64,000 nt of DNA, taken from Rhizophlyctis rosea. Lineage: Eukaryota > Chytridiomycota > Chytridiomycetes > Rhizophlyctidales > Rhizophlyctidaceae. The translations under genes and the position numbers were made by a program. This document shows positions 1 to 64,000 of this stretch, in pieces (position 1 is the first letter of the stretch; every line of letters starts with the position of its first letter). Location: assembly GCA_027596075.1 (NCBI GenBank), contig JADGJC010000070.1, positions 62,001 to 126,000 of the forward strand, read 5' to 3'. The notes beneath the pieces are model-generated. The model ran no database searches, was not told where the DNA came from, and saw nothing but the letters and a program-made list of their open reading frames with translations.

Positions 1-369
1 GTTTCGCGAATCGACCAACGACTTCAACGGGCAGTGAAGCGCGAAAGTGGTCATACCAAAGGCCACCGCCCGGTGACGACCCATTTGGCTCGGCTCAGGC
101 AATCCGGGCTCACCCACAAAAAAGTGAAGGACCCTTCAAGCAGAGGAGGTATGCTCAAAACCACACCCTCCACTTCCTCCAGATCCGCAAGGAGGCAATT
201 TCTGAACTCGAACAGAGAATATTAAATTTCAGCTCTTATCGATCTTCTTAATTCTTCAGATTACCATCTTCATTATACCATCCATCACACCGCCCGAAAA
301 GTCTTTGCAATCTGTTTCCGCCCTACAGAAGATTTCTTCCATCAAAACGCACCCCAACTCAGAATTTGA
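1..369 (+). CDS. possible 3' end of a gene entering from the left (two exons, weak)
   Basis: The frame is open from base 1 and encodes a basic, Arg/Lys/His-rich stretch. A possible donor (GTATGC) at 149 and acceptor (TTCAG) ending at 259 would join exons 1..148 and 260..369 in frame and end at a TGA at 367-369. I recognise no family. The short length, lack of conserved motifs and use of the window edge make this a tentative call; it may equally be non-coding. Nothing convincing was seen from 370 to 1275 on either strand. That stretch probably holds the intergenic region and the 5' leader of the next gene, which is pyrimidine-rich just before its ATG. Confidence 0.15.
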
Positions 370-1275
370 TAACCCATTATGGGGATACGTCCGTTCTTCA
401 GACCTCCGCAAACTCCTTTCCCACCCGATAATGCCATTCCCTGTTCGCATCTCAACAACTTCCACAATCAAAGTTTTCAATCATGCAGAGTCAGCCTCAA
501 TTGTACAGCACGTCCAACACGCGCCGCGGGTTTTGACTACCAGAACCGAAGACTTTTGGGGGCTCAAAATTGGTTACACTCATCGATCAAAAGGGTAGCA
601 GTAGATGATCAACAGAACATCAAACTCATCCCACTTCAACGGCTATAGGCTTATTTCTTCTTGAGCATGAAGGGCCGTTTGCCTGGACTATCTGCGCAAA
701 GCTTCAGTCAGTGTGTGCCTGTGCCTTGTGACGTGTACAAATGGAGATGCATGTATACGGCAGTAAGAATGAGAGCATTAGGGAACATACCAGAAGGGGT
801 AACAGCTAATAACAGTTGACTCCCATATGATCAGAGTGGTTAGGTGCTATACAAGAGAATTGTCTTCGCAGTTTTTACTTGTAAGGTCCACATAAGCAAT
901 ATCTGCTGCGCCCCATCTGGCCCGGGGAGTGGCAGTGTCAAGTGGCGCAGTGCATCCGGGCCATTTTCCCGTCCATTGCTCAGCTCTAAGTGCTCTAGCA
1001 CGAAGACCCTTCAACCAAACCAACCAATGCCACACTCAAAGCACACGCCATATCCTCCAATCGAAACAAGAATTCAGAACACATAATATCAATCGTTCCT
1101 TCTTTACTCAAACATCATTACTGATTCTGGTGAGGCCGATAAGACATCTCGTCACATCTCAATCTAAAAAATCTCTCCTCTCCTCCACATTGGGCAACAA
1201 TTCTCGTGCGATCCCCTGGCAGTACTACACTCCAAACATCATTTTCAGAAACTCGTTCACGATCACCATCTTACA

Positions 1276-1890
1276 ATGCCATTCCCCCTCCGCATATCAA
1301 CAAACGACACAACACCAACACCAAGTCCCACACGCGCCATTACCAACCACGAATCATTCTACCACAACCATCCCGCAGCATTCTGGGCCCTCCTCATCCT
1401 AGCAATATTATTCCTGTGGTGTACCTGCGCCCATATGTATCGGCGAAAGCGACGGGTGAGTAACCGTAGCCCGTGTTCAGCCAATCTCCAACGTGGACAC
1501 ATTTCGCAAAAACATCTACTAATTCTCATACTCCGGCAGCATCGAAGGGGGAGAAAAAGAGCCCGTTCATTAAATGATGGTCGGATCGGACGTCAATCAC
1601 CATTATATGACGAACAACCACGCTTTGTATCCTCTCCAACAACAACATATATCGACATTGGAAGCAACGACACTTGCCATGATCACCACCACGGGAATAA
1701 TGATTGCTGCTGTTGTGGAGATGACTGTTTGGACTGTTGCTGCTGCTGGGATTGCGGGGGCGGCGTAGGGAATGGGTTAGATGTGGGTCATCATGGTGGA
1801 GATTGTGGGGGAGGAGATTGCGGAGGCTGTGATTGTGGAGGATGTGATTGCGGAGGATGTGATTGTGGAGGCGGAGGATGTAGTTGTTAG
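1276..1890 (+). CDS. single-pass membrane protein with Cys/Gly-rich DCGG-repeat tail
   Basis: Predicted exons are 1276..1455 and 1540..1890, giving 176 residues. The 84-base intron (GTGAGT..CGGCAG, with CTAATTCT upstream of the acceptor) is a multiple of three, so the frame is also open if it is retained. Residues 1-34 are polar and Ser/Thr/Pro-rich. One strong hydrophobic helix follows at about 35-52, then a basic stop-transfer cluster (RRKRR). The C-terminal half is extreme: Cys clusters (DCCCCG, DCCCCWDCGG) and then four DCGG units close to the end, interspersed with His. Such Cys/His/Gly tails could bind metal or be lipidated, but I know no function and assign none. By the positive-inside rule the Cys tail would be cytosolic. 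The next gene is on the opposite strand and convergent. Confidence 0.6.
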   Translation: MPFPLRISTNDTTPTPSPTRAITNHESFYHNHPAAFWALLILAILFLWCTCAHMYRRKRRVSNRSPCSANLQRGHISQKHLLILILRQHRRGRKRARSLNDGRIGRQSPLYDEQPRFVSSPTTTYIDIGSNDTCHDHHHGNNDCCCCGDDCLDCCCCWDCGGGVGNGLDVGHHGGDCGGGDCGGCDCGGCDCGGCDCGGGGCSC

Positions 1891-2253
1891 AGCGGCAAAT
1901 GAGAGGCATCACATTGTACATAATCACTCATAAAATCCCAAAACCTTTCAACTCCTGCATCAAAGACGTAGACTTTCCAGCTTTATTACAACAAGATATG
2001 GGAAGACGCCCGTGACGTACACATTGTCCATAATGAGAAGATCCATGGAACACTTCCTGATCCAGAACGATGCGCGGAATTTGTCACGCAGCTTAACAAG
2101 ATCATACATATTACTATCACCGAAGTGCTCGAGGGCTACATCTACATACATTAAAAAGAGGAATAATACTACATAGACTAAATCATATACCCTAACTATC
2201 AGCCAACAAAACGACCATCTAACCTATGTTGGAGCAATGCCCACGCCTTATCC
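1891..2253. other. convergent intergenic region with a possible orphan exon
   Basis: This lies between the stops of the DCGG protein (+) and the SLC13-type permease (-). On the + strand an open stretch from an acceptor-like CTTTCCAG (about 1980) to a TAA at 2152-2154 reads like protein, with motifs such as WEDARDVH and LPDPERCAEF. No upstream exon was found. The rest is AT-rich and likely 3' UTR. Confidence 0.25.
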
Positions 2254-4425
2254 CTACAGGTTGACAATAGTCTTGTCGTTCTTGTCCCCTTCTTCTTCGT
2301 CCTTCACCCCCTTCTCTACACTATGCTCAACATGCAACGTATCCGCCGTTTCCACATTCCCCAACGCCTCCAAATCCTCATCCCTCTTCCTTCTCGGGAA
2401 CTTGGCCCTAACTTTCTCCACCCACGCATACTTGATTCCCAGCGCCTCCGAAGCTTCCAACAACCCCCACAAAACCAAATTAAGCACAAGCAACACCGCC
2501 GTCCAAATCCACCAATATGCCCTCGTGGCCGTACACACCACTGTAAACACCCCAGAAAGAATCTGGAGCGGCAATCCGAATTTGACGTAATCGAAGAACC
2601 GATAACCCCCGGGACCGAGGACCATCATATTAGTCTGATACCCTATCGGGGTGGAAAAGTCGGCGGAGCCGGCCATCATGAGGATTAAGACGAATGGGAA
2701 CATGGGGTATGGACGAGTTTTCAGCGCCGCTTCAATGATGGGAAACACAAGCGTAACGGAAGCGTTGTTGGATACGATTGCGTTGAGTATGATTGCCACG
2801 ACGTAGATTGCTGCCATTAGCCCGACTTCCCCGCCCGAGTTTGAGAGTGAGACGAGTGCGTCCGCGAGGATTTTGGCTGCTCCCGAATTCGTCATTGCTG
2901 AACCGAGACCTAAGGACGTTCCGATGGCGATGAAGACGGACCAGTCGAGGGATTGGCGGGTTTCATCAGGCGTGATGATACGGAAGAGGAGGATAATTGT
3001 AACGGAGAAGATTCCGCCGGCTGCTAGGGAGAGTGTCCATCCTTCGATGGAGGAAAGCACAACGGCGATGAGGAAGGGAACGATGGCGATAAGTTTTTTC
3101 CACCACACGCCGGGTTGGCGGACTTTGTTGATGGCGGGACGAATAACCGAAAACACGTCATGGAAATGCGGGGCGGAGGAGTGGTTGTGGAGGAAGGATT
3201 CGGGAGCTAAGACCAGAAGGATGTCGCCGGATTGTAGCTCGAATGTCGGGAGGGGGTCTTCGACGCGGATACCGTTACGGTGAACGGCGATGACGGCTCC
3301 CTTGTACGTTTCGCGGAAGGAGTAGTTTTGGACGGTTTGGCCTATAAGTGGGGATCGGGGAGCAATAACGGCTTCGAAGACGCTAGTTCCCGTTGCGAGG
3401 TTGCGGAGGTCGACGGCTTCGTCGCCTTTGACGAGGAGGCCGGGGATTTTTTGGAGCGAGAAGAGATCGTCTAAGCGGCCGGCGAACCATAGAACGTCGC
3501 CTTCTTGGAGGAGGGTTTCGACGGGTGGAGCGGCGATGCGGTCGCCATTGGAGCGTTCGAGTTGGATGAGGCTAACGTTATGGAGACCGGCAACACGAGC
3601 TTGTTGGATGGTCTTCCCCGCGATTCCCTTTTCCCCATTCACGGTAGCCGTAACGACGTATTCGCGCGGGTTAGCGACAACGCGGGTGGTGCCTTGACGG
3701 TTAGGTAAGATCCACGGACCGAGGAAGGCAATGTACAGGATGGAGACTAAAGCTACAGGCGCCCCCACGATGGAAAGAGTGAATTGACCAAAGTTCTTAA
3801 ACTCTTCCGGTCGGGCTTTCTGCGCAAGGGAAATAGCAAGCAAGTTCGTACTAGTACCAATCAACGTCAAACACCCCCCAACAATAGAAGTATACGACAA
3901 CGGAAGCATCAACTTCGACGGCGCAATATTCAACTTCCTTGCAATATCCTGCATGACGGGAATGAACATAGATACTTGTGGTGTATTGTTATAAAACGCC
4001 GAGAGGATAACCATGGGGAAGGAGATGCGGTAGAGGATGGTACGTTCCGACAACTTCTCCCCGCGGGCGAGCTTCTTCTTTGTACCGAGGGTGAAGAACT
4101 TTTGGATGGGGTTTAGGACGCCCGTTTCGGCGATGGCGAGGGCGACGGGGAAGAGGACCATGACGGTGATGAGACCTTCGGATGCGAAGCCGGCGGAGGC
4201 TTCGGAGACTTTGATAATGCCGGCTGGGACGTAGATCCAGGTGAGGAGGAGGAGGGTAAGGTCGATGGGGAAGATTTCGAATGCCATGACCCTGTTGGGA
4301 GGAAAAGATTTGAGGAATACACCATATATCGGACATTTTTGAGGATTGTCTGGGCTCAAAAGTTCAACTTACAAGAGACCTATGACCAGAGTGGTCAGCA
4401 CGAAGACGGGCTGCCAAGCGACCAT
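2254..4425 (-). CDS. SLC13/DASS-type anion permease with two RCK_C (TrkA-C) domains
   Basis: The gene is complement(2254..4291, 4373..4425), 696 residues. The start ATG at 4425 has a good context (AAAATGG). The short first exon encodes the first half of a helix and joins through an 81-base intron (GTAAGT..CAACAG) into V-M-A-F-E. Two permease halves flank a cytosolic segment. The first half carries the hairpin motif NNTPQV (about residue 120) and GTSTNLL (about 163-169); the second carries SNNASVTLVFP. Two RCK_C/TrkA-C domains lie between them at about 225-300 and 320-385. This layout is that of bacterial SLC13-family permeases and algal SAC1/SLT-like Na+/sulfate transporters. The substrate is probably an inorganic anion or dicarboxylate but cannot be told. 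It presumably sits in the plasma membrane or a vacuolar membrane. A hydrophilic acidic tail (about 45 residues) ends the protein. Confidence 0.85.
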
Positions 4426-6276
4426 TTTGTATGGGTCAGAACGATGGATGTGGAAGAGGGGGGGGTGTTAGATGGTAGTGATGTGGCCGCTTAATGTGGG
4501 AACGATACGTCGTCAATCCCGAGCACCCAAACCGATGAGGATCCGGTAGGATAACAAGGGAAGAAGCTTGGGCGGCATAATATATATTGGAATTCTTCTC
4601 CCTGGCATCGCCATACGGCGCAGACAACCACCATGGCGAATGACATCGAAAAAAAATCCATAGAAATCACGTCTTCCTCACGCCTCCGACGATCCCTCCG
4701 TTTCTTTGATTTCGCCATCCAATTTGGGCGGTGCTGCGCTGACTGTACAGATGCGATTGGTTCTGGAATGGCATCTGTTTGGTGCACGATAGTCGGTCTT
4801 TGCCCATGGCGAAATCTTCGGGTTTTTGGGTGGGATGGGTTTGGTTGCGACGGTATCCTCCGACTTTGCTCCGACGGGGGAGGGGCCGGTGGGGCAGGGT
4901 TTTCCGTATGTTTGGGAATTGAAGCACCTGTGCTGAGGAGCACTGATGACTGCTGGTTGGAATGATTGGTGCTGCTCGCTCCCCAATAGACCCGACTTTA
5001 TCAATGATGGCCAAATGCGCGAGGGTGCCCCACTGGGTGCACTGCACTGCATGCTCACGCGCAGGCACAGTATTGAAGCAATTGAGTTTTAGGATTTTAA
5101 AGTTGTTGTATATGTTTCCGGTAATTGGGCGCATTGTGGAGAGTGCCTTTTTCATCACTCCAATTGCGCAATCTGAAAGGGCAAATTTGCACAGTGTTGC
5201 TCACGTAAGCAGATTTACAAGCCACACGCCTCTTGGCCCGGGTGGCTGATGGGATTCCATGTCATATTGTATTTGAGTTGTTGGGTTGTCCTGCCTACTC
5301 TGCCTTACTTGCCTTCCTCTTTTGCATGCCTTTTTGACAAGCTATGAATGCTGACGTACAGCGGAGATTAGTATAGAGTTTGTTGTGCTTCAACGCGCAC
5401 ACAAATACACGCTTGGCAAGGGGAAACGTCAGCATTGTTGACAACAACGGGAATTGGGATCTCTCCTGTTTTGTGCTAACTTACATTAGCGATTGACGCT
5501 TGGACGGAATCAATTACACGCCAGCGTTTTTGATCCATAAAAAGATAAAAGATTGTCAAAGCAGGAAATGGAGATCTTACTGTGTGAGGCAGATATCCCT
5601 CCTGAATGGATCTGTCATGGCACTGATGCGATGCACTCCGAGAATGTTTCACTGAATTGCTGAAGGATGAACCCGCATGATGATAGAAATGGGCTTTCAG
5701 TTCCCCAAACACTGCAAAAAATGAGAAGGGTGTTTTGGACACGCGTTGGAAGCCCTATCTGATAGCATCCATCAATTCCCTCAGCGACAAGCGTCCAGTA
5801 GTTCTAGTCAGTCGCCACTCTGTCCGATGAGTTTCCAATTCCCAATTTCCACTTTGCAGTCAATACTGTTAATGAAGTCACTTGATTGTGAATCAGCATT
5901 CCGTCATTCCATATCTATTCCTTCCGCACATTTTACATGGAAAACAAGAAGAGATGTGAGTGGAACTGAGTAGATGGTCGCTGGTCAGCATGCTTGCCCA
6001 GGGGCTTACCCCCAGCGCGTTATGATTCAATGTGACTCATGCTATGGAGGAGGTCGAGGTTTTTCCCACGCTTCTGCCTCCGTCTTCCTCTAGGTACTTC
6101 CCCTCTCTCCAGTTTCATTTGTTTCAACCCCATCGCGCCAATCTTCGTGCTCGTGAGGGATGGACCGCGGACACCGCTAGCCTCTCGAAATAACGACTCC
6201 AACTTACTTGAGCACGTTGAGTCCTCAACTATCATAGTTCACACCTTCCGCGCACAGCGTCCGCTGGTTGAACAGA
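4426..6276. other. divergent intergenic region between permease and CPSF1
   Basis: This is about 1.85 kb between two genes transcribed away from each other, so it should contain both promoters. Several ORFs of 60-165 codons occur on both strands. They overlap each other, lack conserved motifs, do not join through good splice sites, and look like chance frames. No repeat or RNA gene was recognised. Confidence 0.4.
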
Positions 6277-9200
6277 ATGTCATCGATCTACTCGTTGTAC
6301 AAGGAGCTATTGCCTCCCACCGGCGTACAGTGTTGCGCGGAGGCGCGCTTCACTTCGCCTTATAACGTGAACCTTCTTATTGCTAAGGGATCTATGCTGG
6401 AGGTCTATGACGTCGTGCAGGACGACAAGGCGACGGGTGGGGACGGGGGTGGAGATCAGACACTATCGCAGGTAGGGACGAAGGCACGCTGAATTATTGC
6501 GCTTGTGGAGTGTTGGAGATCTGCGGAAGCGGGGCCTGGTGTGCTAGTTAGAAGATACGCCTAATGCATGTGGCCGAGTTGTCTGTAACCATGTTCCAAA
6601 AGACATAATAAAGAATGATCTACCCACTACTCCTTTTCCTTGCGCTCACTGCTGTTGTGCCATCGTTTGTCTACCGTGATGATCTTTTCAAGAATTGCAT
6701 ATTTGACCACCTTGGTTTTAGATATCAACGCAAAACGAAAACACAGCTCGCAAGACCCCCCGCCTGGAACTCCGCGATCAATTCAAACTACACGGCAACA
6801 TTATGTCCATCGGCGTAATCCGAACGTCGACATCGGTGGGACTCTTGGGCATGGACAGTTTATTGCTGAGTTTTAAGGACGCAAAGGTGGGACAATTAGG
6901 CCTCTTCCTACGCTCCGACAGTGAACGGATTAGTGAAACGACCTTCTATCTTGTGATTTAGATGTCGTTAATAGAATACTCTGTTGCATCACAAAATATC
7001 GTTACCGTGTCTATTCATTTTTACGAACGAGAAGAGTTCAAGGTGCTTGTGGTGATGCATCGTATTGGGCGTAGATACGGCTCTCACACCCTCCCATATT
7101 TTAGAAAGAAGCACTCACAGATAAATGGATCCCTGTAATCCATACCGATCCGCAAAACCGATGTGCTGCGCTGAACTTCTACAACGATCGGCTTGCAATC
7201 CTTCCGTTCAAACAAGAAGGAGATTTTGCCAATGTTGATGCTGACGACACTACCAGGTATATGGGAATCAAGCAGTGGTGGGACGCTATCTTACACTGCA
7301 TCAACTTACGATTCCTGCAGTAAATACCCGTTCCTGCCGAGTTATGTCATTTCTGTCTCTGCGATCGAACAGCGGATACGGAACGTCAACGACATGACAT
7401 TCTTGCACGATTATTTCGAGCCGACTTTGGTTATTCTTTACGAGACTGTGCAGACGTGGACTGGGTATGCATTCTGCGGATCTGGTACATTTTGATTCTT
7501 CTATTGATATTCATGCTATTCAAAGACGCCTAGCAGCCCGAAGAGACACAAAATCCCTCATCGCCGTCTCCCTCGACATAACTCAAAGAAACTACCCCGT
7601 CCTCTTCCGCGTCGACCACCTCCCCTACAACTGCACCAACCTCCTCCCCGTCCCCTCCCCCGTCGGCGGCGTCCTCGTCTTCTCACCAAACTGCATAATC
7701 TACATGGACCAAACCACCGCCCCGGGCGTCGTCTGCGCCGTCAACAGCTATTACGGCACCGAAGCGAACTTCCCCCCACCTCCCAGCTTGGAGTCTGGCG
7801 GCGCGGCGCAGGGGCAGAGTAATCCGTTGTATTCTAAGGCGCGGGTGTCGGATTTCAAGCATTTGGGATTGGCGTTGGATGGGTGTCAGCCGTATTTTTT
7901 GAATCCGGATACGGTGTTGATTGTGTTGAGGAGTGGAGAGATGGTTGTTGTGGAGTTGGTTGGGGAGGAGGAGGAGGGGAGTGGGTGGAAGAGGAGGAAG
8001 AGCGGGGTGAAGAGGTTCAATGTTAGGAAGTTGGGGTTGAGGGCTGTGGCGCCGAGTTGTGGGTGTCGGGTTGGGGACGTGGTGAAGGTTAAGAGTGGGG
8101 GTGGCGTTGCGAATGGAGGCGGGGTGGGTGAGGCGGAGAGTTTGGGACATTCGGGGGTTGTGTTTGTTGGATCGAGAATTGGAGATTCGTTGTTGATCCA
8201 GTTTACGGAGACGGGTGTTGTGGAGGTTGAGGAAGTCAAGGAGGAAGAAGAGGAGGGGGATAAGAAGTCTTCACCTACGACTTTGACATCTTCGAAACTC
8301 CTAGATGAAATTGACGAAGACATTTACGGAGACGCTGACGACATGCCTTTACCTTCAACCGGCAAAGCCCCATCCACCCACACAAGCGCAACAACCTCAC
8401 CCCGCATCATCTCCCACTTCCGATTCCGCATAACAGACTTCCTCCTCTGCACCGCGCCCATCCGAGACGCAGTGATGGGCGAGCCGACGGTGTATTCCAC
8501 GTACGCGTTCGAACCGGAGGAGCAGAGAAAGGATTTGGAGATTGTGACGTGTAGTGGGGAGGGGGAGAGTGGGGCGCTGGGGGTTTTGCAGAGGAATGTG
8601 AGGCCGATTGTGCAGGCTAGTTTTGAGATGGGGGGTGTTGGGGAGATTTGGTGTGTTGGGGGAAGGAGGAGGGGGAAGGGGAAGGGGAAGGGGAAGGAGG
8701 GTGTGGTGGGGGAGGAGGGGAGGAGAGATGTGGGGGTGGAAGGGGAGCGGGAGGTGGAGGGTGAGGGACGGCCGGAGGAGGATATCGTGATGGAGGAGAG
8801 GATAATTGAGGAAGGAGATAAGGAGCAACCACCCGCTGCGAATGGGGTCAACGGCAAAGACATTCACCCGGTGGATGAGACACACGACAGGTTCATGATC
8901 CTGTCCAAGGAGACGGGTACCATGGTAGGTTCAACTTCGTCCGTGAAAATGACAAACCCTTTTGCGCGTCCGTGCGTCAACTCACCAACCGCCATCTATC
9001 TGCTGCTCAGATTTTCACCACAGGCGAAGAACTCCGCGAAACGAAAGAAACAGAATTCCACCGTGACGGTCCAACAGTCGCGGTTGGGACTGTACTTGAT
9101 GGGGAGGTGTATGTGCAGGTTTATCCTGAAGGAATACTCCTACTCGATACGGGTGGGTTGGCGATTGTTGCAGCTTTTGTTTTCTGATGAGTTCACTGAT

Positions 9201-12200
9201 GTATCGTATTGTTAGAGGGCAAACGGCTAGAAGAACTGCCGGTAGGGGGACAAGACCGATGGGTCGTTTCCTGTAGCATTATGGATCCGTACATATTGGT
9301 TTTGATGAACGTTGGGGAGGTTGCGTTGTTTGTTGTTGATGAGGGGAGTAGGGCTTTGAGTACTTGTCCCGGGTTGAGTGTGAGTAGTGTTGTTTTCAGC
9401 TGGCTTTCTGGCTAAGCGTTGGTGAGTTGGGATGACTTATCACGATTTTTTGCGTTGTTAGGGCTCGCCTATCTCCGCATGTTGTTTGTACTGCGACGAT
9501 TTGTATGGGAAGTTGGTCCCGACGGTTGGGGAGTGGGAGGAGCAGGAGGTGAGGCGAGAGGAGGCGTTTGGTAAGGTTAACTCAATAGGGCGGCGGGTGG
9601 CGAGGAAGGGACTTAAGAGAAAGCAGGGTGGTGGGGAGGGCACGAGGAAGCGGAGGAGGGAGTCGGTTGACAGGGAGGTTGGGGTTGATGTTGATTTGTA
9701 TGGGTTGGATGGTGGGGAGGGTGGAGATGGGGAGGAGGGAGAGGGGGTGGAGGGGGAACATGGGGATGGGGATTGTGGGGGTGGGTCTGGGGACGTGGGG
9801 GTNNNNNNNNNNGGCGGGCGCGGGGGGCGGGGTGGGGGACACAGGCGCTGGGGGCACGGGTGCTGGTCCAGGGGGGACGTGTGTTGGGGCGCAGGTGGGG
9901 TTGATGATGTTGCTGAGAAGCGGTATTGGTGTTTTATTTATCGGGAGGATGGGACTTTGGAGGTCAGTATGAAATTGCGTCGATATGCTCCATTGATTTC
10001 GATGTAATTTGGTGTGATCATGAACCACTTTTTCCTCGCAGATATTCCGGATACCAGACTTTGAGCAAGTATATTACTTCCCGCACTTCGACTTGCTCCC
10101 ATCACTCGTGTACGATCATTACGGCGAAGACGTCGGGCCAACGCAGACGCAGCCTCCCGCGATTGATTTCAATGAGATTTTGGTGGTGAATCTGGGGAGG
10201 GATCATGTGCATAAGGATCCGTACTTTATTGTACGTGACGCTGACTGTCTTAATTTTTTTTTTGTTTGAAGATACACCAACTGACATACATAACATCTTA
10301 GGCACGAACCGACGACGCCGACCTAATAATCTATAAACTATACACCTACGTCGACCCCGACCACGAAACCACACCCACCCGTCTCGCACTCCGCCTCACA
10401 CGCATCCCACATACGCATATCTCCCGTCTTCCGAAATCTTATACAGACACGGAAGGAGATAAACTCCACGCTATCCCAACCCAACCACGTAAACCCACAT
10501 TCCTGAAAAAACACTACCTAAAACCTTTCCGGGGTATCGGAACGATGGGTGGTAGGGTATATGAAGGGGTGTTTATGTGTGGGGAGAGGGCGTGTTGGGT
10601 TTTGTGTGGGGGTGTTGGTGGGGTTGGACCTAGGTTGGAGGTTTTGGACGGTGGTGGGGGGGAAAGGTTTGTTGATGGGGATGGGGGTGTCAGTGTATCG
10701 GGGAAGAGGGGGGTGAAGGTTCATCCTTTTGTTGTTGATGGGGGGATTAAGTGTTTTTGTGGGGTGAATAATGGGGGGGTTGAAGGGGGGTTTGGGTATA
10801 TTAATTCTAAGGTGGGTTTGTTTGGGACTTGGGGGTTTTGGGGTTTTTGTTTGGGTTTGGCGGCGAGTAAGACCATCTCTACCTTCATTGCACTAACCAC
10901 AACATTGTGAAAAATCCTCCTCCTACAGAACCTCCTACGAATCTGCAACCTCCCACCACACTTTGTGTACGACACGGACTGGCCGTACTGTAAAGTCCCA
11001 CTTCGACGAACACCACAACATCTGACGTACCAGGAAGCGAGCAAGACGTACGTTGTTGCGACGTCGGTGGCGGTGCCGTTCCGGTTGTCGAGGGCGAGGT
11101 ATAGTGCTGCGGTTGCGGCTGGGGTGATTGAGGATGGGGATGATATGCCGGAGAGCGAAGAGATGAAGAGGAATGGTGGGGTTAAGGATGAGGATCGAGG
11201 TATGTTTTTGTTGGTGGTAGATTGGTTCGTGATGGTGGTGGGACTAAATTTTTTTTTTTTCCTTGACAGATTCTGGGATGTATTGGCCGACGGTTGGAGC
11301 GTATGCTTTGGAGTTGATTTCGCCTGTTACGTGGGAGACTGCTGATTTGTGAGTTTACTGGATCTTTGATAGCCTGCTGGATGTACAAGTAAGTCGCTTT
11401 GGCTAACTCCTCGTTCACCAGGATCCGGATGGACGAACACGAACACGTACTCTGCGTCCAAGCCGTTAATCTGCAAAGTAAGCAGACCGCGAGCGGGAAG
11501 AAGATGTTTTTGGCTGTCGGGACGGGGTATGTGAGGGGTGAGGATTTGGCGACTAGGGGGAGGGTAGGTTTGGGAGTTGCGACATTCGCTGATGCGGACT
11601 TACATTGGTGTTGACATTCTGTGGTACAGATATTCGTCTACGATATCATTGACGTCGTACCGGATCCGGAGCGGCCGCAAGCGAATCATCGGTTCAAGCA
11701 GATGTATGTTAATGAGGAGAAGGGGCCTGTTACGGCTTTGTGTAATGTTGGGGGGTATTTGGTTGCGGCTATTGGGACTAAGGTACGATGCTCGGCGTAA
11801 TCTTTGCTCGGCGCTTTCGCCGGTGTGCAACTTGGGGACGGCGAGCTGATTTTCTTTGCTCACGCCAGATCATCATACATACATTCGAAGACGAAGACTC
11901 GCTGACGGGCGTGGCGTTCATTGATGTGAACATGTATGTGCACAGTATTTGTGCGATCAAGAATATGATCTTGGTTAGCGATATTATGAAGAGTGTTTGG
12001 TTTTTGGGGTTCCAGGTACGTGAATGACATGTGAGGCTTCCTGTACATTGGGTTCTGGTCTAATTCGTTGTCTTGTTGTGATTCGTTGGGATCGATAGGA
12101 AGATCCCCCGAAGCTTGTTCTGCTGGGCAAGGATTACCATCCGATGAAAGTGTATGCTAGCGAGTTTTTGATTGATGATCAGATGCTTGGGTTTTTGGTT

Positions 12201-12954
12201 GGGGATGGGGATATGAATTTGCATGTTATGACTTATGCGCCGTATAGTAAGTAGTTTTCGATGACTTGAGTTACATGTTGTGAGTAGGTGATTGAGTTTA
12301 TTTTTCCCCAGACATTCAATCATCGAGTGGACAAAAGTTGATTAGACGAGGGGACTTCCATGTCGGACAGCATGTGAGCAAGTTGATGAGGGTGAGGAAG
12401 TTGGCGGGGAAGGGCGATGGTGGGGTGTCTAGGCAGCACCTTTGTGTTTTCGGTATGTTGGAAAAGGTCTTTTCCGCGTATGTGGTGTTGGCGGGGATTC
12501 AGCTGACATATGTGTTGCGTTGTTACAGCCACGTTGGAAGGCGGCATTGGGACGATGGTTCCTGTATCCGAGAAATTTTATAAACGGATGTATGGCTTGT
12601 ATTCGAGGATGGTGAATAATTTGCAGCATGGGGCTGGATTGAATCCTAGAGGATTCCGGTACGTATTCCTTTCATTTGTCTGCCCTGATTCGTCAACCTC
12701 GCGATGAACGATAACCCGCATTTTGCGTTTCCTCCAGACAAATTCAAGCCCGAGCCCGACCCTTGACGGCAGCGTTTTCGACGGCGACGATGGGTCCGCC
12801 CGGACCGAGAAGTATGTTGGATGGGGAGTTGTTGTATCAATTTGCGAGTTTGGGAGTTGCGCAGCAGACGGAGTTGGCGAAGGGGATTGGGAGTCGGATC
12901 GAGAGGATTTTGGATGATTTGGTGGAGGTTGCATGTGGTGGGGAGTACTTCTGA
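6277..12954 (+). CDS. CFT1: cleavage and polyadenylation specificity factor subunit A (CPSF1/Cft1)
   Basis: Twenty exons: 6277..6471, 6722..6886, 6962..7042, 7105..7256, 7321..7464, 7526..8924, 9011..9152, 9216..9379, 9462..9962, 10042..10230, 10302..10811, 10929..11199, 11270..11348, 11422..11563, 11630..11782, 11869..12015, 12099..12246, 12312..12452, 12529..12658, 12738..12954. The product is about 1,689 residues (human CPSF1 is 1,443). The N-terminus (LYKELLPPTG), LLLSFKDAK, FLHDYFEPTL, EIVTCSGEGESGAL and the C-terminal CPSF_A part (GLNPRGFR, LDGELL, ILDDL) follow the CPSF1/Cft1 family closely. The protein scaffolds the nuclear pre-mRNA 3'-end processing complex through three beta-propellers. 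Length is gained by acidic and Gly/Arg-rich low-complexity inserts in exons 6 and 9. A 10-N gap (9803-9812) lies inside the exon 9 insert, so that part is uncertain. The first intron is the longest, at 250 bases. Confidence 0.95.
9803..9812. other. scaffold gap (10 N) inside CPSF1 exon 9
   Basis: Ten Ns, probably a placeholder of unknown true length. It lies in a G-rich, low-complexity coding insert. Taking it at face value keeps the frame of exon 9 open, but the real number of residues here is unknown. Confidence 0.95.
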
Positions 12955-13691
12955 TGGAATTCTCTGGAAGGCCGGAAGAGAGAGAAGGAGCGGAATAAAT
13001 ATGGTTGGTTGAGAATGCAATCAAGGGGTAACATGAGAGGGACGTGTTGTTTTTGTTAGGAGAGGCTGAGCCTTTCAGGAAGCCCATGGGAGTATGATGC
13101 ATGGAGTGCTTTCTGAAAATGCAGATTGACATGAATCACTGTGCTTACCATCATGCGGATGTGCATGAATCAACGAACCCTTCCCACATGCAACATCACA
13201 ATCCTTCATGGACGATACACCTTTGGAACCCTATCCACTTTAGCAGGTTCTCACTTTACAGTTCATGCTCCTGACCGATCCTTCATCCACCCTCATGAAG
13301 GCATGCCCACCATAAACGACAGCTAATAAGAACCCGAAACTTCTCAACACCCATCAATGACTTCAAGGCGGCAGAACCGAACACAAACATTCAATGAAGG
13401 ATATCGCAAATATTTTACATAGGTAAATCATACGGGGTAAGCAGAAGAAAAAGTCCAGCTGGTTCGCACATCCAAATCCCAGAACAAGACACAAACACCC
13501 TCTCACCTCACTCCATGCCCAACAAACGAACCCTACGACAAAAGACAACATGCACCCCACCTCACAAATGCGCACAACTAGCAAATCTAAAAAGCAGAGG
13601 CTACTACCCTCCCATCTCTACCAGATGAACAAGCCGAACCCCTGCCCAATAAACTTCAAACAACTACGCAAACCCACCACTCTTCCCAAAC
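12955..13691. other. convergent 3' intergenic region
   Basis: This lies between the stops of CPSF1 (+) and the KA1 kinase (-), so both 3' UTRs fall here. ORFs of up to about 73 codons are present but lack conserved features. I see nothing else in it. Confidence 0.4.
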
Positions 13692-16341
13692 CTACAACTT
13701 CCACTGCCCAATCAACGTCCTCAACAAACTCTGATAAGCAACACTAGTCCCCTTGACCCTCTTCATCTCCAACGCATGCAACCCCGTATCCTTAATCCTA
13801 CTAACCTCAATCTGGAACGTCACCTCCCGACTCGTACACGTCAGCTTATACCCCTCCGTCACGTATTTAAGCGAGTTCTCCGCTAGCACCCGCTCAATCT
13901 CCCGGACGATTTCATCAGGAGGTTTAGTGGATGTTGTGTCTGCGCCGTAGATGGCTTTAGAGGTACGGGGGACTGTACCGACGGGAAGGGGTTCGCCTCC
14001 GCGGGCTTGCATGGCTGCAAGACCGTTGAGAGAGGAACGACGGGACCGGGCTGGAGAACGAAGGCGGTGCAATGCTGTGGTGAGGGCGTCGGCGATGGAG
14101 CGTTTGCGGGTGTCGCGCCCTCTCGTTGGTGTGGCGGTTCCGGAGGTTGAGGATGGGGATGTGTCGAGGTCGTGTTTGGATTGAAGGTCGGGTTTGGATT
14201 GATCGCGGGTGGAGATTGTGGAGGAGTTCATTGCTGAGATTGCTAGTGCTGATTGGCGGCGTGGGCGGGGTTCTTTTAAGGCGGAGATGCTGGGGAGACC
14301 TTGGGCGGAGCCGCCGGCTACGTCGCGGTGGGAGGGGGTGAGGAGGTTGCCGCCGGATCCAGCTTGGGCTCCGCTGAGGACTCCTGCGTCTGTACCGGCG
14401 CGTGCACGACGAGGTAGGGAGGCGTGACGAGTTTGGTTTTCTTGGTATGCACTGGAGACTGCGATGGCGCTTACGGTGGACTGCTTGAGTTGATTTGAGA
14501 CGCTCGTACTGGCCCGCCGTTTCAACTTCCCATCCATCTTTCCTTTGGACCCATCATCGTCTGAAGAATACTGCCGATCATCATCTTCACCTCTGACTTT
14601 CAGTGGACTAATCGGCACACGATGACCCCTTTCCTCCCTTCCTAAACTAGAATCCACCGATCCCTCTCTCCGCCCACTCAAAAGGGACGGCCGTCTCAAC
14701 GACGTACTTCCCCTCCTCAAAGCAGCAGACTTACTCGTACTCGGACTCTTAGTTGGATCCTCCGGAGTAGTCGACAACTCCCTCTCCGGAACCCTTCCCC
14801 TCTCCGGTGACACCGCATCTCCACCCTCCTCCCCAGGCCCATGAGGCCGCACAGGACTTGTCGGACTGGGCAAACCTAATGCTAACTCCGCACTCTCCTT
14901 CAAAAGACAATAAAGCGAAAAATATGGCCCACTATTCGCCCCACTCTTCAAGTTTTCCTCCCCTGCATTGGTTTCGAACCCGTACATGGGGAATTTTCCC
15001 AATATAAGCGCATCGGGATCTGTAATCGCCTTGGGACGAGGCGGTACAAGACTTTCCGGTGGACCATCATACCCTTCATTCACCCACGGATGACGCCTAA
15101 CAATCTCTAAACTAGCCCGGTTCTCCGGATCGACCGTCAACATCATCTTAATCAAATCCGCGCTGACGGGCGTCATGTACTGTGTTTGAGTCTCATAGAC
15201 ACCGTGCGAGATCTTCCTATACAACTCCGTAGTGTTTGCATCACGAAACGGCAAGTGACCGTTCAAGAGGGCAAAAAGGATGACGCCCATAGACCATATG
15301 TCTACTTCTGGGCCGATGTATTGTTTGCCGAGAATCATTTCTGGTGAGGCGTAGAAGGGGGACCCGCAGAATGTTTTGAGCATGTCTTCGCGGTCGTAGA
15401 GTTTTACAAAGCCAAAGTCGATGATTTTGACGTTGCGGTCGTTGTCTAGGAGGATGTTTTCTGGTTTCAGATCTGTAGTTCGGGATTGCAGAATGTAGAA
15501 TGAGTATTGTTGATTATAATGAGTTCTTCCACTGCGTAACATCTGTAAACAGGCATCAAAATCCGTACTCAAACACTTTCACTCACCCCGATGAATGATA
15601 CTACTCTGATGACAATAATCAACCGCACTGACAATCTGTCTAAACAACCTCCTGGCAATCTTCTCCTTCAACCTCTTATGCGCCACAATATAATCGAACA
15701 GCTCTCCGCCCTCAACATGCTCCATGACTAAAACAATTTCCCGTTCAGTCTCGATGACGTCGTATAGTTGTGTGATGTTGGGGTGGTGCAGGAGCCGCAT
15801 GATTCGCACTTCGCGTTTGAGACGGGTGATGTGGGAGGTTTTTTTGAGTGTGGATTTTTGGATGATTTTTAGAGCCACCTAGAGGGGTGTGGGGAGGGGG
15901 GAGGAGGGAATTGGGTGGGTCAGATCAATTGTTGACATTGACTGTGTTTAGTTACTCCGCTGGCACATCGATGGATGAGAGATTGCAAGGCGAACGAATC
16001 TTGTTGTGCCATTCATCACAACAAGCACAAATGCGTAGTTTTTGAAGAAAGCTTACCGTTCGGTTGCCGACCATATCATACGCCAATTTGACCTTCCCAT
16101 AACTTCCCTCACCCAACACCCTCTGGACCATAAACCGATCCAAATACGGCCCGCTCTCCGCATCGGGGCTTGCACAACTCAGATCGCTCGCGGGAGACGA
16201 TTCCGAAGATGCAGATATAGGTGAACGGGGCTGAGTTGGTGTTGCGGGGCGGGGTATCGCTAGATTCGCTGGGCTCGGGATGGTGACGGAAAGTTTGGGA
16301 TGAGTGGGCGTCCGGGGCGAGGATGGGACGACTTCGGACAT
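13692..16341 (-). CDS. CAMK-group serine/threonine kinase with C-terminal KA1 domain (MARK/Kin1-like)
   Basis: The gene is complement(13692..15472, 15587..15878, 16057..16341), 785 residues. Residues 1-65 are Ser/Pro-rich. The kinase domain runs from about 67 to 330: Gly loop GEGSYGKV (77-84), ATP lysine in VALKII (K99), catalytic HRDLKPEN (191-198; the aspartate codon is split by the second intron), IIDFGF (209-214), and an APE-equivalent ASPE. A long Ser/Arg-rich low-complexity linker follows. The last about 50 residues match a KA1 domain ([13 protein letters not shown] .. [11 protein letters not shown]), a membrane-lipid-binding module of MARK/Kin1/Chk1-type kinases. DFG is followed by Phe-Val rather than the usual Leu-Ser. 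Likely role is cell polarity or cytoskeleton control at the cortex (inference). No clear UBA domain was seen after the kinase domain. The gene is convergent with CPSF1. Confidence 0.9.
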
Positions 16342-18526
16342 GGTTGGATGGTTTCAGTGTATGTGCGAGTGCAGAGTGAGGTATGATGGGTATCTGTGGC
16401 GAGTTCAATGTTCTGAGAAAATTATGTGCTAATGATCGGTGATAGTCGTATGTGGTATAGGCGCGGCGTATGAGTTGGCGCTCGAAGGCAGAGTAGAAAT
16501 TTACGTATGAAACGGAGGCGGATCGGAGCAGGGTCTATTCAAATGTTTGATTATTGGCGGATTATACAGGAAAGTTCCTCAAACGTTTTTGAGCGCGACG
16601 ATTGACCTCATTGTCCAGGCAGGAAACGAAGTGTGACAGAAGAGACCTTTGCGATGATGGATCGCTGTCTACATTATCAAAGGCAAGCAGCGGAAAAGAA
16701 GAGATGACAAAGACATTGTCAGAAAGTGGTACGGAAAACTCTCCCGATGAAGAAGTATTTGACAAGCTTGAAGCACAGAAAAGCTCATATGGGGCCGATT
16801 GTTACTTGTAGAAACTCGAAGCAACTTACTTTCGTTTCTTCCTGACTCCAAAGCACAGGATTAGATTCCACTAATAATACGCGCCCGACTATCACGTATG
16901 TGTATGTACAGGGAAGATGAGACACGAGGAGTCGGAAATGGTCAAATCGGAATATGGGACACAAATAGTGCAGAAAAGAAGGGGTGCCCTTGACACTTTT
17001 TGATGAAGTGTGATTGGCGGTGCGCAGAAGTGTATGAGGTGCCTTAATACACTTTTGATGAAGGTGTGATTAATTGGATGTGCTCCGTGGGAGGAGTGTG
17101 GATGACACCGGGTCTGGATGAGATTTGGGTCTACTGCAGATTGACTTATTTTTCGCATCTTCCCCTTCCCCGCTCCCCCCGATATGGGGGTTGAATTTCA
17201 TCTCATTGTAAAGGGAAGTAAGTTGCGATCAGCGGAAAGCAGTCCCTTTACCAGGCAGTTGGTTAATGAGACCGGGATTTGACTGCATAAACGAGGTTCC
17301 AGAAGCTCGATACGACCCGTATGGAATTGGGGTTTGTCCTCATGCCATTTTGTCCCCAAGGGGTTCCACGTAGGGGATTGAATGAATTTGGGGATGGCGG
17401 TTCCTTTCGGCAGGTCAGATCAAGATCGGAGGTTTATGTGATGATAAGTCATCACCTCTCCGGTGAGTCCGTGGAATGGGGCCGAACTTGGGTAAAGTTT
17501 TTGAGATGAGCTAGGCATCGGTACTAGGTAGTAGTGGACCTGTGCCACTAAATTTCCTATCGGGCCGACCTAGAAACCCGGGCGAGGTTTGTCCGAAGAC
17601 ATCCCAACCTCCCGACCACTAACCAGCCGAATTGGCCTGGTGCCTACTATGTACACTGCCTAGTGCCCCATTCACACAAAGACCCGCGTGGCGCATCAAG
17701 GCCCTGTGGATTGCCCAATCACCAATCCCCATAACACATCTGTGCCTCCAAGAATATACTGCGCCATACAACGCGCAGGAAGCATTCGAACAAACCAGAA
17801 TTTCCATAGTCTGCCCATATCACAACCCCCCGATATGTTGCAACTGGTTGATCCCAAGGGAACTTCCTTCCACTGAAGATACCACGAAAGAGAAGTCCGC
17901 TTCTGCAAATCCCTCGTTTCCAGAATCCATCGTGCGGCAGGATAGTTTATTATCCCATGTATTTCCAGTTTCAACACCCAGATGAGATGTTTCCAATGTC
18001 GCCCCGCATCCGGCCCGCTTCCCTCATCACATTACTTAGCTTCGCGAAGGATCTTGTTCTCCCATGATGGGATTCAATCTGTGAAAGACGGAGACCGCTG
18101 TTCTAGCGAGCTCAGAAGGCATTGAATCCGGGCGCCGCAATAGGAGCCTATGACGTGCATGAGGCGTTTTGGGCGATTCCGTAGAACGAGGTCTCTGTTT
18201 CTAATTCGGTGCCCTTTCCTCGGTTTCCGTGAATGGTTTGACGCTTTCTTGGCTGCTTCTTTTGAACTTCTGCGACCCATGGGCAAGGATTCTTTTGAGG
18301 CATTAGAAACTTCAATCGCATTCTCTGCCCACCACCTTCTCGTGAACCAGCTTTGGTGTGTTTAGACACATGGTATGTATGCGGTAAAAGTCATTAAGTT
18401 GGTTGGACAGTGCAATTCGCTGGGTTCCTCTTTGCTTGCTATGGTCAAAAGCGTTTATGTGCAATCTCTGACTGCTGCTCTGACCTTCGCGCATACACCA
18501 TTCCCGTCGTACAAAGTCACAGCAAA
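16342..18526. other. divergent intergenic region between kinase and cyclin, with a short degenerate tandem repeat
   Basis: About 2.2 kb that should hold the kinase promoter and the cyclin promoter. A diverged tandem duplication is visible: the block around 16984-17017 (CACTTTTTGATGAAGTGTG) recurs at about 17041-17077 as CACTTTTGATGAAGGTGTG. No convincing coding frame was found; the ORFs of 60-117 codons overlap and lack motifs. Confidence 0.35.
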
Positions 18527-19512
18527 ATGGGGACCACGCCAGCTCCGCTGGCGTTGCTTCTTGCACAAGTGTCCCACCATCTCCTCCATACCCGGTCTCC
18601 CATACCACGCCCCTCGTCACCGAAACCCTCGGCAGACTTTTCGATGTTTTGCTCGGACATTTTGAAGAGGAGCAACCTTACAGTAACTGAAGTTATTCTT
18701 GCCTTGTACTACATACGAGGCTTCCTGCTGAAGGAGCGGAAGGGGGAGGAGGTTGAGCGGTGCGGTGGGATGCTGAGTAGTGAGGGGACGTTGCTGGGAG
18801 CGTTGATCTGTGCAAATAAGATATTGATGGATTGTGCCATACCTATTACGGTAAGCATGGTTGATGTCAACTCCAGGGAGCGGCCAATGTACTGACATAA
18901 CCTCGGATCCAGGGGTGGTCACGAATGACGGACTGGAGTGTCCCATCACTGATCCGTACAGAACTGGACTTCGCCGCCGGATTGAACTGGGAACTATTCG
19001 TACCACCCAACATCTACAATCTTTGGGTCAACCGTCTCCAGATGCTAGTACGAGAAGGCCACATCGATCCACACGTATCAACCCTCCTCCGAACAGCCAT
19101 CATAAGCCTCAAATCAGATAAACCGCAACGACGGAAATCCTCAATCAAACATTTGGGAGGGAGTTTCTCCGATCTCCGAACCCACAACCATCACCTCCGT
19201 ACCATTCTAACAACCACCCCAACAACACCCCTCACCCCCTCAATCCCAAACCTCCTCAACCGCTCAGCCCCTCCACCCCAACTCCCCCTCCCACCAAATC
19301 CAATCCCCTACCCACAGCAGATGTATATACCGGGCAAGATGATCCCGGAACCGCTCCCACTCCTCCCACCCACACATATCGTACCCCTATTTCACCTTGA
19401 TGGAAGTCCGTTTGTACATGATGTAGATAAGGCTTGGACGCAGAACTTGGCGCATCCGGGGCCTGTGAGACCTGTTTCGTATGGGGCGATGAGATTTAGG
19501 CCGTATAGTTAG
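18527..19512 (+). CDS. Pcl/Pho80-type cyclin
   Basis: Exons 18527..18850 and 18913..19512 give 307 residues. The 62-base intron (GTAAGC..ATCCAG) joins P-I-T to G-W-S-R. The ATG has a strong context (AAAATGG). Residues about 10-150 form a cyclin-box fold: a helix starting near LAQVSHHLL, LTVTEVILALYYI, then LLGALICANKILMD, the WSRMTDWSV loop and a final helix entering LNWELFVPPNIYNLW. This resembles fungal Pcl/Pho80 cyclins that activate Pho85-type CDKs; partner and process are not visible. The C-terminal half is Pro/Leu-rich and likely disordered. An additional upstream exon cannot be excluded, but the box is complete from this start. Confidence 0.75.
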
Positions 19513-21540
19513 GGATATGGGACGGTCGGGATGTTTTGTCATTCCGAGTTGCTTCTTTCGTTGGGATGCAGTCCTGGTTTTTCCCCCTTTTCATGTACTT
19601 AGTTTCTAGTGGCACATAAATATGATTTGATGGACAGGCCATAGCAAGCTTTTCGTTGGTTTCCTCTTGGTATGCCGTCTGAAACAATCGAGATTTCTTG
19701 CAAAGTGCCAGATCACCAACAAAAAAGATCCGGGCAAGACACTGACTACATCAAGGTCCGTAATATATAAAGAGCGGGTCCACAACGTCATGTCTTCAAC
19801 CTTCGTGACCTGCCTGCTTCTGGACTGCTCTACATTCAATGTTGCCGAACATCACCCGTCCTGAAGTAGTCTACGCATTCACATTCACCAAGGGTACAAA
19901 AAGAATATCCAAAGTCACATTGTCACTAGAATATACACTGCAATGAATGACCCACTTCAAACCACCGCGAAGAGTTGAATCCCACGTCGAACACAGTCCT
20001 TATCTTTCATCATCGCAGGCTGTTCCCATTCTTGACTTCTTTTACTGCGACTGCGCGACTGATGGCTCACGACTTCCACGAAAAAGAGATTCGTTCGCTG
20101 GGCTGCCGTGCTACGCTGTGAACCACGTTATGCACCGTGGAAATCGTTATCGAGCCAGTAGCATCATCTAAGTACACCAGAAGTCCTCCAAGGTGCAATG
20201 ACGTTATTAAGGGCGAGATTGCTACAACCGCACATCTCAAAGGTGGGTTCCTTCTGACCGCTTGAAAGTCTTTGAAAGACATGTTATTGCTCATCTAACG
20301 GATTGGGCACAAGAACATTCAAAATGGTGCACTCAAAGTCTGAAGTCAAAGCATGGTTGACATGTACATGTCCGTCAGTCAGAATCTGGTCTATCCCAAT
20401 GGCAACGTCCGAGCAAGGACAGGTCGGAAACGTCCTGTTGTTCTCCTAATCATCGCTGTTCAGTCATGTCTTCTTTGTGGGATTTGTAAATCTGTTCACT
20501 GATATCTTTGTGCCGCACAGAGAGGCGGATTTGCACTGACGCCGATTCGGTGCTTTGTGTTGTACCTTCCACTCAAGGCTTCAGTAGTCAAAACGAACCC
20601 ATCCAAATGTTTGAAGTACTTGAAGTGTTTCAGCCAAAAAAAAAAGCCGCACACATCGAGGACATATTACGACCGCTCTCAAGAACAAAGGAGTACTCGC
20701 CGGCATGCTTTGACTCGGTGGAATGGATTATGGTTGGGCATCAAGATGCTGCACTTGCCCATGGCGATAATCAATACATTTGGAGAAAATTAGGGGCAAA
20801 GGCTGCATTCGCTGTAATACATATGGTATTGAACCAATTTTGCAAAAGGACTTCAATTCTCTCCCCACTGTGACAGCTCTGGGAGGGAACGTTTGTTCGC
20901 ATTCATCCTTTTTGCATTTATTGCGGTATAATCTATGATCTCCGAAACGAAATCAAAGAAAGGATGTCATGTGTTGACCAAATCAGTGGTTCAAGTCGAC
21001 ATGTCGACTGCAGAAATGGCCAGATCGACACCAGACTCGCCGGTACGACTGAAAACAACACAGAAACATGTCTGTACATTCGAGAACTGTGAATGTAAAC
21101 AAATCGCTGAACAAGCCACGCCTGATGGAATCGATGATTGATGAAATCACAATTCTGGTGGATCCGATCTCTCCCATGGAGCTGAATGCCAGCCCTTAGT
21201 TGCTTCCGGCGGTATAACTTCTTCTCTCCTTCTGGCAATCTTGGCAACTGCCGCGGTCGTACGAGAAAATTTTCCATAGAGGCAAAAAAGTAATCTGAGC
21301 GAAGAAGAAGAGAACGGTAGATGCCTTGAGCATCAGACGGATCGAAGTGCATGATGCTTAGCGAATGCCCTATAATAGTTGCGACATGTGCCCATTCAAT
21401 CGAACAGATTCTGCAGTCAAACCTACAAGGACGTTGTTCCTCATGAACCTTATGAGGACATGACGATATCTCTGGGGACATGCGACAAACGGTCTTCAAC
21501 TGACCGTAACATGGAATGGACCATTACATCGTTAGCCACT

Positions 21541-21588
21541 TTTTTAGAAGACCGCACTTTTTTGACATTACCCGCGGTCTTCCAAAAA
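21541..21588. repeat. near-perfect inverted repeat / hairpin
   Basis: The arm TTTTTAGAAGACCGC (21541-21555) pairs with GCGGTCTTCCAAAAA (21574-21588) at 14 of 15 positions, with an 18-base loop. It lies in non-coding sequence. It could be a transposon-end relic, a structured transcript or a binding site; no neighbour helps to decide. Confidence 0.6.
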
Positions 21589-23227
21589 GAAGAAGCAAGG
21601 GGCAACGCGAAAACAAGCAGACTCTCCAAGTCAGTTTATGCGCGACTGGTTCAACTGATAGGCGAGGTCCGTCATGACTGGTGATAAGAGTTACAATCGT
21701 CCGAATACACGACGTCATTACTCATCTTACAGGAAAGAGTGGACTCACACGGCAACAAATTCCCATGGAAGAGCCATCGAGACCGTCCGCATCAACGCGG
21801 ATACCCGCATTTATTCTCTCAAGGATTGGCTTTTTTTGACTCCTGAGTACCTGGAACAATATTTCATGGAGTGGTACAGGCAGTCGACCAAGACTTCAAT
21901 CCAGCACTTCGAATAGCCGCTCTATGTTGTGAAGTTCCCAAACCATTCCATCTAAATGAAAGCTCAACAATCAAACCGCGCACTTCTTTCCTTTGGTTCT
22001 CTTAAGCGATGCTCCTCCGAGCAAGACCCAAGCTTGATAGGACAGAAAAAGACCTATTGAGTAAGGTTATGATGCTCATTATCCTAGAGGTCGGCGTGAG
22101 TGCATACAAGCAAATGCTTTGCACCCTCAGTATGCAGGTTCCATTTCAAACGAAATGGTCATCTTCGATTACGTTTCAGAAAAGTTTACTCGAGGATCCA
22201 GTCATGACATAAGATTGGAGATGGTCAACCGGAAGAGCAGTGTGGAGTAAGCATTGAAGGGCAAATCCTTCCACATGGATACTATAGAGATCGTGACTGC
22301 AGTGATTTCGTTTATTTTTGGCATTCCTGCGGTAGATATCATGTCTCTGTCATGCTGTGGTAGTCTAGTGGTGCAACCACTAAACCAATTGCAGGCTGGG
22401 AACGCTCTTGATGCACAATCAATAACGACGTAGAATCATCTGCGACGACGACGTTGTATGAGAGTCATACACAATTCCTTCGCCACCTTCCAGCGGCCAA
22501 GACATCAATGCAGATGAAGGAACCATGGGATCTTAGCGGAATTGTGTATATGCGATAGACTGGTCTTCAACTGACGCGGCCTCGAACCTTAGGACCTCAA
22601 CATTGTCATGATTAGCACCTGTGGAGAGCCGTGCCGCTTCAGTAGTCTTCACTGGAAAATTGGAAGTAACAATGCAGCGCTTCACATTGTTTTTGGTTTT
22701 TTAAACATGACGACCCAGCCTGCAGAGACGAAGCGCCAAACTCGCACGGAGGAAAACGAAGGATTCGGCGATGTACAATGCCGCGTTTCCAGCCGGTCTA
22801 GGTTACATCACAAGTGAGATGCGATAGCGCCAAGCGGGAAACGTAATAACCAGTCGTTGAAGAGTATGGTTGGCGTCAACCGTACCCGTGGGGGGGGGGA
22901 TACCAAGCATTCATTTCATTCATCGCACATTGTCGAAGCCCAACCTGCTGGGTGTCAAAAAGACATAAGAAGCCCAAGCAAACCTTCAGTGCACCGGACC
23001 GCGATCGAAACCAGCCTGCTACGAAACCTGCTCCCACACTTTCAAAAGTTCCACGGGTTGCCTCAGAACCCTCTTCTCGGCATAACGGCATCATTCCTTA
23101 CCTGATCTTCGACCAACCCACACGGCGATGTAGTGCCGCTCAAAAAAAGAACTAATCGCCGCCGTGGCAAAACACACTCTGAACACCCTGTGCACTTCCA
23201 GGGTCCAGAGTGGACTGGCAGAAATAG

Positions 23228-23268
23228 CATTTTGTATTGAGGTAGCACTGGGCCATTTTGTATTGAGG
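23228..23268 (+). repeat. 15-base direct repeat
   Basis: CATTTTGTATTGAGG occurs at 23228-23242 and again at 23254-23268, with a 26-base period. No function can be assigned. Confidence 0.6.
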
Positions 23269-23765
23269 ATACGAGATAGATGACCAGCGTCACTTGTGGG
23301 ATCAGGAAAATGGGCTCAAGTGCGATTATAACCGGTGACGGTGTACTGGCCGCGCAGCGAATTTCGCAAAATTCATTCGAAGCAGGATGTTGCAGAACAT
23401 CGTCGAACCACATGCCTCGCGTAATCTTTTCTTATACGTGGACGGGTCGAATATATAATGTTCCGTGACAGTGAGCAAGATTCCAACAGATATGAGAAAG
23501 GAATTCAAAAGCTTCCTGACATGTGGAGAGACTGTAGAGAGCGTTATGTGGGATCTTCGGGAGCCCTCATCGCCGTGGCGGATCGGCGATATGCTATGTA
23601 ACTTGACACTGCATGAGAGGATATGCATTTAGATACAATCCATCCTCTCAATCTTACAGTCTTTGGGCGGGGGGGGGGGCGGCGGCGGGGGCCGGGGGGC
23701 GCCGGGGGGAAGGAAACACGTAGTCGTCCGCGAGACGGAGCGCAGCCACGCGCACGCAGCAGAAC

Positions 23766-23775
23766 NNNNNNNNNN
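23766..23775. other. scaffold gap (10 N) with GC-rich left flank
   Basis: Ten Ns of unknown true length. The roughly 95 bases to the left (about 23669-23765) are very rich in G and C, with long G runs, unlike the surroundings. That suggests a low-quality contig end or a genuinely hard-to-sequence block. Confidence 0.95.
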
Positions 23776-25576
23776 CACCCCTCCCGGAGACGAGAGTGAA
23801 ACTCCCAAATGTTATCGCTCAAAAGTAGGGAACGCGAACCCAACAATAACACGATGCATGAAGGACAGGGTGTTTTTTTTTCTCCTTGTCTCGGATTACA
23901 GAGCATACCAGTTATCAGAAGCCGAAAAAGGGAATTCAAAGCAAGCTTTATGAAATAGAAAGTTGAGGGTTCATCGGAGTGACCCACAATCAATGTCATA
24001 CATCCACGATGGCTCATTTTCAGTCCTCACGCCAAATTTGGATGCATGGCGAGAACTGCCCACGTTCGTTGCATCAACGCACATTTTGTGATGCTGACCT
24101 AGGATTTATGGTCTAAAATATCCACCTTGCTAAAACCTACCAGCAGAAGAGCACAACACCACAACACGACTTTGATATGCAGTGTCTATCCAATGTCAGG
24201 AAAACAAGTGAGTCATGTTTCCATACAATCCAGAAGGTACATTGGGACTTGCGTGTTAACATTTCATGGTACTTTCTCCGTACATACAACGAAGTCATAT
24301 GCGCTTTGCAATTTTCGCTTTGTTTTTGCACAACGCAGGACTGTAAATCAATTGCAGTCTTTTGGAATGGGCAAAAAGCTCTATCAGTGTGTTTCAAGCG
24401 CGACGCTGTGGAATGGTCAGCTCACTGATCAAATGGGTGATTAATGAAGTGCGATCTGATGTGTGTGATTGATCTGTCGCGTTCTGTCACACGGGTGTCA
24501 CACGGAGCCAGGGTGCCCCCCGATTATTAATCTGTGGCTTGGGTTTGGGGGCAAGTGTGGTGTCACTGGTGTTGCTTTTGTCAACCAGGGGAAAACACGA
24601 TGTTTGACTTGCCGTGACCCGTCATCAGTCTTCCCTCATTGTTGGGGGGCATCAGCAGCCACGCGAGCAAAACTGCGCAGCCGGCTCACATGCACAATGC
24701 ACATACTCATTTCATATGCTTTTCATCTGAAGGAGAAAACAGTAAATCCATTCGACTGATAGTCCCATAGGCACTATTAGGCAGCGAGGCATCACCTTCC
24801 CTTCCCCTCTGGACTACCCTCGCCAGTCCCGGAGGGCTGTTTGGAATCCATTGATTAGTAATTGGGTGAGTAATCAAGTCATATGGCACCCATGGCACTG
24901 CTCGGTGTGCTATTCATAGACTCATGCTGTTCAGTGGTCACTGGTCGCTTGGGGTAAACAATGCATGGATTGGAACACTGTAAGGGAGGAGGCGTTCAAT
25001 CAGCCGTCACTCCCGAGATTAGTTCAACTAGGAGACTATTCCAAGTCTACACTTCATGGCCGCCACACTGACGTGCTTTCCCTACTTTCACATGCAATCA
25101 TACCACACAGGGTCCCTCTCTTTCTTGTTTACAGATCGAAAGGGTTGACTCGCCACCTTCCAACAATCGGACACCTTTCTTTCTCACACTCACCACTTTC
25201 ATTAACCATTTCTTCGACACTTCTCAAGTTATCGCATCGTATGTTTTGCACGCATCTTGCTACGCACAAAGTATCATTACGCAAAGCGCTGTTCAATTTG
25301 TCATTGTATGTATATCCCACTTTACCACACTTCATTGCTGCTTGCCGGCGAGAACGTCAAGTGTTGACACGTTCACTTTCCCATACAGCTGATACACTTT
25401 CACACCAACTCTTGTCAAACCCAAGTTCAAAGCTAGTGACCCATAATCCACTTTCCGCCAGATTTACACTTCCTTCTTCCAATACATATTTCAGCTTCCA
25501 GCTGTCCACCACACACCTTTGGAACTAACCTGCCCACCTCTATCCTCACCTGCATAGTCTCCCTCACGGGAAGAAA

Positions 25577-28488
25577 ATGGAAAAGACCTCCTCCGGCTTC
25601 TACGTCATCGACGTCCTCCCCCTGAAACAACCATCAGGGAAACCCCATCACCTCGAAGCCCGTCTCTCCTCCCGTTCCTCCCGCCCCCCACTCTCCCTCT
25701 CCCGCGGCACCGCCCGCCGCGCCGCCTTCCTCGAAGACCGCCGCAACAAACTAGCCCGCAAAACCTCGCACGTCCGCGCCGTCTGCGCCGCAAACCGCAC
25801 CCGCAAACACACACCAACAACCGCCCCCAACGTCGCCGCAACCCTCCTAGAACGGCTCCAACTAGCCGACCGCAACCGCCGCAACATCCTCGAACGCCGC
25901 GAAAAGTCGTGCGGGGAGGCCGTTGCGCACGCAAAGGAAGTAGCAAGGACCCACTCACTCAAAGTCGCTGAATCGGCGGCGGAGAAGAAAGCCGCGCTGG
26001 AGGAACGGTTGCGTATCACTTCTGCCCGGAGGCAGAGGTTGCTTACCATCCCTCGCTCTCGTCTGCTTGAGCAACAGCAGCAGACTTGGGGTGGGAGTGA
26101 CGAAACTCTCGAATCGGTCCGAGCTGATGCGGCTGTCACTGTCCAACAATGGTGGAGGAGGAGGAAGGTTGGGCCGGTTTTGAAGTCTTTCCAGCGGTTT
26201 GGGTTGTCTGCTCAGAAGGCTAAGAGCATGTCTTTTGAGCGGTTGGTGCGGTTGGTTAGGTCTGAACCGTTGATTAAGTCTGTTGGACGGGTTTTGTTGA
26301 GAGCTAAGAAGATGGTTCCGGGAGGAGCTGCTGCTGCTGCTTCTTGGAAGAACCCCTCTAGGGTGTTTTTGAGCGCTTACATGATCCATGGTCATCCTAT
26401 GGAGTTGATGGCTACTGTTGGACCAGAGGAAGGGGTGAGTACTGCTTGAATAATTGATAATTCTCACAGGGTGATTCCTAATAGGATGCTCTGTTCAACC
26501 AGGCTCTCCAACACTGCGCGACCGCAGTCCTAACCGACTTCGAATCCCTCCTCACAACCTACAAATCCACCCCCACACTCACCACCCTCATCCAACGCTT
26601 CTTCGACTCCTGGACCGCCTTCTACACCACCTTCGAATCCTGGAAATCCGCCGACTCCCGCAAGATCGTCGACGGCATGATCGCACATTGGTTGGACCTC
26701 GAACGTCTATGGCTCTCCGTTAAAGATCAAGTTGACGCCGATGTGCAGTGGCGGCCTCGTATCGAGAGTCAGCAGGTTGCTATTGTGGAAAAGCTTAGCA
26801 AGTTCGGCCCTGAGGCCTTGAGCAGATTACGAGAGGCTCAGGAACAAAACCGTGCTGAAGCCAATGCAGCACATGAGGCTAGGCAAGCAGAGGAGGACTT
26901 TATCCCCACCACTCGCGCAACCACACCCCCACCTCAAAACACCGAAACACCACTCTCCACCTCCCCCTCCCACTTCCCTCCCGGCAAATATCTCCCAAAA
27001 CAAACAGTCTCTCTACCCCGTCACATCTCCATCCCTACCGATAGTGTCAACACCATCCCCAACCCGAAACTACCCCCAACACCCTCAACAGAAGTCGCAC
27101 CAGACCTCAGCGGTGTCGTCTCTGACTTCGGATCTCAATTCAGCAACGAACAACTCGCGCACGAGTTGTTACTTGACCCGGATTTCACACTCAAGCCACA
27201 ACGATCACCATTGGAAGAACAAGTCCGCACAATGGCCAAAAAGGCGTTCTTCGATGTTGTAAATAAGGAGTTTGAGGAAGGGAAGTGGGAGTATGTCATC
27301 GGCTTAGTCGGTGACATCCGTGAGGTATATTTTGAAATCCGATGTCATCAAATAACTCAACTGTATCAACTAATTCGGATTCCCTAACAGCAACTCCTCT
27401 CAATGGTCTCCCCCACGGGTAAAGTCGGCACGGAACTCCGCGAAGTGCTCGATCTTGAGTTGCTCCGCCAACAAATCACCACCTCCCCCCAACAATTCAC
27501 TCCCCTCCCCCTCCTCCAATACATCCAACAAAAACTCCTCCAACTCTGCGCACCAGTTCGAGACGCCTCCGTCCGCGCCATAGCTACACAACCCTCCTAC
27601 GCCGCCGCATTCGAAGCGACGTTAGAAGTGTTAGAAACCATGCGTCTCGACCTCGCAAACTACAAACTCCAATCCCTAAAACCCCACCTAAAAGCCCAAA
27701 GCGTCGACTACGAGCGCGCGAAATTCGCCAAAGCCCTAGAAGAAGGTCGCGTCAAACTGGACCGGACGAAAGGGTGGTTAAAAACCGCATATGAGACTTT
27801 ATCGACTGTTGCGGCGGCACGGAATCCGGAGAACGTGCCGTTGCCGGAGAATCGGGTCAAGTTCGAAGACACGTATAACGAAGCGCTTGTGTCGCTTTTG
27901 GTTTCGTCGACGCTGATCGAGCGGGATACGGTGCCGGAGACGTTGTTGCTTGATGCTGGGAGGATGCACGGAATGCAGGAGGAGATACAGGCTGTTGTTG
28001 TTGTTGCTGCTGTGTTGACGCTTGTTAAGGGGGCTGTTGGGGGTGTAAGGGATAAGACCAACATCGTCAAGAAGATTAAGGAGGGTGTTTGGACGTTGAT
28101 TCGACCTTCCTCTACCGACGGCACCACCCCGACCCCCCAAACAACGGTGGAGAATATCTCGTTACAAGTCCTTTCGACTCTCTCCACCCACCTCCCCACC
28201 CCCTTATCCGACGCCCAATCCACCTCGCTCAAATCCATGATCGAACGTACACTCTCAACACGGGATGCGGTGTTTTCGTTGATGCAGAGGCGCGTGCAGG
28301 CTGTTGTGCGGACGTATGTTGAGAAGGGGAAGGTGGAACGTGTTAGTGCTGAGCGGAGCGGTGTTGGAGAGGTTTGGGCGGAGTTGGAAAGTGTTGCGAG
28401 ACGCGTGGCTATTTTGGGACGGTATGATAGGGAAGTACATGGCGGGTGGTATGATGAGTGTTTGAAGGGTGTTGTTGGGGATGTGTAA
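25577..28488 (+). CDS. TCP11/SOK1-family protein
   Basis: Exons 25577..26434, 26485..27324 and 27391..28488 give 931 residues; both introns (50 and 66 bases) are phase 0. Residues 1-180 are very Arg/Ala-rich and probably alpha-helical. A short WWRRRK segment that may be IQ-like follows at about 190-200. The TCP11 region fills the rest: a conserved EEGKWEYVIGL(V)GDIRE block at the end of exon 2 and a LREVLDLELLRQQI block early in exon 3, separated from the N-terminal helices by a Pro/Thr-rich linker. Family knowledge: yeast SOK1 suppresses loss of cAMP-dependent kinase, and mammalian TCP11 acts in sperm. A role in cAMP-linked or flagellar signalling is inference. It is about the same size as SOK1. 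Codon choice flips between C-ending and G/T-ending blocks. Confidence 0.88.
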
Positions 28489-29928
28489 GGGTATTAGGGA
28501 ATGGGGTGAGGTGGGCGGGGTTTTGTTGTACGTTTTTTTGATTTTCTTCTAGTCGATGTAGGCTTTTGTTTTGAATGTAGTATAGGTTTGTTTTCTTTTT
28601 TGTTTGGCTTTTCCCATTAGTTTGCAGTACCGATAGGTCTCCACATAGCGTAGTATCGTTTTTTGGGGTTTTTGTTTATCTTCATGTAGTTTACTTTCTT
28701 TCTGCTTCTCTTTGAGCGAGGATGTAGTTTAGGGTCATATTATCTTGGGTTTCTCCGTAGTATAATTCATGTTTCATCATTCATTGTTTCATTATCATAA
28801 TATGTGTTGACAAATTACACATTTTTTGTGCGTGTGTCTTATGTTGTCGTACTATGTGTCATGTGGGTCTTTTGCTGGATCCTGATGATTTGCTTGCGCC
28901 TGTCACTACATTCGCCTGCTTCGCACATTGCACATGGAGACAGCCACGTAAAAAGAAATAGTGACAGTAACTCGCTAAATGCACGCCATGGGGATGGCCA
29001 TCCTCGTGACCCAAAATATGCGGTCGGTGAGTCGCGTCAACACGAGAGCACAGTATCTACATGTCAGGGCCCAACCCTCCTGATTTCCAAGTTGGGCACG
29101 ACGGACAAAAAAAAGTATGAAGATTTACGTGAAATATGAGAATGGATTCTGCTTGGCCTTTCATTCCAGCAATCCCATGCAGCGATATCAGTCGCCCAAT
29201 ACCACCGCGAGTATGAGGGCATTTACATCTTCCCTTTCTTCATGCTTAAGCAGTCTTCCGAAAGCAATGATTGTACGCATTTAAGCTCTGTCGCAAAGCG
29301 TGGTCGTTGGCTTTCCTGACTTCCAGGCCCATACAGACTTTGGCGGAAGCTTCTTTTTACTATAGAGCTTGATATGAAGCTCATCGGCTGCGTTTGTATG
29401 TGCAAGGCATACGTTGGCCTTGAACGATTGTTCAATGGGCAACATGGGCGGATCTTTAAAAGTTGGCAAAGAAGGAAAAAGAATGGTCAGAAAGGATCCA
29501 GCATCCCTGACAAGGGCCATGAAACGCCCCATAAACAAGTACGTGAAGATTCTGCATGCCCGCATTTTGTATTTCTATATCTTTTGATCAATCATATCAT
29601 TGCTGAAATGATGACATGGGCTCGATTATGTCAATCACCTGATGAACGGACCAGAACCGAACAAAGACAGGAATGAGAATCACCAAAAAAACTGAGACAA
29701 TGCCAGATTGGGGACGAAGGGTCCCGGACAGTTCCCCATAAACCTGTCTCAACTCCAATTCAAACAACACATGCAAACGATTGCGAATCGATGTACATAG
29801 AAGAACATACAAATTTCTATTCACACATGTATCACTATGTTTCATAAGCTGACAACCAATCTTCAGATACCAACCAACCCCTTAGTCACCGCCCTCTCCC
29901 CCCACACCCGAAGTCACAACCCCCCATT
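28489..29928. other. convergent intergenic region (TCP11 / ARL13-like)
   Basis: About 1.4 kb. The first 300 bases are T-rich and probably the TCP11 3' UTR. ORFs near 29223-29676 lie on both strands over the same bases and show no motif. I see no RNA gene or mobile element. Confidence 0.35.
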
Positions 29929-32900
29929 CTAAAACCCCAACGGCAACCCCAACGGCGCTAAATTCATTCCACCCCTCTTGGCCGTCCCAACGGGCGCAAG
30001 TGCCCCCTCCTTCTGTTTCATTGCCGGAGTGTACAGAGCATTTGGTAACAGCGGAGAAGAAGCGAGGTGGATTTGAGTGATGGTGCCGGGTTGTGCATTT
30101 AGGATTGTTTCTTCGTTGATTAGGAGTTGATGTTCAGAGTGTCTGGATGGTGGTGTTTCTCCGAGTGGAGTTGCCTCCAGTGGGGCATTAGCTATGGGAA
30201 GCTTCGCCCCAATTCCACCCTCCACACCCGTTCCTGATATAGACCCCCCACCCTCTTCCTTCTTCCCAGCATCCCCATCAACTTTCTTCCCCTGATCCCG
30301 TCGTCGATCCTCTACCATCTCATATTCATCTGCGCCACCCAAAGCAGCGATCTTCCTCCCCGGTCGTAGCGGTGCTGCCATAAGCCCTCTAGGTAATAAC
30401 GGTGGATGAGGTGCATGGCTTGTTGCGGGATCCTTTTGCTCCTTTGATCCTTCCTCCGGCGCTTTTGCGTCCTGGTGATCAGGACTTCCGAAACGTGATG
30501 ACGATGTATCGGGGGTAATGCCATGTGCTGTGGCGTTGAATAATGGGACGAGAGGTTTGATGGAGGCGAGGGGTTGCGGTTTGGACGTTGGTTCTGATGA
30601 TGGGGTTGGTGATTGTTGAGATGGCGGAGGTTGATCTGCTGTAGCTGATGCCGGCGTGATTATGGATGATATTGTTTCTGTTATTGTGGTAGTACTTGTG
30701 ATGGCTGAAGTGACAACATGTGGTGGAGGTGCTTCCATGGATTGGGATGGTGATTGAGGAGGTGCTGCTGCTGCATTTGTGTGAGCGGATTCTTGCGAAG
30801 TGGGAGGGGTGGATGTGTGGAGGCCCTTTTGCTGCACTTCTCTGAGTGAGTTTAGGGAACCTTGTCCCACTGCTTGTTGTTTGAAGATGGTGGCAGAGAT
30901 GGTGGGTGGAAGTTCGGAGGCCTCTGTACGGGGTGAGGGTGGATGGCCTGACGTTTCTGAAGTCGGAGCATGAGAGAATGTTGGTTGTGATGGCGGTGAT
31001 TGTAGTTCTGTGCGTTGCAGGTCTCGAGTACTGGTGTGGTTTGTATCGGATAAGTCCTTCTCGGACACATGTTCTCTTGCATCCTTCGATCCCGTCTCCG
31101 CTGGTACGACTTCCGAACTCTGAGCTCTTGCAACCTGTTCCACCTCCCGTTCATCATTTCCTTGGTCCGCTTGATGGTCCGCTTCGTCCTGCGCCCGACG
31201 TCGTGTCCCATTATCCAACGCTTGTGTGTCTCCCAACACACCTCTATCCTCCGTTGTCTGCTTTTCTGCTGGGTCTCTCTTTTCCGCCCTCCCCAGGTCG
31301 GTCTCAGCCGTTATCATGTGCCGTGATTCTGCCCCAGCGAGTTGTGGTATTGACTGCCTGGCATCTGAAAGATTTTGCCCCTCAACCTCCTCCTCATCTG
31401 TAGCAGATTCCTTCTTAGTAGTACTCTGCCCGATAGAAGCATTATGTTCAGCCTCTCTTCCACTCACAACTCTCGTCCCCAGCCCACTCATCGTCTTCTT
31501 ACCCATCCCTCCATGGCCACTCACAACCCCCTCCCCATCCTCATTTTCAGATTCTTGATCGTCAATTTGTCCGGGCAGCGGAGTACCTCGCTTACGCTCT
31601 GCGGAATCCCGCCGAGGCGGTGCAACCGGTGCAATGCTATCTTGAGACGGAACTGAATGGTCTCGCAGAGGAATAGCATGTGTCACATTTGCATTCATTC
31701 CATGCTCTAATGCTTCAGCAAATCCTGATTCCGTCACAGATTCCGCGTCATCACCAGATGTAGCCGAAGACCTGACGTCCATGTTGATTTCTGAGACGGC
31801 ATCCGCCACCGAGTCCCTTCCGGTATGTGCCTGCTTCCGTAGTTCGGGAATGATTGCCGTCTGTGGCCCATTATTACTGCTGACTTCCTCCGGGTGAGCG
31901 TGAACCATCTTTTGTTGATCCGGTTTCTCTCGCTCCTGGACTGCCGCCTTGTTGTCCTCTTGCGTTAAAGCATGTACCACAACATCTTCCGAAATCGCGC
32001 TCTCCACCCCCTTAACTTTCCCTCCATCCACTTTTGATTCCTGACTACCCCATCCCGACGGTCCTGCACTCACGGTCCCCGAGCTCGGTTCCGAGAAGAC
32101 GATGATAGGCGGTGGAGGTACATCCACAACGTTGGACGGCGACTTCTGCAATCCTGACTGAACTATATCCACGTCCTCTCCACCTCGTACAGGTTCCTTC
32201 CCCTTTTCCTTCTTTTCCTCCTTCAAAATTGTACCCGAACCATCCAAGGATTCAGAACGGTACTCTTCCACACGTTGCTTTTGCTCCTCCCTTTCCTTCG
32301 CGTATCGAGATTTTTGCTCCGATACGTCAGATGCGACCCGGGCGAATAGTGATGGTAGACGGGCGTATGTGGTTGTAAGAAATCTTGTGAGAGCTGATAT
32401 TGAGTTGGAAAGATGCATTGAGTTGCAATTTTTCAGGAGAAACAAAAGCCAGCACTCTATCTCAAGGACGAAATTGAAGAGGCGCAACTCCCGCTTCAAT
32501 ATTTCGTCTCCTGCGTATTGACACAAACCTTCTTTCATCCCAATTTCAACATCCGGCTTGATGGCTCCTAATCGACATACTCCACCAATGAGAATAACGC
32601 TCTCCTCATCTTGCAAGCTGTTGCTTCTGGGCGCCCCACTAGTAGGACTCGGGCGAGACCATGGCGCCAGTTCATTTAACCGTAAGTGATCGTATGTCTC
32701 GTCAGGTGAGATGTGGTTGGGTGTATCTTGCTTATTTGACACGCTGTTGGGAGGATGGACTAGACATTCAAGATCATAATCCCGGAGAGCTCAGACACAC
32801 GGGGAACGTACACTAGGAGCGGCTTGCCAGTCATTCTCTCATCCAGTAAGACGGTGCTCAAACAAGAAGCCGAGGTTGGAATGCTGTCTTTATTTGAGGC

Positions 32901-33437
32901 ATCGACGACGTAGATGCATGCATGCGCCTGATGAAGACATTTGAGTGAGTGACCGACCGGCAACAGCTGTGCATATCACCAACCTCAGCGAAATAGTTTC
33001 CCCAAATGCCCCTGATACCTTCACCACCGCCCACATCGTAATATGTAACATCCACTGGAAGCTGTCGGACTTTAGCCTTCTTCGCTCCCTCGGCCTCCGG
33101 TGATGCCCCTTCAGGTGCAACCTTCCCACGGTTCTTCGGCGTCTGTCCCGCGGCTACTGGCAGATGCTGTCGAACGGTTGTGGTGGTAAATCCATTTGTG
33201 GAGCGAGGCGGGATTGGTGATGTTTCTGGGCCATTTCAGTGATGTCAGTGGGTATCATGATTGACTAGATCTGGGGGCGCTGGACAAATGGTACCAACCT
33301 CCTTTAATCCAATTGACAAAACTTGTCTTCCCAGCTCCATCAAGACCCAGCACGAGGACAACAATCTTTGGGACTGCCCGCCGCCGGGATGGGACGCACA
33401 ATGAGAAAGGGAAGCAAGTTGCCCCGTCCGACCGCAT
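29929..33437 (-). CDS. ARL13-like ciliary small GTPase with very long disordered C-terminus
   Basis: The gene is complement(29929..32743, 32812..32927, 32984..33225, 33299..33437), 1,103 residues. An in-frame TGA lies just upstream of the ATG at 33437. The G domain (about 1-185) has P-loop GLDGAGKT (about 31-38), a Thr-rich switch I region (NGFTTTT), switch II DVGGGEGIRGIWGNYFAE and NKQD. The GGG and GIW.NY.AE signature is the one seen in ARL13, where the usual catalytic Gln is missing. Cysteines near the N-terminus (TCFPFSLC) recall the palmitoylated Cys pair of ARL13B. About 30 extra Lys/Pro-rich residues lie between switches I and II. Family role: ciliary-membrane GTPase and ARL3 GEF. The remaining roughly 900 residues are Ser/Glu/Pro-rich low complexity, far beyond the usual ARL13 length (about 430). 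Its presence supports a flagellated organism. Confidence 0.85.
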
Positions 33438-34338
33438 TTCTAGAGGAAGGAATCAGAAAGTGTGCGGCAGCAAGGATGGGAGCTTCAGAGTTCCACGCAA
33501 TGTGGAATCGAAAACGCAACAAGTGACAAAATGCTTCCAATAAGGAACCGGTATTGCTGTCAGTCCTGCGTGGCAAAACCCCTTCCATCTGCGGACTCCG
33601 ACGTTGTCATAAGATCGAACTGGAGTCATTGGGTCATGTTAACAACATTGGACCTGGGCCAGATTGGCTGATGTGCCTTTCCCAATCATGGATCTGTCCG
33701 AAAGAGTGATCGCTTGAATATTGAATGTCATCATGTCCAAGCACTTCATCCTCACATTGATCCCCATCAACTTTTAGAAGGCTCAACATGTCATTTAGGG
33801 TATCGCTCGGACGGGTAGAGATGGAAACGCAACATAGTGCAGGAGGGAATTCGGCAGTCTTGTTCATTTGATGATCATGGCAATTATCTGTCTTACCAGT
33901 GGCGAACTGACTCAAGTTGCACAAAGTCTGTTATGCCTGCAATGCCTGCTTCAAATGACGGCGATTAAATCTACGAAGTTGATGCTTCCTTCCGGCTTGG
34001 AGTTCCGACTCGGATCATCACAGATACTCTGACCCAGTGCAGATGACGCACGCCGGACTCTTCCGTCCCCGCCATACTCCCCACCGTCATCCCACCATCC
34101 GTAGTATACGTTCTACCACCATCTGTCTCCGTAATAGCATTTTCCATATGGCTGCCATTCTGCCTTTGGCAGAGCAGAAAAGGAATGAATTCATAGGGTG
34201 TTGTTTAAAGGGTCAGGATCGCGTCCTCTAAGCCACACCATTTATCTGAACCCCAACCAATAAAGCCATTTCCCCCCCCCCAAAAAAAACTTTGAAACGT
34301 AGACGGTAAAAGCGTTACCCCTTTACCCCTCAAAAATC
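33438..34338. other. divergent promoter region (ARL13-like / membrane protein)
   Basis: About 900 bases between divergently transcribed genes. A C-run followed by an A-run (about 34271-34290) lies some 50 bases before the downstream ATG. No convincing coding frame or RNA gene was found. Confidence 0.35.
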
Positions 34339-36758
34339 ATGGACCCACCTCCCACCCACACCACACCACCCCCGCCTCGCCGCCGCCGCGCAGCATGGGA
34401 ATACGCATTCTTCCTCATATCCTTCATCCTAGTCACTGCCCGCATCTTCCCTTCTGTAACATCTGTAATCACAAACTTAGGTCTCATATACGATGAGCGA
34501 AAGACTTTCTCTTCCCTTATATTCAATCTCGATGAACGTAGCGAGTTTCCCCCCATTTCACCGCTGATTAGGGAGGTGTCGTTTGATGTGTACGTGAAGT
34601 TTGAGCACGAGGGAAGTCGATGGAAGTCTACGAGGGTGAAGGTGCTGGAAGGGGTGAAGGTTGATGAGTTGAAAAGGGTGGAAGGAGGTGTTGATGTCGT
34701 TATTCCTGGGAACGTATGGTGAGTTGCTTGTAGTCTAGTTTTGCCAGGAGTTGTTCGACCGTTGTCCTGACGTCACGGTCCACCAATGTCAACATTGATA
34801 GCGATATGGTCGAGGCGGATCCGTACTCCTCCTACACCATAAACGCCATCGTCGACTTCGTGCCAATTCCTCGAGTTGGGAGTACCTCCCCTTTCATAAT
34901 ACAGTGGCCAACCATCCGGGCCCAAATTCCCATCATCCAATCTCGTCGTGGCAAACAGAACGACAAACCGATCCCAGTCTTTCCAACCCATATAACCATT
35001 GACGTTATGAACTCCCAAGCAGTGTATGATTCCTCAAGATGGCCAAAGTGGTACCGCATGTTGGATTTGAGGGATTCCATAGATATTAGGGATGATCCAC
35101 CGTCAAGGTTTGACAATGCGAGGAACAATTGGCCACTGTTTGGAGATGGCCCAATGGAGAAAGTTGTGGTAGAAGGTGGTCGGAAACACATCTTGTTGAA
35201 GAATTTTGTAAGTTTCCGGTTAGCTCTTCCTTCTCTTCTATGTCAACATGACCATCCATCCACCTACTCACAAACACCCCCAACAACAGGCCAAAAACGG
35301 TCTAATCGACGAATCCCCAAACCCCTTCTCCCTCGCCTTCCTCCACCTAACCCCCACAAACCACACATCCGCCCTCTACATCCCCCACATCCGGCACTAC
35401 CACCACAGAGCCCACCCAAACCAATTCACTCCCCTCCGCTACACGGACACCGCAACATACACCCAAAACCCCGCCCGCAAATCCCCCTTCGGTATCGCGG
35501 GCATCGAAGAACAAATCATGCTCCAAACCCGTAACGTCACGACAAAAGTAGATATCACAATCCAACGCATCACGATGCGCCAGATGGTGAATATGGCAAA
35601 TATAAGATCGCTGTATGATGGGATTCTGGATTTGTGGGGGTGGCATAAGATCGAGCAACTCCTTTCGGAGTTGTTGAACGCCATTTTCGGCGCGCCCTTA
35701 GCATTCGACTCCTTCATCGCCATTCTACTTAACCTCGTAACCATCCCCGCACCCCTCCTAACATACCTCTACCTCTACACCCGCAAAACAACCTACGGCC
35801 TCTCCCGACGGGGCGGTGCAATGCTCTTCCTAGGCCTCTCACTAGACCTCCTCATCAAACTCATCGGAGTCGCTTTCGGAAGCGCGGCGGTGAGGTGGTG
35901 GGTTTGGATTGAGAATGGAGTGCGCATGTATGTGGTTTGGGTGGGGTATAAGTTACGGTTTGTGTGGAGGGCTCAGGGTCGGGATGCTGGGATCCGAGAT
36001 GTTTTAGAGAGTTTTGTGGATGTGGGACAGTTGACGAGGAGGGAGAGGGAGAGTGATGAGGTCGAGAAGGGAGACTGGATGGCGGAATATCTTTGGGTAA
36101 GGTTGTCGATTCTCATACCGCATTTGGAGGAATATGCCTGTAAGGGTGGAAATGATGCAAATAAATGATACTTACACACCCCAAATACACCTCTCAGTAC
36201 ACCGAATTAGGCGAACTTCTCAAACCCCTCTACGCCCTCCTCTCCAGCAAAGACATCCCCGCAACCGCCGCACAACTCTCTCGAGTTGATACAACATGGA
36301 TCCTCCGACTGGCTACGCTTCCCTCCATGCAGTTCCGGATGAATTATCGAATTGGGCGATTTGCCGGGATGTTCAAACCCATGGCGATCTTGCCCGTGGT
36401 GCTGGGGGTGCTGTTGATGGCTTTGAGGCATGCAAAGGGGAAGGGGATTTATTCGGACATTCCGTCGGCAGTTATGGCGCTGGTGGCGTTTTGGCAGGTG
36501 GTTTGGTTTAGGGGAGTTGAGCAGGATGGGGTGGATGGGGGTGAGGGTGATATTGCGGAGGAGGAGGATGTGGTGGAAGGCGAGGGGCGGGACGCCTCAG
36601 ACGGTGAGGGAGCGTCCAATGACGAAGAGGAAGTTGTACCCAGCGCGCTCGAGGATGAAGATGGGGTATCGACAGGTGGATTGCGGCGAAGAACTTCAGT
36701 TTCCGCCAGTGATCAAAGCTCGCAAGATAATCAAGTTGATGTAGCAGAGGGTCATTAG
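34339..36758 (+). CDS. multi-pass membrane protein, family not recognised
   Basis: Exons 34339..34718, 34802..35207, 35290..36096 and 36198..36758 give 717 residues, with all junctions in frame. A Pro/Arg-rich start is followed by one helix (WEYAFFLISFILVTARIF, about 20-38) and a large, probably lumenal or extracellular, beta-rich region of about 350 residues. Two helices follow near 400-460, a charged cytosolic-type segment, two more helices near 570-630 and a long acidic tail (EEEDVVEGEGRD). One N-terminal helix, a large outer domain and a C-terminal helix bundle recall CLPTM1-type proteins, and the length is close (human CLPTM1 669). The conserved FLAFKNDI block of that family is absent, so I do not assign it. 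Possibly an endomembrane protein. Confidence 0.7.
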
Positions 36759-37201
36759 TGCATGCTGTAACACACAGGCGGCGATTAAATGACTTGTGCA
36801 AATGCAGCAAAACGGTAATCATATTGAGAGTTGGTATCTCAACTGAAAGGCTTTAACAGCTTCACTGATCCACAAGAATGTGTAATTTAGCGCCTGATTG
36901 CCCAATATTTGATGTGGACAAGTCAAGACACCTCTACCATCATTCAACCCTCATCACATATGAAGAAGTTGCTAACACATGGCCTAACTGAGAGCTTTCT
37001 TCCCAATTTTCCAGGGGATAGCACTTTCACCTATCATCATCCAACCTTCATCACACATGTAGTAGGTGTTGCAAGAACACACCTGTTGATTCATATTTAC
37101 AAAAGCCAACGAAGAAACTGCAGCTACAGCTACACTAAATTCCTACACATTTACTGGGTGGACGTGCTTCTTCGACAAAGGACGATTGATGTAATGCCTA
37201 T
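36759..37201. other. convergent intergenic region with a diverged 99-base duplication
   Basis: The text around 36928-36962 (CACCTCTACCATCATTCAAC) recurs in altered form at about 37027-37058 (CACCTATCATCATCCAACC). This suggests an old tandem duplication about 99 bases apart. No coding feature was seen. Confidence 0.3.
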
Positions 37202-37699
37202 TTACTGCTTAACACGGTGGTCAACGGTACCGTCACGTTTCATGCCACCATGCTCACTGTGAGGGAAGAACGTATGTGGTTAGATCCCAACTTTGTGTCA
37301 ATCATCGCCAGAAGGAGCATGAAGCCCCAATACTCACGTGGGGTGGTAGATTTTCTCACCACTGTTGCCCTGGTGGTGCTTTCCCTGCGACTCTCCCGCA
37401 TCGTAGTCAGCAGACTGAGTGCCGTACTCGCTCTCAGGGGCGTAAGAGTCATCGGCGTACGAGTCATCACCAGAGTCGACATTCTTGACGCGACGGTCTG
37501 GGGTACCGTCCTCCTTGAGACCGCCGTGCTCCGTGGGACGGAAGTGGGGGACGTGACGGCCGGAAGAGGATTGGGTGGTGTGGGAGGAGGAGGTGTTGGA
37601 GGAGGTTTCGGAGGCGTGTTGCTTGACGCGGTTGTCGGGGGTGCCGTCTTGCTTCAAACCGTCGTGCTCGGTGGGGTGGTACTTGGCTCCGGAAGACAT
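37202..37699 (-). CDS. small hydrophilic protein with three PTEHGGLKxDGTPDxRVK repeats
   Basis: The gene is complement(37202..37256, 37338..37699), 138 residues. The 81-base intron (GTGAGT..TCACAG) falls inside the third repeat, after Y-H-P-T. The repeats are at about residues 7-26, 53-72 and 118-137. All carry [YF][HR]PTEH.G(L/M)K.DGT.D.RVK. The linkers are Ser/His-rich and Asp/Tyr-rich and there is no membrane segment. This motif is familiar from small, abundant, often stress-induced fungal proteins, where one to a few copies occur; no biochemical role is established that I can name. The short gene and compact promoter fit a highly expressed protein (inference). Confidence 0.8.
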
Positions 37700-38881
37700 G
37701 GTTGTTGATCGGTTGTTGGGTGGTTGGAAAGTTTATTGTTGAGAGTGTGATGATATGATCAGCTGTTGTGATGTGTTGTTTCTGAGATGAGGAGAGACTA
37801 ACTGCTACTGCATGGTACTTATATTTTTCGGGAGGTAATAGTTGGAAATGAAAATGACGTTTCACCGGAGGCGCTAAGCAAACATTGCGTGAAACTCAAA
37901 CCACCACCAGTGCATTGTCACCATCCGCAGTCACGCGCCGTATTGCCTCCCTATCGGACACGTCGATCATGCTTAGGTCTCATTACAAGGTTCAACATCA
38001 CACTGCATAGCGCTGTTCGCTATGCATTTTAGCGGGATAATCTCCTCCGATCCACTTGTGCCTCCCAGCACGACCTCCGCCACCAATCATCACTACTGAC
38101 GTACAATTGACAAACGTTGTGTGTGCCAACAAGATCATGATGCAAAGTGGGATGCGACATCCATCAGAAACATTTAGGTGTGCGATCGAGACCGGTCTCG
38201 GCGGTGACACGTCACTCCATTTTGGCAGGTGGCGAACGCGTTTGGCCGTGCAGTCACTTTACACAGCGGGTATCCACACTCTAGCGAAACTAGTCAACAC
38301 CCAAATTGAGAACCAAAAGCTGCCATGGGTATCCCATTAAACATATGGAGATCCATCGCAGGGGTATTTACGCTTAGACTTTTCAGTGAGGAGTGGTCGC
38401 TGTGTTGCCAACCAAACCAACGTTCGCAACCTCATGATGTAACTCGATTTTGACAGGTCGTTATGCACAACCTCCATCATCATCCGATGGTATTGGTCGT
38501 TACCTCACCTAGCACAAATTCGCTCACCCATGAAGGAGATGAAGGTAGCAACAGTGCGATGCGGAGAAACAAAAGTGCAAAAACACAAATGACACAACCC
38601 TGATGATGGACCGCGTCAGATTATGTAATAACATTCGCTGTTCTAAGTAAATGGTCACATGATTTTACGATTGTGGCACTGGCGTCGTGGCACAACGGCA
38701 CAGTCACATCCGTTTATGACAAGAAGGCGGGATACGAGATGAAGAGGGAGAGGCCGTGTAGAGCTCCTATAGGAGTGGATGGACCACAAGAGGCGTCTAT
38801 TCTTTTGAAGGCATCAACTACAAAATCACGCACCGGAATCTCCTGGGCTTGGTGGACGAGTTGATCGAAGGGTTCAAACAA

Positions 38882-39236
38882 TCAAAGGGTTTGGAACGAT
38901 TCAAGACCAACGGTCACTGGCTTGGGAGGAGTGCCGTAACGTGTTTCTGACGACGCAGAGTACGCAGGACTCGGCGACGGGATCAGCAATGGCAAGTTGT
39001 CCGCCTCGGGATCATATCCCAACATATCCCCATGTTCCTTGAGGAACCAATATGATGCTGGAATGAACGGAATCAATGCTTCCAGTAGCTTGTAACGATT
39101 AAGTAGCAAACCGGCGCAACGCTCTTCGCCGGTGTTGCAGGCAAGATGAGTGAAGGGATCAACTTCTTTGTGGCCGATAAGTAGCTAACATAACAGTCAG
39201 CGTTGCAAAATTGGCCGGGGATGAAATGTCGATACC
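38882..39236 (-). pseudogene. orphan coding remnant, unknown family
   Basis: On the minus strand the exon from about 39184 to the stop at 38882 follows a good acceptor (TTATGTTAG) and reads with protein-like composition: GHKEVDPFTHLACN, then LLEALIPFIPASYW, LKEHGDMLGYDPE and a Pro/Ser-rich end. A donor at about 39236 (AAG then GTATCG) would join a short upstream piece ending LDGPVK. That frame meets a stop a few codons earlier with no acceptor, while the neighbouring frame stays open upstream to 39567. This looks like a frameshifted or decayed gene. No family was recognised. Confidence 0.3.
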
Positions 39237-39721
39237 TTCACAGGGCCATCCAGGATACACAATGCAAAATATATGTTAATTCAGAGTAGCCCGAGTAAGA
39301 AGGAGGCATGTATATCAAATGGAGGCGTTTGCCCGCTGGGCATGCTGGCTGTCGGCTCGCAAACACACGGCCCAAATCCCCGCTATAAGCGCTATGGACA
39401 AGGTCACTTCTTGAAAACGATTCCTTAGACTTGCGACTCTCGGCTTCTCTGCTCTCTGCACTGCTAGGAAGAAAAACCTTGTGGAGAAGATGAAGCAGGT
39501 GAAGATCCGTCATCTCAGCTGGGTGAAATGATTGAACAAGGTGACGACGGCAGCTCTTTTGGATCAAATCTCCTAACGGGCACTTGCCTCACTTCAAGGA
39601 AAAAGTACTTTCGTCGAATGGCTTCCAACCTGCATCGCCGCCACATGTACTGCAAATTAGAAGATGACACTTATGAACGTGTTGAGGACTGCCCCAATAG
39701 GGAAGACACAGGTAAAGCGCA

Positions 39722-40060
39722 GTGTACGCTCTATTGATGCAGCAGCGGCTGGTTCAACTAACCACTGGACATCAAGATGTCACCAACCCTCGTTTATTCC
39801 AATGCGATCGCCAAGAGCGTTCGGTATCTTGCCGCCCCGTACTTCAAGGTGAAGGGGAGGAACACGAAAATGCAAATGGCGATCGACGTACATTGATAGT
39901 TGACCGGGACAAGAATGCGGCTTTGAACTTTAGATATCTTCTCCTCTACTACATAGTTAGCAGAGGGGATCGTTTGGAGTGGAATTTGCCTCCTCCACGT
40001 CCAGATTGGCATTATGAAAAGCCGGAAGGGTGGCCTGGCTGGAGATCCATTTGTACGTGA
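39722..40060 (+). pseudogene. possible remnant of a TnpB/Fanzor-type nuclease C-terminus
   Basis: The open frame contains IVDRDKNAALNFRYLLLYYI, which resembles the final RuvC motif (RD.NAA.N) at the C-terminus of TnpB (IS605 OrfB) and its eukaryotic relatives, the Fanzor proteins known from chytrid fungi among others. A Cys-containing segment (FQCDRQE..SCRP) lies about 40 residues before it, where that family has a zinc finger, but the CxxC pairs are not intact. No matching upstream catalytic motifs or element ends were found, so at best this is a relic; chance similarity is possible. Confidence 0.25.
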
Positions 40061-40262
40061 CGGCTCCCTCATCAAGGTCGCCAGCATGAAACCCATGTGT
40101 AGGAATACAAAGAAAAATGAAAAAACTGATCCGCTGGCTTGAAGAATCCCGATAGTATATGAAGTCAGGTACGGGTCATTGTCAACTGGTTCACATCTCA
40201 GCATTTCAGTCGGATAATATATTACTTAGGGCATTCCTGTGCTTTATCGGTAAAGCTACGGT

Positions 40263-43200
40263 TTAGATCAATCTATACAACACCAATCTCCCATCGGCAT
40301 CTCCAACCACAACTGAGACCGCCGGCCCTCCACCACCATTAGCATTCGCAGACCCGTAAACACACATACAAGTAACACAAACGTCCTCCTGCAAAGGATA
40401 TGACACAATCAATCGCTCATGACTCCGGCTCCTGTCCACTGAATCCACTTCCACCACATTGGAATGAACATCGAACACCCTCATCATCTCATCATTACCC
40501 AACGTAACCAGATACTTCCCGTCAGATGTAAAGTCATAATGTGTAATTTGCACACTGGGGTGCGGGATATAGATTGGTTTTGATGGTGCATTTGCAGAGG
40601 TTTGACGAGCGGGAGGGTGTATGGTGGGGAGGAGGACAATGGTGTCACTTGATGAACGTGTCTGTCGGCCGTGATACGCGATGTACCGGCCTGTTGGATG
40701 TAGCAAACAGCGTCGAATCGTCACTGGGGCTAAGTCCGTCGCGGGGTCTGTGATATCATGAGACAGGATATGGGAGTCCTGATAGAGTGTTGACCTCGTA
40801 ACGTAAAATACTGTTTTCAAAATTGGATCCCGCTCCTCTTCCGCTCTAACTCCCTCTTTATCCTTTCCGCCATCCTTTTCTTTTCCAAGCCGTCCACCTG
40901 TGCTGCCTTCTCCCCACCGCACATCCAACACCGTGTCCCGGTCCCGTGTTTGGAAGACTTTGACTTCGCCTCCGGTCACCAGGTCCAGCACTATGCTTGC
41001 ATCATACCTTCCCAACAATATTCGTAAATGTTTCCTGCCACCATCAGATGAAACAGGCGGATCCGCCAAAACATGACACGCAACTTCAAAAGCAGGCGAA
41101 GCATCAATTTCGTATGTGGAGTACTCGACAAGCGACGAAGTTGAGGACGTTGGAGATGCTGCTGCATAGCTTGAGCTCGTAGATGCCTCCCTACTGACGT
41201 TTACACTGGACCTTGAAGATCCTTTCCTGGACACCATCCACGCGCTTAACATCCCGTCCCATGTCCATATCAGCAAGATCAACTTGTAAGCCAGTGTGGG
41301 ATGCTGGTAGATGTACGCTTTCTTTGCAGGAAGCTCGTGTGGGACAATAAAACGTAAAAGTTCCCGAAACGGACGAGGCGAGCTACTGTCGGAGCCATTG
41401 TCATCCATATCATTTGATCCCATATCCCATATAATCACGTTACTCCCAGACACACCGGTCATCATGTTGAGCGACTTGTTATGGTGATGGAATGCGACGA
41501 CTGGTGGTATGCGCGTATGGTGTGTGATGACCGAGGTGAGGTTTGAGACCGAGATGGACGTCCGCAGTAGTGTCCCAGCGGTTGAGGAGGATACAATTGA
41601 GGCCATTTCTGAACCATTGTAGGTAACGGCAACATGCGCTATGGGTCCTTCGTGGGCGTATTGCTCCATCCGCGGTGCCGCCACTAGCCTTTTCAGCTCG
41701 CATGTCACTACCTCCCCTCCACACCCTACAAATAACCGCTCTTTCCCTTTCCAAGACGCAGTCAACATGCGCAGCACCGGCTGTTTTCCGACCACAACAT
41801 TTTGGACCATCCGTCCAGCCTGGACATCGGCAATGGAGACTCTGCCGTTTCGGAAGCCGATGTAGAGACGCTTTTCGTCCAATGAAAAAGCAAGGCAGCG
41901 AGTTGATGCTGAAGGAGGGAGTTTCAGAACGGAAAGGCGGGTATTTGTGTCAATATTGTAAACTGTTATTGTGGTGGCTGATGTAGATGGGCGTGGAGAA
42001 ACGGTTGATGCCCCAACTTTTGGTTCATTGTTCGTCTTCATATCAGAGGTCATCGCAACAGCTAGGATGTCATTGCCAACAGAAAATGCTCCTGCTTCCA
42101 CCTTACAGCCTTTGAACGCTTCCTCTGACAGCTTCAACCTCGTGACTTCTCTCAAACCCTCTTGCGACTGGGAGCGCGTACTAGCACCTCCGCCGCACCC
42201 AACTCTCACCACGACCAATGCGCCCCACCGACTGGAAAGAATCGCCACCTTGGTACCATCACTTGATATCGCAACAAGGTCATCGCAGATACCCCTAAGT
42301 ATTAAAGTTTCCCTCATCGCAGCTCTTTCTGCTCCGTCACCTCCACTCGTCCCACCGGCAACCGGCAAGTGTATCCACTTCAACTGCTTATCCTCGACTG
42401 AGCTTCCCTTCCGACACGTCCAAACACCACTACCTTCCCAAATCAAGTCGGCACCTTCCCACCAGTCTTCCACAAGCCGCAATACGTGTCCCCGCTGATG
42501 TAAATCCGAGTCATGTAGCCCAAGCTTGATTAGACATAAACCGGTATCTTTCATTGCGCACACTACATCTCCCTGTGGTGTAAGACAGCAAGCGCGGACG
42601 GAATCTCTCAACAGTGGGTCTTCAACAACTGTGCCTAAGTAGGCATACGTTTCCAGCTCGTACATGGACACTGTTCCTGATGTTAATATGGTAAGCACGA
42701 CACGGCGAGATGGGCGTTCCGCTTCACGGATGGCGTATGGAAGGAGTGCGACAAGTTGATCATCTACAGGTTGACTTAGTTTTGCAAAAGCAAACGGATA
42801 TGGAGGTGCGGCCGTGATTGCTGTGAGCTCCACACGCTCAATAGTTGATGGAATGGGGTATCCTGTATCCCGGATCGAAACCGCCGTCCCTTTCGTGACC
42901 TGGAAGTCTTTCCGATCTGTTACACTAACTCGAGGGCCTAAACCTACACTAGCTCGAGGGCCAAGCATTGACCAATTCGCACTCTTGGACTTAGCTGTAT
43001 TTCGCCGTGCTTCCAATCGAATTTGTTCAGCCTCTTCCCGCACTCTGCCGCCCATCTCCTTCCCAAGGTTCCATGCAAGACTCCAGATGAGTGATGGGTC
43101 TTTCTCAACCCATCGGATACACCACCTCGCGAAAACCGTGTACTCCTCCACCATTTGGATCATTCCTCCCTTCTCTCCGTCCGTCAACCCCACATCCTTG

Positions 43201-46200
43201 GCATTAACCTGCACCAACATTCTCATCAAACATGCCAACCACTTCAAAAGTCTCGCCCCAGCGTCAACTCCCACCTCGAAAATTGCGTAAAAGGAAGAAA
43301 CGGAACACAACAAAGGCACTATGACTGTTACAGGAGCTTCCGAGTCGAAGTAATGATCAATGATATCCGGCATGCGGGTACCGCAAGCCAATTGAGGCAC
43401 CGATTTCCCGACACTTCCAATCATGCGTTCGAGCTCCAACAATCCATCCGCAAGAGCTCGATGAGCATTCCTTTGTTCCTTTTTTGTTGTCAAGAATTCT
43501 TCAATGATTGCTTTTGCGAACTCCGAATGGAAGGGGATAAAACGCCCTTCTTCAGTTGTACAGAGGTATGGCTGAATGTCCGTGAAGAACAAGTTCCATT
43601 GTATCAATGGAAAAGTGGACAAATGTGCCCATTCATGCTCGAAAAGACCATTTCGGGAAAGAGCGAGTGGTGGAAGGGTTTTGGACATTGCGGATGTGGT
43701 ATGAGTGGCGTTGAGTTCAGCGAGGAGTGGGTGGAAGATGGATGTCAGGCGTTGGGGACTGGTTGGGGTTTGTGCTGTGTGTTGGGGTTGGCGGATCTTC
43801 TTGCTGAGAAGTTGGAGGAAGAGCGGGCGGCTTGAATATGGAGACGCTTGCAGATTGGAAAGAAGCTGTGGTTCTAGTGGTGGTACGATGGATTGTAGGT
43901 ATGTGTCGCGGTCGGTTGGGGATATATCTTTCAGCTCAATGGATTGGTAATTGGGGTACTTTTGGGCAAGATGATGTTGAAAAGCGGGTGGTGACGTTGC
44001 AGTGAATAGCCAACGTGTGTTGACCCATACGTGTACGTTGAGTGATTCGATTGGGGGTAGCCAGTTCCATTGTTGCAAACTATGGAGCTCGTCCAAGGAC
44101 GTAGGTTTGTCGAGTTCATCCACAGCGTCGATGATGAAGAGCAGTTTGAATCCAGCTGCGACTGCTTCATGGATCANNNNNNNNNNATTGATTCCGCAAA
44201 GTGGCACGATGTTCCTCGGCACTAAGCTCTACATGACCACGCAAATGGAACCTGATCAACTGACAAAACCGTTTGACCATCTGTACCCCAGAAGACGAGC
44301 CGGACCAACTTCCGAGGAAGTTTGATAGAACAAAATATCCCTTATCATGATATGCTTGGCCAACTTCTTTGACTAGCGTTGTCTTTCCAACTCCGGCTTC
44401 TCCCCACAGGAAAACACACGACGAGAAGCCTTGATCGTTCCCTTCGAATGCTGCCATGATACCGTCCACCTGGTCTTTCCGTCCTACCACTAATGATTTC
44501 TCTTTCTGCCATCCCACATCTTCCTTTTCCCCTTCCATCACCCACTCCATCTCCCTTTCCTCCAAAATTTTCCCTACCGCCTCTCGCAACCACCCTTCCA
44601 TTGTTGTTTGCAACCATTCCAATCCACCAACTCTCACTTCTCCTCCTTCAATACGAGAGAAGAAGCACGGATAGTCAACCAATACGTTCCCTCCCTGCTC
44701 CGATTGATTCATCTGCAATGCGCGGGTCTTCAGCTCTCCGATGAGCCGAGCTTCCGTATGATTTCGCGGCTCAAATCTATGTCGATGAGTTTTAGGTACG
44801 GAACGGCTGAAGGTTGGGTCTCGGAAGAACAAGTAGATATGGGATGGTCGCCTGCTGGTATGCCCCGACGGCGTACTATTGCCCAAAGAAAGCGAAACCT
44901 CCTCGTCCACCAGATATTTTCCTTCCCCTTTGGCCGCACTATGGTTCATCAGTGCCGGTCCAAGCTGAGCACCAATCACTGCAATGAAAATGTCCGCCCG
45001 TGAGACCTGTGCGGATGCGGCTCTCAGGTAATCTTCAAGGGATGTGTCCCAATCAGCAAATGACTTTAAGTCGACGGTGCGGAGATGTACGCCGTTGTTT
45101 GCAAAGATTGGTTGCAGAGCTGGGATGATGATTTTCAGCACGTGGTCTCGCTCGTTGCTGGCGTCTGGTGAAAATGTGAGGTAAAGAGTAATGCGACGCG
45201 AGAAAGGTTGCCTTGTGGGTCCGCTTTGATGAAGTTGCTTGTGCACCCCCATGCCCCAGATGGCCGGTAAAAGTGTTAGCGAGTTGCTGGTAAGATGGTC
45301 ACTATTCTGCGCGCGTACTTTTGACGCAGTAAGCTGGCTTTCGGATATGGAGGTCGGGAGGACAAGGTTGGACACCAAGTCAACAGCTTCTCCGTCCTTC
45401 TTCATGATCAACGGACAGTGATAAACAAATCTTGCGCCATCCACTTCCGGTCCACGAGAATGGCTGTCGGTTGATCGTATGACTGGATCATTTGCAAAGC
45501 TAAATCGTGGATAGATGATGGGGAGACCTAGATGCGTGTCTTCGCGTACCCCGTATACCCCCAAGCTTTCCTCAAAAGTTGCATTGACCAAGTTCACATT
45601 GATCAATCCAAACGTTTGTAAGCGTTCCTCATCCGTTGTGGCAGCAGTCGAGAAGTCTATCCTGCAACGATGGATGGTCCCACCTTCTGCAGCAGCAATT
45701 GCTGTAGCGTACAGCATTGATTTCAAATCCACAACGGTTGCGGCATCCACGATCTGTGGTGTCCCCAGTGATGTCCAGCATTGCAGAAATTGCGTACTTT
45801 TCACGAATCGCTCCAATGCTGTCTTCTCCGTCCCGGTAAGTTCACTGCTCACCACACCCGCCCGACGAAGCCAATTTGTGTGAACCGTCCCCAGCAATCT
45901 TCTACATTCTTTGACCAGAGCGCTGTGGTCTGAGGCATCTGAATTACCCTTTCGAATCTCACATTTCGCTCGCAACACCCCACCGTAATCGATAGCTCTG
46001 AGCAATTTCGCCACTTCGGTAGAATATGGTAAAACTTCTGAAGTGGTATCATCTTCTATTCGCCTTGGGAGGAGCACAGAAACCAGTTTGTTGAGCAATG
46101 CCATTCTTCTATACCCACGGTGTTTCAGGGTGCGAAAAGCTCTCAAACGGGTGAAGCAATCCCTGACAGAAGCTTGAGTTACTCCGCCCGACTCTTCATC

Positions 46201-49200
46201 CCTTCCCGTCAAAAAATCGGAGAGCTCCCGTCCGGACGTGAACATCATTTCCATACGAGCACGATCAATGACATAACAGTATCCATCCACACCTGAGTCG
46301 GGCTCAAGAATCATTCCCAACTGCGACCCGAACACGTAGAGACGAACAGCCTGCTCCACCGTCGGCAGCGGCAGTCTCCTTTTGAGTAATGCGTCAACCT
46401 GACGTAGCCCCATCTCGAAATCAATTTCGTCAGACGAAGGGAGTTGTGATTTTTTGAGTGGTTGCAACTGCGTCGAGTTCAGACAATACATCCCGATTGT
46501 TTGGTAAGCAGTCAGAAGGAGGGACGGAAGAAGAGCGGTGGGTGACAACATTGGGAATGATTTCCACAAACGTTCGGCGAATGACCTGAACGACATGATC
46601 ACTGATCAGTACCCATAGTATCATACGCGAACTGAAAGATGAAAACATACCGAGGATCACATGGGAGTTTCTGGTAGATAGTCTGACAATGCAAACCAAA
46701 CCATGTGGGAATTGACTTTTCCAACTCCAATGGGCAGATCAACCAAACGACGAAATCGGTCTGCGCATCCTCTTTCGACATGACTATGGTTTCCAGATGC
46801 GACAAATAGAACGAATCCATCATGATGACCAGCCACTCTCCGCTGACAGCTGCGTAATCAAGCTTGTGCATCCAATGACATTCTACATTCAAACCAATGT
46901 TTCAGATGAACATATTACAAATTGTTGTTCAGAGAGAGGCCATACATACCTTTTTTGTCAATATCCTGCACTACAGGAACTACTCGCCTGGTTCCTGCTT
47001 GATCATCGCTGAGCTTCTGAACCAGATGACAGGCCCATTTGGGCATCCCGCTGAATACCAGTTTGATGCATTGGTGGCGCAAGTCGACGGTGAGAAAATC
47101 TTGAAAATCACTAAATCCGTGTGGTAATAGACATGGTTGACGGGTTATGAAGCCCAGCATGGTGTCAGCCGCATCATTTGGCTTATAGAATCTGCAAAGA
47201 CTGTCAGCTTTCGTGCATCAGGTGGTTCCATTTTCTGCAATACTCACAATCCTGCGATCAATTTTTGGAAATCCGTAAGTCGCTGCTCTATTCTGGCGAA
47301 CGAGGATGCATCTGCCTCTTCCAATAGTTTGGCCATATCACCCAGGAAGGGTGCAACTAGCTCTTTCAGGCGATCAGCCTGAGGCAAGACGACGTTATCA
47401 ATATGACTTGGGGCAAACGCCTACACCTCTCTGTAGTCTACTGTACCTGGACTGACTTGCGGTCACTCTTCTCCGTCAATGCCAGCAAAAGCTTTTCCAA
47501 ACTGTCTCCATACTGTTTAACTTCGCCTATACCATGGAGATAGATCAACTTCAATGCGCATTGAGACGCAATTTGATCCGTTTCCGTCATGCTTTGTGAT
47601 AGCCATCCCGCCACCCGAGTAACAAACTCCTGCATGAACCCAGCGACGGGCTCACTATATTTTGATTCTTTATGAGCATTTTCGTAGCTCGATTCGATGA
47701 AATGAAGATAGACTTTCACAGGAATATTATAACAGCCCTTCAATCGTGCTAGTTTGTGCAGCAGATGCTGCACGTCACAGACAAAATCGACAATCTGATA
47801 CAGCGGATCGTACTGAGGTGCGATCTCAGACTCATACGCATGTAGCCGGGCTTTACTGTCATCCACCTGTCTGAACTGCCGGCGGAGAAGTATTACGTCG
47901 TGCATCAAGTCGTCGTTGATGCGGGTGTTGCAAAAGCGGGTTACGATTTGTTGAGTGATAATATTAGTGGACTCTACCCTATCTTGGAGCTCTTTATGGT
48001 GTCCCAATTTGAGCATATGGAAGTCCGGTTTGCTAAACTCCATGATATAATCGAAGGTTGCACCTCTCAATGTTTCACGGTTGTGTCGGAAATCGAGTAT
48101 CGAAGTGAAGGCGGTGTGTTGGTCCGGAAGCAAGTCATACGGAATATGCACCAAGAGCAATGGGACTGCCATTTGACGTTTCACTCTGATTTCGTTTACC
48201 TTAGCCTCATTCAGGATACGGCTGATTTGGCCTGGCGTAGCCACGTTCGCTATCCATATGGGTACAGTGCCCTTCATATGGCCGCGCAGGCGTTCAATGA
48301 AGCTGGGGTCGCCTGGCGACACAGAGCTCAAAGTTCCATTGACCATATAACGATGCAAAGCCCGATTTGCAAGTAACCACGGATCTACTACATATACCAC
48401 TCCATCACCATGGGTAATGAGCTCATCAAGGGCATCCATATTCTCTTGGAAAGAAGTCACGCTTTCCAGGGATGATTCCGTTCTCATTTGTACCACTCCA
48501 TCACCATCTTTCTGTTGCGATCGGCACAAGTATCGCTGTGCGATGATTTGCTGACACTTGTCCCGCCATCCCCCCCTCGTCGCGAAAGAGAACCTCCCTC
48601 CGAAGACGCGAATGCACGCCTTCAACAGTGTGTCACCTAGCAAAGTTTCCTCCGCCGCTACTGATGTTTTTAAACCTTCGTGCAAATGGTCTTTGAGCAC
48701 ACCGATTGATTTCCGAAACCGGAAATAAAACTGGATGTCCTTTCCCATTCTCTTTCCATGATGGTATTGGTGGATGATCTGCACTAACTGTGCCAAAACC
48801 ACGTAAACAGATCGGTCTACTCCTTTTGCGATCGGAAAGGTATACTGTTGATTTGCTCGCAGCGGTGTCGGGAATTTGGGAATATTCATGTCTAAGCTGA
48901 CGTTGGCGTGAACTCGGCCTTGACCGTGTTGAATATGTCTCCTCAGTCTCCCAACCGCAGGATGTACCAATCCCAGTCGATGCGCTTTATCCAAAACAAG
49001 CTCGTGGACGAATACGGGCGGGAACACAACTCCATTGTGGGATTTTCCAATGACAATGACCTTACGATGACGTAATGAAGCATTTCTCTCTGTGTCTTGA
49101 GCGGCTGGCGCTCCATCGGATGTAGAGGTACCATCACCTGCCGCTAGGTAAGCAGAGAAAACCTGCTCAACCCGGTTGAATATCTCGTTGACTAACTCGA

Positions 49201-52200
49201 TTTGCATGACTTGGTCGACGACTGGTGTTACACTGCTGCGTTCAAGATTACCATATTCCGGTATCTTCTTCAAGAATGTTGTGGTCTTCTTGTAAGCGCT
49301 GCCACCAAATTTTAGAGGATTTTTGAAAACTTCAAGGGTTCACGATTCACGAACCTGAGCCCAACGGCACCTGCAATGTATTGGAGGAACTCGCCTTCTA
49401 GCGCTTTCACCCGATCATGGTTTTTCGTCATATAGACATACAGCTTTCTCCAACTCAAAGCAGGCGGGTACTGGAAAGCAATGCCCCATCCGCGACGAAC
49501 AGAAAACCACCGCCACATGGGAGGGTTTAACAGACGATTATGCCATCCTGTACTGACTTGTGCGGAGCGCCCCAACGCCTTATCGTCCAGAAGGGAGAGG
49601 ATGGCGGTCGTTAGTTCCTCCGGGAGATATTTGATGAGATCTACGTACACGCGACAATACTGCTCTTTGGCGCGCATGGTAAGTGCACTCACGTCGCGCC
49701 GATCTAGATGAGTCTGAATGATATCGAGCGTGCGAGGATTATCGATTTTGAGCTGGACTAGTTGATTCATGAACGCTTCTGGACTGCGGCGGATCCACTT
49801 CCGAAGGACAGTGACGTCGGCTTCCCATCCAATGAAATTACAGACAACTTGAATGATTTTTGAGAGTAAAGGATGGACCTGTGGTGTTGCCAAGTCGGTC
49901 AACAGGGTTTGAATATCCACTTGCTCCAACGAGTATTTGATTGTTCTGCATGCTTCAATGATCCTTTCGAAAGTCCAAAAATCGATCACCTCGCCGTACA
50001 CCCTCCTCCATAGTTCATCGAAGGATTGTTTCGCCTCCTTGACCAGTTCTTCCGTTCTATGTAGTGCGGTTGCCAACCGTTCTCTGCGTGCATTATAGGT
50101 ATGCAGGGCTAGCGCAAGGTCGCGAACAAGGAACGCGGCTCGACAGCCTTCCACCGGTTTGACGGCAGTTGTTGCAGCCATTTTGTTGTCTACATAGTCA
50201 TCAGCCATTTAGATTAACAAGGATGTTGCAACATTACATACCATAAAATGCCGAGCTTTGAAAGAGAGGATCAGTCACCGCCATTTTCAACACTTTGGCG
50301 TTACTTTGTGAAATGACGCCAAGATTTGCCGCCCGCAACTTCTTCTCCACGCCATCAGGGAGGCCGCCTGATATCGAATTGCGCATGCCAAAAAGTCGAT
50401 AAATAGTTGTGAGAGCATGACGGGAAAACTCATTTCTAGAGGCCTCTCCATGTAAATCTCGTAACTCGCTCTGGTTTAAGTATGTCGTCAGGTCGCATGC
50501 CTTCTTCAGTAATTTGTCGGTCTCGATCTTCTCTTCAGATAGACTAGAACGGAGGTTTGTAAGATCATTGAGCGCATGTTGATATGCATCATGAGCCACA
50601 GCAACTCTCTCATCATCGAATAGTACACCATCGTCTCCAGCATGGAACGCTTGCTGGATCCACTGCGCCTCCGAAGTTGGGTCGTTATCAGCAGCAAAGG
50701 TGTTCGAGGGATCGAAAACTTCATTCAAAAGTGCTAGGCGTCCCATCACCTGCGATCTATGGTCGACCAACTCTAGCATATGCTTTTTCAACTTGCTGTA
50801 CTCCTCTACTAAATGGTCGACTTCGGATTTATCTGTTACTGTTGTGTCCGCACTGACAGTCACATCCAATTTTCTATTGGTCGAAAGCTCCACAGCATAA
50901 CCCCATACACATCGCACCCAATTGGCTAAGGCTTTCACTGGTTCAAGTGCACTATACAGACGGTCGGCCTGACATAAGGACTTCATGAGGACCTGCATCC
51001 TTTTGAAAATGCCTTGCAGGGCCTGCGTACCTGAATGATCGGGGATTCCAGTACTTTCTGCAGTTTTTGTATCTTCGAAGGAGCTAGGGACTTTGGTTCC
51101 AACATAACAACTCGCTGCAGAAAAGAATGGCTGGAAATAAGCTTTTTTCCTTCCGCCCAGGAAGACTTGCGGTCGAATATCAAGCATAAAGCTGAAGCTA
51201 AAAGTTCAACATTCTGGGGCGGAATTGTGAAGCCCTTGCAAACAAAAAAGGTCACCGTTTTTTGGAAAATCTGCTCTATTCATTGTACTCATTACGGTAC
51301 CTTCATCTCTTCAATGTCGTCTTTAGATAAGGTTTGCAGCTTTTGCACACTAGCCTCGTAGGCTGCTCTGGCAGCTTCCACCGAGCGATGCGCAAGCTCT
51401 GCTTCCATTTCTCGTTTTCGGCGCTGTGCGGTCTCTTCAGCATGCTTGATTTCTATGTGACGCTGTTCAATGAGTGCGGCCTTCTCCTCTTGTTCCCGAC
51501 GGCATTTCGCAATTTGCAAATTAGCCTGGTGTAATTTTTCCGGCAGAGCCGCCATTTCTTCTTGAGCTTTTTGCAGGCTTTCTTCGATGACAGAATCGGC
51601 TTTTGAGATTTCGGTTAGTGCAGCTTCGAACTCGCACTTTGTTTGACAAATTGCCTGCTGGGTGTCTAGCAGATGGCGGCCAAAACTCACGAGGAATTTC
51701 TCGAAATGACACATTGACAGGCATAAGTGATTACAAGTATGAAGGGTGATGTAGAAGAGTTCGCTCAACGTTTGCGACACCTTCTCCGCATCCGAGCCCA
51801 GGTTAGGGATATGGGCTTGCATCCACATTTTTGCAACATCAATCAGCATCTCAACATTCAGGGGTTGAATACGTAATAGATTCATTCTGGATTCTAGAGA
51901 AATACAGCATATGGTTGGAAGGGAACATGATCAATGTGATTCTCCTATCTGCACTCACCGAACCACTCCGTGGAGTCCTTGTCTGGGATATTCACTATCA
52001 GCGAGAGGTTTCGGCTGATGTCCTTCCCCAGTGTGCGCAAAGCTTCAAACTTCGAAGCTGTTTGACCTTGCTCTGCAGTCACCGTCATTCCAACATGTGA
52101 AGATTCCAGTCCTTCACTGAGAGTGCTGGACTGCCCAGCCATCCGCCTCCGTTTCAGTAAAGTGTTCGTCAACAGATCTTCCCATTCGGATGCCATCCAC

Positions 52201-55200
52201 AAATGTTTCATGGGACTTTCATCCAAAATCGCCGCTAGGTCTCTCCATAAGGTATTGTTGCTCAGTTGGAAACCGGGTTCGATTTTGACGTGAAAAACCA
52301 CTCTTTGGTCGTTTTTGGCGGCTATGGAAAGTGCATCTCGGAGTTTCGTTTGCCATTCTCCTTCCACCAAACCTCCGTAAGGAAGAAATTCCACTATGCT
52401 CAAGCCTGACGCAGCGGCACTCAACCGCACCACTTCATCCATGTGATCGACCGCCGATGGGACACGCAAAACAACGTGCCCTCGCTGCTTTCGAATTATA
52501 CGGTCCAAATGCAGAAAGTCTGCCATCGCTCTTGGTGTCGTCATTGAAAACCCGTTGCTCTTAATGCCGTGCGTCTCAAAGTACCTCAGAATGTCCGGAA
52601 CCCACGTTGTTGTTGACACTGGCTCATATGCCCCCCGACCTTCGGCTAAAATGTCTGAGAATATCACATTGCTTGCGTAAGCCCTTTGAAAAACTCGTGC
52701 CCCAATCAGCTTTGATGCCCTTCCAAACAGCACTTCATCCCGGTCGGAAAGCCCATCCTGAAATTCTCTCTGCATCTCATGCTGCCACAGCGATGCCGCA
52801 ATATTTCTGTCCTTCAAAAGACTGGGAGCCATGTTCATGATGTAGTAAAGTGCTGCCTCGATTCGACGCAACGAAAAGCTCTGCAGAACGGCATTGTCAA
52901 TTGAGCGAAAGGTTTTCTGCAGAAAGCAATATAGCTCCACAGTTGCCTTAAAAATGGTGGCGCCGAGGCCACCTGTGAACCGTTGGGATGCTCTTAGCGA
53001 CAGCTCACCACGCAAAGTATCTTCTTCCCAAAAAGGAAACACCGTAAAATGCCGTAAGGACATCTCAGATAGGCCCTGCAGCTGTAAGTTGACATCGCGG
53101 GTAATGACAGCCGACACGCCTTCCACCTTTCGGAAACAACGTGGTCCACTCCAATATCCCCCGATGTCCCCCAATCCATCTAGTAATTCAATCTCCGAAA
53201 CTGTGTAGTCGTCTACAAAAATTATCAATTTCTTACCCCCCAAGGGTCGAAAGTACTCTTTCTTTGGTTCTTCCAGCAACATCTGCCGTAATGACGCATG
53301 AATCGAATCGTTTCGCCCATGAAAGTGCGTCATGTGTTGCGAATAGTTGGAAAGTAAATCGAGGATAGTTTCGCGCTTGCCGCAGACCTCGCCGCATATT
53401 AACAGGTTGGTGCCATGCCGGAGAAGGAGATCACACACTTTGCTCCTGACCAACATGGGGACTTTTGTGTCCGATTCCGGCAATTCCCATTTCCCTTCAC
53501 CGAAGTCAAAATTCATTTCGAACAGGGACCTCTCAGCCGAATGTGTGGCCATTCCAGAGGACCAAAACTGCAGGCCTTCTTGCCCTTGACATGACGTACT
53601 CAATTGCAGCAGTCGCTTTTCAAAAGGCATTCGCCTATCAAAGGGTAGGAATGCCCCTACTGACCATATCAACGCAAAGATACACCCCTCGCGAACAACG
53701 CTCGATGATGGAGTACTATAAGTATCGTGGGTCTCACGTCCTATCAGATAATGCTCTCTGATTCCACTCTCGAGGATACGCAACAATGTTCGAAGCGCAA
53801 CCTGCTGGCCTACAACATTGCCCCCAATGGTCCACAGATCTTCAAAAAACATATCCAAGCAGCCGGTAACCAACCTCACAATGAGCTTGGCATTTTCGGG
53901 GCCAGCAATCCATCCCTCCTTTACAAACTGCTCGGCCCAGCCCGCAACATGACGCCGCCAATACCACTCTTGTTTCATCACCACCGGAACAAACCGTCCT
54001 ACGAGTTTCGGCAATATCATGGTTGTCTCAACGAAAATGGTGCAGGTTCTGGAGACAACAACCCTTTTCCCGGAAGATAAGCAAGTCCCACCCGGACTTG
54101 TCAGATCATATAAATGAACTATCATATCCGGATCAACACCATCAAACACCAACCATTGATTCCGTTTTTCGCTTTCCTGAGTCTGCAACGAAAGAACCTC
54201 TTCGATAAGTCCATTCACAAACCCAGCAGCCGCCTGAAAACCCAACAACACATCTTTACCAACGGCTTCTGTTCTGACGAAATAGGTGTTCCCATTGAAT
54301 TTGGCTGCGGCGCTTCGGATAAGTGACGTCTTGCCCGTGCCCGCTTTCCCAATCAGTAGAATGTGCTGGTTGGCCTCCAGCGCACATGCAATTTCCGCAT
54401 GTTCTTCTTCCAAAAACTCTTTCGCTCCGACCTCCGTGATACTGATGTTTACATCAAAGGCTTTTTGCAGCAAGAGTTTGTACATTGGGAGATCTTCCGC
54501 TAGCAGTTTAGGCCTTACGATGGCTTCAATGGCATCCACCAATACGTCGATCTCCGTCTTTCCGATTTGGGACTCATACATGCGTCTGAACGCCCCAAAT
54601 ATCATTTTCAGCATTCGGATGGTGAAGTCGTACTGGGGCTGTTCGGAGAGCAAATGAGGCGCCATTTTTAGGAATGTTCCAAGCTTTGGTCCCAATTCAA
54701 CCTTGGTCACATAACCATGGCTTTGAAACAATGATTCTGATACCGCAACCAAATCGGGTGCAACGGTGTTGATGATGCGCATCTGTGACCGCACTTTCCT
54801 GACCACCTCCGAGTCCATCTCACATTTTCGAGACAGCGTAGCAAAACATTCTATACTCTCGCTTGGTGGTAGCTTGATTGCCCTGCCAAAGAAGGTTGCG
54901 GACATCTCTTTCCGTCCAATCAAATCTCGCAGCGTTTGCAAGGCCGCCGTCCAGTCAGAGAACGATTCGCTATTCAACAGGTCGAGATTACGGAATATGA
55001 TGCAGACGTTGGATGCAACTCCTGTCATCAGTCGTGTTATCACCAGTGGAGCCACGGCTTTGTTTAACGAGTATTCAATGGCGAACTTTCCAATTGAAGA
55101 AAGATGCAACCTAATGAGCTCCGTCTTTCCAGTAGCGGAACTACAAGTTGCAATCCCAAGTTTGCAGTTGGATGCAGCCCATATTCTCCCGACGCAAGAC

Positions 55201-58200
55201 TGTGACTGAAATTCTGGAAGTTTGACTGATGGTCCGAGATAATCAAAGTTGTAACGGGTTGAATAAACGGACTGATGCACTATAACAGACAAATCATCTT
55301 CATCGTGCGTGTAACGCAGCCCGTTCAGCCATTCAAAGTCATCCGCAGCCTCTACGTGACTTTCTTCTAATTGCTTTGCCCAGCAGCGGTACCCTATCAA
55401 CGCACTGATCAGTGTCCTCCACGAACATTCCTTCCCACTGTGCCACAATTCAGAAGCCGCCCCGATAACCTTTCGACACACTTCCTCGATATGTTGGAAA
55501 CTGCCCGTCCCGGCGCCGATCATTCCTTCCACTACTGCAGTCATAAAGACCTGCATCGCCAGCAACCTAACCTGTCCAACGGTAGTGCTCTCCATCAATG
55601 TCCTCAAATCCCTTTCCCAGTCCACAGCTTTCCGGCTTTTTACATCAATCCCCCTCAAGCAACTAAACAACATCTCCTGCAGAGTTGACTTCATCTCGCC
55701 CTCCATTTTTGACATCCAAGTTTCCACTGTAAAACTCCGCGTGCCGATATGGTTGCGGAACATGAGGTTCTCCCCCTCAGGGCTTTCCATCCCCGTGATA
55801 CGAAACTCCCCACCCTCCGAGTCGTTCCAGTCTCGATCCTTCTTGTACGCGATGCGCTTGATCCGGAACAATTTTGACAGTGCGAGCGACACACTGTCGG
55901 GTGATTTAGCGGATGATACAAGGGAGAGAAGTTCGTCGTCCGAAAGGCAGAACAGACGCGGAAAGATGAGCCGCTTGTTGTCTAGCCATCCTTGGAAGTC
56001 TTCAACAATCTTTTGGAGGGACAGAATCATCTCATCCAACATGGCTGGCAAATCCGTTGCACCACTCGTGAGCATTCGAACACTTCCTGAATTGGTGACA
56101 ACCCTATTGGTAAGTGTTTTGTATGACCCTTCGATGCCGCGAAAGCGTTTCAATTCTGTGGCGAGTTGTAGGCGAACTTGATCTGTTGTGAAGAAAGAAT
56201 GGACAGTGTGAATCAGGGGTTGCAGGGTTGCCCAGAGTTTAAGAATATTGAGTGCGACCGAGAGGTCGGATTCTAGTTCAGAGAGTAGGGCAGAGTAGCG
56301 TTCTGACGAAGGGGAGGAATTCAGCATGTTCAATGCAAGCAGGTCGGACTCTATCAGCGGCGTTATGGAATCGATGGAGGTGAGTGTGATAAAAGGTTGA
56401 GATCCGTCAACTTTGGTGGGCAGAACTAGAGACTCGAATCGTTTCTGGACGGTCTCAATTGTTGAACGGACGGAGCTTTCCTTTTCTGCAGCATCGCCAA
56501 TTGCTTTGAGTTCTGATATGACTAACTCCATCTGACGATCTCTGCAGTTTTGTGTCAGTTCACGAAGCGTCGCACGCTTCGGGTCGGTGCTGGAGTCAAG
56601 ATCCAAAGCTTGTTTGATGGCATCCCAGTGCCAACCGCGCAACCCCGGATTGGTGAGGATTCGTAGCACAGGCAATTCCGTTTGAGCAAACCGAGACAAC
56701 TCCTCATCCGCTGCTTTTACCGTTATGGAGCTCAGTAAACCAGATGATTTTACTATACTTTGCAACGCCTGGCTCTTCTTCAACACCTCCGTAATATTCA
56801 GTTTTGCGACTGGATCGAACCGCCAGTGCCGGAAGTCTTCTCCCAATCCGATGAGCCCGTTTACAAGCGCCAATCGTGACTCCAAACTACCATCAATATC
56901 CGTCAAAGCTTTTATCCTCGTGTCATCACGGATACAGTCAGCCTTGTACCGGATAGCGCGACCAACTTCAATAGCATCCGTGATGTGCTTCAGTACATTG
57001 ATAAGTCTCGGTATAGGAGCCGTCTTGCCGAACTCTTTGATTATTTTGCCCGCAAGGGTAGAATCATCAAGCAACTTTACAAGTTTTTCCTCGACACCCT
57101 TCTGGACAGTCCAAAACATTTCCATCTCCCTATCCAGGGTCATTCTTAACCGCCGCGTCGTGTCTTCCACTTCAGCCTCTCTCAACGTCAGAAAAGCTAA
57201 CAACTGCTGTCTAAGAGTGTAAACACGGTAGAACACTTCCACGATCACATCTTCCAGAAGATACTGTGCATCCTCCAAAAATGCATGCACCTTCTTGATG
57301 AATGAATCTTGCTCTTTAATCCGCGGAAGAGCCGCTTTCAATTCAGCGATCGTTGAAATCGCGATTTTGGCTTCGTCGAAAGACATCGGCGGACTTAATG
57401 TGAAGAAACGCTCACAGGTTTGGAAACTTTGAAGGTAAGATACCAAATGGGATGAAATAGTCGACAGGACATTGGACCGGTGATGCTCTGACCACTGCGC
57501 CAGAGCATCATTCATCTCGACCAAGCGTATGAGGAATATGCCGCGTTTCACTGCTGCAGGTTGACGAGCTATGCAGGCCCGGATTTGATCTATATCCCGG
57601 ATGAGCTTCTTGCACACCACTAGATAAGCGTCTACAGGCATATCTTTGTTCAACACCTGGGAAGCGCTACGAATACGGGGTAGGAATGTTTTTCGCACTT
57701 CAGATAAGTAGTCTGTTGCTGCAGCTGCACTGTCGCTGATGAGGTCCTTGCACAAATTCTCAATGTAGCGATGGTCGCCTGGCGTGGAAACTAGGATGCC
57801 GTCCGGAAGAGTGCATTCAACTGGAGCTAACCAGGATGTCATGGCCTCGCTTATGTGATCGCTGGCGTAACTGATCGGAGTACTGAAGTCGATGCTGAGG
57901 GGGTCATGAGTGGAAGTGCTATCGGTCGCAGATTGCGTGGCTTGCAAAGAAAGTGCTATTGCCAGGCTCCCTGATTTGAACAGTTGATAGGTTTCCATGA
58001 TACGGTCCCGCAACAGCGGCGTAAAGTAGGATTCTGCTAATGCTGATACGACCTTCGAGAGTCCCACCTCAAGATCCTCCACTGATGCCGCTTCCTCCTG
58101 CGTTTCAAGGCCATCTTTTAACCGAGACTTCACAATCTCGGGTGCACGGATATGTACCGCCTCTACAAACTGAGCCTTAACAACTGCGGAAACCTTTTGG

Positions 58201-60966
58201 AAATCAGCTGGTGAAATAGTCATCATTCCGTTCCCGTCCATATCCACAATGATCATTTCCTCCTCCGGCCCATCATTGACCAAGTCCAAAGCAGATGCTG
58301 CCCGCATAGACCGTCGAGGTGCAGCGCTAGACCTATACCGCCTTCCGTCACTTTTGCTTTGTTGATCTTTCTGGCCATCCACAGCAACGGGACTTGCCGA
58401 AGCGGGTGCCGTCTTTCTCCCCGAATCCCGACCAGCGTCCGGAACATACCGAACAGGTCCCTGCAAGCTATCCCCAACTCCTAACCCCAAACACATTTCC
58501 AATTCCTCCTTCATGTGTGCCAATACATTCACAATAGGTCTGGTGAGAAAGACCAACTCCCCTTCCATGTCAAGTATGCGGCGTTGCACAGTCACAGCAG
58601 CAACATTCCCAAAATCAGGATGATCAAACTCATGTGGGGTCTCGTCCATGGCGGGGTTGGGTGCTGAGTGAAAGAGCCTGTGATCCGAATCAAAGACAAC
58701 GGACAGTGGGGCGAAGTCACGGAAGATGGCATTTCGAACCAGGGCTGTGCGGACTTGAGAGTTGTAGTAGTCGTTGCGTAAGGCATTGAGTTCTGCAGTG
58801 TAAGTCACCGGCCGAGAAACTGGCACATCTTCGTCTTCTTCCATCCCAGACCCCTCCCGGTCCCTATCAGCAGAAGTACTCCAACCGGCTCCCGTCATTG
58901 AATTCACCGCACGCGACAAAATTCCCTCCACGTGCCGCGTAGGAAATAGAGAAATCAACCCCTCCAAATGTGGCCGCACAATAGCCACCCACTCCCGCAC
59001 CGTAGCATAATACTCAAACTCAGCTCTAAGATACTGCGCCGTCATCAACTTCCGCCTTTGCCCCTCCGGCGTTTCCCAAGGCGGCAGGATCTCACAGCTG
59101 GTAACCCATGTCGACGCAATGCGAGTGGCCCGACCCGGTTTCGCAGTAGCTTCCCACTGGATCTGGAACTCCTTCTGAATGGGATCGTAGGAAAGAATGG
59201 TGCAACGTTTCCAATCCGACACAGATCCTGAACCGTGGTAATGTGCAGCGTCCTCCCAAAGCAATTCACCGGAGTCATGCTCGAACCCGTTCCAAGGTGC
59301 TGTACGAGCACGGTATCCTGGTGCCGTAAGATTGTTGATGATCCTTTCTGTTTCTTCTGCATCCATGAAACTGTCTAAAGGGAAAATATGTCCTACTCGT
59401 GGGCCTCCTTTGTGGAACTGAGACTGTTGCGGATCATGAAGCATGGCTACCTCATGGCTATTTATCCCCTGAAGTTGCATCAGTTTGCGTTCAGCGTATG
59501 GAACGTTAAATGCGGCCATGGTGTCTTCGATGCATTCAAGAGTTGCTGGTAACGATTTGGAAGTAGTGGTGGGGGCCTGCTGCTTCAGGGATAGTGCTGT
59601 TCAGTAAAGATATTGTCTCAATCACAATCAAGCTGCACCCACCGACATAATTTCCTCCTTTTCGAGCAACTCGCCAGCCCCACTAGCATAATCATCAAGC
59701 CCGCCAGCCATAGATACTTTCCAATCAACTTGTCCGAAATCAGGCAGTTTGGGAAGACTTGCCGAGAGCACTAATCGTGATGCAGCTGGTGTAAGTCGAG
59801 GCAAATGTGGTACGGGCGGTATTTTGTATCGATCTGCAATCGTCTTCATATGTACACTTTTCTTCTTCAGATCCACAAATTCGGTTGGAACGTGAGGTAC
59901 AGTCAGGCCTGGAGGTACATTTGGTCTGAATTGAGGCTGGACGAGTGTGGACAGGTCTAATAACGCCTGATTTGCATTGTCGTGGGTTACCTGATTAGAT
60001 GACAAGACATATAGATATCAGTCAATAGGTTTTCAGCATTTCCAGAAGTAACAAGGTCTGAACACCGCCGCAACTTACGTGATGGAAATCTGCTGCTGGG
60101 GCTGCAACATTCGACGAGGGCCTCTGTCCCCCATCAACCACTTGGCTCTTGTATGGGGATCGCTTGTTCATGGAGTTTGCCTCTGTGCCCGGGGCTCGGA
60201 CATAATAGCCTTCCGTAGCGCTATCAATAAGTTTCTTCAAGATTTTGCGGACAGGACGTGAAAGCGGACGTATATTCCTCGGCAAAATCAGCTCGGACAC
60301 CGATATTGTTGACGATTGACTCCTATCCGCCTGCTCTGCCTTCACTGCCTTCGTGTCGCTAAGAAGCCTAGATGTCATCGGCAACCGTTCCCTCCCCTTC
60401 ATCAACTCCCCATCTTTGGCCGCAAGCTCATCGGCTCGGATGAAGATATACGAATCCAGTTCCCTAAACTCATTCAGCATTTTCCTTTGCTGATTAGACA
60501 GCTCCGCCGTTCGCGGCCTCACAACTCGACCTTTGCCCCCATGTGTACTACGCTTCAACGCATCCTCCTGCCGTCGTTGTGCTCCAGATCCAGGCTTCCC
60601 GCTACCGTTGCCCCCATCTGCAATATCGATCAATTGATTTGCCGCCTCGTCAAAAGAGACATTCACCACCCTTTCTGTTCGTACGAGAGGTCGACCGGAA
60701 CTATCGAAGCCCTTTACAGCGGTTCCGCCGCCTTCTGTGTCCGTGCTGCCAAAGAAGAGTTCGAGCCATCTGCCTTCTGCTCGCTCCCACCGGGACCCAT
60801 CTGTGTCGGCGTTACTGCCAGTCAGTGGTCTGTTTGTGGGACGATTCTGATGAATAGCTTCTTCATCACTGCCATCGCTATGTTGATCTGGGTTCAATAC
60901 AGGCGCGGCAGGAGGTGAAGTATGGATGGTGGTGGGGCTGTCGACAGGGCTCAAGGCCTGCAGCAT
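40263..60966 (-). CDS. giant dynein heavy-chain-like protein fused to F-box-like, DUF4062-like, NACHT and WD40 domains
   Basis: Twelve exons, complement(40263..46585, 46651..46882, 46950..47191, 47248..47378, 47447..49298, 49355..50189, 50242..50992, 51031..51234, 51301..51893, 51959..59579, 59643..59990, 60079..60966), about 6,670 residues. All junctions keep frame; the weakest donor is GTTCGT at 49354. Order: disordered N-terminus; dynein stem/linker; AAA1 with SATGKTEL (about 1890) but FRNLD where Walker B is expected; AAA2 with GKAGTGKTS (about 2158) and WLVFDGVDP; AAA3 with eroded GEVCGKRET but intact IIFVDDY; AAA4 without a P-loop; stalk coiled coil and binding-domain part (exons 4-6); F-box-like LPEELTTAIL..W (about 3650-3700); AAA5 (LLGDTLLKA); AAA6; dynein C-terminal domain (Y.CP core). 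About 35 residues later come a DUF4062-like domain, NACHT (GEAGVGKTT, LLFIIDAVDELD) and WD40 repeats. A gap lies in NACHT. Family knowledge: dyneins drive flagella, and NACHT-WD40 proteins are STAND switches. Combined role unknown. Confidence 0.8.
44177..44186. other. scaffold gap (10 N) inside the NACHT domain
   Basis: Ten Ns between the Walker A side (ending HRATLRNQ on the minus strand) and the Walker B side (starting IHEAVAAG). The frames on the two sides differ by one if ten bases are taken literally. Since the length is a placeholder this is not evidence of a frameshift; some residues of the NACHT core are simply missing. Confidence 0.95.
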
Positions 60967-61363
60967 GATGACAAGTATTGAATTTGACAATCAGTTTTAC
61001 GCGTTTTGTCGGTATTCCAAAGATAAGAATTGGTGTCCGCTGCTAGGCGAAAATTGCGAAAGTTGGCTTGCAAGTTCCCCACAAGCCAGAGGTGCGACTG
61101 GGGTGGGATGAACAACCGTGGCGCACATGTTGTCAATCCGATTATGAAATGGGTATTAATTAATCGAGCCACCGATCATCCCATTTACCCAATGAAATTC
61201 ACTGGGTAAATTGGGTAATGCCTCTGATCTATCAATCCACCTTTGCGATTCAAGAAAATGTATCAGTGCCTTATGCTAAAACATGGCCTTTTGCGAGCCA
61301 ACAATTCGTCTCTGAAGCGGTGTGTGGTCAGACCCCTCCCAGGCATCGACTATTCTCGCCACA
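60967..61363. promoter_or_regulatory. bidirectional promoter between the dynein-NACHT gene and the cNMP-binding gene
   Basis: Only 397 bases separate two ATGs that point away from each other, so the regulatory DNA must be shared. It contains an inverted repeat ATTTACCCA (61183-61191) / TGGGTAAAT (61203-61211), followed directly by a further TGGGTAA (61212-61218). These repeated TTACCCA boxes are candidate transcription-factor sites. No clear TATA box or RFX X-box was identified. Confidence 0.5.
61183..61218. repeat. TTACCCA inverted plus direct repeat
   Basis: Perfect 9-base arms (ATTTACCCA and TGGGTAAAT) are spaced by 11 bases, with a third partial copy (TGGGTAA) abutting. It lies near the middle of the shared promoter. 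Confidence 0.7.
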
Positions 61364-63964
61364 ATGACAACATCCACCACCTCCCGCCCAACAACACCAA
61401 CAACTCTTTCCCGAGCTTCCCGCAGTTCCCAGCGAGCATCCTCGTCCTCCACACTCAACCAAACAGTCAGCTACATCCGCACTCGCAAGGACTTCTCCGC
61501 ATACAAAGCATTGAAAGCCCGAGAGAAAAAGCTCGACGATGAGCGGAAGCAGACAATCAAGCACTTGCGGGAGAGCATGGGGGTTGACGACGAAGATGTG
61601 CCGGAAGTGGCGGCCAGATTGAAGATCTTTGCGGATGAGGAGAAAAGTTCAGCAGGCAAAATCGGTGCGAACGGGGTGGGGAAAGCGGGTTCGATTCAAC
61701 TTCAGGCTGGGAAAAAGGAGAGCGCTTTTTGGGAGGAGATGGCTGATGTGAACATCACTATTGATCAAGCTGTATCTACACCGTCTGATCAGGCAGCGGC
61801 GCAACACACAAAGGTAAAATCATTTCCCAGTAGTCGCGAGTCACTGTCACCTTCAAGAAATAGTGTAGTAGGTGGAAAGGGGTTGAAAAGAGGGGACGAC
61901 TCATCAAAGTCGGGAACTTTCTTTCCGAGGGCAAGGTCTATTAGTCCTAACGTTAGGACCGCCCCACCAGCGGTAGAAGATTTTGGACGGCTGTCAATCC
62001 ATAACCCACAACGAAAAGCTTCTGCCAATCCACTGTCCAGTCCCCTAGTAACAGCACCCAGCCCGCTCCTCAGAAAAGTCTCCCGTGTAGGAGCGAATTA
62101 TACACCCGGAACCATGACGCCATCCAGTGATACACAATCGCGCGAGGGTTCGCTCTCGTCTCTTAGCCCCATAATGACGAGACAAGCTTCCTCACATCAC
62201 CGCATGTCCCTCGCTACTCCGTCGTTCCCACGTTCTCCGTCAGGAACGCGTGAAAGACAGTCCATATCAACCACCATAGCTGCCGCATCGTCCTTCCAAC
62301 GGAATCAATCCTCCGCCACCTTCAACGACCGCCGAATCTCGAATTCCAGTCGTACGCAGTCCACCACTGGTCCATTGGATCGACGTCGTTCTTCTGCTTT
62401 TGGACGTGGAGGATTAATCAGACGACCCTCCGAAACCGGTCGACGACCTTCAGAATCTGGCCGGAAGTCCTCCATCCTCCATAAAACGATATCTAACACC
62501 TTCACCGCACCCACCGACCAACCAGACCCAACCGCATCCCGCCACCAATCCCGAAAACCCACCTCCCACCGCCTCCGCCGCACCGCCCGCATGGTCGGAC
62601 ATGCCGTCCACCTAATCAAATTCCTCTCCCGCGTCTGCAAGAACCCAATCGACTGGGACTGGCACTACGACCCTCCAACGAGTCTTACGGGTCCATCTCC
62701 AACAACTTCCGATCAGAACGGTCACGCAACACTGACGAATAGTCATGACCTCTTTGGAGTGCGGAAGTTGTTTGAGTCGAAACATTTTGCAGGGTATTTG
62801 GATCCGGATATGCGGATGTTATTTCGGAAGGAGGAGGTGGAGCGGACAAAAGCGGATCTGGATCGGATGCTGATGTGGTGTGGGAAGATGGATGGGTTGG
62901 CCAAGTATCATCCGGAATTGCAAGTAGGGTTTATTGAAGAAATTCTCATCCTTTCCGAGAGCATCCACACTGAATTGATATATCTGTACAGCGTCGCCTT
63001 CTGAAACAAGCCCGTTATGAACGCCACCAACCCAACCGACTTATTCTGCGCGAAGGACAAAAAGCCATGAATTTTTATATCATTTTGGATGGAGAAGTGG
63101 AAGAGACCAAGATCGATCGTGCACAGGTTATCATTGCCCGAGAGAAGTCGTTGGCGCTGGCGGCATATAGTCAGGGAAAGAAGTCGATATCACATGGTGG
63201 TGAACATGAAGAGGATGAAGAGAAAGTGCCAAAGCAGGGAATAAATAGGGCGAAAGTTGGGTTTCGGTTGAGTGAGGTTTCGGTAGTCGAACATAATGAA
63301 GGAAATGATGCTGCAATGCCAGGTGCAACAGACAACACGCACGATGAGACTTTGGAAACAGACCTATCAAAAGGATCCAGCATTACCGAGCCCAGCACGA
63401 AGCCCGTCCCTAAAAGTCGTGTAAGAATGGTTGCAGAGGGTTCCGTGGAGGGACTTGATCGTAGTCGGTATATGGGTGACTCGCCTCGGATGAGTACGGA
63501 GCAGTCGGCCTTGGCGGAGGATATCCGGGCCTTGGATGAGGAATTAACAAAAGCTTACACTTCACGGTTGCAAAGGAGGGGTGCTGGAGGTATGTCATGA
63601 GAAGGATCCCCCTTAAAAATAGTTTCCCTTCCAAAATGAGCAAAGAACATTTGATTGATTAATGTTACAATACAGAAACTTTTGGCGACTCCGCCATTCT
63701 AACCCACACGGACCGACAAAGTTCCTTCACCACAACTCGCACGAGCGAGTTCTTGGTCATAGATGCTGACGAATTTCTTGCGGTGGTATCCGGATTCGTG
63801 GATGATGATACGGCACATAAGATGGAGGTTATTCGATCTTTGGAGGTTTTCAAGACTCTTGGGAGTGAAGATGAGATTGCACGGACTTGTGGGATGCAGA
63901 AATTCAAGAGTGAGAAGGCGGTGGTGGTGGAGGGTGGGAGGAGTGAGAGTTTGTATTTTATCAG
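61364..63964 (+). CDS. cyclic-nucleotide-binding-domain protein (CNBD2-like), 3' end outside the window
   Basis: Exons 61364..62923, 62992..63589 and 63676..63964 are seen; a donor (GTAAGT) at 63965 shows the gene continues. The first about 380 residues are Ser/Arg/Thr-rich and disordered with a short coiled coil (YKALKAREKKLDDERK). A basic helix (HAVHLIKFLSRVCKN) recalls the region before the first domain of CNBD2-type proteins. CNBD 1 begins around NRLILREGQKAMNFYIILDGEVE. It is interrupted by about 170 low-complexity residues and resumes at ETFGDSAIL..DRQSS, the phosphate-binding cassette, in which the usual FGE glutamate is Asp; it ends FLVIDADEF. A second CNBD starts at the window edge (FKSEKAVVVEGG, LYFI). 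Family role: cAMP/cGMP sensing; CNBD2 is linked to sperm. Head-to-head with the dynein-NACHT gene, which suggests co-expression (inference). Confidence 0.8.
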
Positions 63965-64000
63965 GTAAGTTAGCTAGGATTCACTGCACGCATGTTGCAT

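Follow-up and report, generated by a model that had tools for sequence, protein, structure and literature searches.

Results

The fusion gene and its domains

A single gene on the minus strand (60966..40263) joins a dynein heavy chain to a DUF4062-like domain, a STAND NTPase and a WD40-like region in the window, which is the whole stretch of 64,000 nucleotides of Rhizophlyctis rosea DNA that we analysed. The public 6,179-aa protein HDV00_011185 (P0001) represents the same gene, and HK097, a second and divergent assembly named R. rosea, has the same domain order split over two annotated proteins, P0002 and P0062. A previous reading of this DNA, made from the letters alone (the sequence-only reading), had proposed such a single gene, and this was borne out by the mapping of P0001 and by P0062, which runs across the junction of the two halves. 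The domain order in the window is linker, AAA1-4, stalk and microtubule-binding domain, F-box, AAA5/6, Dynein_C, DUF4062-like domain, STAND NTPase and WD40; the earlier domain list had the dynein-to-WD40 order right, but overlooked the F-box and the degeneracy of AAA1. The features are as follows (window coordinates, strand, description).

40263..60966, minus: whole fusion gene, ATG to stop (P0001 mapping 59576-40266; P0002 match; ORF)
55662..56843, minus: dynein linker, DHC_N2 (Pfam E 1.3e-55)
54414..55199, minus: AAA1, degenerate, with Walker B acids and sensor lost (AAA_6 E 6.5e-28; motif columns)
51301..51894, minus: exon encoding the rising arm of the coiled-coil stalk (stalk region, hhalign Prob 98.9)
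51037..51234, minus: microtubule-binding domain core, 49/66 identical to P0002 (hhalign Prob 98.9 for stalk plus domain)
49504..49629, minus: F-box (PF12937 E 9e-9, 35.4 bits, cut-off 24.3)
46728..48658, minus: AAA5-AAA6 region, introns included (hhalign Prob 97.4, E 1.1e-11)
45331..45819, minus: Dynein_C, closing the dynein part (hhalign Prob 87.2, E 3.9e-6)
45196..45330, minus: linker of about 45 residues joining the dynein to the DUF4062-like domain, 7/34 aligned positions identical to P0062
44581..45195, minus: DUF4062-like (TIR-like) domain, putative catalytic Glu codon at 44899-44901 (TEP1 11gz E 6.4e-11)
44380..44403, minus: STAND NTPase Walker A, GEAGVGKT (AAA_16 44.9 bits; kept in P0062)
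44177..44186, no strand: assembly gap of 10 N within the STAND NTPase
44115..44144, minus: STAND NTPase Walker B stretch, LLFIIDAVDE (conserved in P0062)
40266..42905, minus: WD40-like beta-propeller region (ANAPC4_WD40 30.2 bits, cut-off 22.9)

Exact mapping of P0001 (59576-40266) gave 11 blocks and 10 gaps, nine of which measure 52-186 nt and show GT...AG by eye. The tenth (44265-44160, 106 nt) merely spans the 10-N run, across which the printed frame shifts and the STAND NTPase is cut; P0062 is continuous at that place. P0001 lacks the N-terminal exons, although P0002 keeps them (matches at 60852-60079 and from 59954 onward, with the gene's ATG at 60966 taken from the ORF), and it also lacks part of the microtubule-binding domain.

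The fusion in two assemblies

A single exon block (46584-44266) holds both Dynein_C, which ends at about 45331, and the DUF4062-like domain, which starts at about 45195, and the junction between them sits within 773 residues of P0001 that mapped unbroken. The uninterrupted exon of the sequence-only reading was thereby retained, but both domain ends were revised and the linker became about 45 rather than about 35 residues long. In HK097 the single protein P0062 spans the same junction, and AAA6 and Dynein_C share one protein with DUF4062 in both assemblies. The earlier reading had named separate halves in related genomes, or mis-assembly at this place, as grounds for giving up the fusion; P0062 speaks against both, and since it crosses the junction in a second assembly, mis-assembly is very unlikely as the source of the fusion. 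The dynein/DUF4062-STAND-WD40 fusion is real, across two assemblies that are both named R. rosea. The genes for P0002 and P0062 probably lie on one 28.5-kb contig in HK097. Residues 3324-3869 of P0001 (about 545 residues) are in neither HK097 protein, and residues 4079-4219 have no match in P0062.

A dynein heavy chain that has probably lost its motor

Three regions identified the N-terminal part as a dynein heavy chain by descent, namely the linker with AAA1, the stalk with the microtubule-binding domain, and AAA5-AAA6 with Dynein_C; Pfam also gave an AAA_7 match (E 7.3e-11). The dynein profile was built from 53 of 59 database dyneins (length 3,800-4,850), and in the comparison with the Dynein_C profile the alignment extended to column 580 of 593 (Prob 0.3 for the reversed control). 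At E up to 1, Pfam gave no dynein-specific family in 44193-46605 or in 47438-49339, and this locus was absent from the matches of a whole-genome Dynein_C search. In a FastTree tree of 64 rows, compiled after removal of eight redundant DNAH14-like entries, a second entry of this same gene (L042) and entries spanning at most half of the region, the two orthologs formed a pair (support 1.0) whose branch is long and has further long branches nearby (support 0.217-0.88), and for this reason we leave the dynein class unnamed.

The AAA1 motifs read SSA-TGKT, FRNLDL and SRKCEMD here, as against GPAGTGKT, FDEFNR and NPGYAGR. The Walker B acids are replaced by R and N in this gene and by R and H in P0002; among the 59 database dyneins the D is kept in 55 and the E in 53, and AAA1 is canonical in 10 of the 12 dynein loci of this genome in which it is covered. 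The motifs of AAA3 and AAA4 are altered, as in AAA1. Because both orthologs have lost the Walker B acids and the sensor of AAA1, the dynein part is probably not a working motor. The AAA1 Walker A retains GKT and the AAA2 Walker A is intact in P0001, so this part may still bind nucleotide.

Conservation of the microtubule-binding domain and the F-box

The identity of the microtubule-binding core topped all 167 sliding windows, a rank that is only descriptive, as this window was picked because it looked conserved. Identity between the orthologs was 31/51 in the F-box, 201/388 in the dynein linker, 101/200 in the DUF4062-like domain, 75/160 in NACHT and 351/822 (to P0062) in the WD40-like region. 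It was lower in AAA2 (81/258), AAA3 (75/249) and AAA4 (58/179), and Dynein_C was weakly conserved (72/286 for lid plus C). The F-box lies between the stalk and AAA5 in both orthologs, and PF12937 scored 33.8 bits in P0002, again over the cut-off of 24.3. A suspected second microtubule-binding-like segment before the F-box gave hhalign Prob 10.9 and E 0.0028 (reversed, Prob 0.7), and showed no match to the true domain (Prob 98.9) of the same protein. Structure prediction from two-row alignments reached a mean pLDDT of 30.6 for the junction exon and 41.4 for the F-box exon.

The DUF4062-like domain, STAND NTPase and propellers

The Pfam DUF4062 model matched neither the scanned window pieces nor P0062 and had 0 matches genome-wide; we use the label DUF4062-like because the TEP1 DUF4062-domain structure 11gz matches, as it also does P0062 (E 7.5e-6). 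With 11gz numbering inferred (R908, R976 and E1008 fall on R, R and E), the residue aligned with E1008 is Glu in both orthologs, and the R908 and R976 positions are P and Q in both.

Pfam NACHT stayed under its cut-off of 26.7 bits in every scanned piece (15.1, 12.6 and 15.7 bits), the window pieces being interrupted by the N run; the database entry of P0001 carries PF05729. AAA_16 passed in the window, but reached 30.7 bits against a cut-off of 32.6 in P0062. Given both results, STAND NTPase is a safer label than the NACHT of the earlier reading, and its P-loop is intact (GEAGVGKT and FIIDAVDELD here, GPAGAGKT and FIIDEVDCID in P0062). Several propeller models scored below their own cut-offs in the WD40-like region.

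Discussion

The sequence-only reading knew of no described protein joining dynein and NACHT, and we likewise found none in the open-access literature covered, which yielded no dynein heavy chain/NACHT/WD40 fusion, no dynein heavy chain fused to an F-box domain and no paper on the R. rosea genome and dynein. Dynein and DUF4062 occur together in one paper there (PMC11797021), and among the matches listed 'dynein heavy chain' and 'NACHT' both occur in PMC11797021, PMC8455134 and PMC4607824. Of 7,989 candidates scored, none qualified as a homolog of the 804-aa exon at E 0.001, which says little, since these were drawn by words from the first 500 residues and restricted to lengths of about 442-1,407. 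The MVP shoulder family gave no match and was equally silent in control genomes, so nothing follows on a vault link.

Parts of the protein resemble known systems. As in TEP1, NWD1 and NWD2, the DUF4062-like domain directly precedes a STAND NTPase and WD40 is C-terminal, and among solved structures the DUF4062-like part matches TEP1 11gz alone in sequence; here, however, DUF4062 follows an F-box-bearing dynein of about 4,500 residues, the Pfam DUF4062 model is silent, and R908 and R976 of TEP1 are not kept. Axonemal dynein heavy chains, of which Chlamydomonas DHC2 (8glv, E 1.6e-55) is the best solved match, have in common with it the linker, the succession of six AAA modules, and a stalk, a microtubule-binding domain and a C-terminal domain; it differs from them by the lost AAA1 catalytic residues, an inserted F-box and a C-terminal STAND module. 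In fungal NLRs (NACHT or NB-ARC plus repeats, with varied N-terminal domains) a STAND switch likewise separates an effector-like domain from repeats, but neither of two surveys, PMC4986451 and PMC9815663, has the words dynein or F-box in its main text; the 2014 survey recovered no NLRs from chytrids, and the 2022 survey states that TIR-NLRs had been reported in Chytridiomycota.

We give about even credence to the following reading of these domains: the gene would encode a giant, microtubule-tethered receptor of the STAND (NLR-like) type with an F-box output, in which a pseudo-dynein takes up the N-terminal two thirds. The dynein part, no longer walking, would tether the protein to cytoplasmic or flagellar microtubules; the WD40 propellers would sense a ligand or damage, upon which the STAND NTPase would exchange nucleotide and cluster, and the F-box, once clustered, would bring an SCF ubiquitin ligase to its targets on the microtubule. 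The DUF4062-like domain may provide a second output by cleaving NAD+, which we place lower since neither of the two arginines supporting activity in TEP1 is kept. The microtubule-bound scaffold with a STAND switch suggested earlier agrees with the conserved microtubule-binding core and with the P-loop intact in both orthologs, but it would probably contain no working motor; flagellar assembly control and internal immunity, given there as examples, receive no specific support from these results.

It is possible, though we think it unlikely, that the same fused receptor acts chiefly by NAD+ cleavage through its TIR-like DUF4062, the F-box serving its own turnover. DUF4062 was reported as a TIR-like NADase family in a 2026 preprint (PMC13174449), and the Glu at the E1008 position (inferred numbering) is consistent with this; against it stand the P and Q at the two arginine positions, although loss of R908 or R976 in TEP1 lowers activity without abolishing it, and the inactivity of human NWD1, NWD2 and NPHP3 in that study (PMC13174449).

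A decaying ghost dynein, with function confined to the DUF4062-STAND-WD40 half and the dynein part reduced to a relic, appears to us distinctly unlikely. It would account for the altered AAA1, AAA3 and AAA4 motifs and for AAA2-4 and Dynein_C being the least conserved parts, and it has a counterpart in DNHD1, an animal orphan dynein gene that has been called a ghost gene (PMC8754002). DNHD1 is likewise a non-standard dynein heavy chain gene that has been retained, a likeness by description only, and the passage describing it mentions neither a STAND module nor an F-box. However, both assemblies preserve an open frame along the dynein part, with an identity of about 39%, and the microtubule-binding core, F-box and dynein linker are conserved at least as well as the STAND half.

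That the protein is an axonemal dynein in working order, extended by a regulatory tail, is very improbable: the complete dynein order including the stalk, the axonemal chains as nearest solved sequences and the normal dynein set of R. rosea are compatible with it, but both orthologs are without the Walker B acids and sensor of AAA1. Least tenable of all is a merger of two separate genes by annotation or mis-assembly, for although HK097 annotates two proteins and an N run lies inside the gene, that run is downstream of the junction, the HK097 split falls about 650-1,200 residues before it, the junction is within the 773 uninterruptedly mapped residues, and AAA6, Dynein_C and DUF4062 share one protein in both assemblies.

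If the pseudo-dynein receptor proposed above is correct, it would be a case of a dynein heavy chain that lost its engine and took on a new role, tethering an immune-type switch; microtubules, a ubiquitin ligase and NLR-like signalling would be naturally linked in one chain, and there would be one reason for keeping dead dyneins. More speculatively, and doubtful at present, the protein might represent a new category of receptor, in which one chain combines a dynein and its stalk, changed from motor to microtubule antenna, with an adaptor for a ubiquitin ligase, a NADase of the TIR-like kind and a STAND switch whose sensor is a propeller, and which would convert a (flagellar) microtubule signal into local ubiquitination or NAD+ loss in chytrid cells.

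Gene model and reality of the fusion

The window corresponds to C603:62001-126000 within the 44.1-Mb genome. We used the 2,551-codon dynein exon as a homolog-search anchor and recovered the public Rhizophlyctis rosea protein HDV00_011185 (P0001; 6,179 aa), which was 100% identical across that exon and mapped onto the minus strand in 11 exact blocks. Nine of the inter-block gaps (52-186 nt) were GT...AG by eye, and the tenth merely bridges ten N. The public gene model thus already contains what the sequence-only reading had inferred by eye, and we could confirm both the single gene running from dynein to WD40 and the placing of the dynein C-terminus and DUF4062-like domain within one exon.

Features of the window
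60966-40263, minus strand: fusion gene
51234-51037, minus strand: microtubule-binding core, part of which the P0001 model splices out as an intron
51000-49650, minus strand: stretch of about 400 codons that separates the microtubule-binding domain from the F-box, kept in the orthologs (P0001 2741-3190: 208/450); a second microtubule-binding-like fold is only weakly suggested
46584-44266, minus strand: exon block holding the dynein C-terminus and DUF4062-like domain
9803-9812, 23766-23775 and 44177-44186: three assembly gaps, exactly 10 N each
61316-63600, plus strand: open frames of a divergently placed gene, separated by about 350 bases from the ATG of the fusion gene; a cyclic-nucleotide-binding domain matches weakly (19.7 bits against a cut-off of 27.5)

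In HK097, a second, divergent assembly named R. rosea, the fusion gene is annotated as two separate proteins. P0002 (3,686 aa) aligned with P0001 3-3323 at 39.5% identity and also matched N-terminal exons omitted from P0001, while P0062 (HK097_006660; 2,144 aa) matched P0001 3870-4078 (83/211) and 4220-6179 (749/2049); P0001 3324-3869 was in neither protein, and 4079-4219 had no match in P0062. Because both matched stretches lie within the single protein P0062, it spans Dynein_C, the linker, the DUF4062-like domain, the STAND NTPase and WD40, which speaks against a mis-assembly and against the two halves always being separate genes in related genomes. As P0002 and P0062 each list one contig of 28,507 bases, we infer that they are neighbours, and P0002 is no paralogue among the dynein loci of the window's genome, since its best match there was the fusion gene (45%). 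This conservation covers two assemblies, the window and HK097, and the homolog searches depend on shared exact words.

A dynein by descent

Pfam and PDB sequence searches did not detect a dynein C-terminus in the last dynein exons, and a Dynein_C search across the genome gave no match at the fusion locus. We compared two-row profiles of the fusion gene by hhalign with a profile built from 53 of 59 database dyneins, and obtained matches for the stalk and microtubule-binding domain (Prob 98.9), AAA5-AAA6 (P0001 3502-4081; Prob 97.4, E 1.1e-11) and Dynein_C (P0001 4363-4525; Prob 87.2, E 3.9e-6), the last reaching column 580/593, with a reversed control at Prob 0.3. The N-terminal part descends from a dynein and probably does not act as one.

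The dynein power stroke is driven by AAA1 hydrolysis. Judged by its motifs, AAA1 of the fusion gene is degenerate, reading SSA-TGKT / FRNLDL / SRKCEMD against the consensus GPAGTGKT / FDEFNR / NPGYAGR, and P0002 reads GE-HPGKT / FRHVDR / SRATEGS. Of the 59 database dyneins, 55 retain the Walker B D and 53 the E, and AAA1 is canonical in 10 of the 12 dynein loci of the genome in which it is covered, the exceptions being the fusion gene and a locus on C144. That both orthologs have lost the Walker B acids thus argues against movement. AAA3 (GEV-CGKR) and AAA4 (LRVPSAVDH) of P0001 are also altered, and AAA2 (GKAGTGKT) is intact.

The C144 locus (C144:42448-53755; L043, L050-L052) is a second dynein with degenerate AAA1 (GPDDAGKA / FKGLER / TEPYSKW); its match extends to a normal C-terminus, and the DUF4062 junction exon has no second copy elsewhere in the genome. 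At C431:136137-136800 (L047, L048), DHC_N2 is matched in part and over two frames, one of which contains a single TAG; this is perhaps a dynein fragment or pseudogene.

Uneven conservation and the F-box

Identical residues between the orthologs
F-box: 31/51
Dynein linker: 201/388
DUF4062-like: 101/200
NACHT: 75/160
WD40: 351/822
AAA1: 103/256
AAA2: 81/258
AAA3: 75/249
AAA4: 58/179
AAA6: 79/195
Lid and Dynein_C: 72/286

None of 167 sliding windows, each 66 residues long, was as well conserved as the microtubule-binding core (49/66 identical); this rank is descriptive and no test, as the core was selected for its apparent conservation. Between the microtubule-binding domain and AAA5 sits an F-box (35.4 bits in the window gene and 33.8 in P0002; cut-off 24.3). 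The sequence-only reading described neither this F-box nor the degenerate AAA1 nor the uneven conservation.

The C-terminal part and comparison with known systems

The C-terminal part is of the same kind as TEP1/NWD1. The DUF4062-like domain starts about 45 residues after the end of Dynein_C. The Pfam DUF4062 model did not match it, and the TEP1 DUF4062 domain (11gz) was its sole PDB sequence match (E 6.4e-11; 1e-8 with the two-row profile). A 2026 preprint describes the DUF4062 family as TIR-like NADases, with activity reported for bacterial Swarozyc and human TEP1 (E1008), and human NWD1, NWD2 and NPHP3 without activity (PMC13174449). Both orthologs keep the glutamate aligned with E1008 (DEEV, DDEI), and both have P and Q where TEP1 has R908 and R976.

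A literature search of mostly open-access papers found no description of a dynein-NLR fusion, and word searches of the main texts of two fungal NLR surveys (PMC4986451, PMC9815663) did not find "dynein" or "F-box". The later survey notes TIR domains as reported in NLRs from Chytridiomycota (PMC9815663), and the dynein gene DNHD1 has been termed a ghost or orphan (PMC8754002). The 2014 survey reported no NLRs in chytrids (PMC4986451), whereas nine NACHT matches above the Pfam cut-off occur elsewhere in the R. rosea genome (L001-L008, C491:7919-8410).

Both Walker motifs of the STAND NTPase survive in the two orthologs: Walker A reads GEAGVGKT in the window gene and GPAGAGKT in P0062, and the Walker B stretches, FIIDAVDELD and FIIDEVDCID respectively, retain their acids. 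The proposed coupling of a dynein to a STAND switch is supported in part: a scaffold with a switch agrees with these motifs and the kept microtubule-binding tip, but a motor does not, given the lost AAA1 Walker B acids. From sequence, the simplest reading would be a microtubule-tethered STAND receptor: the dynein part may serve as a non-moving tether, its well-kept stalk tip arguing for predicted microtubule binding, the WD40 part would be the sensor, and of two candidate outputs the F-box would rank first, because it is among the better-conserved parts, with the DUF4062-like domain below it.
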